From Peptococcaceae bacterium (GTDB taxonomy: Bacteria > Bacillota > Desulfitobacteriia > Desulfitobacteriales > Syntrophobotulaceae): a stretch of DNA of 48,536 nucleotides. The stretch is from positions 1 to 48,536 of the forward strand of contig JAAYOJ010000101.1 in the NCBI GenBank assembly GCA_012520405.1, given 5' to 3'. The notes below the pieces were generated by a model. The model did no database searches and was not told where the DNA came from. It saw nothing but the letters and a program-made list of their open reading frames with translations. Below are positions 1-48,536 of this stretch, one piece after another (the stretch's first letter is position 1; every line of letters starts with the position of its first letter). The translations under genes and the position numbers were made by a program.

Positions 1-929
1 CCGATAGTTAATAATTTCTCATAAATCTCAGGGGATTGCTCTTCAAGTGCTCTTACTTTTTCTTGAATCGTGCCTTGCTCTCCGGTGATGCGCAAGTATT
101 CATCACATAAAAATTTGTTCTTTCTTTGGATAATCCAATCCGTAGCCCGAGTTCTGGTTATCGGCTGGGTTGTACGCGGTTTACCGAAGGTAAAACTTAC
201 TGTGTTTTCGTTAATCTCCAAATCCCGATTCCTATATCCGGCTTTTAATAATCCTTCAATAAAGGCGTCCCGCATGATCTCATCAGGAAAACCTATACTA
301 ATATCCATTGATAGTTCAGAGGGCTTGGAAAACTCACCCAACTTAAAACCTGTCAGCCACCAATGTGTGCCTTCTCTGGTAAAAAGAACTTTACCCTTCT
401 TTTTAAGAGTAAAAGACATGGGCAGAAGTTCATCATCGTTGGCTGATCTGTAATAAATACCGCTGGAGATACCGGGAAGGTTGATATTAAAAATTCCTTT
501 GTATAAACCAATTTCGCCGCCTGTAACCATATCATATTGGCCTTTCCAAATGCCTATCATCCACTTCTTGCCGTTATAGTTGAAATAAATAGGTTCACAG
601 TCGATAATCATACCCATAAGAGAGGATAATTCATCAAAAAGTCGGCAATAGCCAAATCTCCTCTGCCAAGGGTGCATGCGGGAAATAAATATATCTTGTT
701 CAGGATCATAAGCATAGCCGAAAATTTCGATTAATTCATCCAAATCCTCATTGCCCGTTCCTTCCGAAAGGGTATTGTCTTCAAAATCTATTAACTCAGA
801 ATTATTCATATCCGCATTGTCTTCGAGCTCAATACCATCGTCAACTTCCGAATTATAGATAGCTTCGGGCTGATAGTTCTCCCAATTAGCCCAGCGTAAT
901 CTGTTATTCCCCATTCTTTGAAATAACAT
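1..929 (-). CDS. DUF4474 domain protein (3' end cut by window edge)
   Basis: The minus-strand frame opens with ATG at 929, preceded by AAGGAGG at 6-nt spacing, and stays open to the window edge, so about 309 N-terminal residues are visible and the C-terminus is missing. Residues 1-65 are an acidic, low-complexity stretch. From about residue 69 the protein matches my memory of DUF4474: FGYAYDPEQDIF, then a Trp-Gln-Arg-x-FGYCRL block, an IIDCEPIYF strand near 109-116 and a WKGQYDMVTGGEIG block near 128-141. The function of this family is unknown to me. No signal peptide or membrane segment is visible in the part seen. The gene lies downstream of the pfl operon but is separated from it by a terminator at 1010-1037, so it probably has its own promoter. 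The family call is from motif memory, not a search. Confidence 0.8.
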   Translation of the reverse strand, partial: MLFQRMGNNRLRWANWENYQPEAIYNSEVDDGIELEDNADMNNSELIDFEDNTLSEGTGNEDLDELIEIFGYAYDPEQDIFISRMHPWQRRFGYCRLFDELSSLMGMIIDCEPIYFNYNGKKWMIGIWKGQYDMVTGGEIGLYKGIFNINLPGISSGIYYRSANDDELLPMSFTLKKKGKVLFTREGTHWWLTGFKLGEFSKPSELSMDISIGFPDEIMRDAFIEGLLKAGYRNRDLEINENTVSFTFGKPRTTQPITRTRATDWIIQRKNKFLCDEYLRITGEQGTIQEKVRALEEQSPEIYEKLLTI

Positions 930-1009
930 AACTATCCTCCTTATCCATGTTTTGGTAACCAGCTGCTGGTTTATAATATGAAATAAAGACAATCATGTTA
1001 ATTAGTTAC

Positions 1010-1037
1010 AAAAAAATCCGAATAATAATTCGGATTT
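1010..1037 (-). terminator. Intrinsic terminator of the pfl operon
   Basis: A perfect 10-bp stem (1014-1023 with 1028-1037) around a 4-nt loop is followed, on the minus strand, by a run of at least seven T. It lies about 40 bases past the pflA stop codon, in the right orientation to end pflB-pflA transcription. Confidence 0.8.
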
Positions 1038-1075
1038 GCATAATATTTGGGCTTATATTTTATTGGTGTAATTTT

Positions 1076-1816
1076 TTATGTTTTTTTGTTAAGCAAACTC
1101 AAACAGTCATGTAAGATGCGACTGGCTTTATGCACATCTTCAGCGGACGGTTCCCGGACGTGATTTAACTTGTAATTTTCACCCAATCTTTCCCATTTAT
1201 ATTTACCCAGACTATGATAGGGTAGAACTTCAATTTTTTTAACATTAGCCATGTTGCAAAGCAGAAAGGCAGTCTCTTTTAAGGTTTCTTCGCTATCGGT
1301 ATATCCAGGGATTAAAACGTATCTGATCCATAAGGGAATTCCTATTTGGGTTGTATAGTGCATAAACTTTTTAATTTTCTGGCTACCTACTCCGGTAATT
1401 TCCAGGTGCTTATTTTCTTCAGAATGCTTGATATCCAGCAGAATAAGGTCAGTAAATTTTAAAAGTTCTTTAACTCGGCCAATCTCAACAAAACCAGAGG
1501 TATCAAGCGCTGTATGTATGCCGGAGGCGTGGCAACGCTTAAACAACTCGGTTACAAACTCGGCCTGAAGGGTAGGTTCGCCTCCGGACACGGTTAGGCC
1601 TCCTCCCGAATAAGCAAAAAAGTTTCGATATGATTCTACTTTTTGGAACACTTGATCAACGGTAAATTCATTGCCTCCTTTAGGATCCCAGGTATCGCGA
1701 TTATGGCAGTAGAGGCATCTTAAAGGACAGCCTTGCATAAAAACAATAAAACGTATTCCAGGTCCGTCCAGTGTTCCAAAACTTTCAAAGGAATGTATCC
1801 TGCCTGTAAGCGTCAT
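1076..1816 (-). CDS. pflA: Pyruvate formate-lyase activating enzyme
   Basis: This radical SAM glycyl-radical activase uses S-adenosylmethionine and a [4Fe-4S] cluster to place the radical on pyruvate formate-lyase. The 246-residue length is normal for the family. The cluster motif CxxxCxxC is at C30, C34 and C37, within GCPLRCLYCHNRDTW, and the SAM-binding glycine motif TVSGGEP follows near residue 75. The N-terminal block GRIHSFESFGTLDGPGIRF is typical of PflA. It starts 24 bases after the pflB stop and sits in the same orientation, the classical pflB-pflA order, so the two are almost certainly cotranscribed. A terminator follows. The substrate is assigned as the adjacent PflB from context. 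Confidence 0.95.
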   Translation of the reverse strand: MTLTGRIHSFESFGTLDGPGIRFIVFMQGCPLRCLYCHNRDTWDPKGGNEFTVDQVFQKVESYRNFFAYSGGGLTVSGGEPTLQAEFVTELFKRCHASGIHTALDTSGFVEIGRVKELLKFTDLILLDIKHSEENKHLEITGVGSQKIKKFMHYTTQIGIPLWIRYVLIPGYTDSEETLKETAFLLCNMANVKKIEVLPYHSLGKYKWERLGENYKLNHVREPSAEDVHKASRILHDCLSLLNKKT

Positions 1817-1840
1817 AAACCGGCTCCCGTTTCATTGTTT

Positions 1841-4069
1841 TTAGATTTGACCATGAATTGTTCTGTTTATGACATCAAGCTGCTGTTCTCTGGTCAGTCG
1901 GATAAAGTTGACGGCATAACCTGAAACCCTGATAGTTAGCTGGGGATATTTTTCCGGATGTTCCATGGCATCCAAGAGCATTTCCTTCTCGAAAACATTA
2001 ACATTAATATGGTGGCCTCCCTCGCGGAAATAACCATCCAAAAGAGCCGTTAAATTAGTGATGCGTGTTTGTTCTTCTCGACCCAGGGCTTTAGGTATAA
2101 TGGAAAAAGTATATGAAATACCGTCTTGGGCATACTCATAGGGCAATTTAGCAATAGATTTTAAGACGGCCAGTGCTCCATTAATATCCCTGCCATGCAT
2201 GGGATTAGCTCCGGGGGCCAGAGGTTCACCTTTTTTTCGACCGTCAGGAGTATTACCCGTTGCTTGGCCATAAACAACATTAGAGGTAATGGTGAGGATG
2301 GACAGGGTAGGAGTACTATGACGGTAAGTTCTTTGTTTGCGCAGCTTATTCATAAACAGTTTAACTATCTCCGTAGCGATGCTGTCTACCCGTTCGTCGT
2401 TATTGCCGAATCTGGGGTAATCACCTTGGACTTCAAAATCAATAATTATATTCCTGCTGTCTCTTATGGGTTTCACTTTGGCATATTTAATTGCGCTTAA
2501 GGAGTCCGTGACTACGGACAGTCCGGCTATACCACAGGCCATAGTTCTGAAAACTTCCCGGTCATGCAGGGCCATTTGTAATCTTTCGTAGGCATATTTA
2601 TCATGCATGTAGTGAATGAGATTAAGAGAATTGATATATAGTCTGGCCAGCCAGTCCAGTAGCATGTCAAAGCGTTTCCATACATCTTCGTAATCCAAAT
2701 ACTCCGTGTCCACCGCAGCAAACATCGGTGCCACCTGAACACCGCTAATTTCATCTCTTCCTCCGTTTAAAGCATAAAGAAGAGCTTTAGCCAGGTTGCA
2801 GCGAGCACCGAAGAACTGCATTTGTTTACCCAGCCGCATAGCCGATACACAGCAGGCTATGCCGTAATCATCCCCCCAATGGTAACGCATAATATCGTCA
2901 CTTTCATATTGAATAGAACTGGTAGCAATAGATACTTTGGCGCAAAATTCTTTAAAACCCTGAGGAAGATAAACGGACCACAACACAGTTAAATTGGGTT
3001 CCGGGGCCGGGCCTAAATTAAATAGGGTGTTCAGCATGCGGAAAGAAGTCTTGGTAACCAGTGTGCGGCCGTCCAGACCCATACCGCCGATACTTTCCGT
3101 TACCCAGGTAGGATCGCCGCTGAAAAGTTTGTCGTATTCCGGTGTGCGTAAGAAGCGAACAATGCGCAATTTTATAACCAAATGATCGATTAGTTCTTGA
3201 GCCTCTTGTTCGGTAATCCGGCCTTGGCGCAAATCGTTTTCCAGGTATATATCCAAAAAAGTGGATATTCTGCCGATGCTCATTGCTGCTCCGTTTTGTT
3301 CTTTAACAGCTCCAAGATAGGCAAAATACAGCCATTGGATTGCCTGACGGGCATCCTGAGCGGGGCCGGAGATATCAAAACCATAAAGGCGAGCCATTTC
3401 CTTGAGCTCTTTAAGAGCTAAGATCTGTTCCCTTATCTCTTCCCGGTCTCTAGTAGTCTCATAATCTATATAATCATATTCCAAGTGGGTAAGTTCGGCC
3501 TGCTTTTCCTCAATCAGCCTGTCCACTCCGTATAAAGCTACCCGCCTGTAATCCCCGATTATTCTGCCCCGACCGTAAGCGTCGGGGAGACCGGTAATAA
3601 TGCCGGCTTTTTTGACTTTGAGCATTTCCGGGGTATAGACGTCGTATACCCCTTGGTTATGGGTTTTACGATACTTGGTAAAAATTTCAGCCACCAGGGG
3701 GTCAAGTTCTTTACCGGCGGCATCACAGCCTTTTTGGACCATCCTTAAACCCCCGAAAGGCATGATGCTCCTTTTCAGTGGCTGATCGGTCTGCAAACCG
3801 ACTATTTTTTCTAAATCCTGATCTATGTATCCCGGAGCGTGGGAGCAGATAGTAGAAATGATATGAGTGTCAACATCCAGTACTCCACCTTTTTTTCTTT
3901 CCTCTTCCATTAAAGTTGAAATCTTTTGCCAAAGTTTCTTAGTAGCTTCTGTAGGTCCTTGCAAAAAAGAAGCATCTCCGGTGTAAGGAGTATAGTTAAG
4001 TTGAATAAAATTACGGACATCTATCTCAGCATTCCAATTGCCACGGATAAAGTTATTAGGATAAGTCAT
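1841..4069 (-). CDS. pflB: Formate C-acetyltransferase (pyruvate formate-lyase)
   Basis: This cytoplasmic glycyl radical enzyme converts pyruvate and CoA to acetyl-CoA and formate under anaerobic conditions. The protein has 742 residues, close to the usual 740-760. The catalytic cysteine pair is C406-C407 in [12 protein letters not shown], and the C-terminal radical motif RVSGYAVNF places the glycyl radical at G717. The conserved FGGLRM block near 105 is also present. The catalytic double cysteine argues for true PFL rather than a diol dehydratase or another glycyl radical lyase. The start ATG follows GGGGTG at short distance. The partner activase is directly downstream. In an acetogen or syntroph this enzyme could also run in reverse to supply formate; that is inference. 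Confidence 0.97.
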
Positions 4070-4174
4070 AATAATGCACCCCGTTTTTGCTTGTTAAGGC
4101 GTTACATTTTATATTTACCCTAATATTAAACTTTATTCCGATTCATAAATGCTGAAAATAATAAAAGCTGAGAA

Positions 4175-4654
4175 TTATAAAACCTGAAAAAGAAAATAGG
4201 CAATCATTAGGACTTCTACGCCCAGCTTGACCGCAGTTCCGCCTAGGATGCCCAGCAGGGTACCCAGTCCGGCACGGCAGGCTTTTGATAAACTGTTCTT
4301 TTGCAGTAATTCAACCAATACCGCTCCCAGAAAAGGACCGATAAGAATTCCTAAAGGGCCTAAAAAAATTACACCAATTATTGCCCCGGCGATTGCTCCC
4401 CAGCCCGCTTGTTTGGTCCCGCCGAAATGCCGGGTACCTAACATGGAAGCGATATAATCTACGGCGAAAATTAAAAGCAGAATCAATCCTTGCAGCACAA
4501 AAAAGAAAATATTTAAGGAGACAAAATCCGTCATTAGCCCATAGATGAGCATACCGGCGAAAATGAGAATGGGACCCGGCAAAACCGGCAGAACAGTCCC
4601 AATAAGGCCTATGATAAAGAGGATTATTGCTATAATCAGGGCTGGAACATGCAA
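4175..4654 (-). CDS. DUF456 family membrane protein
   Basis: This is a small, very hydrophobic protein with a repeated glycine-rich pattern (IGLIGTVLPVLPGP, GAIAGAIIGVIFLGPLGILIGPFLGA), which I recognise as DUF456, a family of unknown function with several membrane helices. The frame can open at GTG 4663 or ATG 4660, but the only good ribosome site (AAAAGGAG) sits right against those codons. The TTG at 4654 is 8 nt away from it and is the better start, giving about 159 residues. The DUF456 gene starts just upstream of the divergent ferritin-like gene and ends about 100 bases before pflB. A second frame on the same strand (4311-4673) is a shadow. Confidence 0.8.
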   Translation of the reverse strand: MHVPALIIAIILFIIGLIGTVLPVLPGPILIFAGMLIYGLMTDFVSLNIFFFVLQGLILLLIFAVDYIASMLGTRHFGGTKQAGWGAIAGAIIGVIFLGPLGILIGPFLGAVLVELLQKNSLSKACRAGLGTLLGILGGTAVKLGVEVLMIAYFLFQVL

Positions 4655-4794
4655 GCACATCACTCCTTTTCAAGGGATAATAATTTCATTCATACAAGAT
4701 TTGTTAATTAGCAAAGCAGTTAAAAGAAGTTATTTGTTTTAGTAATTTGGTTATGATAAGCAGTAATAAATCTAACAACAGGGGGAGATAAATT

Positions 4795-5322
4795 TTGAAT
4801 AAGCAAATGGTCCGAAGGTTTAAACAAATTTATGAACTGGAGAGATTTCTGATTGCCTTCTGTATGTCCCAATTATCTTCTACAGAAGATAAGTTCTATT
4901 GTTTTGCTTTTTCCCGCATGGTTGAAACAGAAAAAGAACATGCCAAATTTTTTGCTCAAAAATTAGCTGAAAAAGATATTTCTGTTCCTCGTTTAGGTGC
5001 TAATTTAGCTGGGGCGGCGGGTAGTATTATCGGAGAAACAATGGAGTTTTCCGGGCGATCAATTACCTGTAAAACCGGTGTTATCCTGGGAAAAAAATTA
5101 ATAGCAGCTTATCAAGAACTACTCCAAGTAATCAAGGAATTTCCTCAAGAGACTGAACTTGAGGAAAAGGTGCTTTTGTTTTTACTTGAGGAGGAATTTC
5201 ATACCTTATGGCTTAAGAATTATGTCAAACGCCTGGATCAAATAGAACTATGCAAAAACAGCCTAGGGGATGATGTTGTTAGTGACCATCCTACTATTAA
5301 TGTCAATATGCGTTGGCTTTAA
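4795..5322 (+). CDS. Ferritin-like / rubrerythrin-type diiron protein
   Basis: The 175-residue protein looks like a four-helix ferritin-like bundle. The expected carboxylate/histidine ligands can be placed: E in ELERF (about 15), ExxH in ETEKEH (about 46-51), a glutamate in AAYQELLQ (about 103), and a second ExxH in LLEEEFH (about 130-137). A glycine/alanine-rich loop connects the two halves. The start is TTG at 4795 with a strong GGGGGAG site about 8 nt upstream. No CxxC rubredoxin domain is present, so electron transfer by a fused rubredoxin is excluded. Possible roles are oxidative-stress defence or iron handling. It appears to be monocistronic, with a terminator at 5431-5469. The iron-binding assignment is by motif only. 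Confidence 0.75.
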   Translation: MNKQMVRRFKQIYELERFLIAFCMSQLSSTEDKFYCFAFSRMVETEKEHAKFFAQKLAEKDISVPRLGANLAGAAGSIIGETMEFSGRSITCKTGVILGKKLIAAYQELLQVIKEFPQETELEEKVLLFLLEEEFHTLWLKNYVKRLDQIELCKNSLGDDVVSDHPTINVNMRWL

Positions 5323-5430
5323 TAATATTATTATATGTATAGCTTAAAAAACAATTAATCAAGGAGTTAATAATTAGAATTAACGAATAGAATTTCTCAA
5401 AAATTATCTCAAATAAAATTACTCATAAAT

Positions 5431-5469
5431 ATCCTTCGAAGCCGAAAAAGCTTGCTAGGATTTTTTTTT
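5431..5469 (+). terminator. Intrinsic terminator after the ferritin-like gene
   Basis: ATCCT at 5431-5435 pairs with AGGAT at 5457-5461, and AAGC at 5439-5442 pairs with GCTT at 5450-5453, with a small internal loop. A run of nine T follows (5461-5469). Confidence 0.65.
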
Positions 5470-5510
5470 GACTTTAAAATGTGCTGCCTTAGTGAAGGAA
5501 GGGTTTCGTA

Positions 5511-5544
5511 AATATTTGTCAAATATTAACTAAATACAATATGT
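5511..5544 (+). promoter_or_regulatory. Candidate promoter with overlapping palindromic operator
   Basis: AATATTTG-T-CAAATATT (5511-5527) is a perfect 8-bp inverted repeat about 1 base centre. It overlaps a -35-like TTGTCA (5516-5521), which is 17 bp from ATATGT (5539-5544); TACAAT (5535-5540) is an alternative -10. The arrangement suggests a repressor site on the promoter of the CoA-transferase gene. The regulator is unknown. Confidence 0.4.
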
Positions 5545-5595
5545 ACTCAGTCTAGTAGAACATGAAAATTCTCTATATGGAAAGGAGGGCCAAAA

Positions 5596-6840
5596 ATGGA
5601 TAAACCTTTAAAAGGAATTAAAGTAATTGATATGAGTACCTTTATTGCTGTACCGGCCTGTGCCAGGTTTTTAGCTGAGTTCGGGGCAGAAGTGATTAAG
5701 ATTGAGCCCAAAAGTGGGGATCAAGTACGTTTTAACGGTGTATCCGAGGGGCGTTTAGGCAGTCCTTATGAGAATACCACCTATGATTTGGAAAATGCTC
5801 ATAAGCGTGGACTGGTGCTCAATCTTAAAACACCGGAAGGCATGGAGATTCTATACAAACTATTGGCCGACACGGATATCTTCCTTACCAACTGGCGTCC
5901 TCAAGCCCTGCAGAAACTAGGGTTGGATTATGAGAGCCTTAAAGATAAGTTCCCGAAATTAGTCTATGGTTCCTTTACCGGCTACGGTGAAACAGGACCG
6001 GATTGTAACCTGCCAGGTTATGATTTTACAGCCTTCTGGGCACGCGGCGGCTTATTGGGAACTTTATATCAGAAGGACTCCGAGCCCATAAACCTTATCC
6101 CCGGTATCGGCGACCATGTGTCCGGTATGTTTCTCTGTGCCGGTATCATGACTGCACTCTATAATGCTCAAAAAACAGGAAAAGGGGATAAAGTATCTAC
6201 CAACCTGCTACATAGTTCTATATTTGTACAGGCTATTGCTATTCAGGCTGCCCAGTACAAAGACCTGGGTACTAAATATCCGACCAGCCGCAAAGTTGCC
6301 GAGAATCCCTTTAACAATACCTATAAGACCAAAGACGGCCGTTTTATTCAATTAAGTATGCCACCCTTTGATCTTTTCTATCCTAAGTTTATGCCTTTAA
6401 TGGGGAGGGCGGATCTGGTCGGCAATCCCCGCTATACCATGGACAGTATTACTAAAAACAAACTTCATGGCGAGTTTATTGCCATCTTAGATGAAGTTAT
6501 GGCTACTAAAACAGCGGCCGAATGGAGCGAAATATTTGTTAAGAATGATATTCCGCATTCCATTTGTCAAGTTTGGGAGGAAGTCCTGGAAGATCCCCAA
6601 GCATGGGCTATCGGAGTTTTCGAAAATGTTGATTATCCAACCGGTAAGCGGGCTATGGTTCGACCGCCGGTCAGCTTGGAGAGTGTAGAGCGACTTCCTT
6701 ACGGCAAAGCTCCGCTCTTAGGTGAACATAGCGAGGAAATCCTCAGGGAATTGGGTTACAGTGAGGAACAATTGAAAGAATTACATACTAAAGGTGTCTA
6801 TCATACCTGGGCCGACTTAAAAGAATATTGTGGTGGCTGA
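5596..6840 (+). CDS. Family III (CaiB/BaiF) CoA-transferase, HadA/FldA-like
   Basis: Family III CoA-transferases move CoA between acyl groups through an aspartyl-CoA thioester. The 414-residue length, the opening LKGIKVIDMSTFIAVPACARFLAEFGAEVIKIE region and the block PGYDFTAFWARGG are typical; the catalytic aspartate is D143 in GYDF. The last block is shared with the 2-hydroxyisocaproate and phenyllactate CoA-transferases HadA and FldA of clostridia, which supports a 2-hydroxyacid or aromatic acid substrate, though carnitine or oxalate homologues cannot be excluded. The start ATG follows GGAAAGGAGGG. The D-2-hydroxyacid dehydrogenase gene starts 4 bases after its stop, so the pair is translationally coupled and probably works on the same acid. 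Confidence 0.85.
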   Translation: MDKPLKGIKVIDMSTFIAVPACARFLAEFGAEVIKIEPKSGDQVRFNGVSEGRLGSPYENTTYDLENAHKRGLVLNLKTPEGMEILYKLLADTDIFLTNWRPQALQKLGLDYESLKDKFPKLVYGSFTGYGETGPDCNLPGYDFTAFWARGGLLGTLYQKDSEPINLIPGIGDHVSGMFLCAGIMTALYNAQKTGKGDKVSTNLLHSSIFVQAIAIQAAQYKDLGTKYPTSRKVAENPFNNTYKTKDGRFIQLSMPPFDLFYPKFMPLMGRADLVGNPRYTMDSITKNKLHGEFIAILDEVMATKTAAEWSEIFVKNDIPHSICQVWEEVLEDPQAWAIGVFENVDYPTGKRAMVRPPVSLESVERLPYGKAPLLGEHSEEILRELGYSEEQLKELHTKGVYHTWADLKEYCGG

Positions 6841-6844
6841 TAAT

Positions 6845-7816
6845 ATGAAAGTTGCGGTTTTGGTTAACAAAGCAAATTTTGAACACTATACAGCGCCAGG
6901 AGCAATTCCTAGCCATTGGGAGTTAATTCATTTGGGCAATGGCGTCCCGGATGAAACAGTTCTTATTGCTACAGATGCTGACGCCTTGCTTGTTGATCCC
7001 ATGATTCCTATTTCTGCTGCTGTTATTCAGGGTCTTCCTCGTCTCAAGCTTATTCATTCTCAGGGAGTGGCTTATAATCTAATTGACCTGGAGGCGGCCA
7101 GAAAAGCCGGTGTCTATGTAAGCAACTGTGCCGGGGTTAATGCCTCAGCGGTAGCGGAACAAGCTATTTTACTCATGTTGGCTCTGCTCAGAAACTTCCG
7201 GGAAAATGAGGACATGGTGTATGCTGCCAGGCAAAAGGAAGCCAAGACTCGTTGCTTTGAAAACGGTCTTAAGGAACTAAGTGATTGTCATGTGGGAATA
7301 ATCGGTTTGGGGGCAATTGGTAAAGAATTGGCCAGGATGTTGGACGCTTTCGGGTGTAAGTTAAGCTATTATAGCAGAACTACCAAGCCGGAATGTTCAA
7401 TAAGCTATTTACCTTTAGATGATCTTTATGCTCAGTGTGATATAATTTCCCTGCATGTTCCGGTAAACCCGGAGACAATCAACTTCATCAATGAAGAGGC
7501 AATCAACAAAATGAAACAAGGTGCTCTTTTAATCAATACTGCCCGGGGAGAGCTGGTAGATCAGGAGGCTGTCTGCCGGGCGCTTAGGGACGGGCGATTG
7601 GGAGGGGCCGGATTTGATACCCTGGCCCCGGAACCGGTGCAAGCAGATAATCCTTTTCTGGCTTTGCCGGCAGAGATTCGCCGCAAGGTAGCCCTTTCAC
7701 CACACATTGGCGGCATTACGGCGGGTTGCTTCTACCGTTCATTTGAGATTATCTGGAGCAACATGCGGAGGGTAGCCCAAGGGTTAAGGCCGAGTAATAT
7801 TGTAAACGGACTGTAA
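6845..7816 (+). CDS. D-2-hydroxyacid dehydrogenase (NAD-dependent)
   Basis: This enzyme interconverts a 2-oxoacid and its D-2-hydroxyacid with NAD(H). The Rossmann motif GxGxxG is GLGAIG at 154-159 (numbering from ATG 6845). The catalytic triad of the family is R234 in NTARGELVD, E263 in APEP and H287 in SPHIGG. Length is 323 residues. GTG codons at 6830 and 6833 are in frame, but they lie inside the previous gene and serve better as part of a GGTGG ribosome site, so I prefer ATG 6845. It follows the CoA-transferase by 4 bases. The context resembles the ldhA-hadA pair of reductive amino-acid fermentation. Phosphoglycerate or glyoxylate-type substrates are possible alternatives, since substrate cannot be read from the sequence. 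Confidence 0.85.
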   Translation: MKVAVLVNKANFEHYTAPGAIPSHWELIHLGNGVPDETVLIATDADALLVDPMIPISAAVIQGLPRLKLIHSQGVAYNLIDLEAARKAGVYVSNCAGVNASAVAEQAILLMLALLRNFRENEDMVYAARQKEAKTRCFENGLKELSDCHVGIIGLGAIGKELARMLDAFGCKLSYYSRTTKPECSISYLPLDDLYAQCDIISLHVPVNPETINFINEEAINKMKQGALLINTARGELVDQEAVCRALRDGRLGGAGFDTLAPEPVQADNPFLALPAEIRRKVALSPHIGGITAGCFYRSFEIIWSNMRRVAQGLRPSNIVNGL

Positions 7817-7843
7817 AATAGACAAGACGGGACAGTATTTTAA

Positions 7844-7884
7844 AAAAACAGGGTGCTAAGCTTTAAACCTAGCACCCTGTTTTT
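7844..7884. terminator. Bidirectional intrinsic terminator
   Basis: A perfect 15-bp stem (7844-7858 with 7870-7884) has A-runs on one side and T-runs on the other. It lies between the convergent dehydrogenase and TrpB-like genes and can end transcription from both sides. Confidence 0.9.
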
Positions 7885-7931
7885 AATAGGCTAATTAGGG
7901 GGGTCAACTTTGGGTCAAATTTTGGCTATCC

Positions 7932-9305
7932 TTATTCCGGAATATTCGGTAAGGTAGCGAAACCTTTCTCCAGATCTTCGTCTGTCGGTACATAGTCCGT
8001 CATGGTACCGCTGTTGTAGTTCATATAAGCAGTCATATCAAAGTAACCGGTGCCGGATAGACCAAACAGAATGGTTTTCTTTTCGCCGGTTTCTTTGCAT
8101 TTAAGTGCTTCGTCCATGGCTACTTTCAGCGCATGAGAAGATTCAGGCGCCGGTAGAATGCCTTCACTGCGGGCGAAGATGCTGGCCGCTTCAAAAACTC
8201 TTGTTTGTTCCACTGAACGAGCTTCAAAATAACCGTCATGATAGAGCTTGGAAACTATGCTGCTCATACCGTGGTAGCGGAGGCCTCCCGCATGGTTGGG
8301 GGAGGGGATAAAGCCCGATCCCAGGGTGTACATTTTCATCAGCGGTGTACTCTTGCCGGTATCGCCGAAATCGTAGGCATATTTGCCGCGGGTCAGGGAA
8401 GGACAGGAGGCCGGTTCCACGCCAATAAAATGAATATTGTTTTTTCCCTGAATTTTTTCGCCCATAAATGGCCCAACCAAACCACCGAAGTTAGAGCCTC
8501 CGCCGGTGCAGCCGATTATGATGTCCGGCTCAATGCCGTATTTTTCACAGGCGATTTTGCTTTCCAGACCTATTATGGTTTGGTGAAGTAAAACGTGATC
8601 CAAAACACTTCCCAGAACATAGCGGCAGTTAGGAGTTTTGGCCATGAGTTCTATCGCTTCGGAAATAGCACAGCCTAAGGATCCGCCGGTACCTGGATTT
8701 TCAGCAAGAATCTTTTTTCCTACTTCCGTTGTTTCGGAAGGAGAGGGGATGACCTTGCCGCCATAGGTTTCAATCACCGCTTTACGATAAGGCTTCTGCT
8801 CAGAAGAAACTTTGACCATAAATACAGTTAAAGGAATGTCGTAGTAAGCACAGGCCATGGCTAATGCAGTACCCCATTGGCCGGCACCCGTTTCTGTGGT
8901 CAGGGAGGTAATTCCTTGTTCTTTGGCGTAATAAACTTGAGCTGCTGCGGAGTTCAGTTTGTGAGAACCGGAAGTATTTGTACCTTCGAACTTGTAATAA
9001 ATTTCAGCGGGAGTATCAAGTAATTTTTCCAAACAATAAGCTCTGACCAAGGGAGAGGGACGGTACATTTTGTAAAAGTTTTGAATTCCCTCAGGAATTT
9101 CAATCAAAAGGTCTTTGGTGTTTAACTCCTGTTTAATTAATTCATCACAGAACACAGGCTGAAGATCCTCAATAGTACATGGTTTTAGGGTTCCGGGATG
9201 AAGCATAGGATCCGGGAGCTCTTTCATCACTGCTTTAATATTGTACCAATGTTTCGGCATCTCATTTTCAGCTAAATAAATTTTATAAGGTATGCTTGTT
9301 GTCAT
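7932..9305 (-). CDS. trpB: TrpB2-type tryptophan synthase beta chain
   Basis: TrpB condenses indole and serine to tryptophan with PLP. The 457-residue length and N-terminal extension fit the TrpB2 (TrpB-like) branch rather than the roughly 400-residue TrpB1. The PLP lysine is K116 in GTNTSGSHKLNSA and the phosphate loop is GCTGGGSNFGG. The frame has an upstream ATG at 9323, but AAGGAAGG sits inside that extension, 7 nt before ATG 9305, which is my start. No trpA or other trp gene is in the window, so this copy stands alone. TrpB2 enzymes are thought to salvage indole or act without a tight TrpA partner. The upstream tryptophan T-box ties expression to uncharged tRNA-Trp, which supports a real biosynthetic role. 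Confidence 0.9.
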   Translation of the reverse strand: MTTSIPYKIYLAENEMPKHWYNIKAVMKELPDPMLHPGTLKPCTIEDLQPVFCDELIKQELNTKDLLIEIPEGIQNFYKMYRPSPLVRAYCLEKLLDTPAEIYYKFEGTNTSGSHKLNSAAAQVYYAKEQGITSLTTETGAGQWGTALAMACAYYDIPLTVFMVKVSSEQKPYRKAVIETYGGKVIPSPSETTEVGKKILAENPGTGGSLGCAISEAIELMAKTPNCRYVLGSVLDHVLLHQTIIGLESKIACEKYGIEPDIIIGCTGGGSNFGGLVGPFMGEKIQGKNNIHFIGVEPASCPSLTRGKYAYDFGDTGKSTPLMKMYTLGSGFIPSPNHAGGLRYHGMSSIVSKLYHDGYFEARSVEQTRVFEAASIFARSEGILPAPESSHALKVAMDEALKCKETGEKKTILFGLSGTGYFDMTAYMNYNSGTMTDYVPTDEDLEKGFATLPNIPE

Positions 9306-9343
9306 GTCATTCCTTCCTTTCATTTCATTCTTAATTTTGTCAA

Positions 9344-9650
9344 ATAAAAAAATCTTTATCCCTATTCATAGGACAAAGATTTAATCTCTGCGGTACCACC
9401 CAAATTGCATTACAAATGCCACTCGTCTCGTATACCATCATATACGCTTCCTTGATAACGGGCGAAGATCCCGGTGCACATACTCTCAAATCGTTGAGAC
9501 GATTTCCGTGTCACCCTCATGAGTCCATTCACACTAAGCTTTATTGCCGCAATCCCACCTCCTGCGGCTCTCTGGGAATAAAGTTGATTAGGCTACTAAT
9601 CTCAATCAACGGTTTAAAGAACACCTATTAAATTTATTAGATAATATTTA
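9344..9650 (-). promoter_or_regulatory. Tryptophan-specific T-box riboswitch
   Basis: Read on the minus strand, the leader holds an AGAGAG distal Stem I motif (near 9568), a specifier loop GAATGGACTC (9521-9530) with the codon UGG at 9525-9527 followed by the usual A, and the T-box core GGGTGGTACCGCAGAG (9387-9402). A terminator hairpin of about 14 bp (9350-9382) and a T-run (9344-9350) follow. The specifier reads tryptophan. Uncharged tRNA-Trp should stabilise the antiterminator and switch on the TrpB-like gene 20 bases downstream. Confidence 0.93.
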
Positions 9651-9656
9651 GATTAT

Positions 9657-9684
9657 ATTCTAAACGGAAAAAATAATTTGTCAA
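9657..9684 (-). promoter_or_regulatory. Promoter of the T-box/trpB transcript
   Basis: On the minus strand TTGACA (9684-9679) is 16 bp from TAGAAT (9662-9657). It starts just after the aminotransferase stop codon, so trpB has its own promoter. Confidence 0.7.
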
Positions 9685-9709
9685 GGGCCAAGCGAGAAAA
9701 TAAATTATC

Positions 9710-10900
9710 TTATTTGATAAATTTTTCTAGGCAGTCAGCCACAATATCAATACCCTTATCAATCTGCTCTAAGGACGGAATTGTAAAGTTCAGACGGAAA
9801 CAGTTGTTATTTCTATCTTCAGCAACATCGAAAGTGGTTCCCGGTACGCAGGCAACTCCGTAGTTGGCAGCAAATTTACAAAACTCGAAGCCGGAATATT
9901 CTTGTGGTAGTTCACACCAGATAAACAGTCCTCCCTCAGGTTTCGTAAACTTTACATAGCCGGTAAGCTTTTCTTCCATTTTCTTAAGCATAAAATCGCG
10001 TTTTACCTTATAATGCTCGCAGCATTCCCGAATATGAGCATCGAAGTCAAATTGTTCAATATACCGGGCTACAATCATCATAAACATTGCGTTAGTGTGC
10101 ACATCCTGTGTTTGTTTGGCCACAGTCATTTTGGCAATTAATTCTTTACAACCACATGCGTAGCCGATGCGCATCCCGGGTGAAATAGTTTTGGAATATG
10201 ACCCGCTATATATTACTCGGCCTGTTTCATCCATGCTTTTTAGGGTAGGAACAATCTCACCTGAATAACGGAGTTCATAATAAGGATCGTCTTCTAAAAT
10301 CATAACATCATATTTCTCAGCCAGTTCAAGTAAGTGTTGACGGCGTTTAAGGGGCATAGTAACCCCTGTCGGATTTTGGAAAGTAGGAATGGTATAGATG
10401 AGTTTAACCCTGCTTTCTGTTTTAAGGATATTTTCTAAAACAGTAATATCCATACCGTTCTCATCCATAGGAACGCCGGTAAGTTTGGCGTTAAAAGCAC
10501 GGAATGTATTTAAAGCTCCTACGAAGCTTGGGTTTTCGCAGACCACGATATCTCCCTCATTGACCAGGCATTGAGTAGCCAGGCTAATTGTTTGCTGACC
10601 GCCGCTAACAATAATTAAATCATCAAATTCACGGCCGATATTGAATTTATTTTTGATCCGGTCTTTTGTAATTTCTCTGAGTGGAGCGTAGCCTTCGGTA
10701 ACACTGTACTGTAAAGCGGTATAGGAATCGGTTTCAAATATCTCGGCCGCCAGATGGGCGAGTTCTTTAACAGGAAACTCTTCCGGGGAAGGTCCACCGG
10801 CAGCAAAAGATATGACATTGGGCATAGCGGTAACCTTTAACATTTCGCGAATGGCAGAAGGGTTAATGTTTGCCATTCTATCTGATATTTTGACATCCAT
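9710..10900 (-). CDS. PLP-dependent aminotransferase (class I/II, LysN/aromatic-type)
   Basis: This is a fold-type I aminotransferase of 396 residues. The N-terminal block ISFAAGGPSPEEFP, the segment IPTFQNPTG (171-179), the PLP-ring aspartate in ILEDDPYYELRY and the Schiff-base lysine K237 in SYSKTISPGMRIGY are all present. The closest relatives I recall are 2-aminoadipate, branched-chain and aromatic aminotransferases, which cannot be told apart here. The start ATG at 10900 follows AAGGAG at 8-nt spacing. It is upstream of the T-box gene on the same strand with only a weak AT-rich hairpin between, so read-through into trpB is possible. It could supply 2-oxoacids to the nearby 2-hydroxyacid dehydrogenase. 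Confidence 0.87.
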   Translation of the reverse strand: MDVKISDRMANINPSAIREMLKVTAMPNVISFAAGGPSPEEFPVKELAHLAAEIFETDSYTALQYSVTEGYAPLREITKDRIKNKFNIGREFDDLIIVSGGQQTISLATQCLVNEGDIVVCENPSFVGALNTFRAFNAKLTGVPMDENGMDITVLENILKTESRVKLIYTIPTFQNPTGVTMPLKRRQHLLELAEKYDVMILEDDPYYELRYSGEIVPTLKSMDETGRVIYSGSYSKTISPGMRIGYACGCKELIAKMTVAKQTQDVHTNAMFMMIVARYIEQFDFDAHIRECCEHYKVKRDFMLKKMEEKLTGYVKFTKPEGGLFIWCELPQEYSGFEFCKFAANYGVACVPGTTFDVAEDRNNNCFRLNFTIPSLEQIDKGIDIVADCLEKFIK

Positions 10901-11025
10901 ATTTTTTACTCCTTATTTTTGCAAATAGCTTACAGCTGATTTCTGCTCCTATCAGCCTTATTGGTAATTATTATAGCATATCATCAATAGTTTAACGTAT
11001 TACTTGTTAGCTTTTTTGACTTTAC

Positions 11026-11053
11026 TTGACACTTTGTAGAAATTCTATATACT
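11026..11053 (+). promoter_or_regulatory. Sigma-A-type promoter
   Basis: TTGACA (11026-11031) and TATACT (11048-11053) are separated by 16 bp, about 70 bases before the DUF6530-like gene. The untranslated region between holds short TAGT/ACTA repeats of unclear meaning. Confidence 0.7.
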
Positions 11054-11121
11054 TTAATAAGTAGCTTAGTGATCTAGTAGTTTAGTAAATAACTAATTAG
11101 AATTTTATAGGAGGAATTAGT

Positions 11122-11601
11122 ATGAAAATCCCAACCTCACTAAAACATAAGCCGGTAATAGTTTGTGAAAATTACGAAAATGTGGATGGCAGGCAAGCCT
11201 ATAATTCTGATGCTAAGGGCTTATCTTTAGGGCTAGCCCAGTGGAATGACCGGGGGAAGGTAGATATTTCGGCCAAAGTATGGAGGTATACAGGGGAAAA
11301 ATGGTCCAGGCAGTCCGAAGAATTGCCCCTCCATCGCGTATTGGATTTGGCGATTTTGGTGTGCAGGGCTAAGCAGCATTTTCGGGAGGCATATCGCTAT
11401 GAGAAATTATATGATACTGCTAAGCCCACTATAGATCGTATTGGACTGCAGGGTGATGCCATGACTGTAGAGGTTTGTACTGACAATGAAAAAATAGATG
11501 AGGATATTAAGTTGTTCAACCAGGCTTTAAGCAAAGATGATGAACTTATTGGCGAACGTTTACAAACCTTGGCCAGGATTTTAAGAGAGATGGGTTACTA
11601 G
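11122..11601 (+). CDS. Hypothetical protein, DUF6530-like
   Basis: This 159-residue soluble protein has no membrane segment, signal peptide or cysteine motif. The N-terminus (KPVIVCENYENVDGR) and the segment DISAKVWRYTGEKWSRQSEELP resemble proteins I recall as DUF6530, a family without known function; I am only moderately sure of that name. The C-terminal half is helical and charged. The start ATG follows TAGGAGG at 8-nt spacing and a good promoter lies upstream, so it is a real gene. The GIY-YIG-like gene follows after 37 bases, and the two may be cotranscribed. Confidence 0.7.
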   Translation: MKIPTSLKHKPVIVCENYENVDGRQAYNSDAKGLSLGLAQWNDRGKVDISAKVWRYTGEKWSRQSEELPLHRVLDLAILVCRAKQHFREAYRYEKLYDTAKPTIDRIGLQGDAMTVEVCTDNEKIDEDIKLFNQALSKDDELIGERLQTLARILREMGY

Positions 11602-11638
11602 AACTTGGAAGGAAAAATGTAATAAAGAAGGGTCAAGC

Positions 11639-11995
11639 ATGGATAGAAAAAAAGAGTTAAAACAGCAGTATAAACAAATGAAACACCCGATGGGTGTTTT
11701 CATAGTTCGCTCCAAAGCAAGCAATAAATGCTTTCTGGAGGCTAGCAATAATTTTCGCGCGGGATTTAACAAAACTTTACTTCAACTTAGTGCCAATATG
11801 CATCCTAATCGAGAATTACAGAAGGAATGGAATGAGTTGGGTAAAGAAAACTTTAGCTTTGAGATTCTGGAAGAATTGGAATATGACAAGGATGAAAGTA
11901 AAACTGATTATTCCGAGGACCTGGCTATTCTGCACATGATGTGGGAAGAAAAGCTCAGAGCCCAGGGGATGGAGTTTTATAGGAAGAAGCTTTAA
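11639..11995 (+). CDS. Degenerate GIY-YIG domain protein
   Basis: The 118-residue protein resembles the small GIY-YIG family proteins of Bacillota: a basic N-terminus, a two-strand block, then ELQKEWNELGKENFSFEILEEL and a charged helical tail. The signature is altered. The first part reads GVF instead of GIY, and the YIG position reads FLE (in CFLEAS). The nuclease active-site tyrosines are therefore doubtful, so I do not claim catalytic activity. The C-terminal 41 bases overlap the end of the convergent padR gene. The function is unknown; DNA binding or a vestigial nuclease are possible. Confidence 0.65.
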   Translation: MDRKKELKQQYKQMKHPMGVFIVRSKASNKCFLEASNNFRAGFNKTLLQLSANMHPNRELQKEWNELGKENFSFEILEELEYDKDESKTDYSEDLAILHMMWEEKLRAQGMEFYRKKL

Positions 11996-12530
11996 CCGCA
12001 GCAAGACACTCATTTAGCCAATCAATATAGGCTTGTTCGCGCATGATCGCTCCTTTTAAAACAATATAATCTCCAAATTCTTCTGAAATAATATTAGAAA
12101 TATCTTTAGTTTCCAATAAATTTTCCATAGCGGATTGCAAAACCGCTAATTTTTTTTGGCGCTTTTCCAGCTGAGCTGTAAATTGCTGAATAATTTCTTC
12201 CTTATTCATTAACTCTATGAAATAAGCGCGAAGTCTAAATACATCTTTGGGAGTAGGCTCTAATGGCTCATCGCGGAGTATCCAATTTTTTAGTTCCTGT
12301 TTGCCTTTCTCGGTGATGGTATAGACTTTCTTTTCTAATTTTTCACCTTGAATTACGGTCTCGAAAGTGATTAAGTTTTCATCTGTTAGTTTTTTCAACT
12401 CCGGGTAAATCTGGCTGTGTTTGGCATACCAAAAACTTGCCAGTTCCTTATCAAATTCTATTGTTAGATCATAGCCGGTCATCGGCTTTCTATTAATCAG
12501 TCCCAGAATCGCATATTTTAATTTTCGCAT
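11955..12530 (-). CDS. PadR-family transcriptional regulator
   Basis: The 191-residue protein has the PadR winged helix at about 1-85 (LKYAILGLINRKPMTGYDL, then HSQIYPELKKLTDENLI and the wing YTITEKGKQEL). A helical C-terminal dimerisation domain follows, as in the longer PadR-s1/AphA-like group. The start ATG follows GAGG at 7-nt spacing. PadR proteins usually repress a neighbouring gene and release DNA when they bind a small molecule, often a phenolic acid. The gene is divergent from the fixABCX/acyl-CoA dehydrogenase operon, and the shared region holds a consensus PadR operator, so it is most likely the repressor of that operon. The ligand is unknown. Confidence 0.92.
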   Translation of the reverse strand: MRKLKYAILGLINRKPMTGYDLTIEFDKELASFWYAKHSQIYPELKKLTDENLITFETVIQGEKLEKKVYTITEKGKQELKNWILRDEPLEPTPKDVFRLRAYFIELMNKEEIIQQFTAQLEKRQKKLAVLQSAMENLLETKDISNIISEEFGDYIVLKGAIMREQAYIDWLNECLAAVKASSYKTPSPGL

Positions 12531-12556
12531 ATTATTACCTCAAAATATTTTTTTAT

Positions 12557-12587
12557 TGTATATTTTATCATATAATAATAATGTCAA
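12557..12587 (-). promoter_or_regulatory. Promoter of padR
   Basis: On the minus strand TTGACA (12587-12582) is followed after 17-19 bp by AATATA/TATACA. It is about 40 bp from the PadR operator, so autoregulation is possible but less direct than control of the fix operon. Confidence 0.5.
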
Positions 12588-12626
12588 TTTTTTTCAAAAA
12601 ATAACAAATAATCTATGTCTAATTAT

Positions 12627-12646
12627 ACATGTAAATGTTGACATGT
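12627..12646. promoter_or_regulatory. PadR operator ATGT-N8-ACAT
   Basis: ATGT (12629-12632) and ACAT (12641-12644) are separated by exactly 8 bases, the published PadR consensus, and each half extends to the palindrome ACATGT. The right half overlaps the -35 element of the fix operon promoter. Confidence 0.85.
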
Positions 12647-12667
12647 TTCAAGGGTAGATATTAAAAT
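12638..12667 (+). promoter_or_regulatory. Promoter of the fixABCX/acyl-CoA dehydrogenase operon
   Basis: TTGACA (12638-12643) is 18 bp from TAAAAT (12662-12667). Its -35 box lies inside the PadR operator, so a bound PadR dimer should block RNA polymerase. Confidence 0.65.
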
Positions 12668-12714
12668 AATGTATGGTAATAATTTTAAATAAAGATAAAT
12701 AAGAGGTGATTTGG

Positions 12715-13485
12715 GTGAACGTTATTACATGTTACAAAATAGTTCCGGATGATCAGGATATTATTGTCCGCGACGACCGCACCTTAGGATTAGAAAAAGC
12801 TGAACTGGAAATTGGACAATATGATCTTCCGGCTATTGAAGCCGGTATGCAAGTCGTGGCCGATGCCGGTGGCAAGGTTAGTGCTTTAAGTGTAGGACCC
12901 AAACTTTTAGAAAATTCAAAACTCAAAAAAGGTGTTCTTTCCCGTGGTCCCGCGGATCTTTATCTGGTTGTAGATGATTCTCTAGCCGAAGCCGACACCC
13001 ATCAGACAGCCCGCACTTTGGCCGCAGCCATACAAAAAATCGGAGATGCCGATCTGGTTTTGTGTGGTGAAGGATCTTCCGACCTTTATGCCCAGCAAGT
13101 CGGTCCTCAACTTGGTGAATTGCTGGGAATGGCTAATATCAATGCCGTAAGTAAAATCACAGTTGAGGGAGATAAAGTTATTGTCGAGAGAACACTGGAA
13201 GATGAGGTAGAAGTACTAGAAGTCTCCTTACCTGCTGTTATCTCAGTTACTACAGATATTGTTCAGCCTCGCATCCCCAGTATGAAAGAAGTACTGTCAG
13301 CCGGTAAAAAGCCTGTAACCCAATGGAGTCTTGCGGATATCGGCCTTGCCGACAATCCTCAAACTATGGAAACCATTAACACCCTGGCACCGGAATTGGC
13401 AGAAAGAAAACAAATTATTATTGAAGGCGATTCCGAAGAAGCAGTAAATGAGCTCTGGGAAAACCTTCGCCAAGAATTGCAGTAA
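12715..13485 (+). CDS. fixA: Electron transfer flavoprotein beta subunit (FixA)
   Basis: EtfB/FixA pairs with FixB to carry electrons between acyl-CoA dehydrogenases, NADH and an acceptor. The sequence opens NVITCYKIVPDDQDI, typical of the FixA branch, and has the ETF nucleotide-binding segments LVLCGEGSSDLYAQQVGPQL and VSLPAVISVT. An in-frame GTG at 12706 exists, but AGGTGA is best spaced for GTG 12715, which gives the family-typical MNVITCYK start and 256 residues. It is the first gene of a seven-gene operon. Whether this ETF bifurcates electrons cannot be decided by eye. Confidence 0.93.
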   Translation: MNVITCYKIVPDDQDIIVRDDRTLGLEKAELEIGQYDLPAIEAGMQVVADAGGKVSALSVGPKLLENSKLKKGVLSRGPADLYLVVDDSLAEADTHQTARTLAAAIQKIGDADLVLCGEGSSDLYAQQVGPQLGELLGMANINAVSKITVEGDKVIVERTLEDEVEVLEVSLPAVISVTTDIVQPRIPSMKEVLSAGKKPVTQWSLADIGLADNPQTMETINTLAPELAERKQIIIEGDSEEAVNELWENLRQELQ

Positions 13486-13498
13486 AGGGGGCTAAAAA

Positions 13499-14437
13499 AT
13501 GAGTGCAATAAAAAATGTATGGGTTTTTAGTGATAAACAGGATATTTTAGCCGAACTATGTGCAGGCGCTCGCCAGTTAGGCGAAAAAGTAACGGTTCTG
13601 TTAATTGGCAATCAAAGCGCAGCCGATGAGGCCATAAAAGCAGGAGCTGATCACGTATATCTCATGGGAGAACTGGACGATTCTCGCATGGTTGAGGATT
13701 TTCTGCCTACAATTGAAAAATTAGTAGCTGAACACAATCCTGACTTGGTGATGTTCGGCAATACTAAACGGGGCAAGCTTATGGCCGGGAAACTGGCAGC
13801 CAAACGTGGAACGTCGGTTTTAGCTGATGTCATTGAGTTTTCTGAAGACGGAACATGTAAACGCCGGGTTTATGGCGGAGCTGCTATTAGTACCATAAAA
13901 TCCAATGCGGAAGTAGCAATTGCTACGGTTGGAGGCGGGGTATTCGGTCCCCAGGCTTTGGATGAGTCCCGTCAAGGAACTACGGAAAATGTTGATTTTG
14001 TCGCGACTGAATCTAAAGTTAAATGTGTAGAAAGAAGAGCTAAAGCCGGTGCAACAGTTAATCTTTCCGCGGCCAAGCGTGTTGTGGCGGTAGGCCGTGG
14101 TTTTGCTGACAAAGAAGATTTGAAAATGGCTGAAGAATTAGCTGAGCTAATAGGAGCCGAAATTGGTTGTACCCGTCCGTTATCGGAAGGCCTGGACTGG
14201 CTGCCCAGAGAATACTACATTGGTGTATCGGGAGTTATGTTCAAACCGGATTTGTATATTGCTTTGGGGATTTCCGGCCAAATTCAGCATATGGTAGGCT
14301 GCAACCAGTCCCAAACTATAATTGCTGTTAATAAGGATAAGGCTGCTCCGATATTCAAACAAGCGGATTACGGTATTGTTGGTGATCTATATAAAGTATT
14401 GCCAATGTTAATAGAAAAATTAAAGTCCGGCAAGTAA
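13499..14437 (+). CDS. fixB: Electron transfer flavoprotein alpha subunit (FixB)
   Basis: FixB/EtfA carries the FAD that shuttles between dehydrogenase and acceptor. The 312-residue protein has the N-terminal ETF domain (about 1-180) and the C-terminal FAD domain with GVSGVMFKPDLYIALGISG (about 248-266), GQIQHMVGCNQSQTIIAVN and the closing block KAAPIFKQADYGIVGDLYKVLP. The start ATG follows AAAGGGG, 13 bases after fixA. It is in the usual fixA-fixB order and is shorter than ferredoxin-fused EtfA proteins, so it has no extra iron-sulfur domain. Confidence 0.95.
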   Translation: MSAIKNVWVFSDKQDILAELCAGARQLGEKVTVLLIGNQSAADEAIKAGADHVYLMGELDDSRMVEDFLPTIEKLVAEHNPDLVMFGNTKRGKLMAGKLAAKRGTSVLADVIEFSEDGTCKRRVYGGAAISTIKSNAEVAIATVGGGVFGPQALDESRQGTTENVDFVATESKVKCVERRAKAGATVNLSAAKRVVAVGRGFADKEDLKMAEELAELIGAEIGCTRPLSEGLDWLPREYYIGVSGVMFKPDLYIALGISGQIQHMVGCNQSQTIIAVNKDKAAPIFKQADYGIVGDLYKVLPMLIEKLKSGK

Positions 14438-14474
14438 AACCGGAGTTTCTCAGAAACAGTGAAGAGGTGAAAAG

Positions 14475-15773
14475 ATGAGTGCTGATAAATATGAAGTCAT
14501 AATTATCGGAGGGGGCCCCTCAGGACTTGCAGCAGCTTATAAACTGGCTCAAGCAGGTGTAGAGGTTGTGCTCGTTGAACGCGGTGATTACTGCGGTAGC
14601 AAGAACTTAAGCGGCGGGGTTTTTTATACGCGGGTGCTTGATCAACTGATTCCCGGTTTCTGGGAAGAAGCTCCGGTGGAACGTTATATTACCAATTATG
14701 TTACCACTCTTATGGATAAGGAAGATTACTTTAATCTTGATTACAAAGGGCAAGCTTTAAGCAAGCCCCCTTATAACGCCTTTTCCGTCCTGCGGGCTAA
14801 ATTTGACCGCTGGTTGGCTGAAAAAGCGGAAGATGCAGGGGTTATGCTGGTAAACGAGATAAAAGTAGAAAAAGTTCTTAAAGAAGGCAATAAAGTAACA
14901 GGCATTGTAGCCGGCGATGAAGAAATGTTGGCCGACGTAGTTATTGCTGCCGATGGTATTAACTCTTTTATTGCCCAGGAAGCAGGTTTGCGCGGGCCTA
15001 TTAAACCGGAGCACTTGGCTGTCGGTGCCAAAGCACTGATTGAATTGCCGCGGGAGAAGATAGAAGACAGGTTCCGCCTGACCGGTAATGAAGGAACTGC
15101 CTATGCCATGCTGGGAGAAGCCTCCCACGGGGTAGCAGGAGGGGCTTTTCTCTATACCAATATCGATTCCCTGTCCATAGGTGTTGTTCTGCGTTTGGAC
15201 GATTTAGTTAAATCAGGGGCCAAACCGGCCGAAGTTCTGGACGATCTGTTGGAACATCCTATGGTTGCGCCTTTGGTCAAGGACGGCAAAATGGTTGAGT
15301 ATGGGGCCCACCTCACTGCTGAGGGCGGATTGCATATGGTTCCCCAACAGCTGGTAGCGGATGGTTTTATTATGGTTGGGGATGCTGCAGGTTTTACCAT
15401 TAACAGTGGGCTTGTAATCCGGGGTATGGATTTGGCTGTTGGTTCCGGTATAGCCGCGGCTGAGGCAATTATCGAAGCTAAAGAGAAAAACGATTTCAGT
15501 GCAGCTTCCTTAAATTCTTATAAACGCCGCTTGGATGAGAGCTTTGTCATGAAAGATTTGAAAACTTATGCCAAAGCACCGATCTTTATGGAAAACGATC
15601 GCCTGTATAAGAGCTATTCTAAATTGGCCAATGATATATTCGGTAAGGTTTATAACCATGATTTAACTCCCAAGGAACTATTACTCAAAACTGCGCTTAA
15701 AGCGTTAAAAGAGAACAATTTATCCATATTTGACTTAGCCCGTGATGGCTTTAAGGGGGTGCGTGCACTGTGA
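14475..15773 (+). CDS. fixC: FixC-type flavoprotein (ETF:quinone oxidoreductase-like)
   Basis: FixC is the FAD subunit that passes electrons from FixAB to a quinone, together with the ferredoxin FixX. The 432-residue protein starts with the dinucleotide-binding motif IIIGGGPSGLAAAYKLA, has the second FAD motif VVIAADGINSFIAQEAG near 157 and the third FMVGDAAG-like block GFIMVGDAAGFTINSG near 297. It belongs to the geranylgeranyl-reductase/ETF-QO superfamily. Its 3' end overlaps fixX by 4 bases, showing translational coupling. The gene pair equals the C-terminal and ferredoxin parts of mitochondrial ETF-QO. Confidence 0.94.
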   Translation: MSADKYEVIIIGGGPSGLAAAYKLAQAGVEVVLVERGDYCGSKNLSGGVFYTRVLDQLIPGFWEEAPVERYITNYVTTLMDKEDYFNLDYKGQALSKPPYNAFSVLRAKFDRWLAEKAEDAGVMLVNEIKVEKVLKEGNKVTGIVAGDEEMLADVVIAADGINSFIAQEAGLRGPIKPEHLAVGAKALIELPREKIEDRFRLTGNEGTAYAMLGEASHGVAGGAFLYTNIDSLSIGVVLRLDDLVKSGAKPAEVLDDLLEHPMVAPLVKDGKMVEYGAHLTAEGGLHMVPQQLVADGFIMVGDAAGFTINSGLVIRGMDLAVGSGIAAAEAIIEAKEKNDFSAASLNSYKRRLDESFVMKDLKTYAKAPIFMENDRLYKSYSKLANDIFGKVYNHDLTPKELLLKTALKALKENNLSIFDLARDGFKGVRAL

Positions 15774-16051
15774 TTAAATTGAGTATACCGGAAAAGTTGG
15801 CCTTAAATAAATTTGAAGTGAATGAAGGCAACCCCCATATCATTATAGATAATACCAAATGCCAAAGCTGCCAGCCCAAAAGCTGTCTGACTGTATGTCC
15901 GGCGGAACTTTACAGTGAACAAAACGGAGAAATAATAGTAGAATGGGCAGGTTGTCTGGAGTGCGGGACCTGCAGGGCTGTATGTCCTCAAGGGGCAATT
16001 AGTTGGGAGTATCCTATAGGTGGATTTGGGATAATTTATAGACAGGGATAA
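15770..16051 (+). CDS. fixX: FixX ferredoxin-like protein
   Basis: This 93-residue protein has cysteines at 31, 34, 39 and 43 and at 62, 65, 68 and 72. The second set (CxxCxxCxxxCP) is a canonical [4Fe-4S] motif, and the first is partly remodelled, as in other FixX proteins. The C-terminal WEYPIGGFGIIYRQG is a FixX hallmark. The GTG start overlaps the fixC stop (GTGA). It should form a unit with FixC at the membrane. The name does not imply nitrogen fixation, since no nif gene is near. Confidence 0.93.
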   Translation: MIKLSIPEKLALNKFEVNEGNPHIIIDNTKCQSCQPKSCLTVCPAELYSEQNGEIIVEWAGCLECGTCRAVCPQGAISWEYPIGGFGIIYRQG

Positions 16052-16128
16052 TGTTTGAGATAAATTTTAATGATTAACATTTTTATTAATAACTGTGTTT
16101 ACAAATTTTAGTATGGGAGGGATAAGAT

Positions 16129-17706
16129 TTGTCCAAAGTGAGAACTGCCGAACAATTAGCTGAGCTGATTCAGGACGGAATGACTGTGGGTGTAAGTGGT
16201 TTTGGCTTAGCCGGTTGGAACCAGGAAATGGCGATAGCCATAGGTAAACGATTTGAAGAAACCGGTCATCCCCGGGATATTACCTTTGTTCAAAGCTCGC
16301 CTATAGGTGATCATACTGAAAATACAGGAACGGCCTTTCTAGCCCATGAGGGATTAATTAAACGTTGGATCGGGGCTCATTTGCTGGGCTCGCCAAAAAT
16401 GGAAAGATTGGTTGTAGAGAACAAGCTTGAAGCTTATAATCTCCCCCAAGGAGTTATTATCCAGCTCTGGCGCGAGATCGCGGCCAAAAGACCCGGGCTT
16501 TTTACCAAAGTCGGTCTGAAAACATTTGTTGACCCCCGGGTAGAAGGAGCCAAACTCAATGCCCGGACCACGGAGGACATTGTTAAGGTAGTTAACTTTG
16601 AAGGGGAAGAATGGTTATTTTATAAAAGTTTTCCAGTGGATGTGGGCTTAATTCGTGGTACTACAGCCGATGAAAATGGCAATATAACTATGGAAAACGA
16701 GGGTATACTTGCTTGTGCTCTTCCTTTGGCTCAGGCTGTTAAAAACAGTGGCGGTATTGTTATTGCTCAAGTGGAAAATATCGCCAAAGCGAACACTCTA
16801 CATCCTAAAGACGTTAGGGTTCCCGGCATTTTGGTTGATTATGTTGTGGTAGCTACTAGTCAGAAAAACCATTATCAAACAGAAGGTACTTACTATAATC
16901 CAGCTTTTGCAGGTAATATCAAAGTGCCGTTAAGTGAAGTTGCTCCGCTGGAGCTCAATGAACGTAAAATTATTGCGCGGCGAGCAGCGATGGAACTTAA
17001 ACCCAATGCTATTTTAAACTTAGGGGTGGGTATTCCTAGTGATGTAGCCAATGTCGCAGCCGAGGAAAAGGCAGACAAATCCTTAACTTTGACCACGGAA
17101 GCGGGCAGTATTGGCGGAATTCCAGCCAGCTTACCCCATTTTGGGCATGCGTATAACAGCGAATGTATGTTAGAGGAACAAGCGCAGTTTGATTATTATG
17201 ACGGTGGCGGTATTGATATAACCTGTTTAGGGCTGGCGCAAACAGATAAGTTGGGAAATGTCAACGTTACTCATTTTGGACCGAAGATTGCCGGCTGCGG
17301 TGGATTTATGAATGTCAGCCAAAATGCGAAGAAAGTAATATTCTGCGGTACTTTTACTGCCGGAGGACTGAAAGTTGCTATTGAAGACGGCAAGCTAAAG
17401 ATTATTCAGGAAGGTAAATATCAAAAATTCTTGCCTCAAGTGGAACACATTTCATTCAGCGGCGAATATGCTAGTGAGATAAATAAACCCGTACTCTATA
17501 TTACTGAACGAGCTGTATTCACCTTGGAAAACGGAGAAATGACTTTAATCGAAATCGCACCCGGTATTGACCTGGAAAAAGATGTTTTAGCCCATATGGG
17601 CTTCCGCCCAAGGATTTCGTCCAACTTAAAGGAAATGCCATCCGGAATCTTTCAACCGGAGTGGGGACAGCTTAGACAGATCATTGAGGAAAAAATGAAA
17701 GGGTGA
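16129..17706 (+). CDS. Family I acyl-CoA:carboxylate CoA-transferase (YdiF/Pct-like)
   Basis: This fused alpha-beta family I CoA-transferase (525 residues) transfers CoA between an acyl-CoA and a free acid through a glutamyl-CoA thioester. The catalytic glutamate is E324 in TTEAGSIGGIPA. The alpha half has VSGFGLAGWNQE near 22-33, and the oxyanion-loop GVGIP is at 299-303. The TTG start at 16129 follows GGGAGG at 8-nt spacing. In E. coli the related ydiF gene is likewise linked to an acyl-CoA dehydrogenase and to fixABCX homologues (ydiQRST), so this operon is an analogue of that poorly understood cluster. Propionate, butyrate or aromatic acids are candidate substrates, and none is proven. 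Confidence 0.88.
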   Translation: MSKVRTAEQLAELIQDGMTVGVSGFGLAGWNQEMAIAIGKRFEETGHPRDITFVQSSPIGDHTENTGTAFLAHEGLIKRWIGAHLLGSPKMERLVVENKLEAYNLPQGVIIQLWREIAAKRPGLFTKVGLKTFVDPRVEGAKLNARTTEDIVKVVNFEGEEWLFYKSFPVDVGLIRGTTADENGNITMENEGILACALPLAQAVKNSGGIVIAQVENIAKANTLHPKDVRVPGILVDYVVVATSQKNHYQTEGTYYNPAFAGNIKVPLSEVAPLELNERKIIARRAAMELKPNAILNLGVGIPSDVANVAAEEKADKSLTLTTEAGSIGGIPASLPHFGHAYNSECMLEEQAQFDYYDGGGIDITCLGLAQTDKLGNVNVTHFGPKIAGCGGFMNVSQNAKKVIFCGTFTAGGLKVAIEDGKLKIIQEGKYQKFLPQVEHISFSGEYASEINKPVLYITERAVFTLENGEMTLIEIAPGIDLEKDVLAHMGFRPRISSNLKEMPSGIFQPEWGQLRQIIEEKMKG

Positions 17707-17713
17707 AAAAAAT

Positions 17714-18856
17714 ATGTCAGATGCCTTACTAAGCCCCAAACATCTGGAAATACAAAAAAAAGCCCGGGATTTCGCTCGGGAATACATCATGCCCGTAGCC
17801 AAAGAATTAGATGCCACAGGTGAATACCCCTGGGATATTTGGAAAAGAATTGTCGATATGGGCTGGGGGTGCATGATTGCTCCGGTGGAATACGGCGGAC
17901 CGGGACTTGATGCTGTATCCGTAGGGCTGGTTACAGAAGAATTTGCTTATGCCTGCTTAGGCGTTATGACAGCGATAGGTTCCAATAACTTAAGCTCTTA
18001 TCCCGTACTTCTGGGGGGACAGAAGGAATTACAGGAAAAATATTTTAAAGATCTGTTAGCCGGCAAAATCGCTGCTTTCGCCCTTACCGAGCCTGGGGCA
18101 GGCTGCGATGCGGCAGCTTGTACCACAACCGCTGAAAAAGTCGGTGACGAATATATCTTAAACGGAACCAAATGCTTCTGTACCGGTGGCGGAGTTGCTG
18201 ATTATCTTATTATATTTGCCGTAACTGATCCGGATGATAGAAAAAATAAATTGAGCTGCTTCCTGGTCGAAGCGGATCGCCCTGGGGTTACTGTTGGCAG
18301 TGTTGAAGATAAATTAGGGGTTAGGGCCTCTAATACCACGGAAATTATCCTAAAAGACGTTAAAATACCGGCTATGAACTTACTGGGTAATGAAGGCGAT
18401 GGCTTTAAAATGGCCATGAAAACCTTGGATAAAGCCCGGCCGAACGTTGCTGCCCAGGCTATTGGAGGGGCCCAAAGAGCTTTGGACGAAGCTATAGAAT
18501 ATGTGAAGAACCGCATTGATGCCAATGGCAGACCCCTGGCCAAAAACCAGATTGTGCAGTTTAAACTGGCCGATATGGGCATGAAACTGGAAGGAGCCAG
18601 ACAATTGGTACGCCATTGTCAGGTGCTAAAAGATCTGGAGATCCCTTATACCATGACAGCAGCAATGGCCAAGGCCTTAAGCACTGATGTCTGTGTGGAA
18701 GTCGCTTGTGACGCCGTGGAGATAATGGGCTATTACGGTTATTCTAAAGACTCCATAGTTGAAAAAGTAATGCGTGACGCCAAGATTCAGCAAATCTATG
18801 AAGGAACGAATGAAGTACAGCGGATTGTTATTTCCGGCCAAATGCTGCGCTCCTAA
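17714..18856 (+). CDS. Acyl-CoA dehydrogenase, catalytic glutamate present
   Basis: This FAD acyl-CoA dehydrogenase (380 residues) introduces or removes the alpha-beta double bond of an acyl-CoA. The FAD/substrate block ALTEPGAGCDAA is intact near 120, and the catalytic base is E363 in QIYEGTNEVQRI, the position used by short- and medium-chain enzymes. It starts 7 bases after the CoA-transferase stop. With FixAB as electron partner it may work as a dehydrogenase or, with bifurcation, as an enoyl-CoA reductase. Its downstream paralogue differs at the active site, so the two may form a mixed oligomer. Confidence 0.92.
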   Translation: MSDALLSPKHLEIQKKARDFAREYIMPVAKELDATGEYPWDIWKRIVDMGWGCMIAPVEYGGPGLDAVSVGLVTEEFAYACLGVMTAIGSNNLSSYPVLLGGQKELQEKYFKDLLAGKIAAFALTEPGAGCDAAACTTTAEKVGDEYILNGTKCFCTGGGVADYLIIFAVTDPDDRKNKLSCFLVEADRPGVTVGSVEDKLGVRASNTTEIILKDVKIPAMNLLGNEGDGFKMAMKTLDKARPNVAAQAIGGAQRALDEAIEYVKNRIDANGRPLAKNQIVQFKLADMGMKLEGARQLVRHCQVLKDLEIPYTMTAAMAKALSTDVCVEVACDAVEIMGYYGYSKDSIVEKVMRDAKIQQIYEGTNEVQRIVISGQMLRS

Positions 18857-18889
18857 GCGTGGTTAACAAAGTCAATAGGAGGGACCAAA

Positions 18890-20038
18890 ATGAGTTATAC
18901 ATTAACTGAAGAACAACAGCTCATTCAGCAAAATGTCCGGGAGTTTGCCGAAGAGTATGTTCAGGAGCATACAACGGAAATTGATAGCTCAGGGGAGTTT
19001 CCGACAGAAATCGTCGGCCAAGCCGCTGAACAAGGTTTGTTTGCCTTGCTGTTTCCGGAAGAGTTTGGCGGAGTAGAGGCCGGATTTTTGAGTTATATTT
19101 TAACAGTGGAAGAGGTTTCGCGGACTTGTGCAGCCCTAGGTTCGATAATTGTTAATCATTGCTCCCTGGCTGCTGAAGCGATTAACAGGTTTGGCAGCAA
19201 GGAACAAAAGGAACAATACCTGCCTGCTATGTGTGCCGGAGAAACTATAGGAGCTTTTGCTCTGAATGAGTTTTGTGCTGATCCGGGTTATGGTGAGTCC
19301 AAGGTTGTTGCCGTGCGTGAGGGCCAGGACTATGTTCTAAATGGTAAAAAGTATTTTGTCATGAACAGTGGGGCAGCTGGTGTTTATGTAGTATTTGCCT
19401 TGACTAACCCTGAAAACATTGAAAATGGAATGAGTGCCTTCTTGGTTGAGGCTGAAACACCGGGTTTCAGCGTGGGTCGCACTATCGACAAAATGGGCTT
19501 GAATGGTTGTCCAACAGCTGAAATTGTATTGGAAAATGTTAGGGTGCCTGCGACTAACTTGTTGGGCAAAGAAAATGAAGGCATGAAAATCGTTCAAAAG
19601 CTTCAGCCCATGTTTAAACTGGCCCTTGCGGCCCAAACCTTGGGTATTGCTCAATCTGCTTTGGAAAATTCTATTGAATATGCCAAACAAAGAGTTCAGT
19701 TCGGTAGACCGATTGGCAAATTCCCAGCCATCCAAACTATGATTGCTGAAATGGCAGCCAATATTCATATTGGCAGACTGGCCTTGTACGACGCTGCCGA
19801 AATGGTGGAAAAAGGCGATGAAGAAGAATATGAAACCAAAGCTTCGATGGTTCAGCTGTTCGTCAATAAAATAGGTCAGAAGACCTGCTTAGATGCTATT
19901 CAGGTTCACGGCGGTTATGGCTACAGTCAAGAAATGCTTGTCTCCCGTCTCTTAAGAGATGTTAAAGGGACCATAGCCATTGACAGCGCCAGTGAATTCC
20001 CGGAAAAAATTATTGCGCAAAATATTATGGGCTTGTAA
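18890..20038 (+). CDS. Acyl-CoA dehydrogenase-like protein with altered active site
   Basis: The 382-residue protein clearly belongs to the acyl-CoA dehydrogenase fold, with AIQVHGGYGYSQE, NLLGKENEGMKI and the FGRPIGKFPAIQ block. However, two functional motifs are changed. Where the neighbour has YEGTNEVQ with its catalytic glutamate, this protein has IDSASEFP, so the base position appears to be D365. The usual ALTEPxAGSD block reads ALNEFCADPGYG. It may have low or no activity alone and act as a structural or FAD-binding partner of the upstream enzyme, as in known alpha2beta2 acyl-CoA dehydrogenases of steroid degradation. A terminator follows, so it ends the operon. The start ATG follows AGGAGGG. 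Confidence 0.88.
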   Translation: MSYTLTEEQQLIQQNVREFAEEYVQEHTTEIDSSGEFPTEIVGQAAEQGLFALLFPEEFGGVEAGFLSYILTVEEVSRTCAALGSIIVNHCSLAAEAINRFGSKEQKEQYLPAMCAGETIGAFALNEFCADPGYGESKVVAVREGQDYVLNGKKYFVMNSGAAGVYVVFALTNPENIENGMSAFLVEAETPGFSVGRTIDKMGLNGCPTAEIVLENVRVPATNLLGKENEGMKIVQKLQPMFKLALAAQTLGIAQSALENSIEYAKQRVQFGRPIGKFPAIQTMIAEMAANIHIGRLALYDAAEMVEKGDEEEYETKASMVQLFVNKIGQKTCLDAIQVHGGYGYSQEMLVSRLLRDVKGTIAIDSASEFPEKIIAQNIMGL

Positions 20039-20068
20039 ACCAAGTAACTTTAACGGAATTTAGATTGT

Positions 20069-20094
20069 AAAACCCGTTTACCCAAACGGGTTTT
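20069..20094. terminator. Terminator of the fix/acyl-CoA dehydrogenase operon
   Basis: AAAACCCGTTT (20069-20079) pairs perfectly with AAACGGGTTTT (20084-20094) around a 4-nt loop. The T-run is short on the plus side. Confidence 0.75.
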
Positions 20095-20149
20095 ACCCAT
20101 GTTTACTCTTTATGCTCATAATCATATTTGTCATTAACTCTTCTAATTT

Positions 20150-20179
20150 TTGTATTGGACAAGAAGTATGATATATAAT
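20150..20179 (+). promoter_or_regulatory. Candidate promoter of the small membrane protein/CDF/M24 group
   Basis: TTGTAT (20150-20155) is 18 bp from a perfect TATAAT (20174-20179), about 37 bases before the next gene. Confidence 0.45.
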
Positions 20180-20215
20180 GGTATAACAGACAATAAAAAA
20201 GCAAGGGGAGATTAG

Positions 20216-20443
20216 ATGACAGGTATGTCAATAGGCATTATTATAGCTATTATTTTACTTATTCTAGCCTTTAAGTTTTTAAAATCGTTAATCAAAGGTA
20301 TTGTGGTCATAGCTTTAATAGTAATAATTATCTTACTTGCCAAAAACTATATTAATCAAAATTTTTCTTTGGAACAGCTACCTTCCTTCTTTCAAACCCA
20401 GCTCCTGGAACATGGACAGAAACTTCCGACAAATACTGAATAA
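20216..20443 (+). CDS. Small hydrophobic membrane protein of unknown function
   Basis: The 75-residue protein has a very hydrophobic N-terminal half (two short Ile/Leu-rich helices separated by KFLKSLIKG) and a polar C-terminal tail ending near KLPTNTE. I do not recognise a family. The ATG at 20216 follows AAGGGGAG at good spacing and a promoter-like sequence lies upstream, which supports translation. It is 41 bases before the proposed start of the cation efflux gene and may be cotranscribed with it. Confidence 0.6.
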   Translation: MTGMSIGIIIAIILLILAFKFLKSLIKGIVVIALIVIIILLAKNYINQNFSLEQLPSFFQTQLLEHGQKLPTNTE

Positions 20444-20484
20444 TATAGTGCATAAACCAATGGGTATATACGAGGTGTATTAAC

Positions 20485-21663
20485 ACGTTAAGCAAACTAT
20501 TAGTCCGCAAATTCATTAAAAACTACCAACAGACAAATATTCCTGAGATTCGGGATAAATATGGTTATTTAAGCGGTATAATCGGAATCCTGGCTAATGT
20601 AACATTATTTGGCCTGAAATTAGCTGTCGGAATAATAATTAACAGCATCGCCTTCATTGGAGATGCCTTTAATAATTTATCGGACGCCACCTCTTCCTTG
20701 GTAACCATTATCGGGTTTAAACTGGCCGGCAAACCGGCCGATGAGGAACATCCTTTTGGACATGGACGTCTTGAATATATAGCGGGGCTGATTGTAGCTT
20801 TTCTTATAATGTTGGTCGGCTATGAACTCTTAAAATCTTCGGTAAGTAGAATATTTAATCCCGTTGAAGTCCTGTTTAGCTGGCCTGCTCTACTCGTCTT
20901 GCTCCTGGCGATGGTTGTCAAATTATGGCTTTTTATTTTTAACCGTTTTTTAGCCAGGTCGATCAACTCCCAAGCCCTATTGGCCGCTTCTTACGACAGT
21001 TTTACGGATATGATCGCTATGGGTTGCATCGGAATTTCCTTGATTTCTTCCCAATTTACCAAATTTCCGCTCGATGCCTATGCGGGAATTGTTGTAGCTG
21101 GAATAATCTTATATGCGGGGTTTTCTTTGGCTAAGGAAACCATCAGTCCTTTACTTGGCGAAGTACCGGACAAAGAATTGATTGCTCAAATTAAAGAGAA
21201 GATACTTAGCTATGAAAAGGTGGCCGGCATACATGATTTGATTGTTCATAGCTACGGACCGGGACAATACATGGCTTCCATTCATGTTGAATTACCTGCC
21301 GATCAAGATATTATAGCTATGCACGAGTATATTGACGACATTGAACGGCATGTGGCCGAAGAGCTTGATATACTGCTAACCATTCACCTGGACCCTTTAA
21401 ATTTGGATTCTGAAGAATTGGCTAGTATGCAGAGCGAGTTGGAACAGATTCTGGAAAAATTCCCAACCGTACTTTCCTTTCATGACTTACGGATTGTTGG
21501 GAAAGGGGAAAAAGAAAATCTGGTATTTGATATTGTTATCCCTAAAACTACAAAGAAGGAAGAACAAAAAAAGCTTGTTCAGGCTATAAATCAAAAAGTT
21601 CAGGAGTCACATCCTTATTATAATTGTGTAATTACTATCGATCAAAATGATATGTTGACTTAA
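20485..21663 (+). CDS. Cation diffusion facilitator, Mn-type; apparent ACG start
   Basis: CDF proteins export divalent metals in exchange for protons. The full frame codes for about 392 residues: a transmembrane domain (about 30-215) and a C-terminal cytoplasmic metal-sensing part. The intramembrane metal site can be read as N63-xxx-D67 (in AFNNLSD) and DxxxD in SYDSFTD, an ND-DD pattern associated with manganese exporters such as MntE. The block HPFGHGRLEY is also present. No ATG, GTG or TTG lies in frame before 20698, and starting there would delete the first membrane helices and the N63/D67 metal site. Instead GAGGTG (20472-20477) sits 7 nt before ACG TTA AGC, exactly where relatives begin Met-Leu-Ser. 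I therefore place the start at ACG 20485. Confidence 0.8.
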   Translation, partial: TLSKLLVRKFIKNYQQTNIPEIRDKYGYLSGIIGILANVTLFGLKLAVGIIINSIAFIGDAFNNLSDATSSLVTIIGFKLAGKPADEEHPFGHGRLEYIAGLIVAFLIMLVGYELLKSSVSRIFNPVEVLFSWPALLVLLLAMVVKLWLFIFNRFLARSINSQALLAASYDSFTDMIAMGCIGISLISSQFTKFPLDAYAGIVVAGIILYAGFSLAKETISPLLGEVPDKELIAQIKEKILSYEKVAGIHDLIVHSYGPGQYMASIHVELPADQDIIAMHEYIDDIERHVAEELDILLTIHLDPLNLDSEELASMQSELEQILEKFPTVLSFHDLRIVGKGEKENLVFDIVIPKTTKKEEQKKLVQAINQKVQESHPYYNCVITIDQNDMLT

Positions 21664-21687
21664 ATCTTAATAAGGAGGGAATATTTT

Positions 21688-22926
21688 CTGAAACCTACGG
21701 AAATGGACTTAACGGAAATGAAAGAAGTATTTAAAGAAAACAAGGAAGTAAGCAATAAGGAACTGGAACAAAGGTTAAACCAATTTTGTTCTATTATGGA
21801 TAAAAAAAAGCCTGCCTGGGATACCGCTATTATTGTAAGCAGAATTAACCAGTACTACTTTACCGGTACCATGCAGGACGGTATGTTGATTATTACCAAA
21901 GACAGGAAAAGCTATTTTTTTGTACGTCGTAGTGTTGAACGGGCTAAAAAGGAATCACCTAACACTAATATTTACAGCATGGAAAGTTACCGCGATGCAG
22001 CAGCCTATCTGGGGCCAAATTTAGGAAATACCTATCTGGAAACTGAAATTATTACTTACGATATACTTCAAAGGCTTCAGAAACATTTGAAAATGGACCA
22101 GGTGGGTTCTCTAGACAGTATAGTACTTAGTCTTAGGTCTATTAAGTCCGCTTATGAACTTCAGCTCATGGAAGAGGCAGGGAAACACCATAACGATTTT
22201 TTAATCAATATAGTTCCGACATTACTCAAGGAAGGTATCAGCGAGGCGGACTTTGCGGCGGAATTATATGCCCGGCAAGTACAACACGGGCATCAGGGCG
22301 TAGGCCGTTTTTCAATGTTTGAAATAGAAATAGGTATTGGTCAGATTGGTTTTGGTGAAAGTTCTTTATATCCAACCTATTTTGACGGTCCCGGTGGAGC
22401 TTACGGTATGTGTCCGGCAGTACCATTTATAGGCAGTCGGGAACGAAAATTAAAAAAAGGGGATTTGGTTTTTGTCGATATCGCTTATGGAATAAACGGT
22501 TATCACAGCGATAAAACCCAAGTCTATATTTTTGGGGGAAAACCTAGCAGTGAAATGCTAAAGGCGCACCAGGGCTGCATGGAGATAGAAATGCGCCTGG
22601 CTGAAAGGCTAAAACCCGGGGCTATCCCGGAAAAACTCTATATGGATATTATGAACAGTCTGGATGAGGATTTTAAAATAAATTTTATGGGTTTTGGCGA
22701 CAGACAGGTTACTTTTTTAGGTCATGGCATAGGGCTGCATATTAATGAGCCGCCCATAATTGCTAACGGTTTTAAGGAGCCTTTGGCCGAAAATATGGTT
22801 ATTTCCTTAGAGCCTAAGAAAGGAATAGCCGGTAAAGGTATGGTAGGAGTAGAAAATACCTATATTGTTACCCCTGCCGGCGGTAAGTGTATCACCGGCC
22901 GGCCTTATGATATAATTATGGTTTAA
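21688..22926 (+). CDS. M24 family metallopeptidase (Xaa-Pro aminopeptidase-like)
   Basis: This creatinase/aminopeptidase-fold protein has an N-terminal creatinase-like domain (to about 150) and a C-terminal pita-bread domain. The dimetal ligands are visible: aspartates in VFVDIAYGINGYHSDKT, a histidine in FLGHGIGLHINEPP, and glutamates in ISLEPKK and GVENTYIV. The nearest ATG is at 21703, but the strong AAGGAGGG (21672-21679) is 23 nt from it. In the same frame CTG at 21688 lies 9 nt from that site, so a CTG start (412 residues) is plausible; ATG 21703 (407 residues) is the conservative choice. The gene begins shortly after the CDF gene. Its peptide substrate is unknown, and Xaa-Pro specificity is family inference. 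Confidence 0.85.
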   Translation: MKPTEMDLTEMKEVFKENKEVSNKELEQRLNQFCSIMDKKKPAWDTAIIVSRINQYYFTGTMQDGMLIITKDRKSYFFVRRSVERAKKESPNTNIYSMESYRDAAAYLGPNLGNTYLETEIITYDILQRLQKHLKMDQVGSLDSIVLSLRSIKSAYELQLMEEAGKHHNDFLINIVPTLLKEGISEADFAAELYARQVQHGHQGVGRFSMFEIEIGIGQIGFGESSLYPTYFDGPGGAYGMCPAVPFIGSRERKLKKGDLVFVDIAYGINGYHSDKTQVYIFGGKPSSEMLKAHQGCMEIEMRLAERLKPGAIPEKLYMDIMNSLDEDFKINFMGFGDRQVTFLGHGIGLHINEPPIIANGFKEPLAENMVISLEPKKGIAGKGMVGVENTYIVTPAGGKCITGRPYDIIMV

Positions 22927-23044
22927 AGTTCCAAGTCCTTATATGCTTGCCTAGTATAAGGTATGTGGACTACAATAAGGACATTAAATAAATAACCAAT
23001 CATAAAATACATCTTAATACTTAACGTTAAGGGGAATGGAGAAA

Positions 23045-24844
23045 ATGAGTACCAAAAATAAGAAAGTTATTGAATGGATAGAAGATGTAGTAAAAATGTG
23101 CCAGCCTGATAAGGTGCACTGGTGCGATGGTTCCAAGGAAGAAAGTGATCGCTTTTTTCAGCAAATGGTGGACTCGGGGGCTGCTATTCGTTTGAACCAG
23201 GAAAAACGCCCGGGTTGTTATTTATTCCGCAGCCATCCTTCCGATGTGGGACGGGTAGAAGAAAGGACATTTATAGCTTCCAGGAGGAAAGAAGATGCCG
23301 GTCCCCTCAATAACTGGATCGATCCGGTCGAGTTAAAGAAAACCATGACCGAATTATATACTGGCTGTATGAAAGGCCGTACTATGTACGTAATTCCTTT
23401 TTCCATGGGTCCTATCGGGTCACCAATTTCCAAAATAGGAATAGAGGTAACTGATAGTCTCTATGTTGTTGAGAATATGAGGATTATGACCCGTATAGGG
23501 AATGAGGTTCTAGCTAATCTGGGCGAAGAAGATGAATTTGTCAGGTGTCTTCATTCGGTGGGTGCACCTTTGGCTGCGGGAGAGCAAGATGTCCCTTGGC
23601 CTTGTGAACCTGATTTAGAGAAAAAATTCATTAGTCATTTTCCAGAGGAAAGAATGATATGGTCCTATGGCTCCGGTTACGGAGGCAATGCCCTGTTGGG
23701 TAAGAAGTGTTTTGCTTTGCGGATTGCCTCGGTCCAGGCCAGAGATGAAGGCTGGCTGGCAGAACATATGTTGATTCTGGGCATTACCGATCCGCAAGGT
23801 AATAAAAAGTATATAGCCGGTGCTTTTCCCAGCGCTACAGGTAAAACTAACTTGGCTATGCATATCCCTACCATACCGGGCTGGAAAGTAGAAACCATAG
23901 GCGATGATATTGCCTGGATGAGATTTGGAGAGGATGGCCGTCTTTATGCTATTAACCCCGAAGCCGGGTTTTTTGGGGTGGCACCGGGTACTTCTATGGA
24001 TTCTAACCCTAATGCTATGCGAACCATTGCCCAAAATACAATATTTACTAATGTAGCCTTAACTGATGACGGCGACGTTTGGTGGGAAGGCATTGGCTAT
24101 GATGCTCCTGATCATTTGATAGACTGGAAAGGAAATGATTGGACTCCAGACTCCAAGGAGCCGGCAGCTCATCCTAACGCTCGTTTCACTACACCTATCA
24201 GTCAATGCCCTGTAATAGCTCCGGAGTGGGAAGATCCTATGGGAGTACCAATTTCGGCAATTTTAGTGGGAGGACGCCGTCCCACCACTATTCCGCTGGT
24301 TCATCAAAGTTTTGACTGGCATCACGGTATCTTTTTAGGTTTAATCCTTGGCTCCGAAATTACGGCTGCTACTATTTCCGATAATATTGGACAGGTTCGG
24401 CGCGACCCCTTTGCTATGCTACCCTTTATCGGCTACCATGTTTGCGATTATCTACAACATTGGCTTGATATGGGCAAAAAGACAGATCCGGAAAAACTGC
24501 CAAAAATCTTTTATGTCAACTGGTTTCGCAAGGATGAAAGCGGCCAATACCTCTGGCCGGGCTTTGGCGAAAACAGCCGGGTTATAAAATGGATTATTGA
24601 AAGAGTTTCCGGTTGTGGAAAGGCTGTTAAGACTCCTATCGGTTATATGCCTAGTCCTGAGGATATTAATACCCAAGACTTAGAAATTGCCCCCGGAAAC
24701 TTGGAAAAGTTGTTGGAAGTAAATAAAGATATGTGGATTCAAGAAATAGCTTCCATCAAAGAATATTTTGGAAAATTTGACCGTCTGCCACAAGACATGA
24801 AAGATGAGCTTAAAGCTTTAGAACAGCGCATTATGGTCTACTGA
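23045..24844 (+). CDS. pckG: Phosphoenolpyruvate carboxykinase (GTP-type)
   Basis: This enzyme interconverts oxaloacetate plus GTP with phosphoenolpyruvate, CO2 and GDP. The 599-residue length and the blocks [28 protein letters not shown] and [14 protein letters not shown] are of the GTP class, not the ATP class more common in Bacillota. The P-loop reads [12 protein letters not shown]: Thr265 replaces the reactive cysteine of the usual FPSACGKTN. The frame has an ATG at 23036, but ATG 23045 is better spaced from AAGGGG. The 3' end overlaps the convergent radical SAM gene by 7 bases. The leader contains short inverted repeats (22935-22982) and the palindrome CTTAACGTTAAG (23020-23031), which have no assigned role. 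Confidence 0.95.
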
Positions 24845-26325
24845 TGTAATTGGCTAAAGACTTTTCTAAAATGAAACCCGTAAATGCATAAGGTTACGGC
24901 TAGGGGAAATAGTTTAGGGCGTTTTAGTAAGGACCACAGGATTAGTTTCCAGAAATAAAACCTTTCCGGTCCTAATAAGCCTAAATGGATAATTGATTTT
25001 ACCAGGGCCTTAAGATGACAGAAGTTTAATTTTTTGATGGCCATAAATTCTGCGGGTTTGTATTCATTCAAAAACTTGAACACCCGCTCGTAGTACCTAT
25101 GCGGGGAATAGATGGTTTCTACAATGTGTTGATACCCTTTAACCAGCAAGTTTTTATCCATTTTAGGGATAAAGTTGATGGAATAGTCGGTGTTATTTCC
25201 GGAAAAATTATCAATAAGCCGGCCCTCTTTCGCTAGGCGCCGGTATAGTTTTGTTCCTTTGGGAGCATTCAACAAGCCAACCATAGCTGTAACAATTCCA
25301 CTTTCCTGGATAAAGTGGACCATTTTTTCAAAAACAGTAGCATTATCATGGTCAAAGCCGACAATGAATCCTCCCTGAACCTGTAGTCCGAAACTGTGGA
25401 TCTTTTTAACACATTTTATTAGGTCCCGGTCTTTATTCTGCAGTTTATTGCATTCCACCAGACTTTCCTCGTTAGTAGTCTCGATCCCGATAAAAACGGT
25501 ATTAAATCCGGCCTTAACCATCATCTGCATTAATTCTTCATCGTCGGCCAGATTGATCGAAGCTTCTGTAAAGAAATAGAAAGGATACTTCTTTTCCTGC
25601 ATCCAACTAGTGAGGGCAGGCAAAACCTCTTGTTTCAGCTTCTTCTTATTGCCGATAAAGTTATCGTCAACCAGGAATATTCCTCCCCGCCAGCCGGCAT
25701 TATATAAAGAGTCCAGCTCTTTAAGCAGTTGAGCAGTGTCTTTGGTTCGGGGTACATGGCCGTAGAGAGTTGTAACATTACAAAAATCACAGTTAAAAGG
25801 GCAACCGCGTGAATATTGAATGTTCATAGTAGCGTATTTTTTGAAATCGATCAAATTCCATAAGGGTACCGGAGTTGACCGTAAATCAGCCCATTCTTGA
25901 GTGGTATAAATATGTTGTGCCACTCCCTTTTCCAGATCACGCACAAAAGCCGGAACAGTAAGTTCGCCTTCATTGAGCACAAGATAATCCACATCGTCGT
26001 ATTCTTCATAATCAGAGGTGAAGAGCGGGCCGCCGGCAATTATTTTGCGGCCAAGTTCGTGGCAGCGGTTAATTACAGTACGAACAGATTCTTGTTGGAC
26101 GGCCATAGCACTGATTAACACATAATCGGCCCACAAAATATCCTTGTCCTTTAATTTGCTAACATTCATATCAACAAGGCGTTTTTCGTAATGTTCAGGA
26201 AACAAGGCTGCTACGGTTAAAAGACCGAGCGGGGGATAGCCTGCTTTCTTAGATACAAATTTTAAAGCATACTGAAAGCCCCAATAGGTAATTGGTATTT
26301 CCGGGTAAACAAATAGAATTTTCAT
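24838..26325 (-). CDS. B12-binding-domain radical SAM protein with DUF4070-like tail
   Basis: The 495-residue protein has an N-terminal Rossmann-type cobalamin-binding-like domain (1-140), a radical SAM domain with CxxxCxxC at C175, C179 and C182 ([19 protein letters not shown]), and a C-terminal region with the [13 protein letters not shown] block that I associate with DUF4070. This architecture is seen in HpnP/HpnR-type methylases and in many uncharacterised proteins. The base-off cobalamin motif DxHxxG is not evident (the matching place reads DMNVSK), so B12 binding is uncertain. The true start is ATG 26325 after AAAGGAGA; the frame extends 18 codons further without a ribosome site. The substrate is unknown, and lipid or small-molecule modification is a guess. 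The gene is convergent with pckG. Confidence 0.85.
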
Positions 26326-26432
26326 TATACTCTCCTTTGGCCATCTTTTTCGTGGTTTTAGTATAGTATTTGTAAACAATTACCTTTTATTCTTCCCGGA
26401 TAATCTAAAATATACGGCTGGCCAAAGCAAAA

Positions 26433-26462
26433 GCTGACAGGAAAAAATCTTTACCTGTCAGC
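26433..26462 (-). terminator. Terminator after the nitroreductase gene
   Basis: GCTGACAGG (26433-26441) pairs perfectly with CCTGTCAGC (26454-26462). On the minus strand the stem is followed by TTTT. Confidence 0.75.
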
Positions 26463-26510
26463 CATTATTAGAGTTTCAAAATTATATGTTTTTGCTTAAT
26501 CTGTTTTTGT

Positions 26511-27032
26511 TTATCTAACATAATTAACTACATTTTTGTTTCTTTCCACCGGCGGTTGAGATGGATTGGCGTCATAGCCTAAAATCATACAAGCGACACT
26601 CCGGTAGCCTTCGGGGATGCCTAATGTTTTTTTAATTTGAGCGTTGCTTTCTATATATCTGGTTGGGGATACTAAAAAACGCGAGCCCAGGCCCAAGGAA
26701 GTTGCTGCCAGCATCATATTTTGGACCGCAGCGGCGCAGTCCATATCAGCAAAAGGAACATCTGTGGGAGCCGAAGTTACAATCAGAGTCGGGGCACCAT
26801 ATAAAGGAACATAATCCGGAGCTGCCTTCATAAGGGCATGAACCTCATCGTTAATTTCTTTAAGCAATTCCTTATTCTGAACCACCGTAAAATGCCTGGC
26901 TTGCATGTTACGTCCTGTGGGTCCGGCAATTCCAGCTTCCAGGATAATCTGCAGATCGCTGTCGCTTACTTGTTGGTCGGTATAACTTTTTACGCCTCTT
27001 CTTTTCATAATGGTTTCAATTGTTGGGTTCAT
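26511..27032 (-). CDS. Nitroreductase-family FMN protein
   Basis: This is a small nitroreductase-fold oxidoreductase (173 residues) that normally forms a dimer with two FMN. The N-terminal IKRRGVKSYTDQQVSDSDLQIILEAGIAGPTGRNMQARHF-like region contains the FMN-binding arginines and the GPTGRNMQ loop, and the C-terminal half has AAAVQNMMLAATSLGLGSRF and the closing ILGYDANPSQPPVERNKN, all family hallmarks. The start ATG at 27032 follows AGGTGG; a TTG just before it is in frame but too close. The physiological substrate cannot be inferred. It appears to be monocistronic with its own terminator. Confidence 0.9.
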   Translation of the reverse strand: MNPTIETIMKRRGVKSYTDQQVSDSDLQIILEAGIAGPTGRNMQARHFTVVQNKELLKEINDEVHALMKAAPDYVPLYGAPTLIVTSAPTDVPFADMDCAAAVQNMMLAATSLGLGSRFLVSPTRYIESNAQIKKTLGIPEGYRSVACMILGYDANPSQPPVERNKNVVNYVR

Positions 27033-27227
27033 CAAAATCCACCTTTCTTAAAAAGTCATCAAAAGATTGTCTATATTAATTATAGCCATTAAAATTTCTA
27101 TGACAATCCAAAAATGGTAATCCCCTATCTGACATGCTGGTCCGGCAGGGCTTTCGGAAGAAGAAAAAGAGTTTTATGGTATGATAGTAGTGGTGATACT
27201 AATAAATAATTATATTTGGAGTAAATA

Positions 27228-28196
27228 ATGAAAAAGGGTTACATTTATATTATCATTACAGCAATTCTGTTTAGTTCCATGGAAATTGCCTTAAAGGTAG
27301 TGGCCACTGATTTTAATCCTGTTCAACTGACTTTTATCAGGTTTTTTATTGGAGCCTTAATACTATGGCCTATAGCGCGCAGAAAACTTCAAACCAGGAA
27401 CATGCATCTTAAGGCCGGCGATATAAAGTTTTTTATGTTAACAGGTTTTATTTGTGTCGTTGTCAGTATGACTTTTTATCAGTTATCTATTCTTTACTGT
27501 CAAGCATCTACAGTAGCTGTCCTGTTCAGCTGTAATCCCGTGTTCGTTGTACCTCTGGCCTTTTTTATGCTTAAAGAAAAAGTTACCAAACTTAATATTC
27601 TGTCTATAATAGTCAGTATAGGTGGAATGGTATTTATCTTAAACCCTTTTCAACTGGAGAGCGGAGATACCCGGCTGTTAGGGATTTTATTCATAATCAT
27701 GGCCGCCATTACCTTTGCTTTTTATACCGTTATAGGCAAGTCTCAAAGCGAACAATATGGGGGATTGGTTGCTACGGCTTACAGTTTCTTATTCGGCAGC
27801 CTGGAAATGCTGATCCTGATACTTTTGTCTCATGTAAACATTGTGGCCACAATATTTCAAGCTTCCGGCTTGGACATTTTTGCGCAGATTCCACTCCTGA
27901 AAGGAATTAGCTGGCAGACCTTGCCGCTTATAATATATATTAGCGTTTTTGTAACCGGCTTAGGCTATACCAGTTATTTTCTGGCTATGGAAAATACGTC
28001 CGCTGTAACTGCCTCGGTTGTATTTTTCATCAAACCGGCTCTGGCCCCGATTTTAGCTCTTATCTTGATCCACGAATCAATAGGGTTTAATACCTTAGGG
28101 GGAATTATTTTTATCCTGCTCGGCTCGAGCTTAACCTTTATAGCTAATAGCCGCAATGCCAAACATCAAACACAATCTTTAAAAAAAGGAGCCTAG
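27228..28196 (+). CDS. EamA/DMT-family transporter
   Basis: The 322-residue protein has about ten membrane helices arranged as two EamA repeats (about 5-140 and 155-300). The first repeat has the typical FNPVQLTFIRFFIGALILWP block, and the second ends with the paired TSAVTASVVFFIKPALAPILALILIHE region. Members export amino acids, nucleosides or other metabolites, and the substrate cannot be read here. The stop is 2 bases before the thioesterase start, so the two genes form an operon. The ATG follows TTGGAG. Confidence 0.9.
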   Translation: MKKGYIYIIITAILFSSMEIALKVVATDFNPVQLTFIRFFIGALILWPIARRKLQTRNMHLKAGDIKFFMLTGFICVVVSMTFYQLSILYCQASTVAVLFSCNPVFVVPLAFFMLKEKVTKLNILSIIVSIGGMVFILNPFQLESGDTRLLGILFIIMAAITFAFYTVIGKSQSEQYGGLVATAYSFLFGSLEMLILILLSHVNIVATIFQASGLDIFAQIPLLKGISWQTLPLIIYISVFVTGLGYTSYFLAMENTSAVTASVVFFIKPALAPILALILIHESIGFNTLGGIIFILLGSSLTFIANSRNAKHQTQSLKKGA

Positions 28197-28198
28197 CT

Positions 28199-28678
28199 AT
28201 GGCAAGCAAAAAAGTTTCCCATTCTCAGGTAGTTATGTCCAGTTTAATGTTGCCCCAGCATGCTAATACTTCCGGCAATGTTCATGGCGGTGAAATCATG
28301 AAACTTATGGACAGTGCCGCTGCGGTTGTAGCCAGGCGCCATGCCCGCAGCAACGTAGTTACCGCCAGGGTTGATGAATTAAGGTTTCTTCATCCTTGTC
28401 ATATAGGTGATGTTGTTACTTGTTATGGCAAATTAACCTTTGTTGGCAGAACTTCCATGGAAGTTTTGGTAACAGTAACTGTGGAAGACGTCAAAAAAGA
28501 CGAACCGGCTAAAATGGCTTTAACCGCCTATTTTACTTTTGTTGCCCTTGATGAACAAGGAAAACCTCAAGAGGTACCTTCTTTGGATATCGAAACGGAA
28601 GAAGAATTGCGTTTGTTCAAGGAAGGAGAAAGACGCTATTTGGCTCATAAAAAAACAACAACGAAAGATGTGTTATAA
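28199..28678 (+). CDS. Acyl-CoA thioesterase (hotdog fold)
   Basis: The 159-residue protein is a single-hotdog acyl-CoA hydrolase of the YciA/BfiH type, releasing CoA from fatty acyl-CoA. The signature NVHGGEIMKLMDSAAAVVARRH contains the catalytic-region aspartate, and VDELRFLHPCHIGDVV plus FVGRTSMEVLVTV are the conserved core strands. A charged C-terminal tail follows. GGAG precedes the ATG by about 8 nt. It lies 2 bases after the EamA transporter; a functional link, such as export of the released acid, is speculative. A terminator-like hairpin follows at 28724-28750. Confidence 0.9.
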   Translation: MASKKVSHSQVVMSSLMLPQHANTSGNVHGGEIMKLMDSAAAVVARRHARSNVVTARVDELRFLHPCHIGDVVTCYGKLTFVGRTSMEVLVTVTVEDVKKDEPAKMALTAYFTFVALDEQGKPQEVPSLDIETEEELRLFKEGERRYLAHKKTTTKDVL

Positions 28679-28723
28679 TAATAATTAGAAGGAAAAAGGG
28701 GGAGAAAAAAATGTAAGCAAGGG

Positions 28724-28750
28724 CGGTCGGGTTAACAACTTGACCGTTTT
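28724..28750 (+). terminator. Terminator/attenuator-like hairpin before the Ehr-type operon
   Basis: CGGTC (28724-28728) pairs with GACCG (28742-28746), with extra inner pairs in GGTT/AACT, followed by TTTT. It is 50 bases before the next gene, and an ATG-TAA start-stop with a good ribosome site (28698-28716) lies directly upstream. Confidence 0.55.
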
Positions 28751-28799
28751 ATATTTTTATATACAAAAGGTAAATAGTAAAAGTCGGAGGTAAAAATTT

Positions 28800-30845
28800 A
28801 TGCTGTTCTATGCAGCTTACTTATTTAAATCATCGTTAATTCTTTATATATTGGCAGCTCTTATAGCTCTCCTTATGACCAAAAATCAGAAAACCTGTAA
28901 CATTTTAGTGAATTCTATCTGTATTTTGTCTGCGCTTTTAGGAGCAGCAGCTTCGGTGTTAAAGCTAACCAGTGGCGTAGATACATTGCCGCTCATACAA
29001 GTGCATTCTGTTGTTCCTTTTATCTCAATCAGTATGACAATTGATAATCTTTCAGCCTATTTTATCCTGGCTCTGTCTATCCTTGTCTGCTGTGTGTCCG
29101 TTTATTCTCTGGGGTATATCTCCTCATATATTGGTCAAAGGAACGTAGCCCTGTTTTATTTTCTGTATACCACCTTCATTCTTTCTATGATTTTGGTCCT
29201 TACTTCGGATAATGCTATCTTTTTCTATATATCCTGGGAAGTAATGTCCCTTTTATCTTATTTTCTAGTTGTGTTCGAATCAGAAAAAAGTGAAAGTCAA
29301 AGAGCCGGCAAGTTGTATATTATTATGACCCATCTGGCGACCGCCTTTTTACTGGTCGGATTTATGATTATTTACAGCTATACCAAGTCCTTTGATTTTG
29401 GTTTAGGCTCAGCTGCGGCAATTATGCCGGACAGTATCAAAAATATTGTCTTTATCATGTTTTTAATTGGCTTCGGGACGAAAGCCGGTATTATACCACT
29501 TCATATTTGGCTGCCATCTGCCCATCCGGCCGCTCCCAGCAATATTTCGGCATTGATGTCTGGGATTATGATTAAGACAGCTATTTATGGCCTGATTCGT
29601 TTTATTCCCGGCTGTTTGGGAGTTGAACATAGCTGGTGGGGAATAACTATTCTTGCTCTGGGGATAGTTTCGGCGGTGTTAGGCGTGGCCTATGCCTTGA
29701 TGGAACATAATATCAAGCGGCTATTGGCTTTCAGTAGCGTTGAAAATATCGGTATTATTTTGATCGGCTTGGGCGTTTGCTTTATCGCCTTGGCTCAAAA
29801 TAATCAGCTAATCAGCTCCCTGGCCCTAACGGCAGCCCTTCTGCATACCTTTAACCATGCTTTATTTAAAGGTGGATTGTTTCTGGGAGCCGGGTCTATC
29901 CAATATGCTGCCCATACCAGGGATATTGAAAAACTAGGTGGCCTTATAAAAAAGATGCCGTTAACGGGGTTCTTCGTTTTATGTTTTTCCCTGGCCATTT
30001 CAGCTATAGTTCCTTTTAACGGATTTATCAGTGAATGGTTAGCTTATCAGTCCCTCTATGCTTTCATGATTAACGGGGAAACGGGGCTTAATATTTTATT
30101 TATTCTCGCTGTAGCTGCTCTGGGGCTTGCAGGTGCTCTGGCCGCCGCCTGTTTTGTCAAACTATTTGGGTTTTCTTTTTTAGGATTGTCGAGAAGCGAA
30201 CAAGCTTTACGAGCTGAAGAAGTTCCGCTTAGCATGAATATAGCTATGGGAATCCTGACTTTTCTTTGCCTATTGTCCGGGTTGTTTCCTTTAGTTGCGC
30301 TTAAATTGATTGATCCGGTAACAGTTAGTCTCGGAGGGAGTTCTATATTCAGTACACTTAGGGGTGGATTTTTGATCGTCTATTATCCTCTGGAAGCTGC
30401 AGGCAATACAATATCACCGCTTATTTTTGTGATTTTTTTAGTAATATTTATAGCCTTAATCCTGCTGGCGGCAAGAGTTGTGGGCGGCAAATATCTGGAA
30501 CGGAGATATGGCACCTGGGACTGCGGATTTGAAGCCTTAAACTCGCGTATGCAGTATAGCGCTACCGGTTATGCCAAACCCATAAAAATCGTCTTTCGCA
30601 TTCTATTTAAACCTACACGGCAAGTAGTGATGGAGGGAGACTCTATTTACCATCCGGATGCGATCCAATATAAAACTTCCTATACCTCGATTTTTGTGAA
30701 ATATCTCTATCATCCCATTTTATTAGCGGTTAAAGATTTTGCTAAAATAACTAAATACAAAATCCAAACCGGCAGTATTCATAGTTATCTTTTGTATATA
30801 TTTATCGCTGTAATGGCGATGATGCTCTATAACCGATTTCTGTAG
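28800..30845 (+). CDS. HyfB-like proton/ion-translocating membrane subunit
   Basis: This is an antiporter-like subunit of the NuoL/NuoM/NuoN superfamily (681 residues, about 16 membrane helices), the HyfB type. The family core IIPLHIWLPSAHPAAPSNISALMSGIMIKTAIYGLIR is partly shown by GFGTKAGIIPLHIW and the conserved lysine, and the discontinuous helix region LLHTFNHALFKGGLFL is present. It is the first of six genes in the order B-C-E-F-G-I of a hydrogenase-4-like complex. It should translocate H+ or Na+ driven by the electron-transfer module encoded downstream. The ATG follows GGAGG at 9-nt spacing. Confidence 0.9.
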   Translation: MLFYAAYLFKSSLILYILAALIALLMTKNQKTCNILVNSICILSALLGAAASVLKLTSGVDTLPLIQVHSVVPFISISMTIDNLSAYFILALSILVCCVSVYSLGYISSYIGQRNVALFYFLYTTFILSMILVLTSDNAIFFYISWEVMSLLSYFLVVFESEKSESQRAGKLYIIMTHLATAFLLVGFMIIYSYTKSFDFGLGSAAAIMPDSIKNIVFIMFLIGFGTKAGIIPLHIWLPSAHPAAPSNISALMSGIMIKTAIYGLIRFIPGCLGVEHSWWGITILALGIVSAVLGVAYALMEHNIKRLLAFSSVENIGIILIGLGVCFIALAQNNQLISSLALTAALLHTFNHALFKGGLFLGAGSIQYAAHTRDIEKLGGLIKKMPLTGFFVLCFSLAISAIVPFNGFISEWLAYQSLYAFMINGETGLNILFILAVAALGLAGALAAACFVKLFGFSFLGLSRSEQALRAEEVPLSMNIAMGILTFLCLLSGLFPLVALKLIDPVTVSLGGSSIFSTLRGGFLIVYYPLEAAGNTISPLIFVIFLVIFIALILLAARVVGGKYLERRYGTWDCGFEALNSRMQYSATGYAKPIKIVFRILFKPTRQVVMEGDSIYHPDAIQYKTSYTSIFVKYLYHPILLAVKDFAKITKYKIQTGSIHSYLLYIFIAVMAMMLYNRFL

Positions 30846-30857
30846 GAGAAGGAGAAT

Positions 30858-31814
30858 ATGAACAACGTGATTTACATCCTGGTACAGATTGTGGTCATTC
30901 TGGCGGTTGCACCTCTGGTCAACGGGATTAATAGAAAAGTCAAAGCCCTTAGTCAGAAAAGAAAAGGGGCCCCGCCTTGGCAAATGTACTTTGATCTTTA
31001 CAAGCTATTAAAAAAGAACACGGTTGTTTCCAATGTATCGTCTTGGGTATTCAAGGCTGCACCTTATATAGTTTTTGCGACGGCTCTTGCTGGGGCTTTA
31101 CTCGTTCCGGTAACGAGCAAGCTGGCCGGCAGTCATATTCCTGGAGATTTTATTCTATTGATTTATATTCTTGCCTTGGGCAGGTTCTTTATGATGGCTG
31201 CCGCTTTGGATACGGGCAGTACTTTTGGTGGAATGGGTAGTAGCAGAGAAGCGATGATTTCCTCTTTAATTGAGCCTTCAATTCTTGTCTCTCTATTTAC
31301 TCTCGGACTTATAGCCAGGTCATTTTCTTTGCCGGAAATTATAATGTCTGTTCAGAATACAGGAATTCCCTTGTCTAATCCTGTTTATATCATGGTCTTT
31401 TTGGCTATGGTGATCGTCTTGATTGCGGAGGCCTGCCGGATTCCTGTGGATGACCCTTCCACTCATCTGGAATTAACCATGATACACGAGGCCATGATCC
31501 TGGAATATTCCGGTCGGCATCTGGCTTTTATGGAGTACGGGGCTGCGGTCAAACAGCTTATTTTTATGACCTTACTGGTTAATATCTTTTTGCCGACGGA
31601 TCAGTTTATAACCCTCTCCGGTCTGCTAGCTGTTGTGCTGTCCCTCATAATGTATGTGCTTAAAATAATTGTTGTCGCCATGGTAATCGCTATGATCGAA
31701 ATAAAGACTGTCAAGCTAAGACTTTTCAGTATACCTAACCTGGCAGCATTGGCTTTTATTTTGGCATTCTTAGGTATTTTGCAGTATTTCATTCTAGGAG
31801 GCGGCTATGCTTGA
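30858..31814 (+). CDS. HyfC/NuoH-like membrane subunit
   Basis: The 318-residue protein has about eight membrane helices and matches the HyfC/HycD/NuoH family, the subunit that links the peripheral arm to the ion-pumping arm. The cytoplasmic loop motif AEACRIPVDDPSTHLELTMIHEA (about 190-212) contains the conserved acidic cluster of this family, and GAPPWQMYFDLYKLLKKN is the first conserved loop. The next gene overlaps its 3' end by 8 bases. It is consistent with a membrane-bound energy-converting complex. Confidence 0.92.
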   Translation: MNNVIYILVQIVVILAVAPLVNGINRKVKALSQKRKGAPPWQMYFDLYKLLKKNTVVSNVSSWVFKAAPYIVFATALAGALLVPVTSKLAGSHIPGDFILLIYILALGRFFMMAAALDTGSTFGGMGSSREAMISSLIEPSILVSLFTLGLIARSFSLPEIIMSVQNTGIPLSNPVYIMVFLAMVIVLIAEACRIPVDDPSTHLELTMIHEAMILEYSGRHLAFMEYGAAVKQLIFMTLLVNIFLPTDQFITLSGLLAVVLSLIMYVLKIIVVAMVIAMIEIKTVKLRLFSIPNLAALAFILAFLGILQYFILGGGYA

Positions 31815-32463
31815 GTTTGTAAAAATTTTGTCTGTCTTGATCTTATTGTCTGCTTTTGTACTAATGGGAAATAAAAGAATTAATTCCTACATTGAAACCT
31901 TCCGGGTTCAATCCCTGTTCATTGCCCTTATGGCTGGAATCAACGGCATAATAATGTTGAGAACTGAAGGCCGTTTTGATCTCTTGGCCATTTGTGTGCT
32001 TATCTTAGTTCTTAAAGTTATTTATATACCCGGTCTATTGCACCGGACGTATGCTCATGTCAAATACGAAGTGGAAAAAGACTTTATTTTAAATATTCCA
32101 ATTCTGATTTCAGTTTGCTCCGGACTTGTGGTGTTCACTTATTTTTGTCTGGGAACCTTAAGCAGTATAATTCCGAACAGTATAATACTTCAATTGGTCA
32201 ATTCGGTATCTGTTATTTGGATCGGCTTGTTCTTTATGATCAGCAGAAAAAAAGCGATTGGCCAAATCATTGGTTTCCTGGTGATTGAAAACGGGCTTTT
32301 TGTTACTACCATGCTAGGAACAGAGGGAATGCCCTTTATTGTGGATTTAGGATTATTTATCGACTTGATTACGGCCATCCTGATTATGGGTATTCTAGTC
32401 TTTCGAATCAATGACCTATTTGATTCCATTGATACGGATCAACTGAATAAATTGAAAGGATAA
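31807..32463 (+). CDS. HyfE-like membrane subunit
   Basis: The 218-residue protein has about seven membrane helices and is recognised as HyfE-like by size, hydrophobicity and position between the C and F genes. HyfE is thought to be partly related to NuoK. A glutamate in the segment VIENGLFVTTMLG (about 158-170) fits the buried carboxylate of the NuoK-like region. AGGAGG sits just before the ATG, inside the end of the preceding gene. The weaker part of the call is that this family diverges quickly. Confidence 0.82.
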   Translation: MLEFVKILSVLILLSAFVLMGNKRINSYIETFRVQSLFIALMAGINGIIMLRTEGRFDLLAICVLILVLKVIYIPGLLHRTYAHVKYEVEKDFILNIPILISVCSGLVVFTYFCLGTLSSIIPNSIILQLVNSVSVIWIGLFFMISRKKAIGQIIGFLVIENGLFVTTMLGTEGMPFIVDLGLFIDLITAILIMGILVFRINDLFDSIDTDQLNKLKG

Positions 32464-32481
32464 ACTGAAAGGAATAATAAT

Positions 32482-33954
32482 ATGGGATTTATTCTGCCGA
32501 TTATACCGGTTATCACTGTACTATTACTATTTTTAACCAGAAAAAGTTTTCTTCAGCATATTATTAATTTGTTAGCTTCCGGCTTACTAGTGATTGGCGC
32601 TTTACTGTTGACCTATAAGGTAGTAAATCAAGGAAGTATAAGGTACGGCTTTTTAGGTGGCATTTTTTATGTGGATGCTTTGAGCGTGATTGTGCTGGAT
32701 ATTGTAATAATTATCGGCCTAGTGACCAGTATTTATTCTGTCGGTTATTTGCAGGAAGAAATTAGACAGGAGAAGATTAGGCCGGGGCAAATAAAGCGTT
32801 ACTATTTGCTAATGTATTCCTTTATTTTTACCATGGTTATGGCTTTAACAGTAAATAATTTGGGATTGATGTGGATAGCGATTGAAGCCACGACCTTAGC
32901 CTCCGCTTTCCTGGTAGGGTTCGACAATAATAAATATGCCCTCGAAGCTGCCTGGAAATATGTAATTATTTGCTCCGTAGGTATTGCTATTGCCTTTTTG
33001 GGAATAATCCTGTTCTATTTATCGGCAAGAGGGGTTTTAAGCGAATCAGCCGCTTTAGATTGGGTCGCTTTATATGAGAACGCAAAATCCTTGCAAAGTC
33101 CGGTTTTACGGCTGGCCTTTATATTTATACTGGTGGGTTTTGGTACCAAAGCGGGTTTGGCTCCCATGCACACCTGGCTACCTGATGCCCACAGCCAGGC
33201 ACCCTCTCCAATCAGTGCGCTTTTGTCAGGCGTACTGCTAAACAGTGCAATGTATGGGATTATCAGAGCTTTAACTATTGTTAATTGCAATCTGGAAAAC
33301 AATATTTTTACCGGCAGGTTATTGTTAGCGATAGGGATTTTATCTATTCTGACTGCGGCAATTTTCATTATGACCCAAAGAGATTATAAAAGACTGCTTG
33401 CTTATTCCAGTATCGAGCATATGGGGATTATTGCCGTAGCCATGGGTGTTTTTACCCCCTTGGCGGTGTTTGGGGGACTTTTGCATATGATTAATCATTC
33501 CCTGACCAAATCAATGCTTTTTCTGTCAGCCGGTAATATTCTACAAAAATTTAACACCATGCAAATATCTAAAATTAAAGGGGTACTCAAAATCCTCCCC
33601 TTTTCCGGAACAGCCTTTTTACTTGGCTTGTTTGCGATTGCCGGTACTCCGCCCTTCAGCATTTTCAGCAGTGAAATAAACATTATTGTGGCGCTCTTTA
33701 GCGGAGGCAGTATTTGGATAGGAGTTGTTTTGGTTTTGCTGCTAGCAGTGGTTTTTGCCGGAATAGTAGCTTCCTTATTTCGCATGTTTTATGGGGAGCG
33801 GGATCAGGAAACTCTACAGCCGGGGGAAATCAATAAGGCAGGGACAGGGGCTATTGTCGTTCTTTTAATAGCCATTACTTTGGGAGGCTTGTTTATGCCT
33901 TCCTATGTTATCGAGCTTATTTATCAGGCTCAGGGTCTTATCCTGGGGATATAA
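32482..33954 (+). CDS. HyfF-like proton/ion-translocating membrane subunit
   Basis: This is a second antiporter-like subunit (490 residues, about 14 helices), NuoN/HyfF type. It contains LAPMHTWLPDAHSQAP, preceded by GFGTKAG with the conserved lysine, and LLHMINHSLTKSMLFLSAGN, the broken-helix block. With HyfB this gives the complex two antiporter-like channels. The 3' end is 37 bases before the start I favour for the large-subunit gene. A reading frame that overlaps its end is only an upstream extension of that next gene. Confidence 0.92.
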   Translation: MGFILPIIPVITVLLLFLTRKSFLQHIINLLASGLLVIGALLLTYKVVNQGSIRYGFLGGIFYVDALSVIVLDIVIIIGLVTSIYSVGYLQEEIRQEKIRPGQIKRYYLLMYSFIFTMVMALTVNNLGLMWIAIEATTLASAFLVGFDNNKYALEAAWKYVIICSVGIAIAFLGIILFYLSARGVLSESAALDWVALYENAKSLQSPVLRLAFIFILVGFGTKAGLAPMHTWLPDAHSQAPSPISALLSGVLLNSAMYGIIRALTIVNCNLENNIFTGRLLLAIGILSILTAAIFIMTQRDYKRLLAYSSIEHMGIIAVAMGVFTPLAVFGGLLHMINHSLTKSMLFLSAGNILQKFNTMQISKIKGVLKILPFSGTAFLLGLFAIAGTPPFSIFSSEINIIVALFSGGSIWIGVVLVLLLAVVFAGIVASLFRMFYGERDQETLQPGEINKAGTGAIVVLLIAITLGGLFMPSYVIELIYQAQGLILGI

Positions 33955-33991
33955 CAGATTGGAGAATATTGAAAAAGAGAGGCTGAAAATT

Positions 33992-35575
33992 ATGTCAATG
34001 CTGGAATTAAAGTCTGTATTGGCGAAAAAATTTGCGGAATGTATCTCTAACTATACTTTGAAAAATAGCAATGAACTTTATATCGAGGTTGATTCGCCGG
34101 CAACATATGATATTTGTAGCTATATCTATCAAGAACTTGGTTATCCGCTCATTTCCATGTTTGCCGCAGATGAAAAACAGCTTATCAACAGTTATGCTGT
34201 GTACTATGTTTTTGCTGACAGGCAGGAGAGTTTGCTATTAATTGTTAAAACCATGGTCAAACCGGACGAGATGGAAATTACTTCCTTAAGCAAAATTATC
34301 CCTGCTGCTGATTTATACGAAAGAGAAATCAAGGATCTGTTTGGCATAAATCCACTTGGCCATCCCAATCCCAAAAGGCTTGTCTTTCATAGCAACTGGC
34401 CGGATGGTAAATATCCTTTGCGCAAAGAGTTTAATCTTAAGCAAAAGTTAGATTTTGTTCAGGAAAAAATAAGTTTTCAGAAAGTAGAAGGTAAAGGGGT
34501 TTATGAAATTCCTGTCGGACCCGTTCATGCCGGAATTATTGAACCCGGGCATTTTCGTTTTAGTGTAGCCGGAGAGCCGATTATTAATTTAGAGGCGCAG
34601 CTATTTTATGTTCATAAAGGCCTTGAAAAGCTATGTGAAGGTCAGAGCATAGAAAAATGCTTTTATATTGCGGAGCGCATCTCCGGAGACGAAACTTTTA
34701 CTAACTCTCTGGCTTACTGTCAGGCCATAGAGAAAATTGCAGGAATAACTGTTCCCCAAAGGGCTCAATATACCAGAGTTATATTTGCCGAACTGGAAAG
34801 ACTGACGAGTCATCTGGGTGATTTAGGTGGAATCTGTCTGGATACCGGTTACGGTTTCGCTACCTTCCAGTTCAGAATGATGAGAGGCTGGGCTTATAAT
34901 CTTGCTGATGAGCTTTGCGGTATGCGCTTTTTAAGAAGTGTTAATAAGCCGGGGGGAATAAGAAAAGATTTTATGGTTGGTAAGAAATCAATCCTACTGA
35001 AATATTTGCAGAAAATAAAGAAGGAACTAGAGGATACAGTAGATATTATCAAGTCTCATAGTATGTTTATAGATAGAGTAGAAAACACTGGAATTTTGAA
35101 ACCCAAGATTGCCGCGGACCTCAATGCCGTCGGTCCGGGCGGAAGGGCATCCGGTCAATGTAATGATGTGCGGAAATCATTTCCCTATGCTGTGTACGAT
35201 AAACTGGAATTTGAAATACCTAAACACTATAACGGCGATGTCAATTGCCGTATGAATACGAAAATTGAAGAGTGTTTCACTTCAATCAGCCTAATGATTC
35301 AGGCTATAGAGAATATGCCGGAGGGTAAGATCCTTGAACCTGTCACCAAGGTGGAACCATATCGTTTTGCTTTTGGGATGACAGAAGCCCCGCGAGGTGA
35401 GAATATACATTGGATAATGACGGGAGAGCATAATAGCATTTACCGATACAAGATCCGTACACCGTCTTTTTGTAATTGGCCGGCTCTTTGCCATGCTGTC
35501 AATGGAAATATTGTTCCTGATTTCCCATTGATTAACAAGAGTTTCAATCTTTCCTATGCCGGTAATGATCTGTAA
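33992..35575 (+). CDS. HyfG/HycE-like large subunit lacking NiFe-ligand cysteines
   Basis: The protein fuses a NuoC-like domain (about 1-150, with LYEREIKDLFGINPLGHPN) to a NuoD/hydrogenase-large-subunit domain, the HyfG/HycE arrangement. The NiFe site is missing. Where HycE has RVCGICGFAH, this protein has RISGDETFTN, with S231 and E234 at the cysteine places. The C-terminus ends in NLSYAGNDL with no DPCxxC motif. It is therefore not expected to make or use H2 and fits the Ehr (energy-converting-hydrogenase-related) group. The start at ATG 33992 follows GAGAGG at 9-nt spacing and removes a 29-codon extension that overlaps hyfF. Its electron-accepting substrate is unknown. Confidence 0.9.
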   Translation: MSMLELKSVLAKKFAECISNYTLKNSNELYIEVDSPATYDICSYIYQELGYPLISMFAADEKQLINSYAVYYVFADRQESLLLIVKTMVKPDEMEITSLSKIIPAADLYEREIKDLFGINPLGHPNPKRLVFHSNWPDGKYPLRKEFNLKQKLDFVQEKISFQKVEGKGVYEIPVGPVHAGIIEPGHFRFSVAGEPIINLEAQLFYVHKGLEKLCEGQSIEKCFYIAERISGDETFTNSLAYCQAIEKIAGITVPQRAQYTRVIFAELERLTSHLGDLGGICLDTGYGFATFQFRMMRGWAYNLADELCGMRFLRSVNKPGGIRKDFMVGKKSILLKYLQKIKKELEDTVDIIKSHSMFIDRVENTGILKPKIAADLNAVGPGGRASGQCNDVRKSFPYAVYDKLEFEIPKHYNGDVNCRMNTKIEECFTSISLMIQAIENMPEGKILEPVTKVEPYRFAFGMTEAPRGENIHWIMTGEHNSIYRYKIRTPSFCNWPALCHAVNGNIVPDFPLINKSFNLSYAGNDL

Positions 35576-35648
35576 AGACAAAAACACCTGAATTACAAAT
35601 TAACTAATCTAATTAATAAATTAACTTATACTGTTAAGGAAGATAGAT

Positions 35649-36434
35649 ATGTTTGATATTATTAAAAAAATAGTTAAGTATCCAAGACTGACTAATAATT
35701 ATCCGGACAAAGCTCTGGACTCCAGCCTGTTTATTGGCAGCCCGGAAATTGATACAGATAAGTGCAAACTGTGTGGCGAATGTGTAAGACACTGCCCGTC
35801 TGGGGCAATTAAAATTAATACTGTAAGTAATAGCATAACCATCGATTATGCCCAATGTGTATTTTGTGTATTGTGCGAAGAGGTTTGCCGGTCAGGAGCG
35901 GCGAAGATGACTAATAAATTTGAGCTGGCCACTAAAAATAAAGTGACTTTACAAAAAGGCCCTTGGGTAATTGATGAAAACAATATTCCATATGAACCTC
36001 AAGCTTTGGATGCTCTGCTACAAAGCAAAATTAAAAAAACCTTGGGCCGCAGCCTTTATATCAGGGAGGTTGATGCCGGCTCTTGCAACGGCTGTGATTA
36101 TGAGATCAACGGTTTAAATAATCCTTTTAACGATCTGGAAAGACTAGGGATCAGCTTTGTCGCTTCACCCAGACATGCGGACATGCTTTTAGTAACCGGT
36201 ACCGCCACTCGTAATATGCAACTGGCCTTGCTAAAAACTTACGCGGCCACCCCCGATCCTAAACTTGTTGTCGCGGTAGGGGCCTGCGCCTGTAGCGGCG
36301 GAATATTTAGGGATAGTTACGCTACTAATAACGGAATTGATTCTCTGGTACCGGTCGATGTATATATTCCGGGCTGCCCACCGAGGCCTCAGGCCATTTT
36401 GTATGGCATATTAAAAGCCCTGGATAAGGTATAA
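35649..36434 (+). CDS. Ferredoxin-NuoB/HyfI fusion subunit
   Basis: The 261-residue protein joins a two-cluster ferredoxin to a hydrogenase small-subunit/NuoB domain. The first [4Fe-4S] motif is C39-xx-C42-xx-C45-xxx-C49 and the second C70-xx-C73-xx-C76-xxx-C80. The NuoB-like part has SCNGCDYE (C146, C149), GACACSGG (C213) and PGCPPRP (C243), so the proximal cluster ligands are kept. In hydrogenase-4 the ferredoxin (HyfH) and small subunit (HyfI) are separate genes, so this is a fusion of both. Electrons can travel through the clusters although the neighbouring large subunit lost its NiFe ligands. A weak AT-rich hairpin (36433-36466) may end the operon. Confidence 0.93.
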   Translation: MFDIIKKIVKYPRLTNNYPDKALDSSLFIGSPEIDTDKCKLCGECVRHCPSGAIKINTVSNSITIDYAQCVFCVLCEEVCRSGAAKMTNKFELATKNKVTLQKGPWVIDENNIPYEPQALDALLQSKIKKTLGRSLYIREVDAGSCNGCDYEINGLNNPFNDLERLGISFVASPRHADMLLVTGTATRNMQLALLKTYAATPDPKLVVAVGACACSGGIFRDSYATNNGIDSLVPVDVYIPGCPPRPQAILYGILKALDKV

Positions 36435-36473
36435 TTTTCTAGGGAATACTTAACTCTAAGAAAATTTTAATTA

Positions 36474-36502
36474 TTGTATTAATATGGCAGGCATATTATA
36501 CT
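36474..36502 (+). promoter_or_regulatory. Candidate promoter of the NYN-domain gene
   Basis: TTGTAT (36474-36479) is exactly 17 bp from TATACT (36497-36502). The leader then holds GGGGATTCCCC (36554-36564), a self-complementary sequence covering the ribosome site. Confidence 0.5.
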
Positions 36503-36564
36503 AAAAACAAATTCTTGCCGGTCAAAGGGACTGGATATAAATAAAAAAATAAAGGGGATTCCCC

Positions 36565-37389
36565 ATGGAAAACGATAAAAAAATTGCCGTACTTATTGAT
36601 GCCGACAATGTTTCGGAAAAATACATTAAATGTATATTCGATGAGATTGCCAACCATGGGACACCAACCTATAAAAGGATTTACGGTGACTGGACCAAAC
36701 CAAACCTAGCAGCCTGGAAAAGCGTACTGCTAAAATACTCTATTACCCCCATTCAGCAATACAGTTACACTACGGGCAAAAACTCGACGGACGCTGCCTT
36801 AATAATTGATGCCATGGACATCCTGTACTCCCATAGTGTTGATGGCTTTTGCATTGTATCCAGTGACAGTGATTTCACTAAGCTGGCTGCTCGTTTGCGG
36901 GAAGCCGGCATGTATGTTATTGGAATGGGTGAAAAAAAGACACCCTTACCATTTATAGCGGCCTGTGAAAAGTTTAAATACTTGGAAATCTTAGCCGGCA
37001 TACCCGATGCCACGGAAGCAGACAGTAATAATAAAATCGAAAAGCAGGGTAAACCAAACGAAGGCATGGCTAGTATTGAGGAGCTCATTGAGGCGATAAG
37101 AATTATAGTTAACGAAAGTTCTGACGAGGATGGTTGGGCATTTTTGGGCGAAGTAGGCATCAAGCTTAATAAGCGTTATCCGGATTTTGATACCAGAAAT
37201 TATGGGCACTTAAAACTGACCCCATTAATCGCTTCTTTAAAACAATTCGAAATTCAATCCAGAAAAACCAGTAATCCGAATATAACTCACAAATATATTA
37301 AGAATAAAAATAATTCGATGGAAAGAAGGCCTAAAATATATTCAGGCCAAAGTTTAACCAAGGAGTATAATTTAAAACGCAAACGTTAA
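36565..37389 (+). CDS. NYN-domain (LabA/DUF88-like) protein with LOTUS/OST-HTH domain
   Basis: The N-terminal 145 residues form a PIN-like NYN domain: IAVLIDADNVSEKY with the first acidic residues, STDAALIIDAMD with the second, and VSSDSDFTKLAARLRE with the third set. This suggests a metal-dependent ribonuclease. Residues about 168-250 (SIEELIEAIRIIVNE, DEDGWAFLGEVG, YGHLKLTPLIASLKQFEIQ) look like an OST-HTH/LOTUS RNA-binding domain. The C-terminal 35 residues are basic and disordered. The RNA target is unknown. The ribosome site GGGG lies in a small palindrome before the ATG. Confidence 0.9.
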   Translation: MENDKKIAVLIDADNVSEKYIKCIFDEIANHGTPTYKRIYGDWTKPNLAAWKSVLLKYSITPIQQYSYTTGKNSTDAALIIDAMDILYSHSVDGFCIVSSDSDFTKLAARLREAGMYVIGMGEKKTPLPFIAACEKFKYLEILAGIPDATEADSNNKIEKQGKPNEGMASIEELIEAIRIIVNESSDEDGWAFLGEVGIKLNKRYPDFDTRNYGHLKLTPLIASLKQFEIQSRKTSNPNITHKYIKNKNNSMERRPKIYSGQSLTKEYNLKRKR

Positions 37390-37412
37390 AAGGTAGGATC
37401 AGGGTACAATCT

Positions 37413-37784
37413 ATGAATTCACATATTTTCAAGAAATACGCTTTAATTGCCGCAGGTTCTTTAGCACTTATTTTGGGTATTGTGGGATTGTTTTTTCCTG
37501 TTCTGCCCACTACGCCATTTTTATTGCTGGCTTCCTTTTGCTACTTGCGAAGTTCTAAACGTTTATATAATTGGCTTATCAACCATCGGCTGTTTGGTTC
37601 ATATATATATAATTACACGAAACACAGAGCTATTAAAAAAAGCGTTAGGCGTAACGCCATTATCTTTTTATGGGCTACTTTGATTATTTCCATGATCCTG
37701 GTGGGCAATATTTATTTAATTGTTTTATTATTTGTTATCGGGTGCGGGGTTAGTATTTATCTTTCTACCCTGAAAACTTATTAA
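37413..37784 (+). CDS. DUF454 (YbaN-like) membrane protein
   Basis: The 123-residue protein has about three to four membrane helices and the family core GIVGLFFPVLPTTPFLLLASFCYLRSS with the following LYNWLINHRLFG block, which I recognise as DUF454/YbaN. The function is unknown; the family is often found near metabolic or iron-linked genes but without an assigned role. It starts 24 bases after the NYN gene, so they may share a transcript. The ribosome site is weak (AGGATCAGGG). Confidence 0.85.
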   Translation: MNSHIFKKYALIAAGSLALILGIVGLFFPVLPTTPFLLLASFCYLRSSKRLYNWLINHRLFGSYIYNYTKHRAIKKSVRRNAIIFLWATLIISMILVGNIYLIVLLFVIGCGVSIYLSTLKTY

Positions 37785-37851
37785 TTTTTCCCATCTCATA
37801 TTTTGGTAGTTAGGCTAACATAGCTGCTAAAGTAAATGGAGGAACAAATAT

Positions 37852-39189
37852 ATGTATATTTTCCCTAAAGATCTTTATACGGATATTCGGATAGAGAAAG
37901 TATCCCTGACTAATATTTCGCTGGAAAACTTCGAGTTAAAACAGAATAAAACCAGAACTGACCAAGGAGCTATGATTCGAATTTTTGACGGCAAACGTTG
38001 GTATTATAGTGCTACGACGGATTTAGATAATCTGCAAATGGAAATTAACCGCCTAGCTCGTCTGGCTGTACCCAATCCCGATATTAATCAGCATGCTATT
38101 GTTCAAAGACTGGAAATAAACAAGGAACGCTGTTTAAAATATACTGATAATAATATTGCAGACATCGAGAATCGCCTTAAATTAGATGTTCTTAACTCCT
38201 ATATCCCAATAGTTAAACAATTTCCCCAAATAAAAATGTCCAGGATGTATTATCTGGACAAACACACTGTTAAGCATATTATTTCCAGTCTGGGTACGGA
38301 TGTTACTTATGATAGCCAGAACTGTTGTCTGGCTGTTCGCTATATGCTGCAGGAGAATAATACACCTTATCAAGGATCGGAAGACATTTATGCCTTAACT
38401 TTTGCTGAGCTTTCCGGACAGGAGGATAAAATATTGAAAAGCTTGCAAAAAGACTTGACTTACTGCCAGCAAGCGGTTCCTGTCATTCCCGGTACCTACA
38501 CCTGTGTATTCTCGCCTCAGACCACCGGTGTTTTTGCCCATGAGAGTTTTGGTCACAAAAGTGAGGCTGATTTTATGGTCGGGGACGAAATCATGAAAAG
38601 AGAATGGGCTATTGGTAAAAGAGTAGGGGCAGAAATGCTTAATATTATAGATACCGGTTCCATAGAAGGGGCCGGCTATGTTCCTTTTGATGACGAAGGT
38701 TGCAGGGCTAAAACCAATTATCTTATCAAAGACGGAGTGTTAACCGGCCGACTGCACAGTTCCGTAACCGCCGCCTTCCTGGAGGAAGCTCCCACTGGTA
38801 ATGCCAGAGCACTTAATTTCGAATACGAGCCTCTTGTTCGCATGACCACAACCTATATAGATAAAGGCTTTCAGACCAAGGAAGAATTGTTTGCCGGAAT
38901 CAAGGAGGGGATTTATATCGATAACCTTAACCATGGTTCGGGCATGACTACCTTTACTATTGCTCCTCGTCGAGCCTATATGATTCGCGACGGTAAGTTG
39001 GCCGAACCGGTAAGAATATCTGTAATTACAGGAAATGTAATGAACACCCTTTACGAAATTGACGGGATTTCCGACCAAGTAGAACTTTTCTCTTTTGCGC
39101 TCGGAGGATGCGGCAAGATGGAACAGTATCCGTTACCGGTAGCCTTTGGCGGACCTTATATCCGGGTTAAGGGCATTCAGGTGTTATAA
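37852..39189 (+). CDS. TldD-like zinc metallopeptidase subunit
   Basis: TldD and TldE form a dimer that degrades small peptides or leader peptides of modified peptides. The 445-residue protein has the metal-binding motif HExxxH as HESFGH (H230, E231, H235) and the C-terminal third ligand in the GGCGK segment, plus the conserved PTGNARAL-like block and NHGSGMTTFTIAPRRAYMIRDGK. This identifies it as the catalytic TldD-type subunit. GGAGG precedes the ATG. The TldE-like gene follows after 16 bases. No RiPP precursor or maturation gene is visible nearby, so a role in peptide-antibiotic processing is not supported here. Confidence 0.88.
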   Translation: MYIFPKDLYTDIRIEKVSLTNISLENFELKQNKTRTDQGAMIRIFDGKRWYYSATTDLDNLQMEINRLARLAVPNPDINQHAIVQRLEINKERCLKYTDNNIADIENRLKLDVLNSYIPIVKQFPQIKMSRMYYLDKHTVKHIISSLGTDVTYDSQNCCLAVRYMLQENNTPYQGSEDIYALTFAELSGQEDKILKSLQKDLTYCQQAVPVIPGTYTCVFSPQTTGVFAHESFGHKSEADFMVGDEIMKREWAIGKRVGAEMLNIIDTGSIEGAGYVPFDDEGCRAKTNYLIKDGVLTGRLHSSVTAAFLEEAPTGNARALNFEYEPLVRMTTTYIDKGFQTKEELFAGIKEGIYIDNLNHGSGMTTFTIAPRRAYMIRDGKLAEPVRISVITGNVMNTLYEIDGISDQVELFSFALGGCGKMEQYPLPVAFGGPYIRVKGIQVL

Positions 39190-39205
39190 GAAGGAAGGAT
39201 AAATC

Positions 39206-40417
39206 GTGATTAAAGAATTATTTAAACTTAGTGTAAGAGAGACTTCGCTTCATATAAGCCAAAGCACGGTGGAAGCAGTTATGAAGAAAAAAATCGATAA
39301 ATGTGGCTGTCGGGTGTATGCCGACGGGTACCTAGGCATTGCCGGTACCCTAGGTGAGCCCACTGCTTCTACTTGGGCTCAAGCTGAAGCCAATCTGGCC
39401 AGAAAGATTCCTTATCCCTTTGAACCGGAGAAAAATAAGCAAAGGGTCAGGGATTTGAGAGAGCTTAAAATTAGCGACGAAGAATTTGTCCGAGAAATGG
39501 AGGATTTATTGGCTATTATCCGCCGGGAAAATCCTGATTTTATTTTTAGCAATAAAATCAAATTTATCGAAACTGAGATTAGCCTGCAAAACAATGCCGG
39601 GCTTGATTACGCCAATTATGATTTAACTGTTGAGCTTGCCCTGCTAGTAAAGCATGTTGACTCAGTAAATATTTTTGATACATCCTTTATTAGTTCAAGC
39701 CGAACAATGGAGAAGGAAAAAATTGTCCAACAAATCGGAGAGATGCTCAAAGCCTTCAATACTCAAGTCCAACTTCCGGCCAAAGAAAGAATGCCGGTTA
39801 TAATTCACCCCAGCAGTTTGTTGAGCAAAATAAACGAATCCTTAAATGCTGAAAAAGTCGGCCTTGGCGCATCCTTATTTGCTGATAAAATAGGGTGTAA
39901 AGCATTTCATGAGACATTCAGCGTTTATCAGGATGCCACAGACGAAAAGCAGCATTCATCTTTTTTTGATATGGAAGGAATGGTAAACCCGCAGGATAAG
40001 GTGATGCTAATTGAAAAGGGTGTTATCTTAAAGCCTTATACAGATAAAAAGAGAGCCCAAACATTTTCTTTGGAAACTACAGGCTCAGCCGGGGGTAGTT
40101 ATGACGATGTTCCTTCCCTTGGCTATAGTGATTTATCCATAGTGCCCTCAGAAAAAACATTACAAGAAATTTTGCAGGGAGAACAGGGGATTATGGTTAT
40201 TATGGCCAGCGGCGGGGACTATACTGCTGATGGCAATTTTGCTACGCCGGTCCAGATGTCTTATCTTACTGATGGCAAGAGGCTTCTAGGAAGACTGCCG
40301 GAATTAAATATCTCAGGCCATCTTTATGATATCTTCGGAGAAGATTTTGTGGGTGTGAGTGAAGACAAACCTTTAATGGGGGAAAGAGCTCTGGTAGCGC
40401 GAATGAAAATAAATTAA
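39206..40417 (+). CDS. TldE/PmbA-like partner protein
   Basis: The 403-residue protein has the TldE/PmbA fold but no HExxxH motif, as expected for the non-catalytic partner of TldD. Recognisable parts are the segment DKIGCKAFHETFSVYQDA, the GVILKPYTDKKRAQTF block and the closing ASGGDYTADGNFATPVQMSYLTDGKRLLGRLPELNISGHL region, the usual C-terminal signature. The start is GTG 39206 after GAAGGA. It is coexpressed with the TldD-like gene and followed by a clear terminator. Confidence 0.85.
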   Translation: MIKELFKLSVRETSLHISQSTVEAVMKKKIDKCGCRVYADGYLGIAGTLGEPTASTWAQAEANLARKIPYPFEPEKNKQRVRDLRELKISDEEFVREMEDLLAIIRRENPDFIFSNKIKFIETEISLQNNAGLDYANYDLTVELALLVKHVDSVNIFDTSFISSSRTMEKEKIVQQIGEMLKAFNTQVQLPAKERMPVIIHPSSLLSKINESLNAEKVGLGASLFADKIGCKAFHETFSVYQDATDEKQHSSFFDMEGMVNPQDKVMLIEKGVILKPYTDKKRAQTFSLETTGSAGGSYDDVPSLGYSDLSIVPSEKTLQEILQGEQGIMVIMASGGDYTADGNFATPVQMSYLTDGKRLLGRLPELNISGHLYDIFGEDFVGVSEDKPLMGERALVARMKIN

Positions 40418-40447
40418 ATAGGAATAAGGAACAATAAATCGAAAAAG

Positions 40448-40482
40448 GCTGTATGAAATCAAAATTTCACACAGCTCTTTTT
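40448..40482 (+). terminator. Terminator of the TldD/TldE pair
   Basis: GCTGT-TGAAAT (40448-40459) pairs with ATTTCA-ACAGC (40464-40475), with one mismatch (an A and a C bulged), followed by TTTTT (40478-40482). Confidence 0.85.
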
Positions 40483-40572
40483 GCTTTATGAATATTGATA
40501 AAAGTAATTTTTCGTATATTATTAATACTCGTGGTAAACTAAATATACACAAAAATTTATTCAGAAAGGATT

Positions 40573-42663
40573 ATGACGAGGTTGAGCAAGAGAACTCACA
40601 AAAACGTAAAAAGATTAATCCCTATACTAAAAATATCTTGCCTATTTTTAGTGCCTCTAATTGCTTTAGTCTTCATGAGTGTCTTAAATAGCGGAAATGT
40701 AAGCGGTATATTTATTTGGTTAGTAAAATACCCGCATATCTTTTTCCTGAACTACTTATTACTATTTGGTATTATAAATATTTTTATCCTATTACCTTTT
40801 AGAGTATATTTGACTACCAGCAGTATTTTTTTAATATCATTTTCAATTCTAGGATTTATTAGCCGTCAGAAAATGGCCATAAAAGGGACACCTTTGCTTC
40901 CTTCCGATATTTTTTTAATTAAAGAAGCATTTAAGGTTGCGGGCAGTTTTAGTTCTATTTACATTTATCTTACCTTGTTTTGTTTAATCGCTATTTTTAT
41001 AATTCTGCTATTATTAAAGTATACTCCTAAAGATAAATATAAATGGTCTTCCAGAGTGGTTATTTCTCTTTTATCCCTAACCTTATTGTTTAATTTTTAC
41101 TTTAATTTCGGTTTTATTCAAAAGGCATTTGGCTTACAAACTATAAATTACAGTCCCAAAATAAACTATGAACAAAACGGGCTGCTGGTTGGTATGATAC
41201 TTAATACGCAAAATCTCAATGTGGATGAACCTATAGATTATCGGCCTGACAACATAGAACAAATTCTGAGAAATCTAGAAGCTGCTTATGAGGTTGAACC
41301 TGACTTTAAGCCCAATATTATTATGGTCATGAGTGAAGCCTTTTGGGATCCGCTGTTAATGACCAATGTAACGTTCAGCCAAGACCCGATTCCTTTTTTC
41401 CGCTCTCTTCAACAAACTCAAACCAATGGTATTCTGTTGTCTCCTGTTTATGGCGGGGGAACAGCCAATACCGAACTGGAGGCCTTAACGGGATTTTCCA
41501 CACATTTTTTAGCTAACGGGGTTATTCCTTACGCAAAATATATTAACAAACCTTTGGAAGCCTTGCCCTTTATTCTAAAAAGGCAAGGGTATGCAGCCAC
41601 AGCAATCCATACTTATGATAATTGGTTTTATAGCCGTAACAGAGTGTACGAAAAATTAGGTTTTGATAAATTCATCAGTAAAGAATTCTTAAATCAGCCT
41701 GAATATAAAGGACAGTATATTCGTGATACGGAATTAACCAAAAAAATTCTCACTGCCATTCAAGCCACTGAGCAGCCGGATTTTATATTTGCACTTTCCA
41801 TGCAAGCCCACGGTCCTTATCCCAGTGAAGAAAACCCAGAGAATACCATTAGCGTAGCATGCGACACTTTAAGCCCCAGTGGGCAGGCCATTCTCAGCAA
41901 TTATGTGAATACCATAAATGATGTCGATAAATCATTTGCTCAACTTATTCAAGAATTAGAGCAGATTGAGGAACCTACCCTGGTGGTTTTCTTTGGCGAC
42001 CATCTTCCGCTCCTTGGCGAGGACTACAGTATCTATAAAGAAGCGGGTTTTATCAGCGGTGATAATTCTTACCAGGATTATCAAAATATATATAGTGTAC
42101 CTTTTGTTACTTGGGATAATTACTCAACTTCCAAGAAGTATTATAGGTTATCTGCCAATTTTCTAGGTTCTTTAACCTTACAATTAGCAAAAAAAGACGG
42201 TGGGCCCCTTATGGATTTTCTCTCTCTATTTTTAGGGGAGGATATGGTAATTACCAATCCTAAATACTGGGGTCAAGAAGAAATCTCGCCGCTGATGCTA
42301 GAACATTATAAAATATTGCAGTATGATTTAATGTTCGGTGAAGAATACGCCTATCAATTTCAACCCGAGAACCGGCCTTGGGAAAACAAGAACTTTATGC
42401 TGGGAGAAGGGGCTACAATTATAAACGGGGTAGACTTTACGGACGATTGCCTTTTCATTCAGGGGGAGAATTTTGTAGAAAAGCACACAGTGTATATCAA
42501 TGGTAATCCGGTGAAAAGTCATTATCTTGATGCTCAAAACATTAAAACCCCAGGGCTTAAGAACATTAAATCCGGTAACAAACTTAGGGTTCAGGTCAAA
42601 TTAGTTGATAGCCAGCAGAACGTGATTTCGGAATCCAATAACTATGTTTTCGAGTCCCCTTAA
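40573..42663 (+). CDS. LTA-synthase-family sulfatase-like membrane protein
   Basis: This is a phosphoglycerol-transferase/LtaS-family protein of 696 residues. About five membrane helices (20-180) precede an extracellular sulfatase-fold domain (about 245-600). The catalytic threonine is T297 in GGGTANTELEAL, and the metal-site FFGDHLPLLGED segment is present. Such enzymes polymerise or attach glycerol-phosphate from phosphatidylglycerol outside the cell. About 95 C-terminal residues (NGVDFTDDCLFIQGENF to the end) look like an extra beta-rich, IPT-like domain. Hence LTA synthase, glycerol-phosphate primase or another phosphotransferase are all possible. A putative cell-surface acyltransferase follows downstream. 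Confidence 0.88.
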   Translation: MTRLSKRTHKNVKRLIPILKISCLFLVPLIALVFMSVLNSGNVSGIFIWLVKYPHIFFLNYLLLFGIINIFILLPFRVYLTTSSIFLISFSILGFISRQKMAIKGTPLLPSDIFLIKEAFKVAGSFSSIYIYLTLFCLIAIFIILLLLKYTPKDKYKWSSRVVISLLSLTLLFNFYFNFGFIQKAFGLQTINYSPKINYEQNGLLVGMILNTQNLNVDEPIDYRPDNIEQILRNLEAAYEVEPDFKPNIIMVMSEAFWDPLLMTNVTFSQDPIPFFRSLQQTQTNGILLSPVYGGGTANTELEALTGFSTHFLANGVIPYAKYINKPLEALPFILKRQGYAATAIHTYDNWFYSRNRVYEKLGFDKFISKEFLNQPEYKGQYIRDTELTKKILTAIQATEQPDFIFALSMQAHGPYPSEENPENTISVACDTLSPSGQAILSNYVNTINDVDKSFAQLIQELEQIEEPTLVVFFGDHLPLLGEDYSIYKEAGFISGDNSYQDYQNIYSVPFVTWDNYSTSKKYYRLSANFLGSLTLQLAKKDGGPLMDFLSLFLGEDMVITNPKYWGQEEISPLMLEHYKILQYDLMFGEEYAYQFQPENRPWENKNFMLGEGATIINGVDFTDDCLFIQGENFVEKHTVYINGNPVKSHYLDAQNIKTPGLKNIKSGNKLRVQVKLVDSQQNVISESNNYVFESP

Positions 42664-42764
42664 CTTAAGTTCCGAAAAAAATTAAGGAAAAAAGTCTCAA
42701 TATGTAAAAATGATATTTAAAAACAGCGGTGAAAATATTATTATAGTAATATAAGCCATTTTTT

Positions 42765-42820
42765 TCGGCAACGCAGCTTAAATTGTAAAAAGTTTACTTT
42801 TCTTATGCCGATTTTTTTTT
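42765..42820 (+). terminator. Candidate terminator after the LTA-synthase-like gene
   Basis: TCGGCA (42765-42770) pairs with TGCCGA (42806-42811), enclosing a smaller AAAAG/CTTTT hairpin, followed by nine T (42812-42820). Confidence 0.5.
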
Positions 42821-42892
42821 ATTTAGACATATCCTTAAAATTATTAACATAGCCATAAGTGGAAATATATGTAATAACAGGAGAAAAGAGAC

Positions 42893-44932
42893 GTGATTAG
42901 TACTAAGAAACAAGCTTATTCTCAAAGGCCTGGAGCTAAGCATTATATGCCGGGGTTGGATGGACTTAGAACTCTGGCCGTATTTGCTGTTATTGCCTAC
43001 CATTTTGATTTTGCATGGGCAGGGGGAGGTTTGCTTGGTGTTTGTCTGTTCTTTGTCCTGTCCGGTTACTTAATCACAGATCTTCTGGCCAACGAATGGG
43101 ATTTAGCCGGCCGTATCGATCTAAAAAACTTCTGGGTGCGGCGAGCCAGAAGGTTGCTACCTGCCTTGTTTGTTATGCTGGCAGCAGTTGCTTTATGGTT
43201 AATGATTTTTGATCCTTCCAGGTTGCCGTCTTATTGGCAAGATGAACTTGCTTCGATATTTTATGTTAGCAACTGGTGGTTTATATTCCATGAGGTATCC
43301 TATTTTGAAAGTTTTGGCCCACCCTCACCCTTAGGACATTTGTGGTCTTTAGCTGTCGAAGAACAGTTTTACATATTCTGGCCCTTGCTCATCTGGTTGG
43401 GATTTTATGTAGTAAAGCACAAGGGCCGTTTGGCTCTGCTGACCATGATCGGAGTTATAATTTCAGCACTCGCCATGGCTCTAATTTATCAGCCCGGCAT
43501 GGATCCTAACCGGGTATATTACGGGACAGATACCAGGGCTTTTTCTCTGCTTCTTGGAGCTGCCTTGGCCCTTGTTTGGCCCAGCCGCAAGCTGAATAGA
43601 CATCTATCGCTTAATTTCCGCCGGGCTCTTGATGTAAGTGGCCTTGTAGCACTTATTATTGTTATTTTGCTTATGTGGCGTACAAATCAATACCAAACTT
43701 CTCTTTACAGGGGAGGTTTAATGCTTTTTTCCGTAGCTTCCGCTGTTTTAATAGCGGTGCTGGCTCATCCGGCCAGTCGTTTAGGCCGGTTGTTTGGCCG
43801 GGAACCATTGCGCTGGCTCGGAGTTCGTTCTTATGGTATTTATCTCTGGCACTTTCCGGTAATTGTATTAACCAGTCCGGTTGTAAATACTAAGGGACCG
43901 GACTTAACCCTGATTTTTTGCCAACTAGCGGCTTGTATTATTCTTGCCGCTTTGTCCTATCGTTTGGTAGAAGAGCCTATTCGTTATGGGTTATGGAAAA
44001 AATCACAATTAAGGCCTAATTACCAAAAAGGAGACCTATGGATGAAAGGAAAAACCGCTTCCAATGTTGGCTTTTTAATTATCGGTTTATGCTGCTTAAG
44101 TTTAATAGGGGTTTACCTGGACAAAGATAAAGCAGGTAATTTGGATTCCTCTGTTTTGGCTTCCATGCCGGTTCTTAGTTCCTCATCTTCAGCTGCCGGT
44201 TCCTCATCCGTAGCTTCTGTTTCTCCTGATTCTAAGAACGACGACCAAAAATCATCCCTAAAGCCAAACGAAAATGAGACTGAAACCCAAGAGCAAGTGG
44301 ATGAGAATCAAATAGATGAGAATAATGCTGAACCGGAAACAAACGAGAGTGAGGACTTAGAAACAAACAGCAGCAGTAGTGAAATTCAGGAGAATAATAG
44401 CCCTAATAACCCTAATAACCCTAATAACCCTATAGAGGATAATGCTGTCCTGGATGCAGAACTAGGTCAGAAAGTAACAGTTATTGGAGACTCCGTCATG
44501 GTTGGCACTGAAGCCGGACTAAAAGAGCTTTTACCGGGTATTTTGGTCGACGCTGAAGTTGGCCGTCAAATGTACCAGGCACCGGAAATAATCCAAAGGC
44601 TCAGCTCCCAAGGCCAACTGCGAGAGTATGTAGTTGTGGAATTAGGTACTAATGGTCCTTTTACCGACGAGCAGTTAATAAAGGTGCTCAATTTGCTAGG
44701 TCCTAATAAACGCATTATTCTTATCAACACCCGCGTTCCACGCTCTTGGGAAGGGCAGGTCAACCAAACCCTGGCTAAAGTAGCCGCTTACTACCCTAAT
44801 GTTAAACTTGTGGATTGGTATGCGGCGAGCAGCGGACATGATGAATATTTTTATAACGACGGGGTTCATCTTAACCCAGATGGGATTAAAGCCTATGCTT
44901 CAGTAATTGCTCAGGCTATAAAACAGGATTAA
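42893..44932 (+). CDS. OafA/YrhL-type acyltransferase with C-terminal SGNH domain
   Basis: The N-terminal part (about 15-385) is an acyltransferase-3 membrane domain with about ten helices. The signature PGLDGLRTLAVFAVIAYHF contains the catalytic-region histidine, and FFVLSGYLIT is the second block. A low-complexity Ser/Asn/Glu/Pro linker (about 420-520) leads to an SGNH hydrolase-like domain: GDSVMVG with the nucleophile serine, ELGTNGP with the Asn, and NDGVHLNPDG with the Asp-His pair. Such proteins acetylate cell-wall peptidoglycan, teichoic acid or polysaccharide outside the cell. The GTG start follows AGGAG. Confidence 0.9.
   Translation: MISTKKQAYSQRPGAKHYMPGLDGLRTLAVFAVIAYHFDFAWAGGGLLGVCLFFVLSGYLITDLLANEWDLAGRIDLKNFWVRRARRLLPALFVMLAAVALWLMIFDPSRLPSYWQDELASIFYVSNWWFIFHEVSYFESFGPPSPLGHLWSLAVEEQFYIFWPLLIWLGFYVVKHKGRLALLTMIGVIISALAMALIYQPGMDPNRVYYGTDTRAFSLLLGAALALVWPSRKLNRHLSLNFRRALDVSGLVALIIVILLMWRTNQYQTSLYRGGLMLFSVASAVLIAVLAHPASRLGRLFGREPLRWLGVRSYGIYLWHFPVIVLTSPVVNTKGPDLTLIFCQLAACIILAALSYRLVEEPIRYGLWKKSQLRPNYQKGDLWMKGKTASNVGFLIIGLCCLSLIGVYLDKDKAGNLDSSVLASMPVLSSSSSAAGSSSVASVSPDSKNDDQKSSLKPNENETETQEQVDENQIDENNAEPETNESEDLETNSSSSEIQENNSPNNPNNPNNPIEDNAVLDAELGQKVTVIGDSVMVGTEAGLKELLPGILVDAEVGRQMYQAPEIIQRLSSQGQLREYVVVELGTNGPFTDEQLIKVLNLLGPNKRIILINTRVPRSWEGQVNQTLAKVAAYYPNVKLVDWYAASSGHDEYFYNDGVHLNPDGIKAYASVIAQAIKQD
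44401..44431 (+). repeat. Tandem 9-bp repeat in the linker of the acyltransferase
   Basis: CCCTAATAA is repeated about 3.4 times, coding for Asn-Pro-Asn repeats within the disordered linker. Such repeats can change copy number by slippage in steps of 9 bases, which would lengthen or shorten the linker without breaking the frame. Confidence 0.8.
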
Positions 44933-44954
44933 TGTTTGTCTCCAAACCCAAATC

Positions 44955-44983
44955 TGGCCAGGGAAGTGCTAATCAGTTATAAT
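44955..44983 (+). promoter_or_regulatory. Candidate promoter of smsC
   Basis: TATAAT (44978-44983) is perfect, and TGGCCA 17 bp upstream matches four of the six -35 consensus bases. Confidence 0.4.
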
Positions 44984-45023
44984 GTTTCCGTGAAGGTTAA
45001 TTAACACTTAAGGTGGTATAATC

Positions 45024-45779
45024 ATGCTGCAATTGAAAAATGTTAGCCTTACTTTAGAAGGCGAACATGGAAAAAAACAAATTCTCAAGGATATTAGTCT
45101 CACTCTAAAGAAAAATAAAATTTACGTTATGACCGGTCCCAACGGAGGCGGCAAATCTTCTATCGCTAAAATTATTATGGGTATTTACCAACCGACCAGC
45201 GGAAAGATATTACTAGAAGGCGAGGATATCTCTGCTTTAGGGGTAAGCGAACGGGCTCGCTTGGGTATTGGTTATGCCTTTCAGCAGCCGCCACGCTTTA
45301 AGGGTATAAAGGTAAAAGATGTTTTAGAACTGGCGGTTGGAGATAATACCAAGGTCAACATTTGTGATTTGCTCTATGATGTTGGTTTATGTTCCCAAGA
45401 TTATCTTAACCGTGAAATTGATGCTAGTTTTTCCGGCGGCGAGCTGAAAAGAGTAGAAATTGCCAGCATTCTGGCCCGTAAACTTAAAGTAGCCGTTTTC
45501 GACGAGCCCGAAGCCGGAATTGATCTTTGGAGTTTTCAAAAACTGACCGAAACTTTTGAAAATCTAAATAACATGACTGATACAACCATCGTCATTATCT
45601 CCCACCAAGAAAGAATTTTAAGACTAGCCCACCAGGTAATAGTAGTCTCGGAAGGCAAGATCAGTGAAATAACAACCCCGGATAAGTTCCTCGGAGAAAT
45701 TGAAAAGTTGGAGACTGATTGCCGCTGCAAAAATAACTGCACTTTCATAGGAGGTAGGACTGATGTTCAATGTGATTGA
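45024..45779 (+). CDS. smsC: SufC-like ATPase of a minimal SUF (SMS) system
   Basis: SufC-type ABC ATPases drive [Fe-S] cluster assembly with a SufB/SufD scaffold. The 251-residue protein has a Walker A GPNGGGKSS (38-46), the Q-loop in GIGYAFQQPP, the signature FSGGELKRVEIA and the Walker B VAVFDEPEAG. The C-terminus carries four cysteines (C233, C235, C239, C250), an addition absent from standard SufC as I know it. The next gene is SufB/D-like and overlaps by 17 bases. No SufS or SufU is near, matching the two-gene SmsCB system described for anaerobes. An ordinary transporter ATPase is less likely because no membrane subunit is present. Confidence 0.88.
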   Translation: MLQLKNVSLTLEGEHGKKQILKDISLTLKKNKIYVMTGPNGGGKSSIAKIIMGIYQPTSGKILLEGEDISALGVSERARLGIGYAFQQPPRFKGIKVKDVLELAVGDNTKVNICDLLYDVGLCSQDYLNREIDASFSGGELKRVEIASILARKLKVAVFDEPEAGIDLWSFQKLTETFENLNNMTDTTIVIISHQERILRLAHQVIVVSEGKISEITTPDKFLGEIEKLETDCRCKNNCTFIGGRTDVQCD

Positions 45780-46680
45780 CAAGAAGATGCTGGCAGCAGT
45801 TGCTGACTTGCACGAGATTCCGCAAGGAGCCTACAATATTAGGAAAAATGGCCAGGGTGTAGAACGCAACATCACCGCTAATATAGATATTGTAACTAAA
45901 AAGGATAAACCCGGGATTGATATTATAGTAAAGCCCGGGACTAAAAATGAAAGTGTACATATTCCGGTCATCCTTTCCCAGGGTATAAGCGATATGGTTT
46001 ATAATACCTTTGAAATTGGTGAAGGATCCGATGTTTTGGTAGTTGCCGGCTGCGGGATTCATAATTCAAGCAGTCAAACAGCCCAGCATGACGGTATACA
46101 TGAATTTTTTATTCGCCGAGGGGCTAGGATGAAGTATGTGGAAAAACATTATGGTGAGGGCGACGGCAGCGGTCAAAAGGTTCTCAATCCTAAAACAATC
46201 ATAGAAATCGAAGAAGGTGGCTCGGCGGAATTAGAGATGATCCAAATCGAGGGAGTGGATCAAACTATAAGAGATACCGAAGTGCGTTTGCATAAAAATG
46301 CTCGGCTTATAGTGACCGAAAGGCTGTTGACTACCTCCGGTCAAAATGCTGAATCCAATATTACCGTAGAATTAACCGGGGAAGGCGCTACAGCTCAAAT
46401 CCTTTCTCGTTCGGTGGCCCAGGATGATTCTGTTCAAGTTTTTCATTTGAACATGAGGGGATATGCCCCATGTCGCGGACATATCCAATGTGATTCCATT
46501 ATTATGGACAAGGCCAGGGTTTCATCTATTCCGGAAATCACCGCTTATCACTCTGAGGCTGAGCTTGTACACGAAGCGGCAATTGGACGCATAGCCTCGG
46601 AACAGTTAATGAAGCTAATGACTTTAGGCTTGACGGAAGAAGAAGCGGAAAATACAATACTTAAAGGATTTTTAGCCTAA
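45763..46680 (+). CDS. smsB: SufB/SufD-like scaffold of a minimal SUF (SMS) system
   Basis: The 305-residue protein is a short SufB/SufD-family beta-helix protein; full SufB has about 470 residues. The middle part shows the repeated strands of the fold (KNESVHIPVIL, GSDVLVVAGCGIHNSSSQTAQHDGIHEF, PKTIIEIEEGGSAELEMIQIEG), and the C-terminal LMKLMTLGLTEEEAENTILKGFL is the family-typical end. The GTG/ATG choice is settled by GGAGGT just before ATG 45763, inside the end of smsC. With SmsC it should form an iron-sulfur scaffold. It lacks the N-terminal region of SufB. The system is associated with strict anaerobes. Confidence 0.87.
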   Translation: MFNVIDKKMLAAVADLHEIPQGAYNIRKNGQGVERNITANIDIVTKKDKPGIDIIVKPGTKNESVHIPVILSQGISDMVYNTFEIGEGSDVLVVAGCGIHNSSSQTAQHDGIHEFFIRRGARMKYVEKHYGEGDGSGQKVLNPKTIIEIEEGGSAELEMIQIEGVDQTIRDTEVRLHKNARLIVTERLLTTSGQNAESNITVELTGEGATAQILSRSVAQDDSVQVFHLNMRGYAPCRGHIQCDSIIMDKARVSSIPEITAYHSEAELVHEAAIGRIASEQLMKLMTLGLTEEEAENTILKGFLA

Positions 46681-46698
46681 ATCAACAAAAAAGAACTT

Positions 46699-46768
46699 AA
46701 GCATAAGGAAAACCTCCCGTAAGCAATCGTGATTAGTTTATTTCGGGGGGTTTTGGCTTATGCTTTGT
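46699..46768. terminator. Long hairpin/terminator after smsB
   Basis: AAGCATAAG (46699-46707) pairs with CTTATGCTT (46757-46765), and AAAACCTCCCG (46709-46719) with CGGGGGGTTTT (46744-46754) with one G-T pair. The loop has 24 bases. It probably ends the smsCB transcript, but the T-run is poor and the large loop is unusual. Confidence 0.6.
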
Positions 46769-46829
46769 TTAATATTTGGGTGATATTTACGATAAAGATA
46801 AAAGAAAGCTATAGTGCGAGGTGGAAAGA

Positions 46830-48512
46830 ATGGCTCAACCTATTCGTTTTGTACATTGTGCAGGTTTCCGTTTTGACAGTCCCGAATGGGAAGGGCCACC
46901 TTCATGGGCCAATACTCGCGATCTAGACTTATGGCAGGCATTTGAACAAGTGCTTAATCTTTGCCGAGCCGAGAAGGCCCATTTTCTATTTATAACCGGC
47001 AATTTATTTCAACAGGAATATACCCGCAAATATACAGTGGAACGGGTTGCCAAGGCCTTGGCCGAATTGAAGGACGTAAGAATTTTTATCGTCCCGGGAG
47101 AGAGTGACCCCTTGGTAATCTCATCCGTCTATCGACTTACGAATTGGCCGGCAAATGTGCATATTTTTGTCAGTAATATGGATAGGGTTGATATCTCTTC
47201 CTTAGGGGTAATTGTTTACGGGATAGCGTGGACTTCTTACCGCCCGCCCGAAGTTTTCTTAAATAATCTTAAGAATAATGTAGAAGAAAACTCACCTCTC
47301 TCTTTTATGTTGCTTCCCGGAGGAGTGGTTGTTGAGCAGGAAAGTTTAGTTAGCGAAAAGGATATTATCCTCCTGGAAGATGAAGTCAAATCCAGCCGCT
47401 TAACATACTTGGCTCTAGGAAGTGCCCAGAGATGGTGCGGGCCTAAGCAGGCAGGAGATACTGTCTGGGCTAACAGCGGAGCAATTATGGCCAGAAGTTT
47501 CGGGGAAAACTGGTCTCACGGGGTCATGGTGGGAGAAACCGACGGGGAGTTTATACAAGTAGAGTTTGTAAAACTTGAACAAACAAAAGCCACAGTTTTA
47601 CCCCCTAAAGCTGACGGGCAACGGGATTTATTCTGCTCGGAAGATATGAAAGCCCTTAAAGCCGAGTATAATTTACTGCGTATGGAGTGGGTAGAAAAGC
47701 AACGTAGGTTAGAAGAAAGCCGTCTGCTACAAATTGAGATCAAAAGCTTAAGGGCAAAGATTGATACCTTAAAAGAAAACATTGCCCATTTATTACACAT
47801 TCAGCATCGGGTCTCTGTCTACCGTCAAAACCCCGACTACCGGGAATTGCGGCGAATGCGGGCTGAATTGGCAAGATTAGATGATATTTGGCATCAGAAA
47901 GAACAAGAATTAAACGTCTATACAAATGATCCCTTAATCGATTGGCATCTTATTGAAGCTCTGCGTCAAGAAGGCCTGGAATGGGTTGAACAAAAAATAT
48001 ATCAAATTCAGAGTTTAGACTATCTTATAGGTCCGGTTAAACGCCGGCTTAATAAATTAATACTTTTGTTCCGTTTCAAAGGTTATTTGCTTAAGTTTGG
48101 TGCGACTCATACATGGGGCGACCGGCTTCGAGGCATGCTAAAATACTGGCCGCTATCCACAAAGGATTGGGAAGAAGTGCTAATCATTATTAGAAAAGTA
48201 GATGTTCTCATCCGCACTCAAGAAGCAATAAACAAAGAGCGAACTTATTTGCAAAAGACATATGATTTGATTTTGGGCTCAAGAAATATGGATCAACTGG
48301 CCCGGGATTTGGAACCCCTGACGGATTTAGAACGTGAAGCCCTCATAGAAGATAAAAAACGGGAAAGAGAATTACATACCAAGCATCGAAGATTAGAGGA
48401 AAAAACCAATCAACTTAAAGCAATTGAACACAGACTCCGTCAAATAAGGCTAACATCCGTTGATCCGGATTTGGAGAAGAAAATGGAAGAGATAGAAAAG
48501 CAATTAAACTAA
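46830..48512 (+). CDS. SbcD/YhaO-like pseudo-phosphoesterase with long coiled coil
   Basis: The N-terminal 240 residues follow the metallophosphoesterase layout of SbcD/YhaO (strand IRFVHCAGFRFDSP, then FLFITGNLFQ, then IFIVPGESDP), but the metal ligands are gone. DxH is G12 and R14, GD is G57-N58, and GNHD is G90-E91-S92-D93. The protein is thus unlikely to be a nuclease. Residues about 270-560 are almost entirely charged heptad-like helix with a central block (WHLIEALRQEGLEWVEQK). Start ATG 46830 is best spaced from GAGGTGG; GTG 46821 is also in frame. It may be a structural partner of a downstream SbcC/YhaN-like ATPase outside the window. The family call is from motif order only. Confidence 0.75.
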   Translation: MAQPIRFVHCAGFRFDSPEWEGPPSWANTRDLDLWQAFEQVLNLCRAEKAHFLFITGNLFQQEYTRKYTVERVAKALAELKDVRIFIVPGESDPLVISSVYRLTNWPANVHIFVSNMDRVDISSLGVIVYGIAWTSYRPPEVFLNNLKNNVEENSPLSFMLLPGGVVVEQESLVSEKDIILLEDEVKSSRLTYLALGSAQRWCGPKQAGDTVWANSGAIMARSFGENWSHGVMVGETDGEFIQVEFVKLEQTKATVLPPKADGQRDLFCSEDMKALKAEYNLLRMEWVEKQRRLEESRLLQIEIKSLRAKIDTLKENIAHLLHIQHRVSVYRQNPDYRELRRMRAELARLDDIWHQKEQELNVYTNDPLIDWHLIEALRQEGLEWVEQKIYQIQSLDYLIGPVKRRLNKLILLFRFKGYLLKFGATHTWGDRLRGMLKYWPLSTKDWEEVLIIIRKVDVLIRTQEAINKERTYLQKTYDLILGSRNMDQLARDLEPLTDLEREALIEDKKRERELHTKHRRLEEKTNQLKAIEHRLRQIRLTSVDPDLEKKMEEIEKQLN

Positions 48513-48536
48513 TAATGAAATTATAATTAATAAAAA

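Follow-up and report, generated by a model that had tools for sequence, protein, structure and literature searches.

A predicted double PadR operator at a FixABCX/acyl-CoA dehydrogenase operon points to 2-enoates as its likely substrates

We analysed a 48,536-nucleotide stretch of DNA from a Peptococcaceae bacterium (hereafter the window) and found that an otherwise anonymous redox operon, encoding ETF, FixC, FixX, a CoA-transferase and two acyl-CoA dehydrogenases (ACADs), is preceded by a predicted PadR operator made of two overlapping dyads. We consider it fairly probable that PadR represses the operon from this double site, that a 2-enoate, most likely a cinnamate-type arylacrylate, acts as inducer, and that the encoded enzymes reduce the corresponding enoyl-CoA. 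The features on which this reading draws are as follows.

11955..12530, minus strand: padR, 191 aa, PadR winged helix (PF03551) and Vir_act_alpha_C (PF10400), divergent from the fix operon
12615..12630, no strand: PadR dyad A, ATGT-CTAATTAT-ACAT, that is ATGTCTAATTATACAT, overlapping the padR -10
12622..12651, minus strand: predicted padR promoter, TTGAAA (12651-12646), 18-bp spacer, TATAAT (12627-12622), 11/12 positions, a consensus match only
12629..12644, no strand: PadR dyad B, ATGT-AAATGTTG-ACAT, containing the fix -35, its flanks extending to ACATGT-N8-ACATGT (12627-12646)
12638..12667, plus strand: fix-operon promoter, TTGACA (12638-12643), 18-bp spacer, TAAAAT (12662-12667), 11/12 consensus matches
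12715..13485, plus strand: fixA/etfB-like ETF beta, first gene of the operon, GTG start, Shine-Dalgarno AGAGGTGA at 12702-12709
13499..14437, plus strand: fixB/etfA-like ETF alpha, 312 aa
14475..15773, plus strand: fixC-like FAD oxidoreductase (YdiS/FixC type)
15770..16051, plus strand: fixX-like ferredoxin
16129..17706, plus strand: family I CoA-transferase (FadX/YdiF type), 56% identical to A. woodii CarA over 524 aa
17714..18856, plus strand: ACAD1, 42% identical to A. woodii CarC, IYEGT motif intact
18890..20038, plus strand: ACAD2, 36% identical to CarC, AIDSA in place of IYEGT

The original prediction placed an ATGT-N8-ACAT motif with extended ACATGT halves over the TTGACA box of the operon, next to a divergent padR, and both are exactly there: positions 12627-12646 hold the 20-mer ACATGTAAATGTTGACATGT, or ACATGT-AAATGTTG-ACATGT, with TTGACA inside it, and padR lies on the minus strand. 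The motif so described is half of the operator, the second dyad at 12615-12630 having been missed; the two dyads have an ACATGT in common, so that the whole reads ATGT-N8-ACATGT-N8-ACAT and 14 bp separate the dyad centres. A lone ATGT-N8-ACAT is weak evidence in this setting, the 184-bp intergenic region between padR and the fix operon being 82% AT: a single copy there has P = 0.014 in shuffles, and across the window two copies were observed against 0.68 expected, with two or more in 18 of 100 shuffles. In contrast, the double dyad was found in none of 40,000 shuffles of the intergenic region, the extended form ACATGT-N8-ACATGT matched once in the same number, and the exact double dyad is a single copy in the 2.5-Mb genome. 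The other two species of the genus (G012 and G013) conserve both dyads, while the spacer and neighbouring bases vary. Judged by sequence, the site carries both the ATGT-N8-ACAT near a target promoter that characterizes operators of PadR subfamily 1 and the two overlapping dyads of the B. subtilis type, and we regard it as confirmed as a genuine predicted PadR operator, double rather than single. When the whole genome was searched for further regulon members, a degenerate pattern returned 58 and 60 matches against 42 and 44 in the reversed control, and on these counts we claim no further targets.

The double operator spans both predicted divergent promoters. These were the two best matches in a promoter scan that is weak when taken alone (five matches of this quality, where shuffles average 2.9), and their hexamers, on both strands, are largely kept in G012 and G013. 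Coverage of both promoters by one operator suggests that PadR would repress the fix operon and autoregulate its own gene. The same genome carries a second PadR-family gene (contig C122, 5263-5931) with a perfect dyad, ATGTTAACGCTAACAT, at 5232-5247, just upstream of its start, an arrangement suggestive of autoregulation there as well.

The window PadR has the N-terminal winged helix and C-terminal Vir_act_alpha_C domain that define PadR subfamily 1, both above the Pfam cut-off (PF03551, 65.9 bits; PF10400, 69 bits). A profile built from this protein and three relatives matched B. subtilis PadR (5x11) over its full length with 212 bits and 180 residues aligned, far exceeding the score of any other solved relative. 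Identity to B. subtilis PadR is 52% overall and 66% over residues 1-85, and the recognition-helix stretch AKHSQIYPELKKLTDE is identical in the two proteins. In B. subtilis, the padC operator consists of two overlapping dyads with room for two PadR dimers, and phenolic acids inactivate the repressor (review, PMC10295242). The window thus resembles the PadR-padC switch of B. subtilis and the PadR-padA switch of L. plantarum in its full-length subfamily 1 protein, and the former also in its recognition helix and in an ATGT-N8-ACAT overlapped by another dyad, which together would take two dimers. It differs in its target, an ETF/CoA-transferase/ACAD operon rather than a decarboxylase, and in the C-terminal half of PadR, which is only 40% identical to that of B. 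subtilis; residue 154 is Asp here and in 96% of the related group, but His in B. subtilis PadR. Since the C-terminal half has diverged, this residue included, the effector preference of the window PadR may differ from that of its B. subtilis counterpart.

We observed the linkage of PadR, operator and reductase across Firmicutes. A scan of an 84,980-species collection yielded 77 related-PadR loci, which together with the window and two further relatives made 80 loci for analysis. A perfect dyad lies within 350 bp upstream of padR in 49 of these 80 loci, which share descent and so do not count as independent events, compared with a mean of 1.1 and a maximum of 6 in dinucleotide shuffles and 0-3 at each of eight control offsets. 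TTGACA occupies the same position in the dyad, read toward the divergent gene, in 31 of the 49, and 29 of these 31 have a -10 hexamer matching at five or six of six positions at 17-18 bp spacing, so that by this comparison the operator incorporates the predicted -35 of the divergent gene. Genes for OYE-type flavoenzymes of about 650 or 665 codons cluster on the divergent side, with 48 of the 56 found sitting within 0-4 kb there and almost none elsewhere; that of C. ljungdahlii combines Oxidored_FMN and Pyr_redox domains. Their length agrees with that of 2-enoate reductases from clostridia, among them FldZ (665 aa), an enzyme active on cinnamate and p-coumarate but on none of the aliphatic enoates tested (PMC5882074), and from family and size they may be expected to have FldZ-like activity. 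Some enoate-reductase-linked PadR relatives have no perfect dyad.

A PadR divergent from an enoate reductase was previously noted in C. difficile 027 (PMC2768977). In C. difficile strain 173070 we found a double dyad (L099, 9817-9846) between padR and genes for a lactate/oxalate-type MFS transporter and a 650-aa enoate-reductase-like protein. The padR/2-enoate-reductase loci of C. ljungdahlii, C. beijerinckii and C. difficile share with the window a related PadR, the same operator on the divergent -35 and, presumably, reduction of the C=C bond of an enoate. They differ from it in encoding a single-chain OYE/FAD-type enzyme with a presumed free-acid substrate and no CoA activation. Several Acetobacterium-group PadRs of this family (L056, L059, L062, L068, L069, L073 and L083) adjoin an rsgA-like gene and a gene for a ~992-aa dCache chemoreceptor, an assignment checked by Pfam in L062 only, and no reductase; a perfect dyad was absent upstream of them.

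A second group of related PadRs neighbours genes for a CoA-transferase, an acyl-CoA dehydrogenase and ETF, joined in A. paludosum by an AMP-ligase. The A. paludosum dehydrogenase scored 805 bits against CarC of 6FAH and its ETF alpha 832 bits against CarE. One Acetobacterium genome (G091; 4,044,777 bases) encodes a CarC identical to that of PDB 6FAH and is, by that criterion, A. woodii. Here a padR relative (L213, 4033-4578) is divergent from carA, with the double-dyad operator ATGTTTAATACAACATGTAACTATTGACAT (4781-4810) in between, and on alignment both dyads and TTGACA fall in the same register as in the window. The caffeate operon carABCDE with a divergent PadR and a double dyad occurs in six Acetobacterium genomes, A. 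woodii included. In A. paludosum two tandem padR genes, 49% identical to each other, adjoin the car operon (L192, 780-2046). The likeness of the window to A. woodii car extends to PadR (53% identical), to the order of the dyads relative to the -35, and to the CoA-transferase and ACAD1, the former belonging to the CarA family at family level only. Unlike car, the window operon has no CarB, has two ACADs, and pairs a FixAB-type ETF with FixC and FixX in place of the bifurcating CarDE: no AMP-ligase is encoded between padR and 20038, and the window EtfA aligns to CarE only from residue 65, lacking the N-terminal ferredoxin domain of CarDE-type ETF alpha. In the literature collection searched, no full text brought PadR together with caffeate and Acetobacterium, although the connection may still have been reported elsewhere. 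Caffeate, p-coumarate and ferulate are said to induce caffeate reduction in A. woodii, a result attributed to Dilling and colleagues in 2007.

The PadR tree sets the window genus apart as a separate lineage (support 99/100), which falls outside the car clade and closer to the enoate-reductase groups. This placement suggests that the PadR family became linked to a CoA-transferase/ACAD/ETF operon on at least two occasions, a history that a common signal would fit better than common descent of the operon. Conservation of the site next to the same operon, which the original prediction made a test, holds within the genus; outside it, neither PadR nor site accompanies the related operons of the two genomes examined. 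One of these genomes (G007) has its own PadR/enoate-reductase pair and, elsewhere, a CoA-transferase/ACAD/ACAD/EtfBA/FixCX operon without PadR or dyad; the other (G031) has two CoA-transferase/ACAD/Fix-type operons, likewise without either. Regulator and site occur together, and the existence of Fix/ACAD operons without PadR in relatives means that the substrate cannot be deduced from the enzymes alone.

The ETF, FixC, FixX, CoA-transferase and ACAD proteins belong to the same families as those of E. coli ydiF/ydiO/ydiQRST and fixABCX, where the gene order differs from that of the window operon and where we know of no PadR. IYEGT, the region of the catalytic Glu, is present in ACAD1 and CarC and replaced by AIDSA in ACAD2, which may be a non-catalytic partner subunit. 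FixC has a weak, sub-threshold match to PF21162, the domain by which ETF-quinone oxidoreductase binds ubiquinone. A complete Fld-type phenylalanine pathway in the window was considered and set aside, since window positions 1-20038 showed neither its dehydratase nor its activator gene; an HGD-D/2-hydroxyacyl-CoA dehydratase-type pair lies on another contig of the same genome (C107). On the far side of padR (5596-7816) are genes for a family III CoA-transferase and a D-2-hydroxyacid dehydrogenase; these and the HGD-D pair are possibly parts of a reductive amino-acid pathway feeding enoyl-CoA. By eye, translations from 28800-36434 look like membrane subunits of proton-pumping dehydrogenases and hydrogenase-type subunits, resembling hydrogenase-4/formate-hydrogenlyase.

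From these comparisons we infer a course of binding, repression, induction, reaction direction and electron flow. In the absence of inducer, two PadR dimers on 12615-12644 would block the fix-operon promoter and PadR's own promoter. A 2-enoate acid entering the cell, with a cinnamate-type arylacrylate the likeliest, would bind PadR, which would then leave the DNA and allow transcription of the operon. The CoA-transferase would, like CarA, activate the acid through CoA exchange with the product acid, and ACAD1 would reduce the 2,3 double bond of the resulting enoyl-CoA with electrons passing via ETF/FixCX. The potential is about -30 mV for caffeyl-CoA and about -10 mV for crotonyl-CoA (review, PMC5861303). 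The source of the electrons could, speculatively, be menaquinol, which at about -74 mV could reduce either through FixCX.

Other readings of the locus were weighed against this one. The same PadR circuit could respond to, and the operon act on, aliphatic 2-enoates (crotonate, tiglate or 4-methyl-2-pentenoate from leucine) or enoyl-CoA, and the wider substrate range of enoate reductases from non-proteolytic clostridia relative to FldZ would allow this (PMC5882074), as would the dehydratase-type pair, family III CoA-transferase and D-2-hydroxyacid dehydrogenase, which would suit amino-acid reduction. However, the best-characterised neighbours of related PadRs use aromatic acrylates (caffeate, in car), and phenolic acids are the signal for PadR in B. 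subtilis (PMC10295242); we consider an aliphatic inducer unlikely, if by no means far-fetched. We find it slightly harder still to credit that the operon runs oxidatively, its ACADs oxidising saturated (aryl)alkanoyl-CoA and menaquinone receiving the electrons via ETF/FixCX, on the pattern of anaerobic fatty-acid oxidation. The matches to YdiQRST/YdiO/FadX-type families and the faint PF21162 similarity of FixC are consistent with such a role, but the same regulator family elsewhere flanks enzymes working in the reducing direction, and the operon has no hydratase, thiolase or acyl-CoA synthetase.

A chance origin of the palindrome in so AT-rich a region would be credible for a single motif, seen in 1.4% of intergenic shuffles, but we rejected it as highly improbable on the double-dyad shuffle count and the comparative counts, the double site being kept in the genus and the same operator recurring in related loci. 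Reduction of arylacrylyl-CoA by the window operon, originally a guess from the PadR family name, is by our analysis better supported than its author could know: flavoenzymes of the 2-enoate-reductase type are neighbours of related PadRs with this operator, as is car in at least six genomes of Acetobacterium. Acids of the acrylate type are the probable substrates of the window operon, which would reduce their double bond.

The regulatory device is of a known kind; what is new is that a FixABCX/acyl-CoA dehydrogenase operon is wired to it, and that caffeate respiration gains a candidate regulator. For the window organism, the substrate of an anonymous redox operon is narrowed to 2-enoates, cinnamates first, and, if electrons do travel from menaquinol through FixCX, the pathway would be a membrane-linked variant of caffeate respiration. 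As a by-product, the comparison supplies both A. woodii caffeate respiration and many enoate reductases of clostridia with a candidate repressor and its operator. More tentatively, one PadR lineage could serve anaerobic Firmicutes as a general sensor of 2-enoate (arylacrylate) electron acceptors. The enzymes that it switches on would be unrelated yet share one chemistry: enoate reductases of the OYE type, A. woodii's bifurcating caffeyl-CoA reductase and, in the window genus, a quinone-linked FixABCX/ACAD system of arylacrylate respiration.
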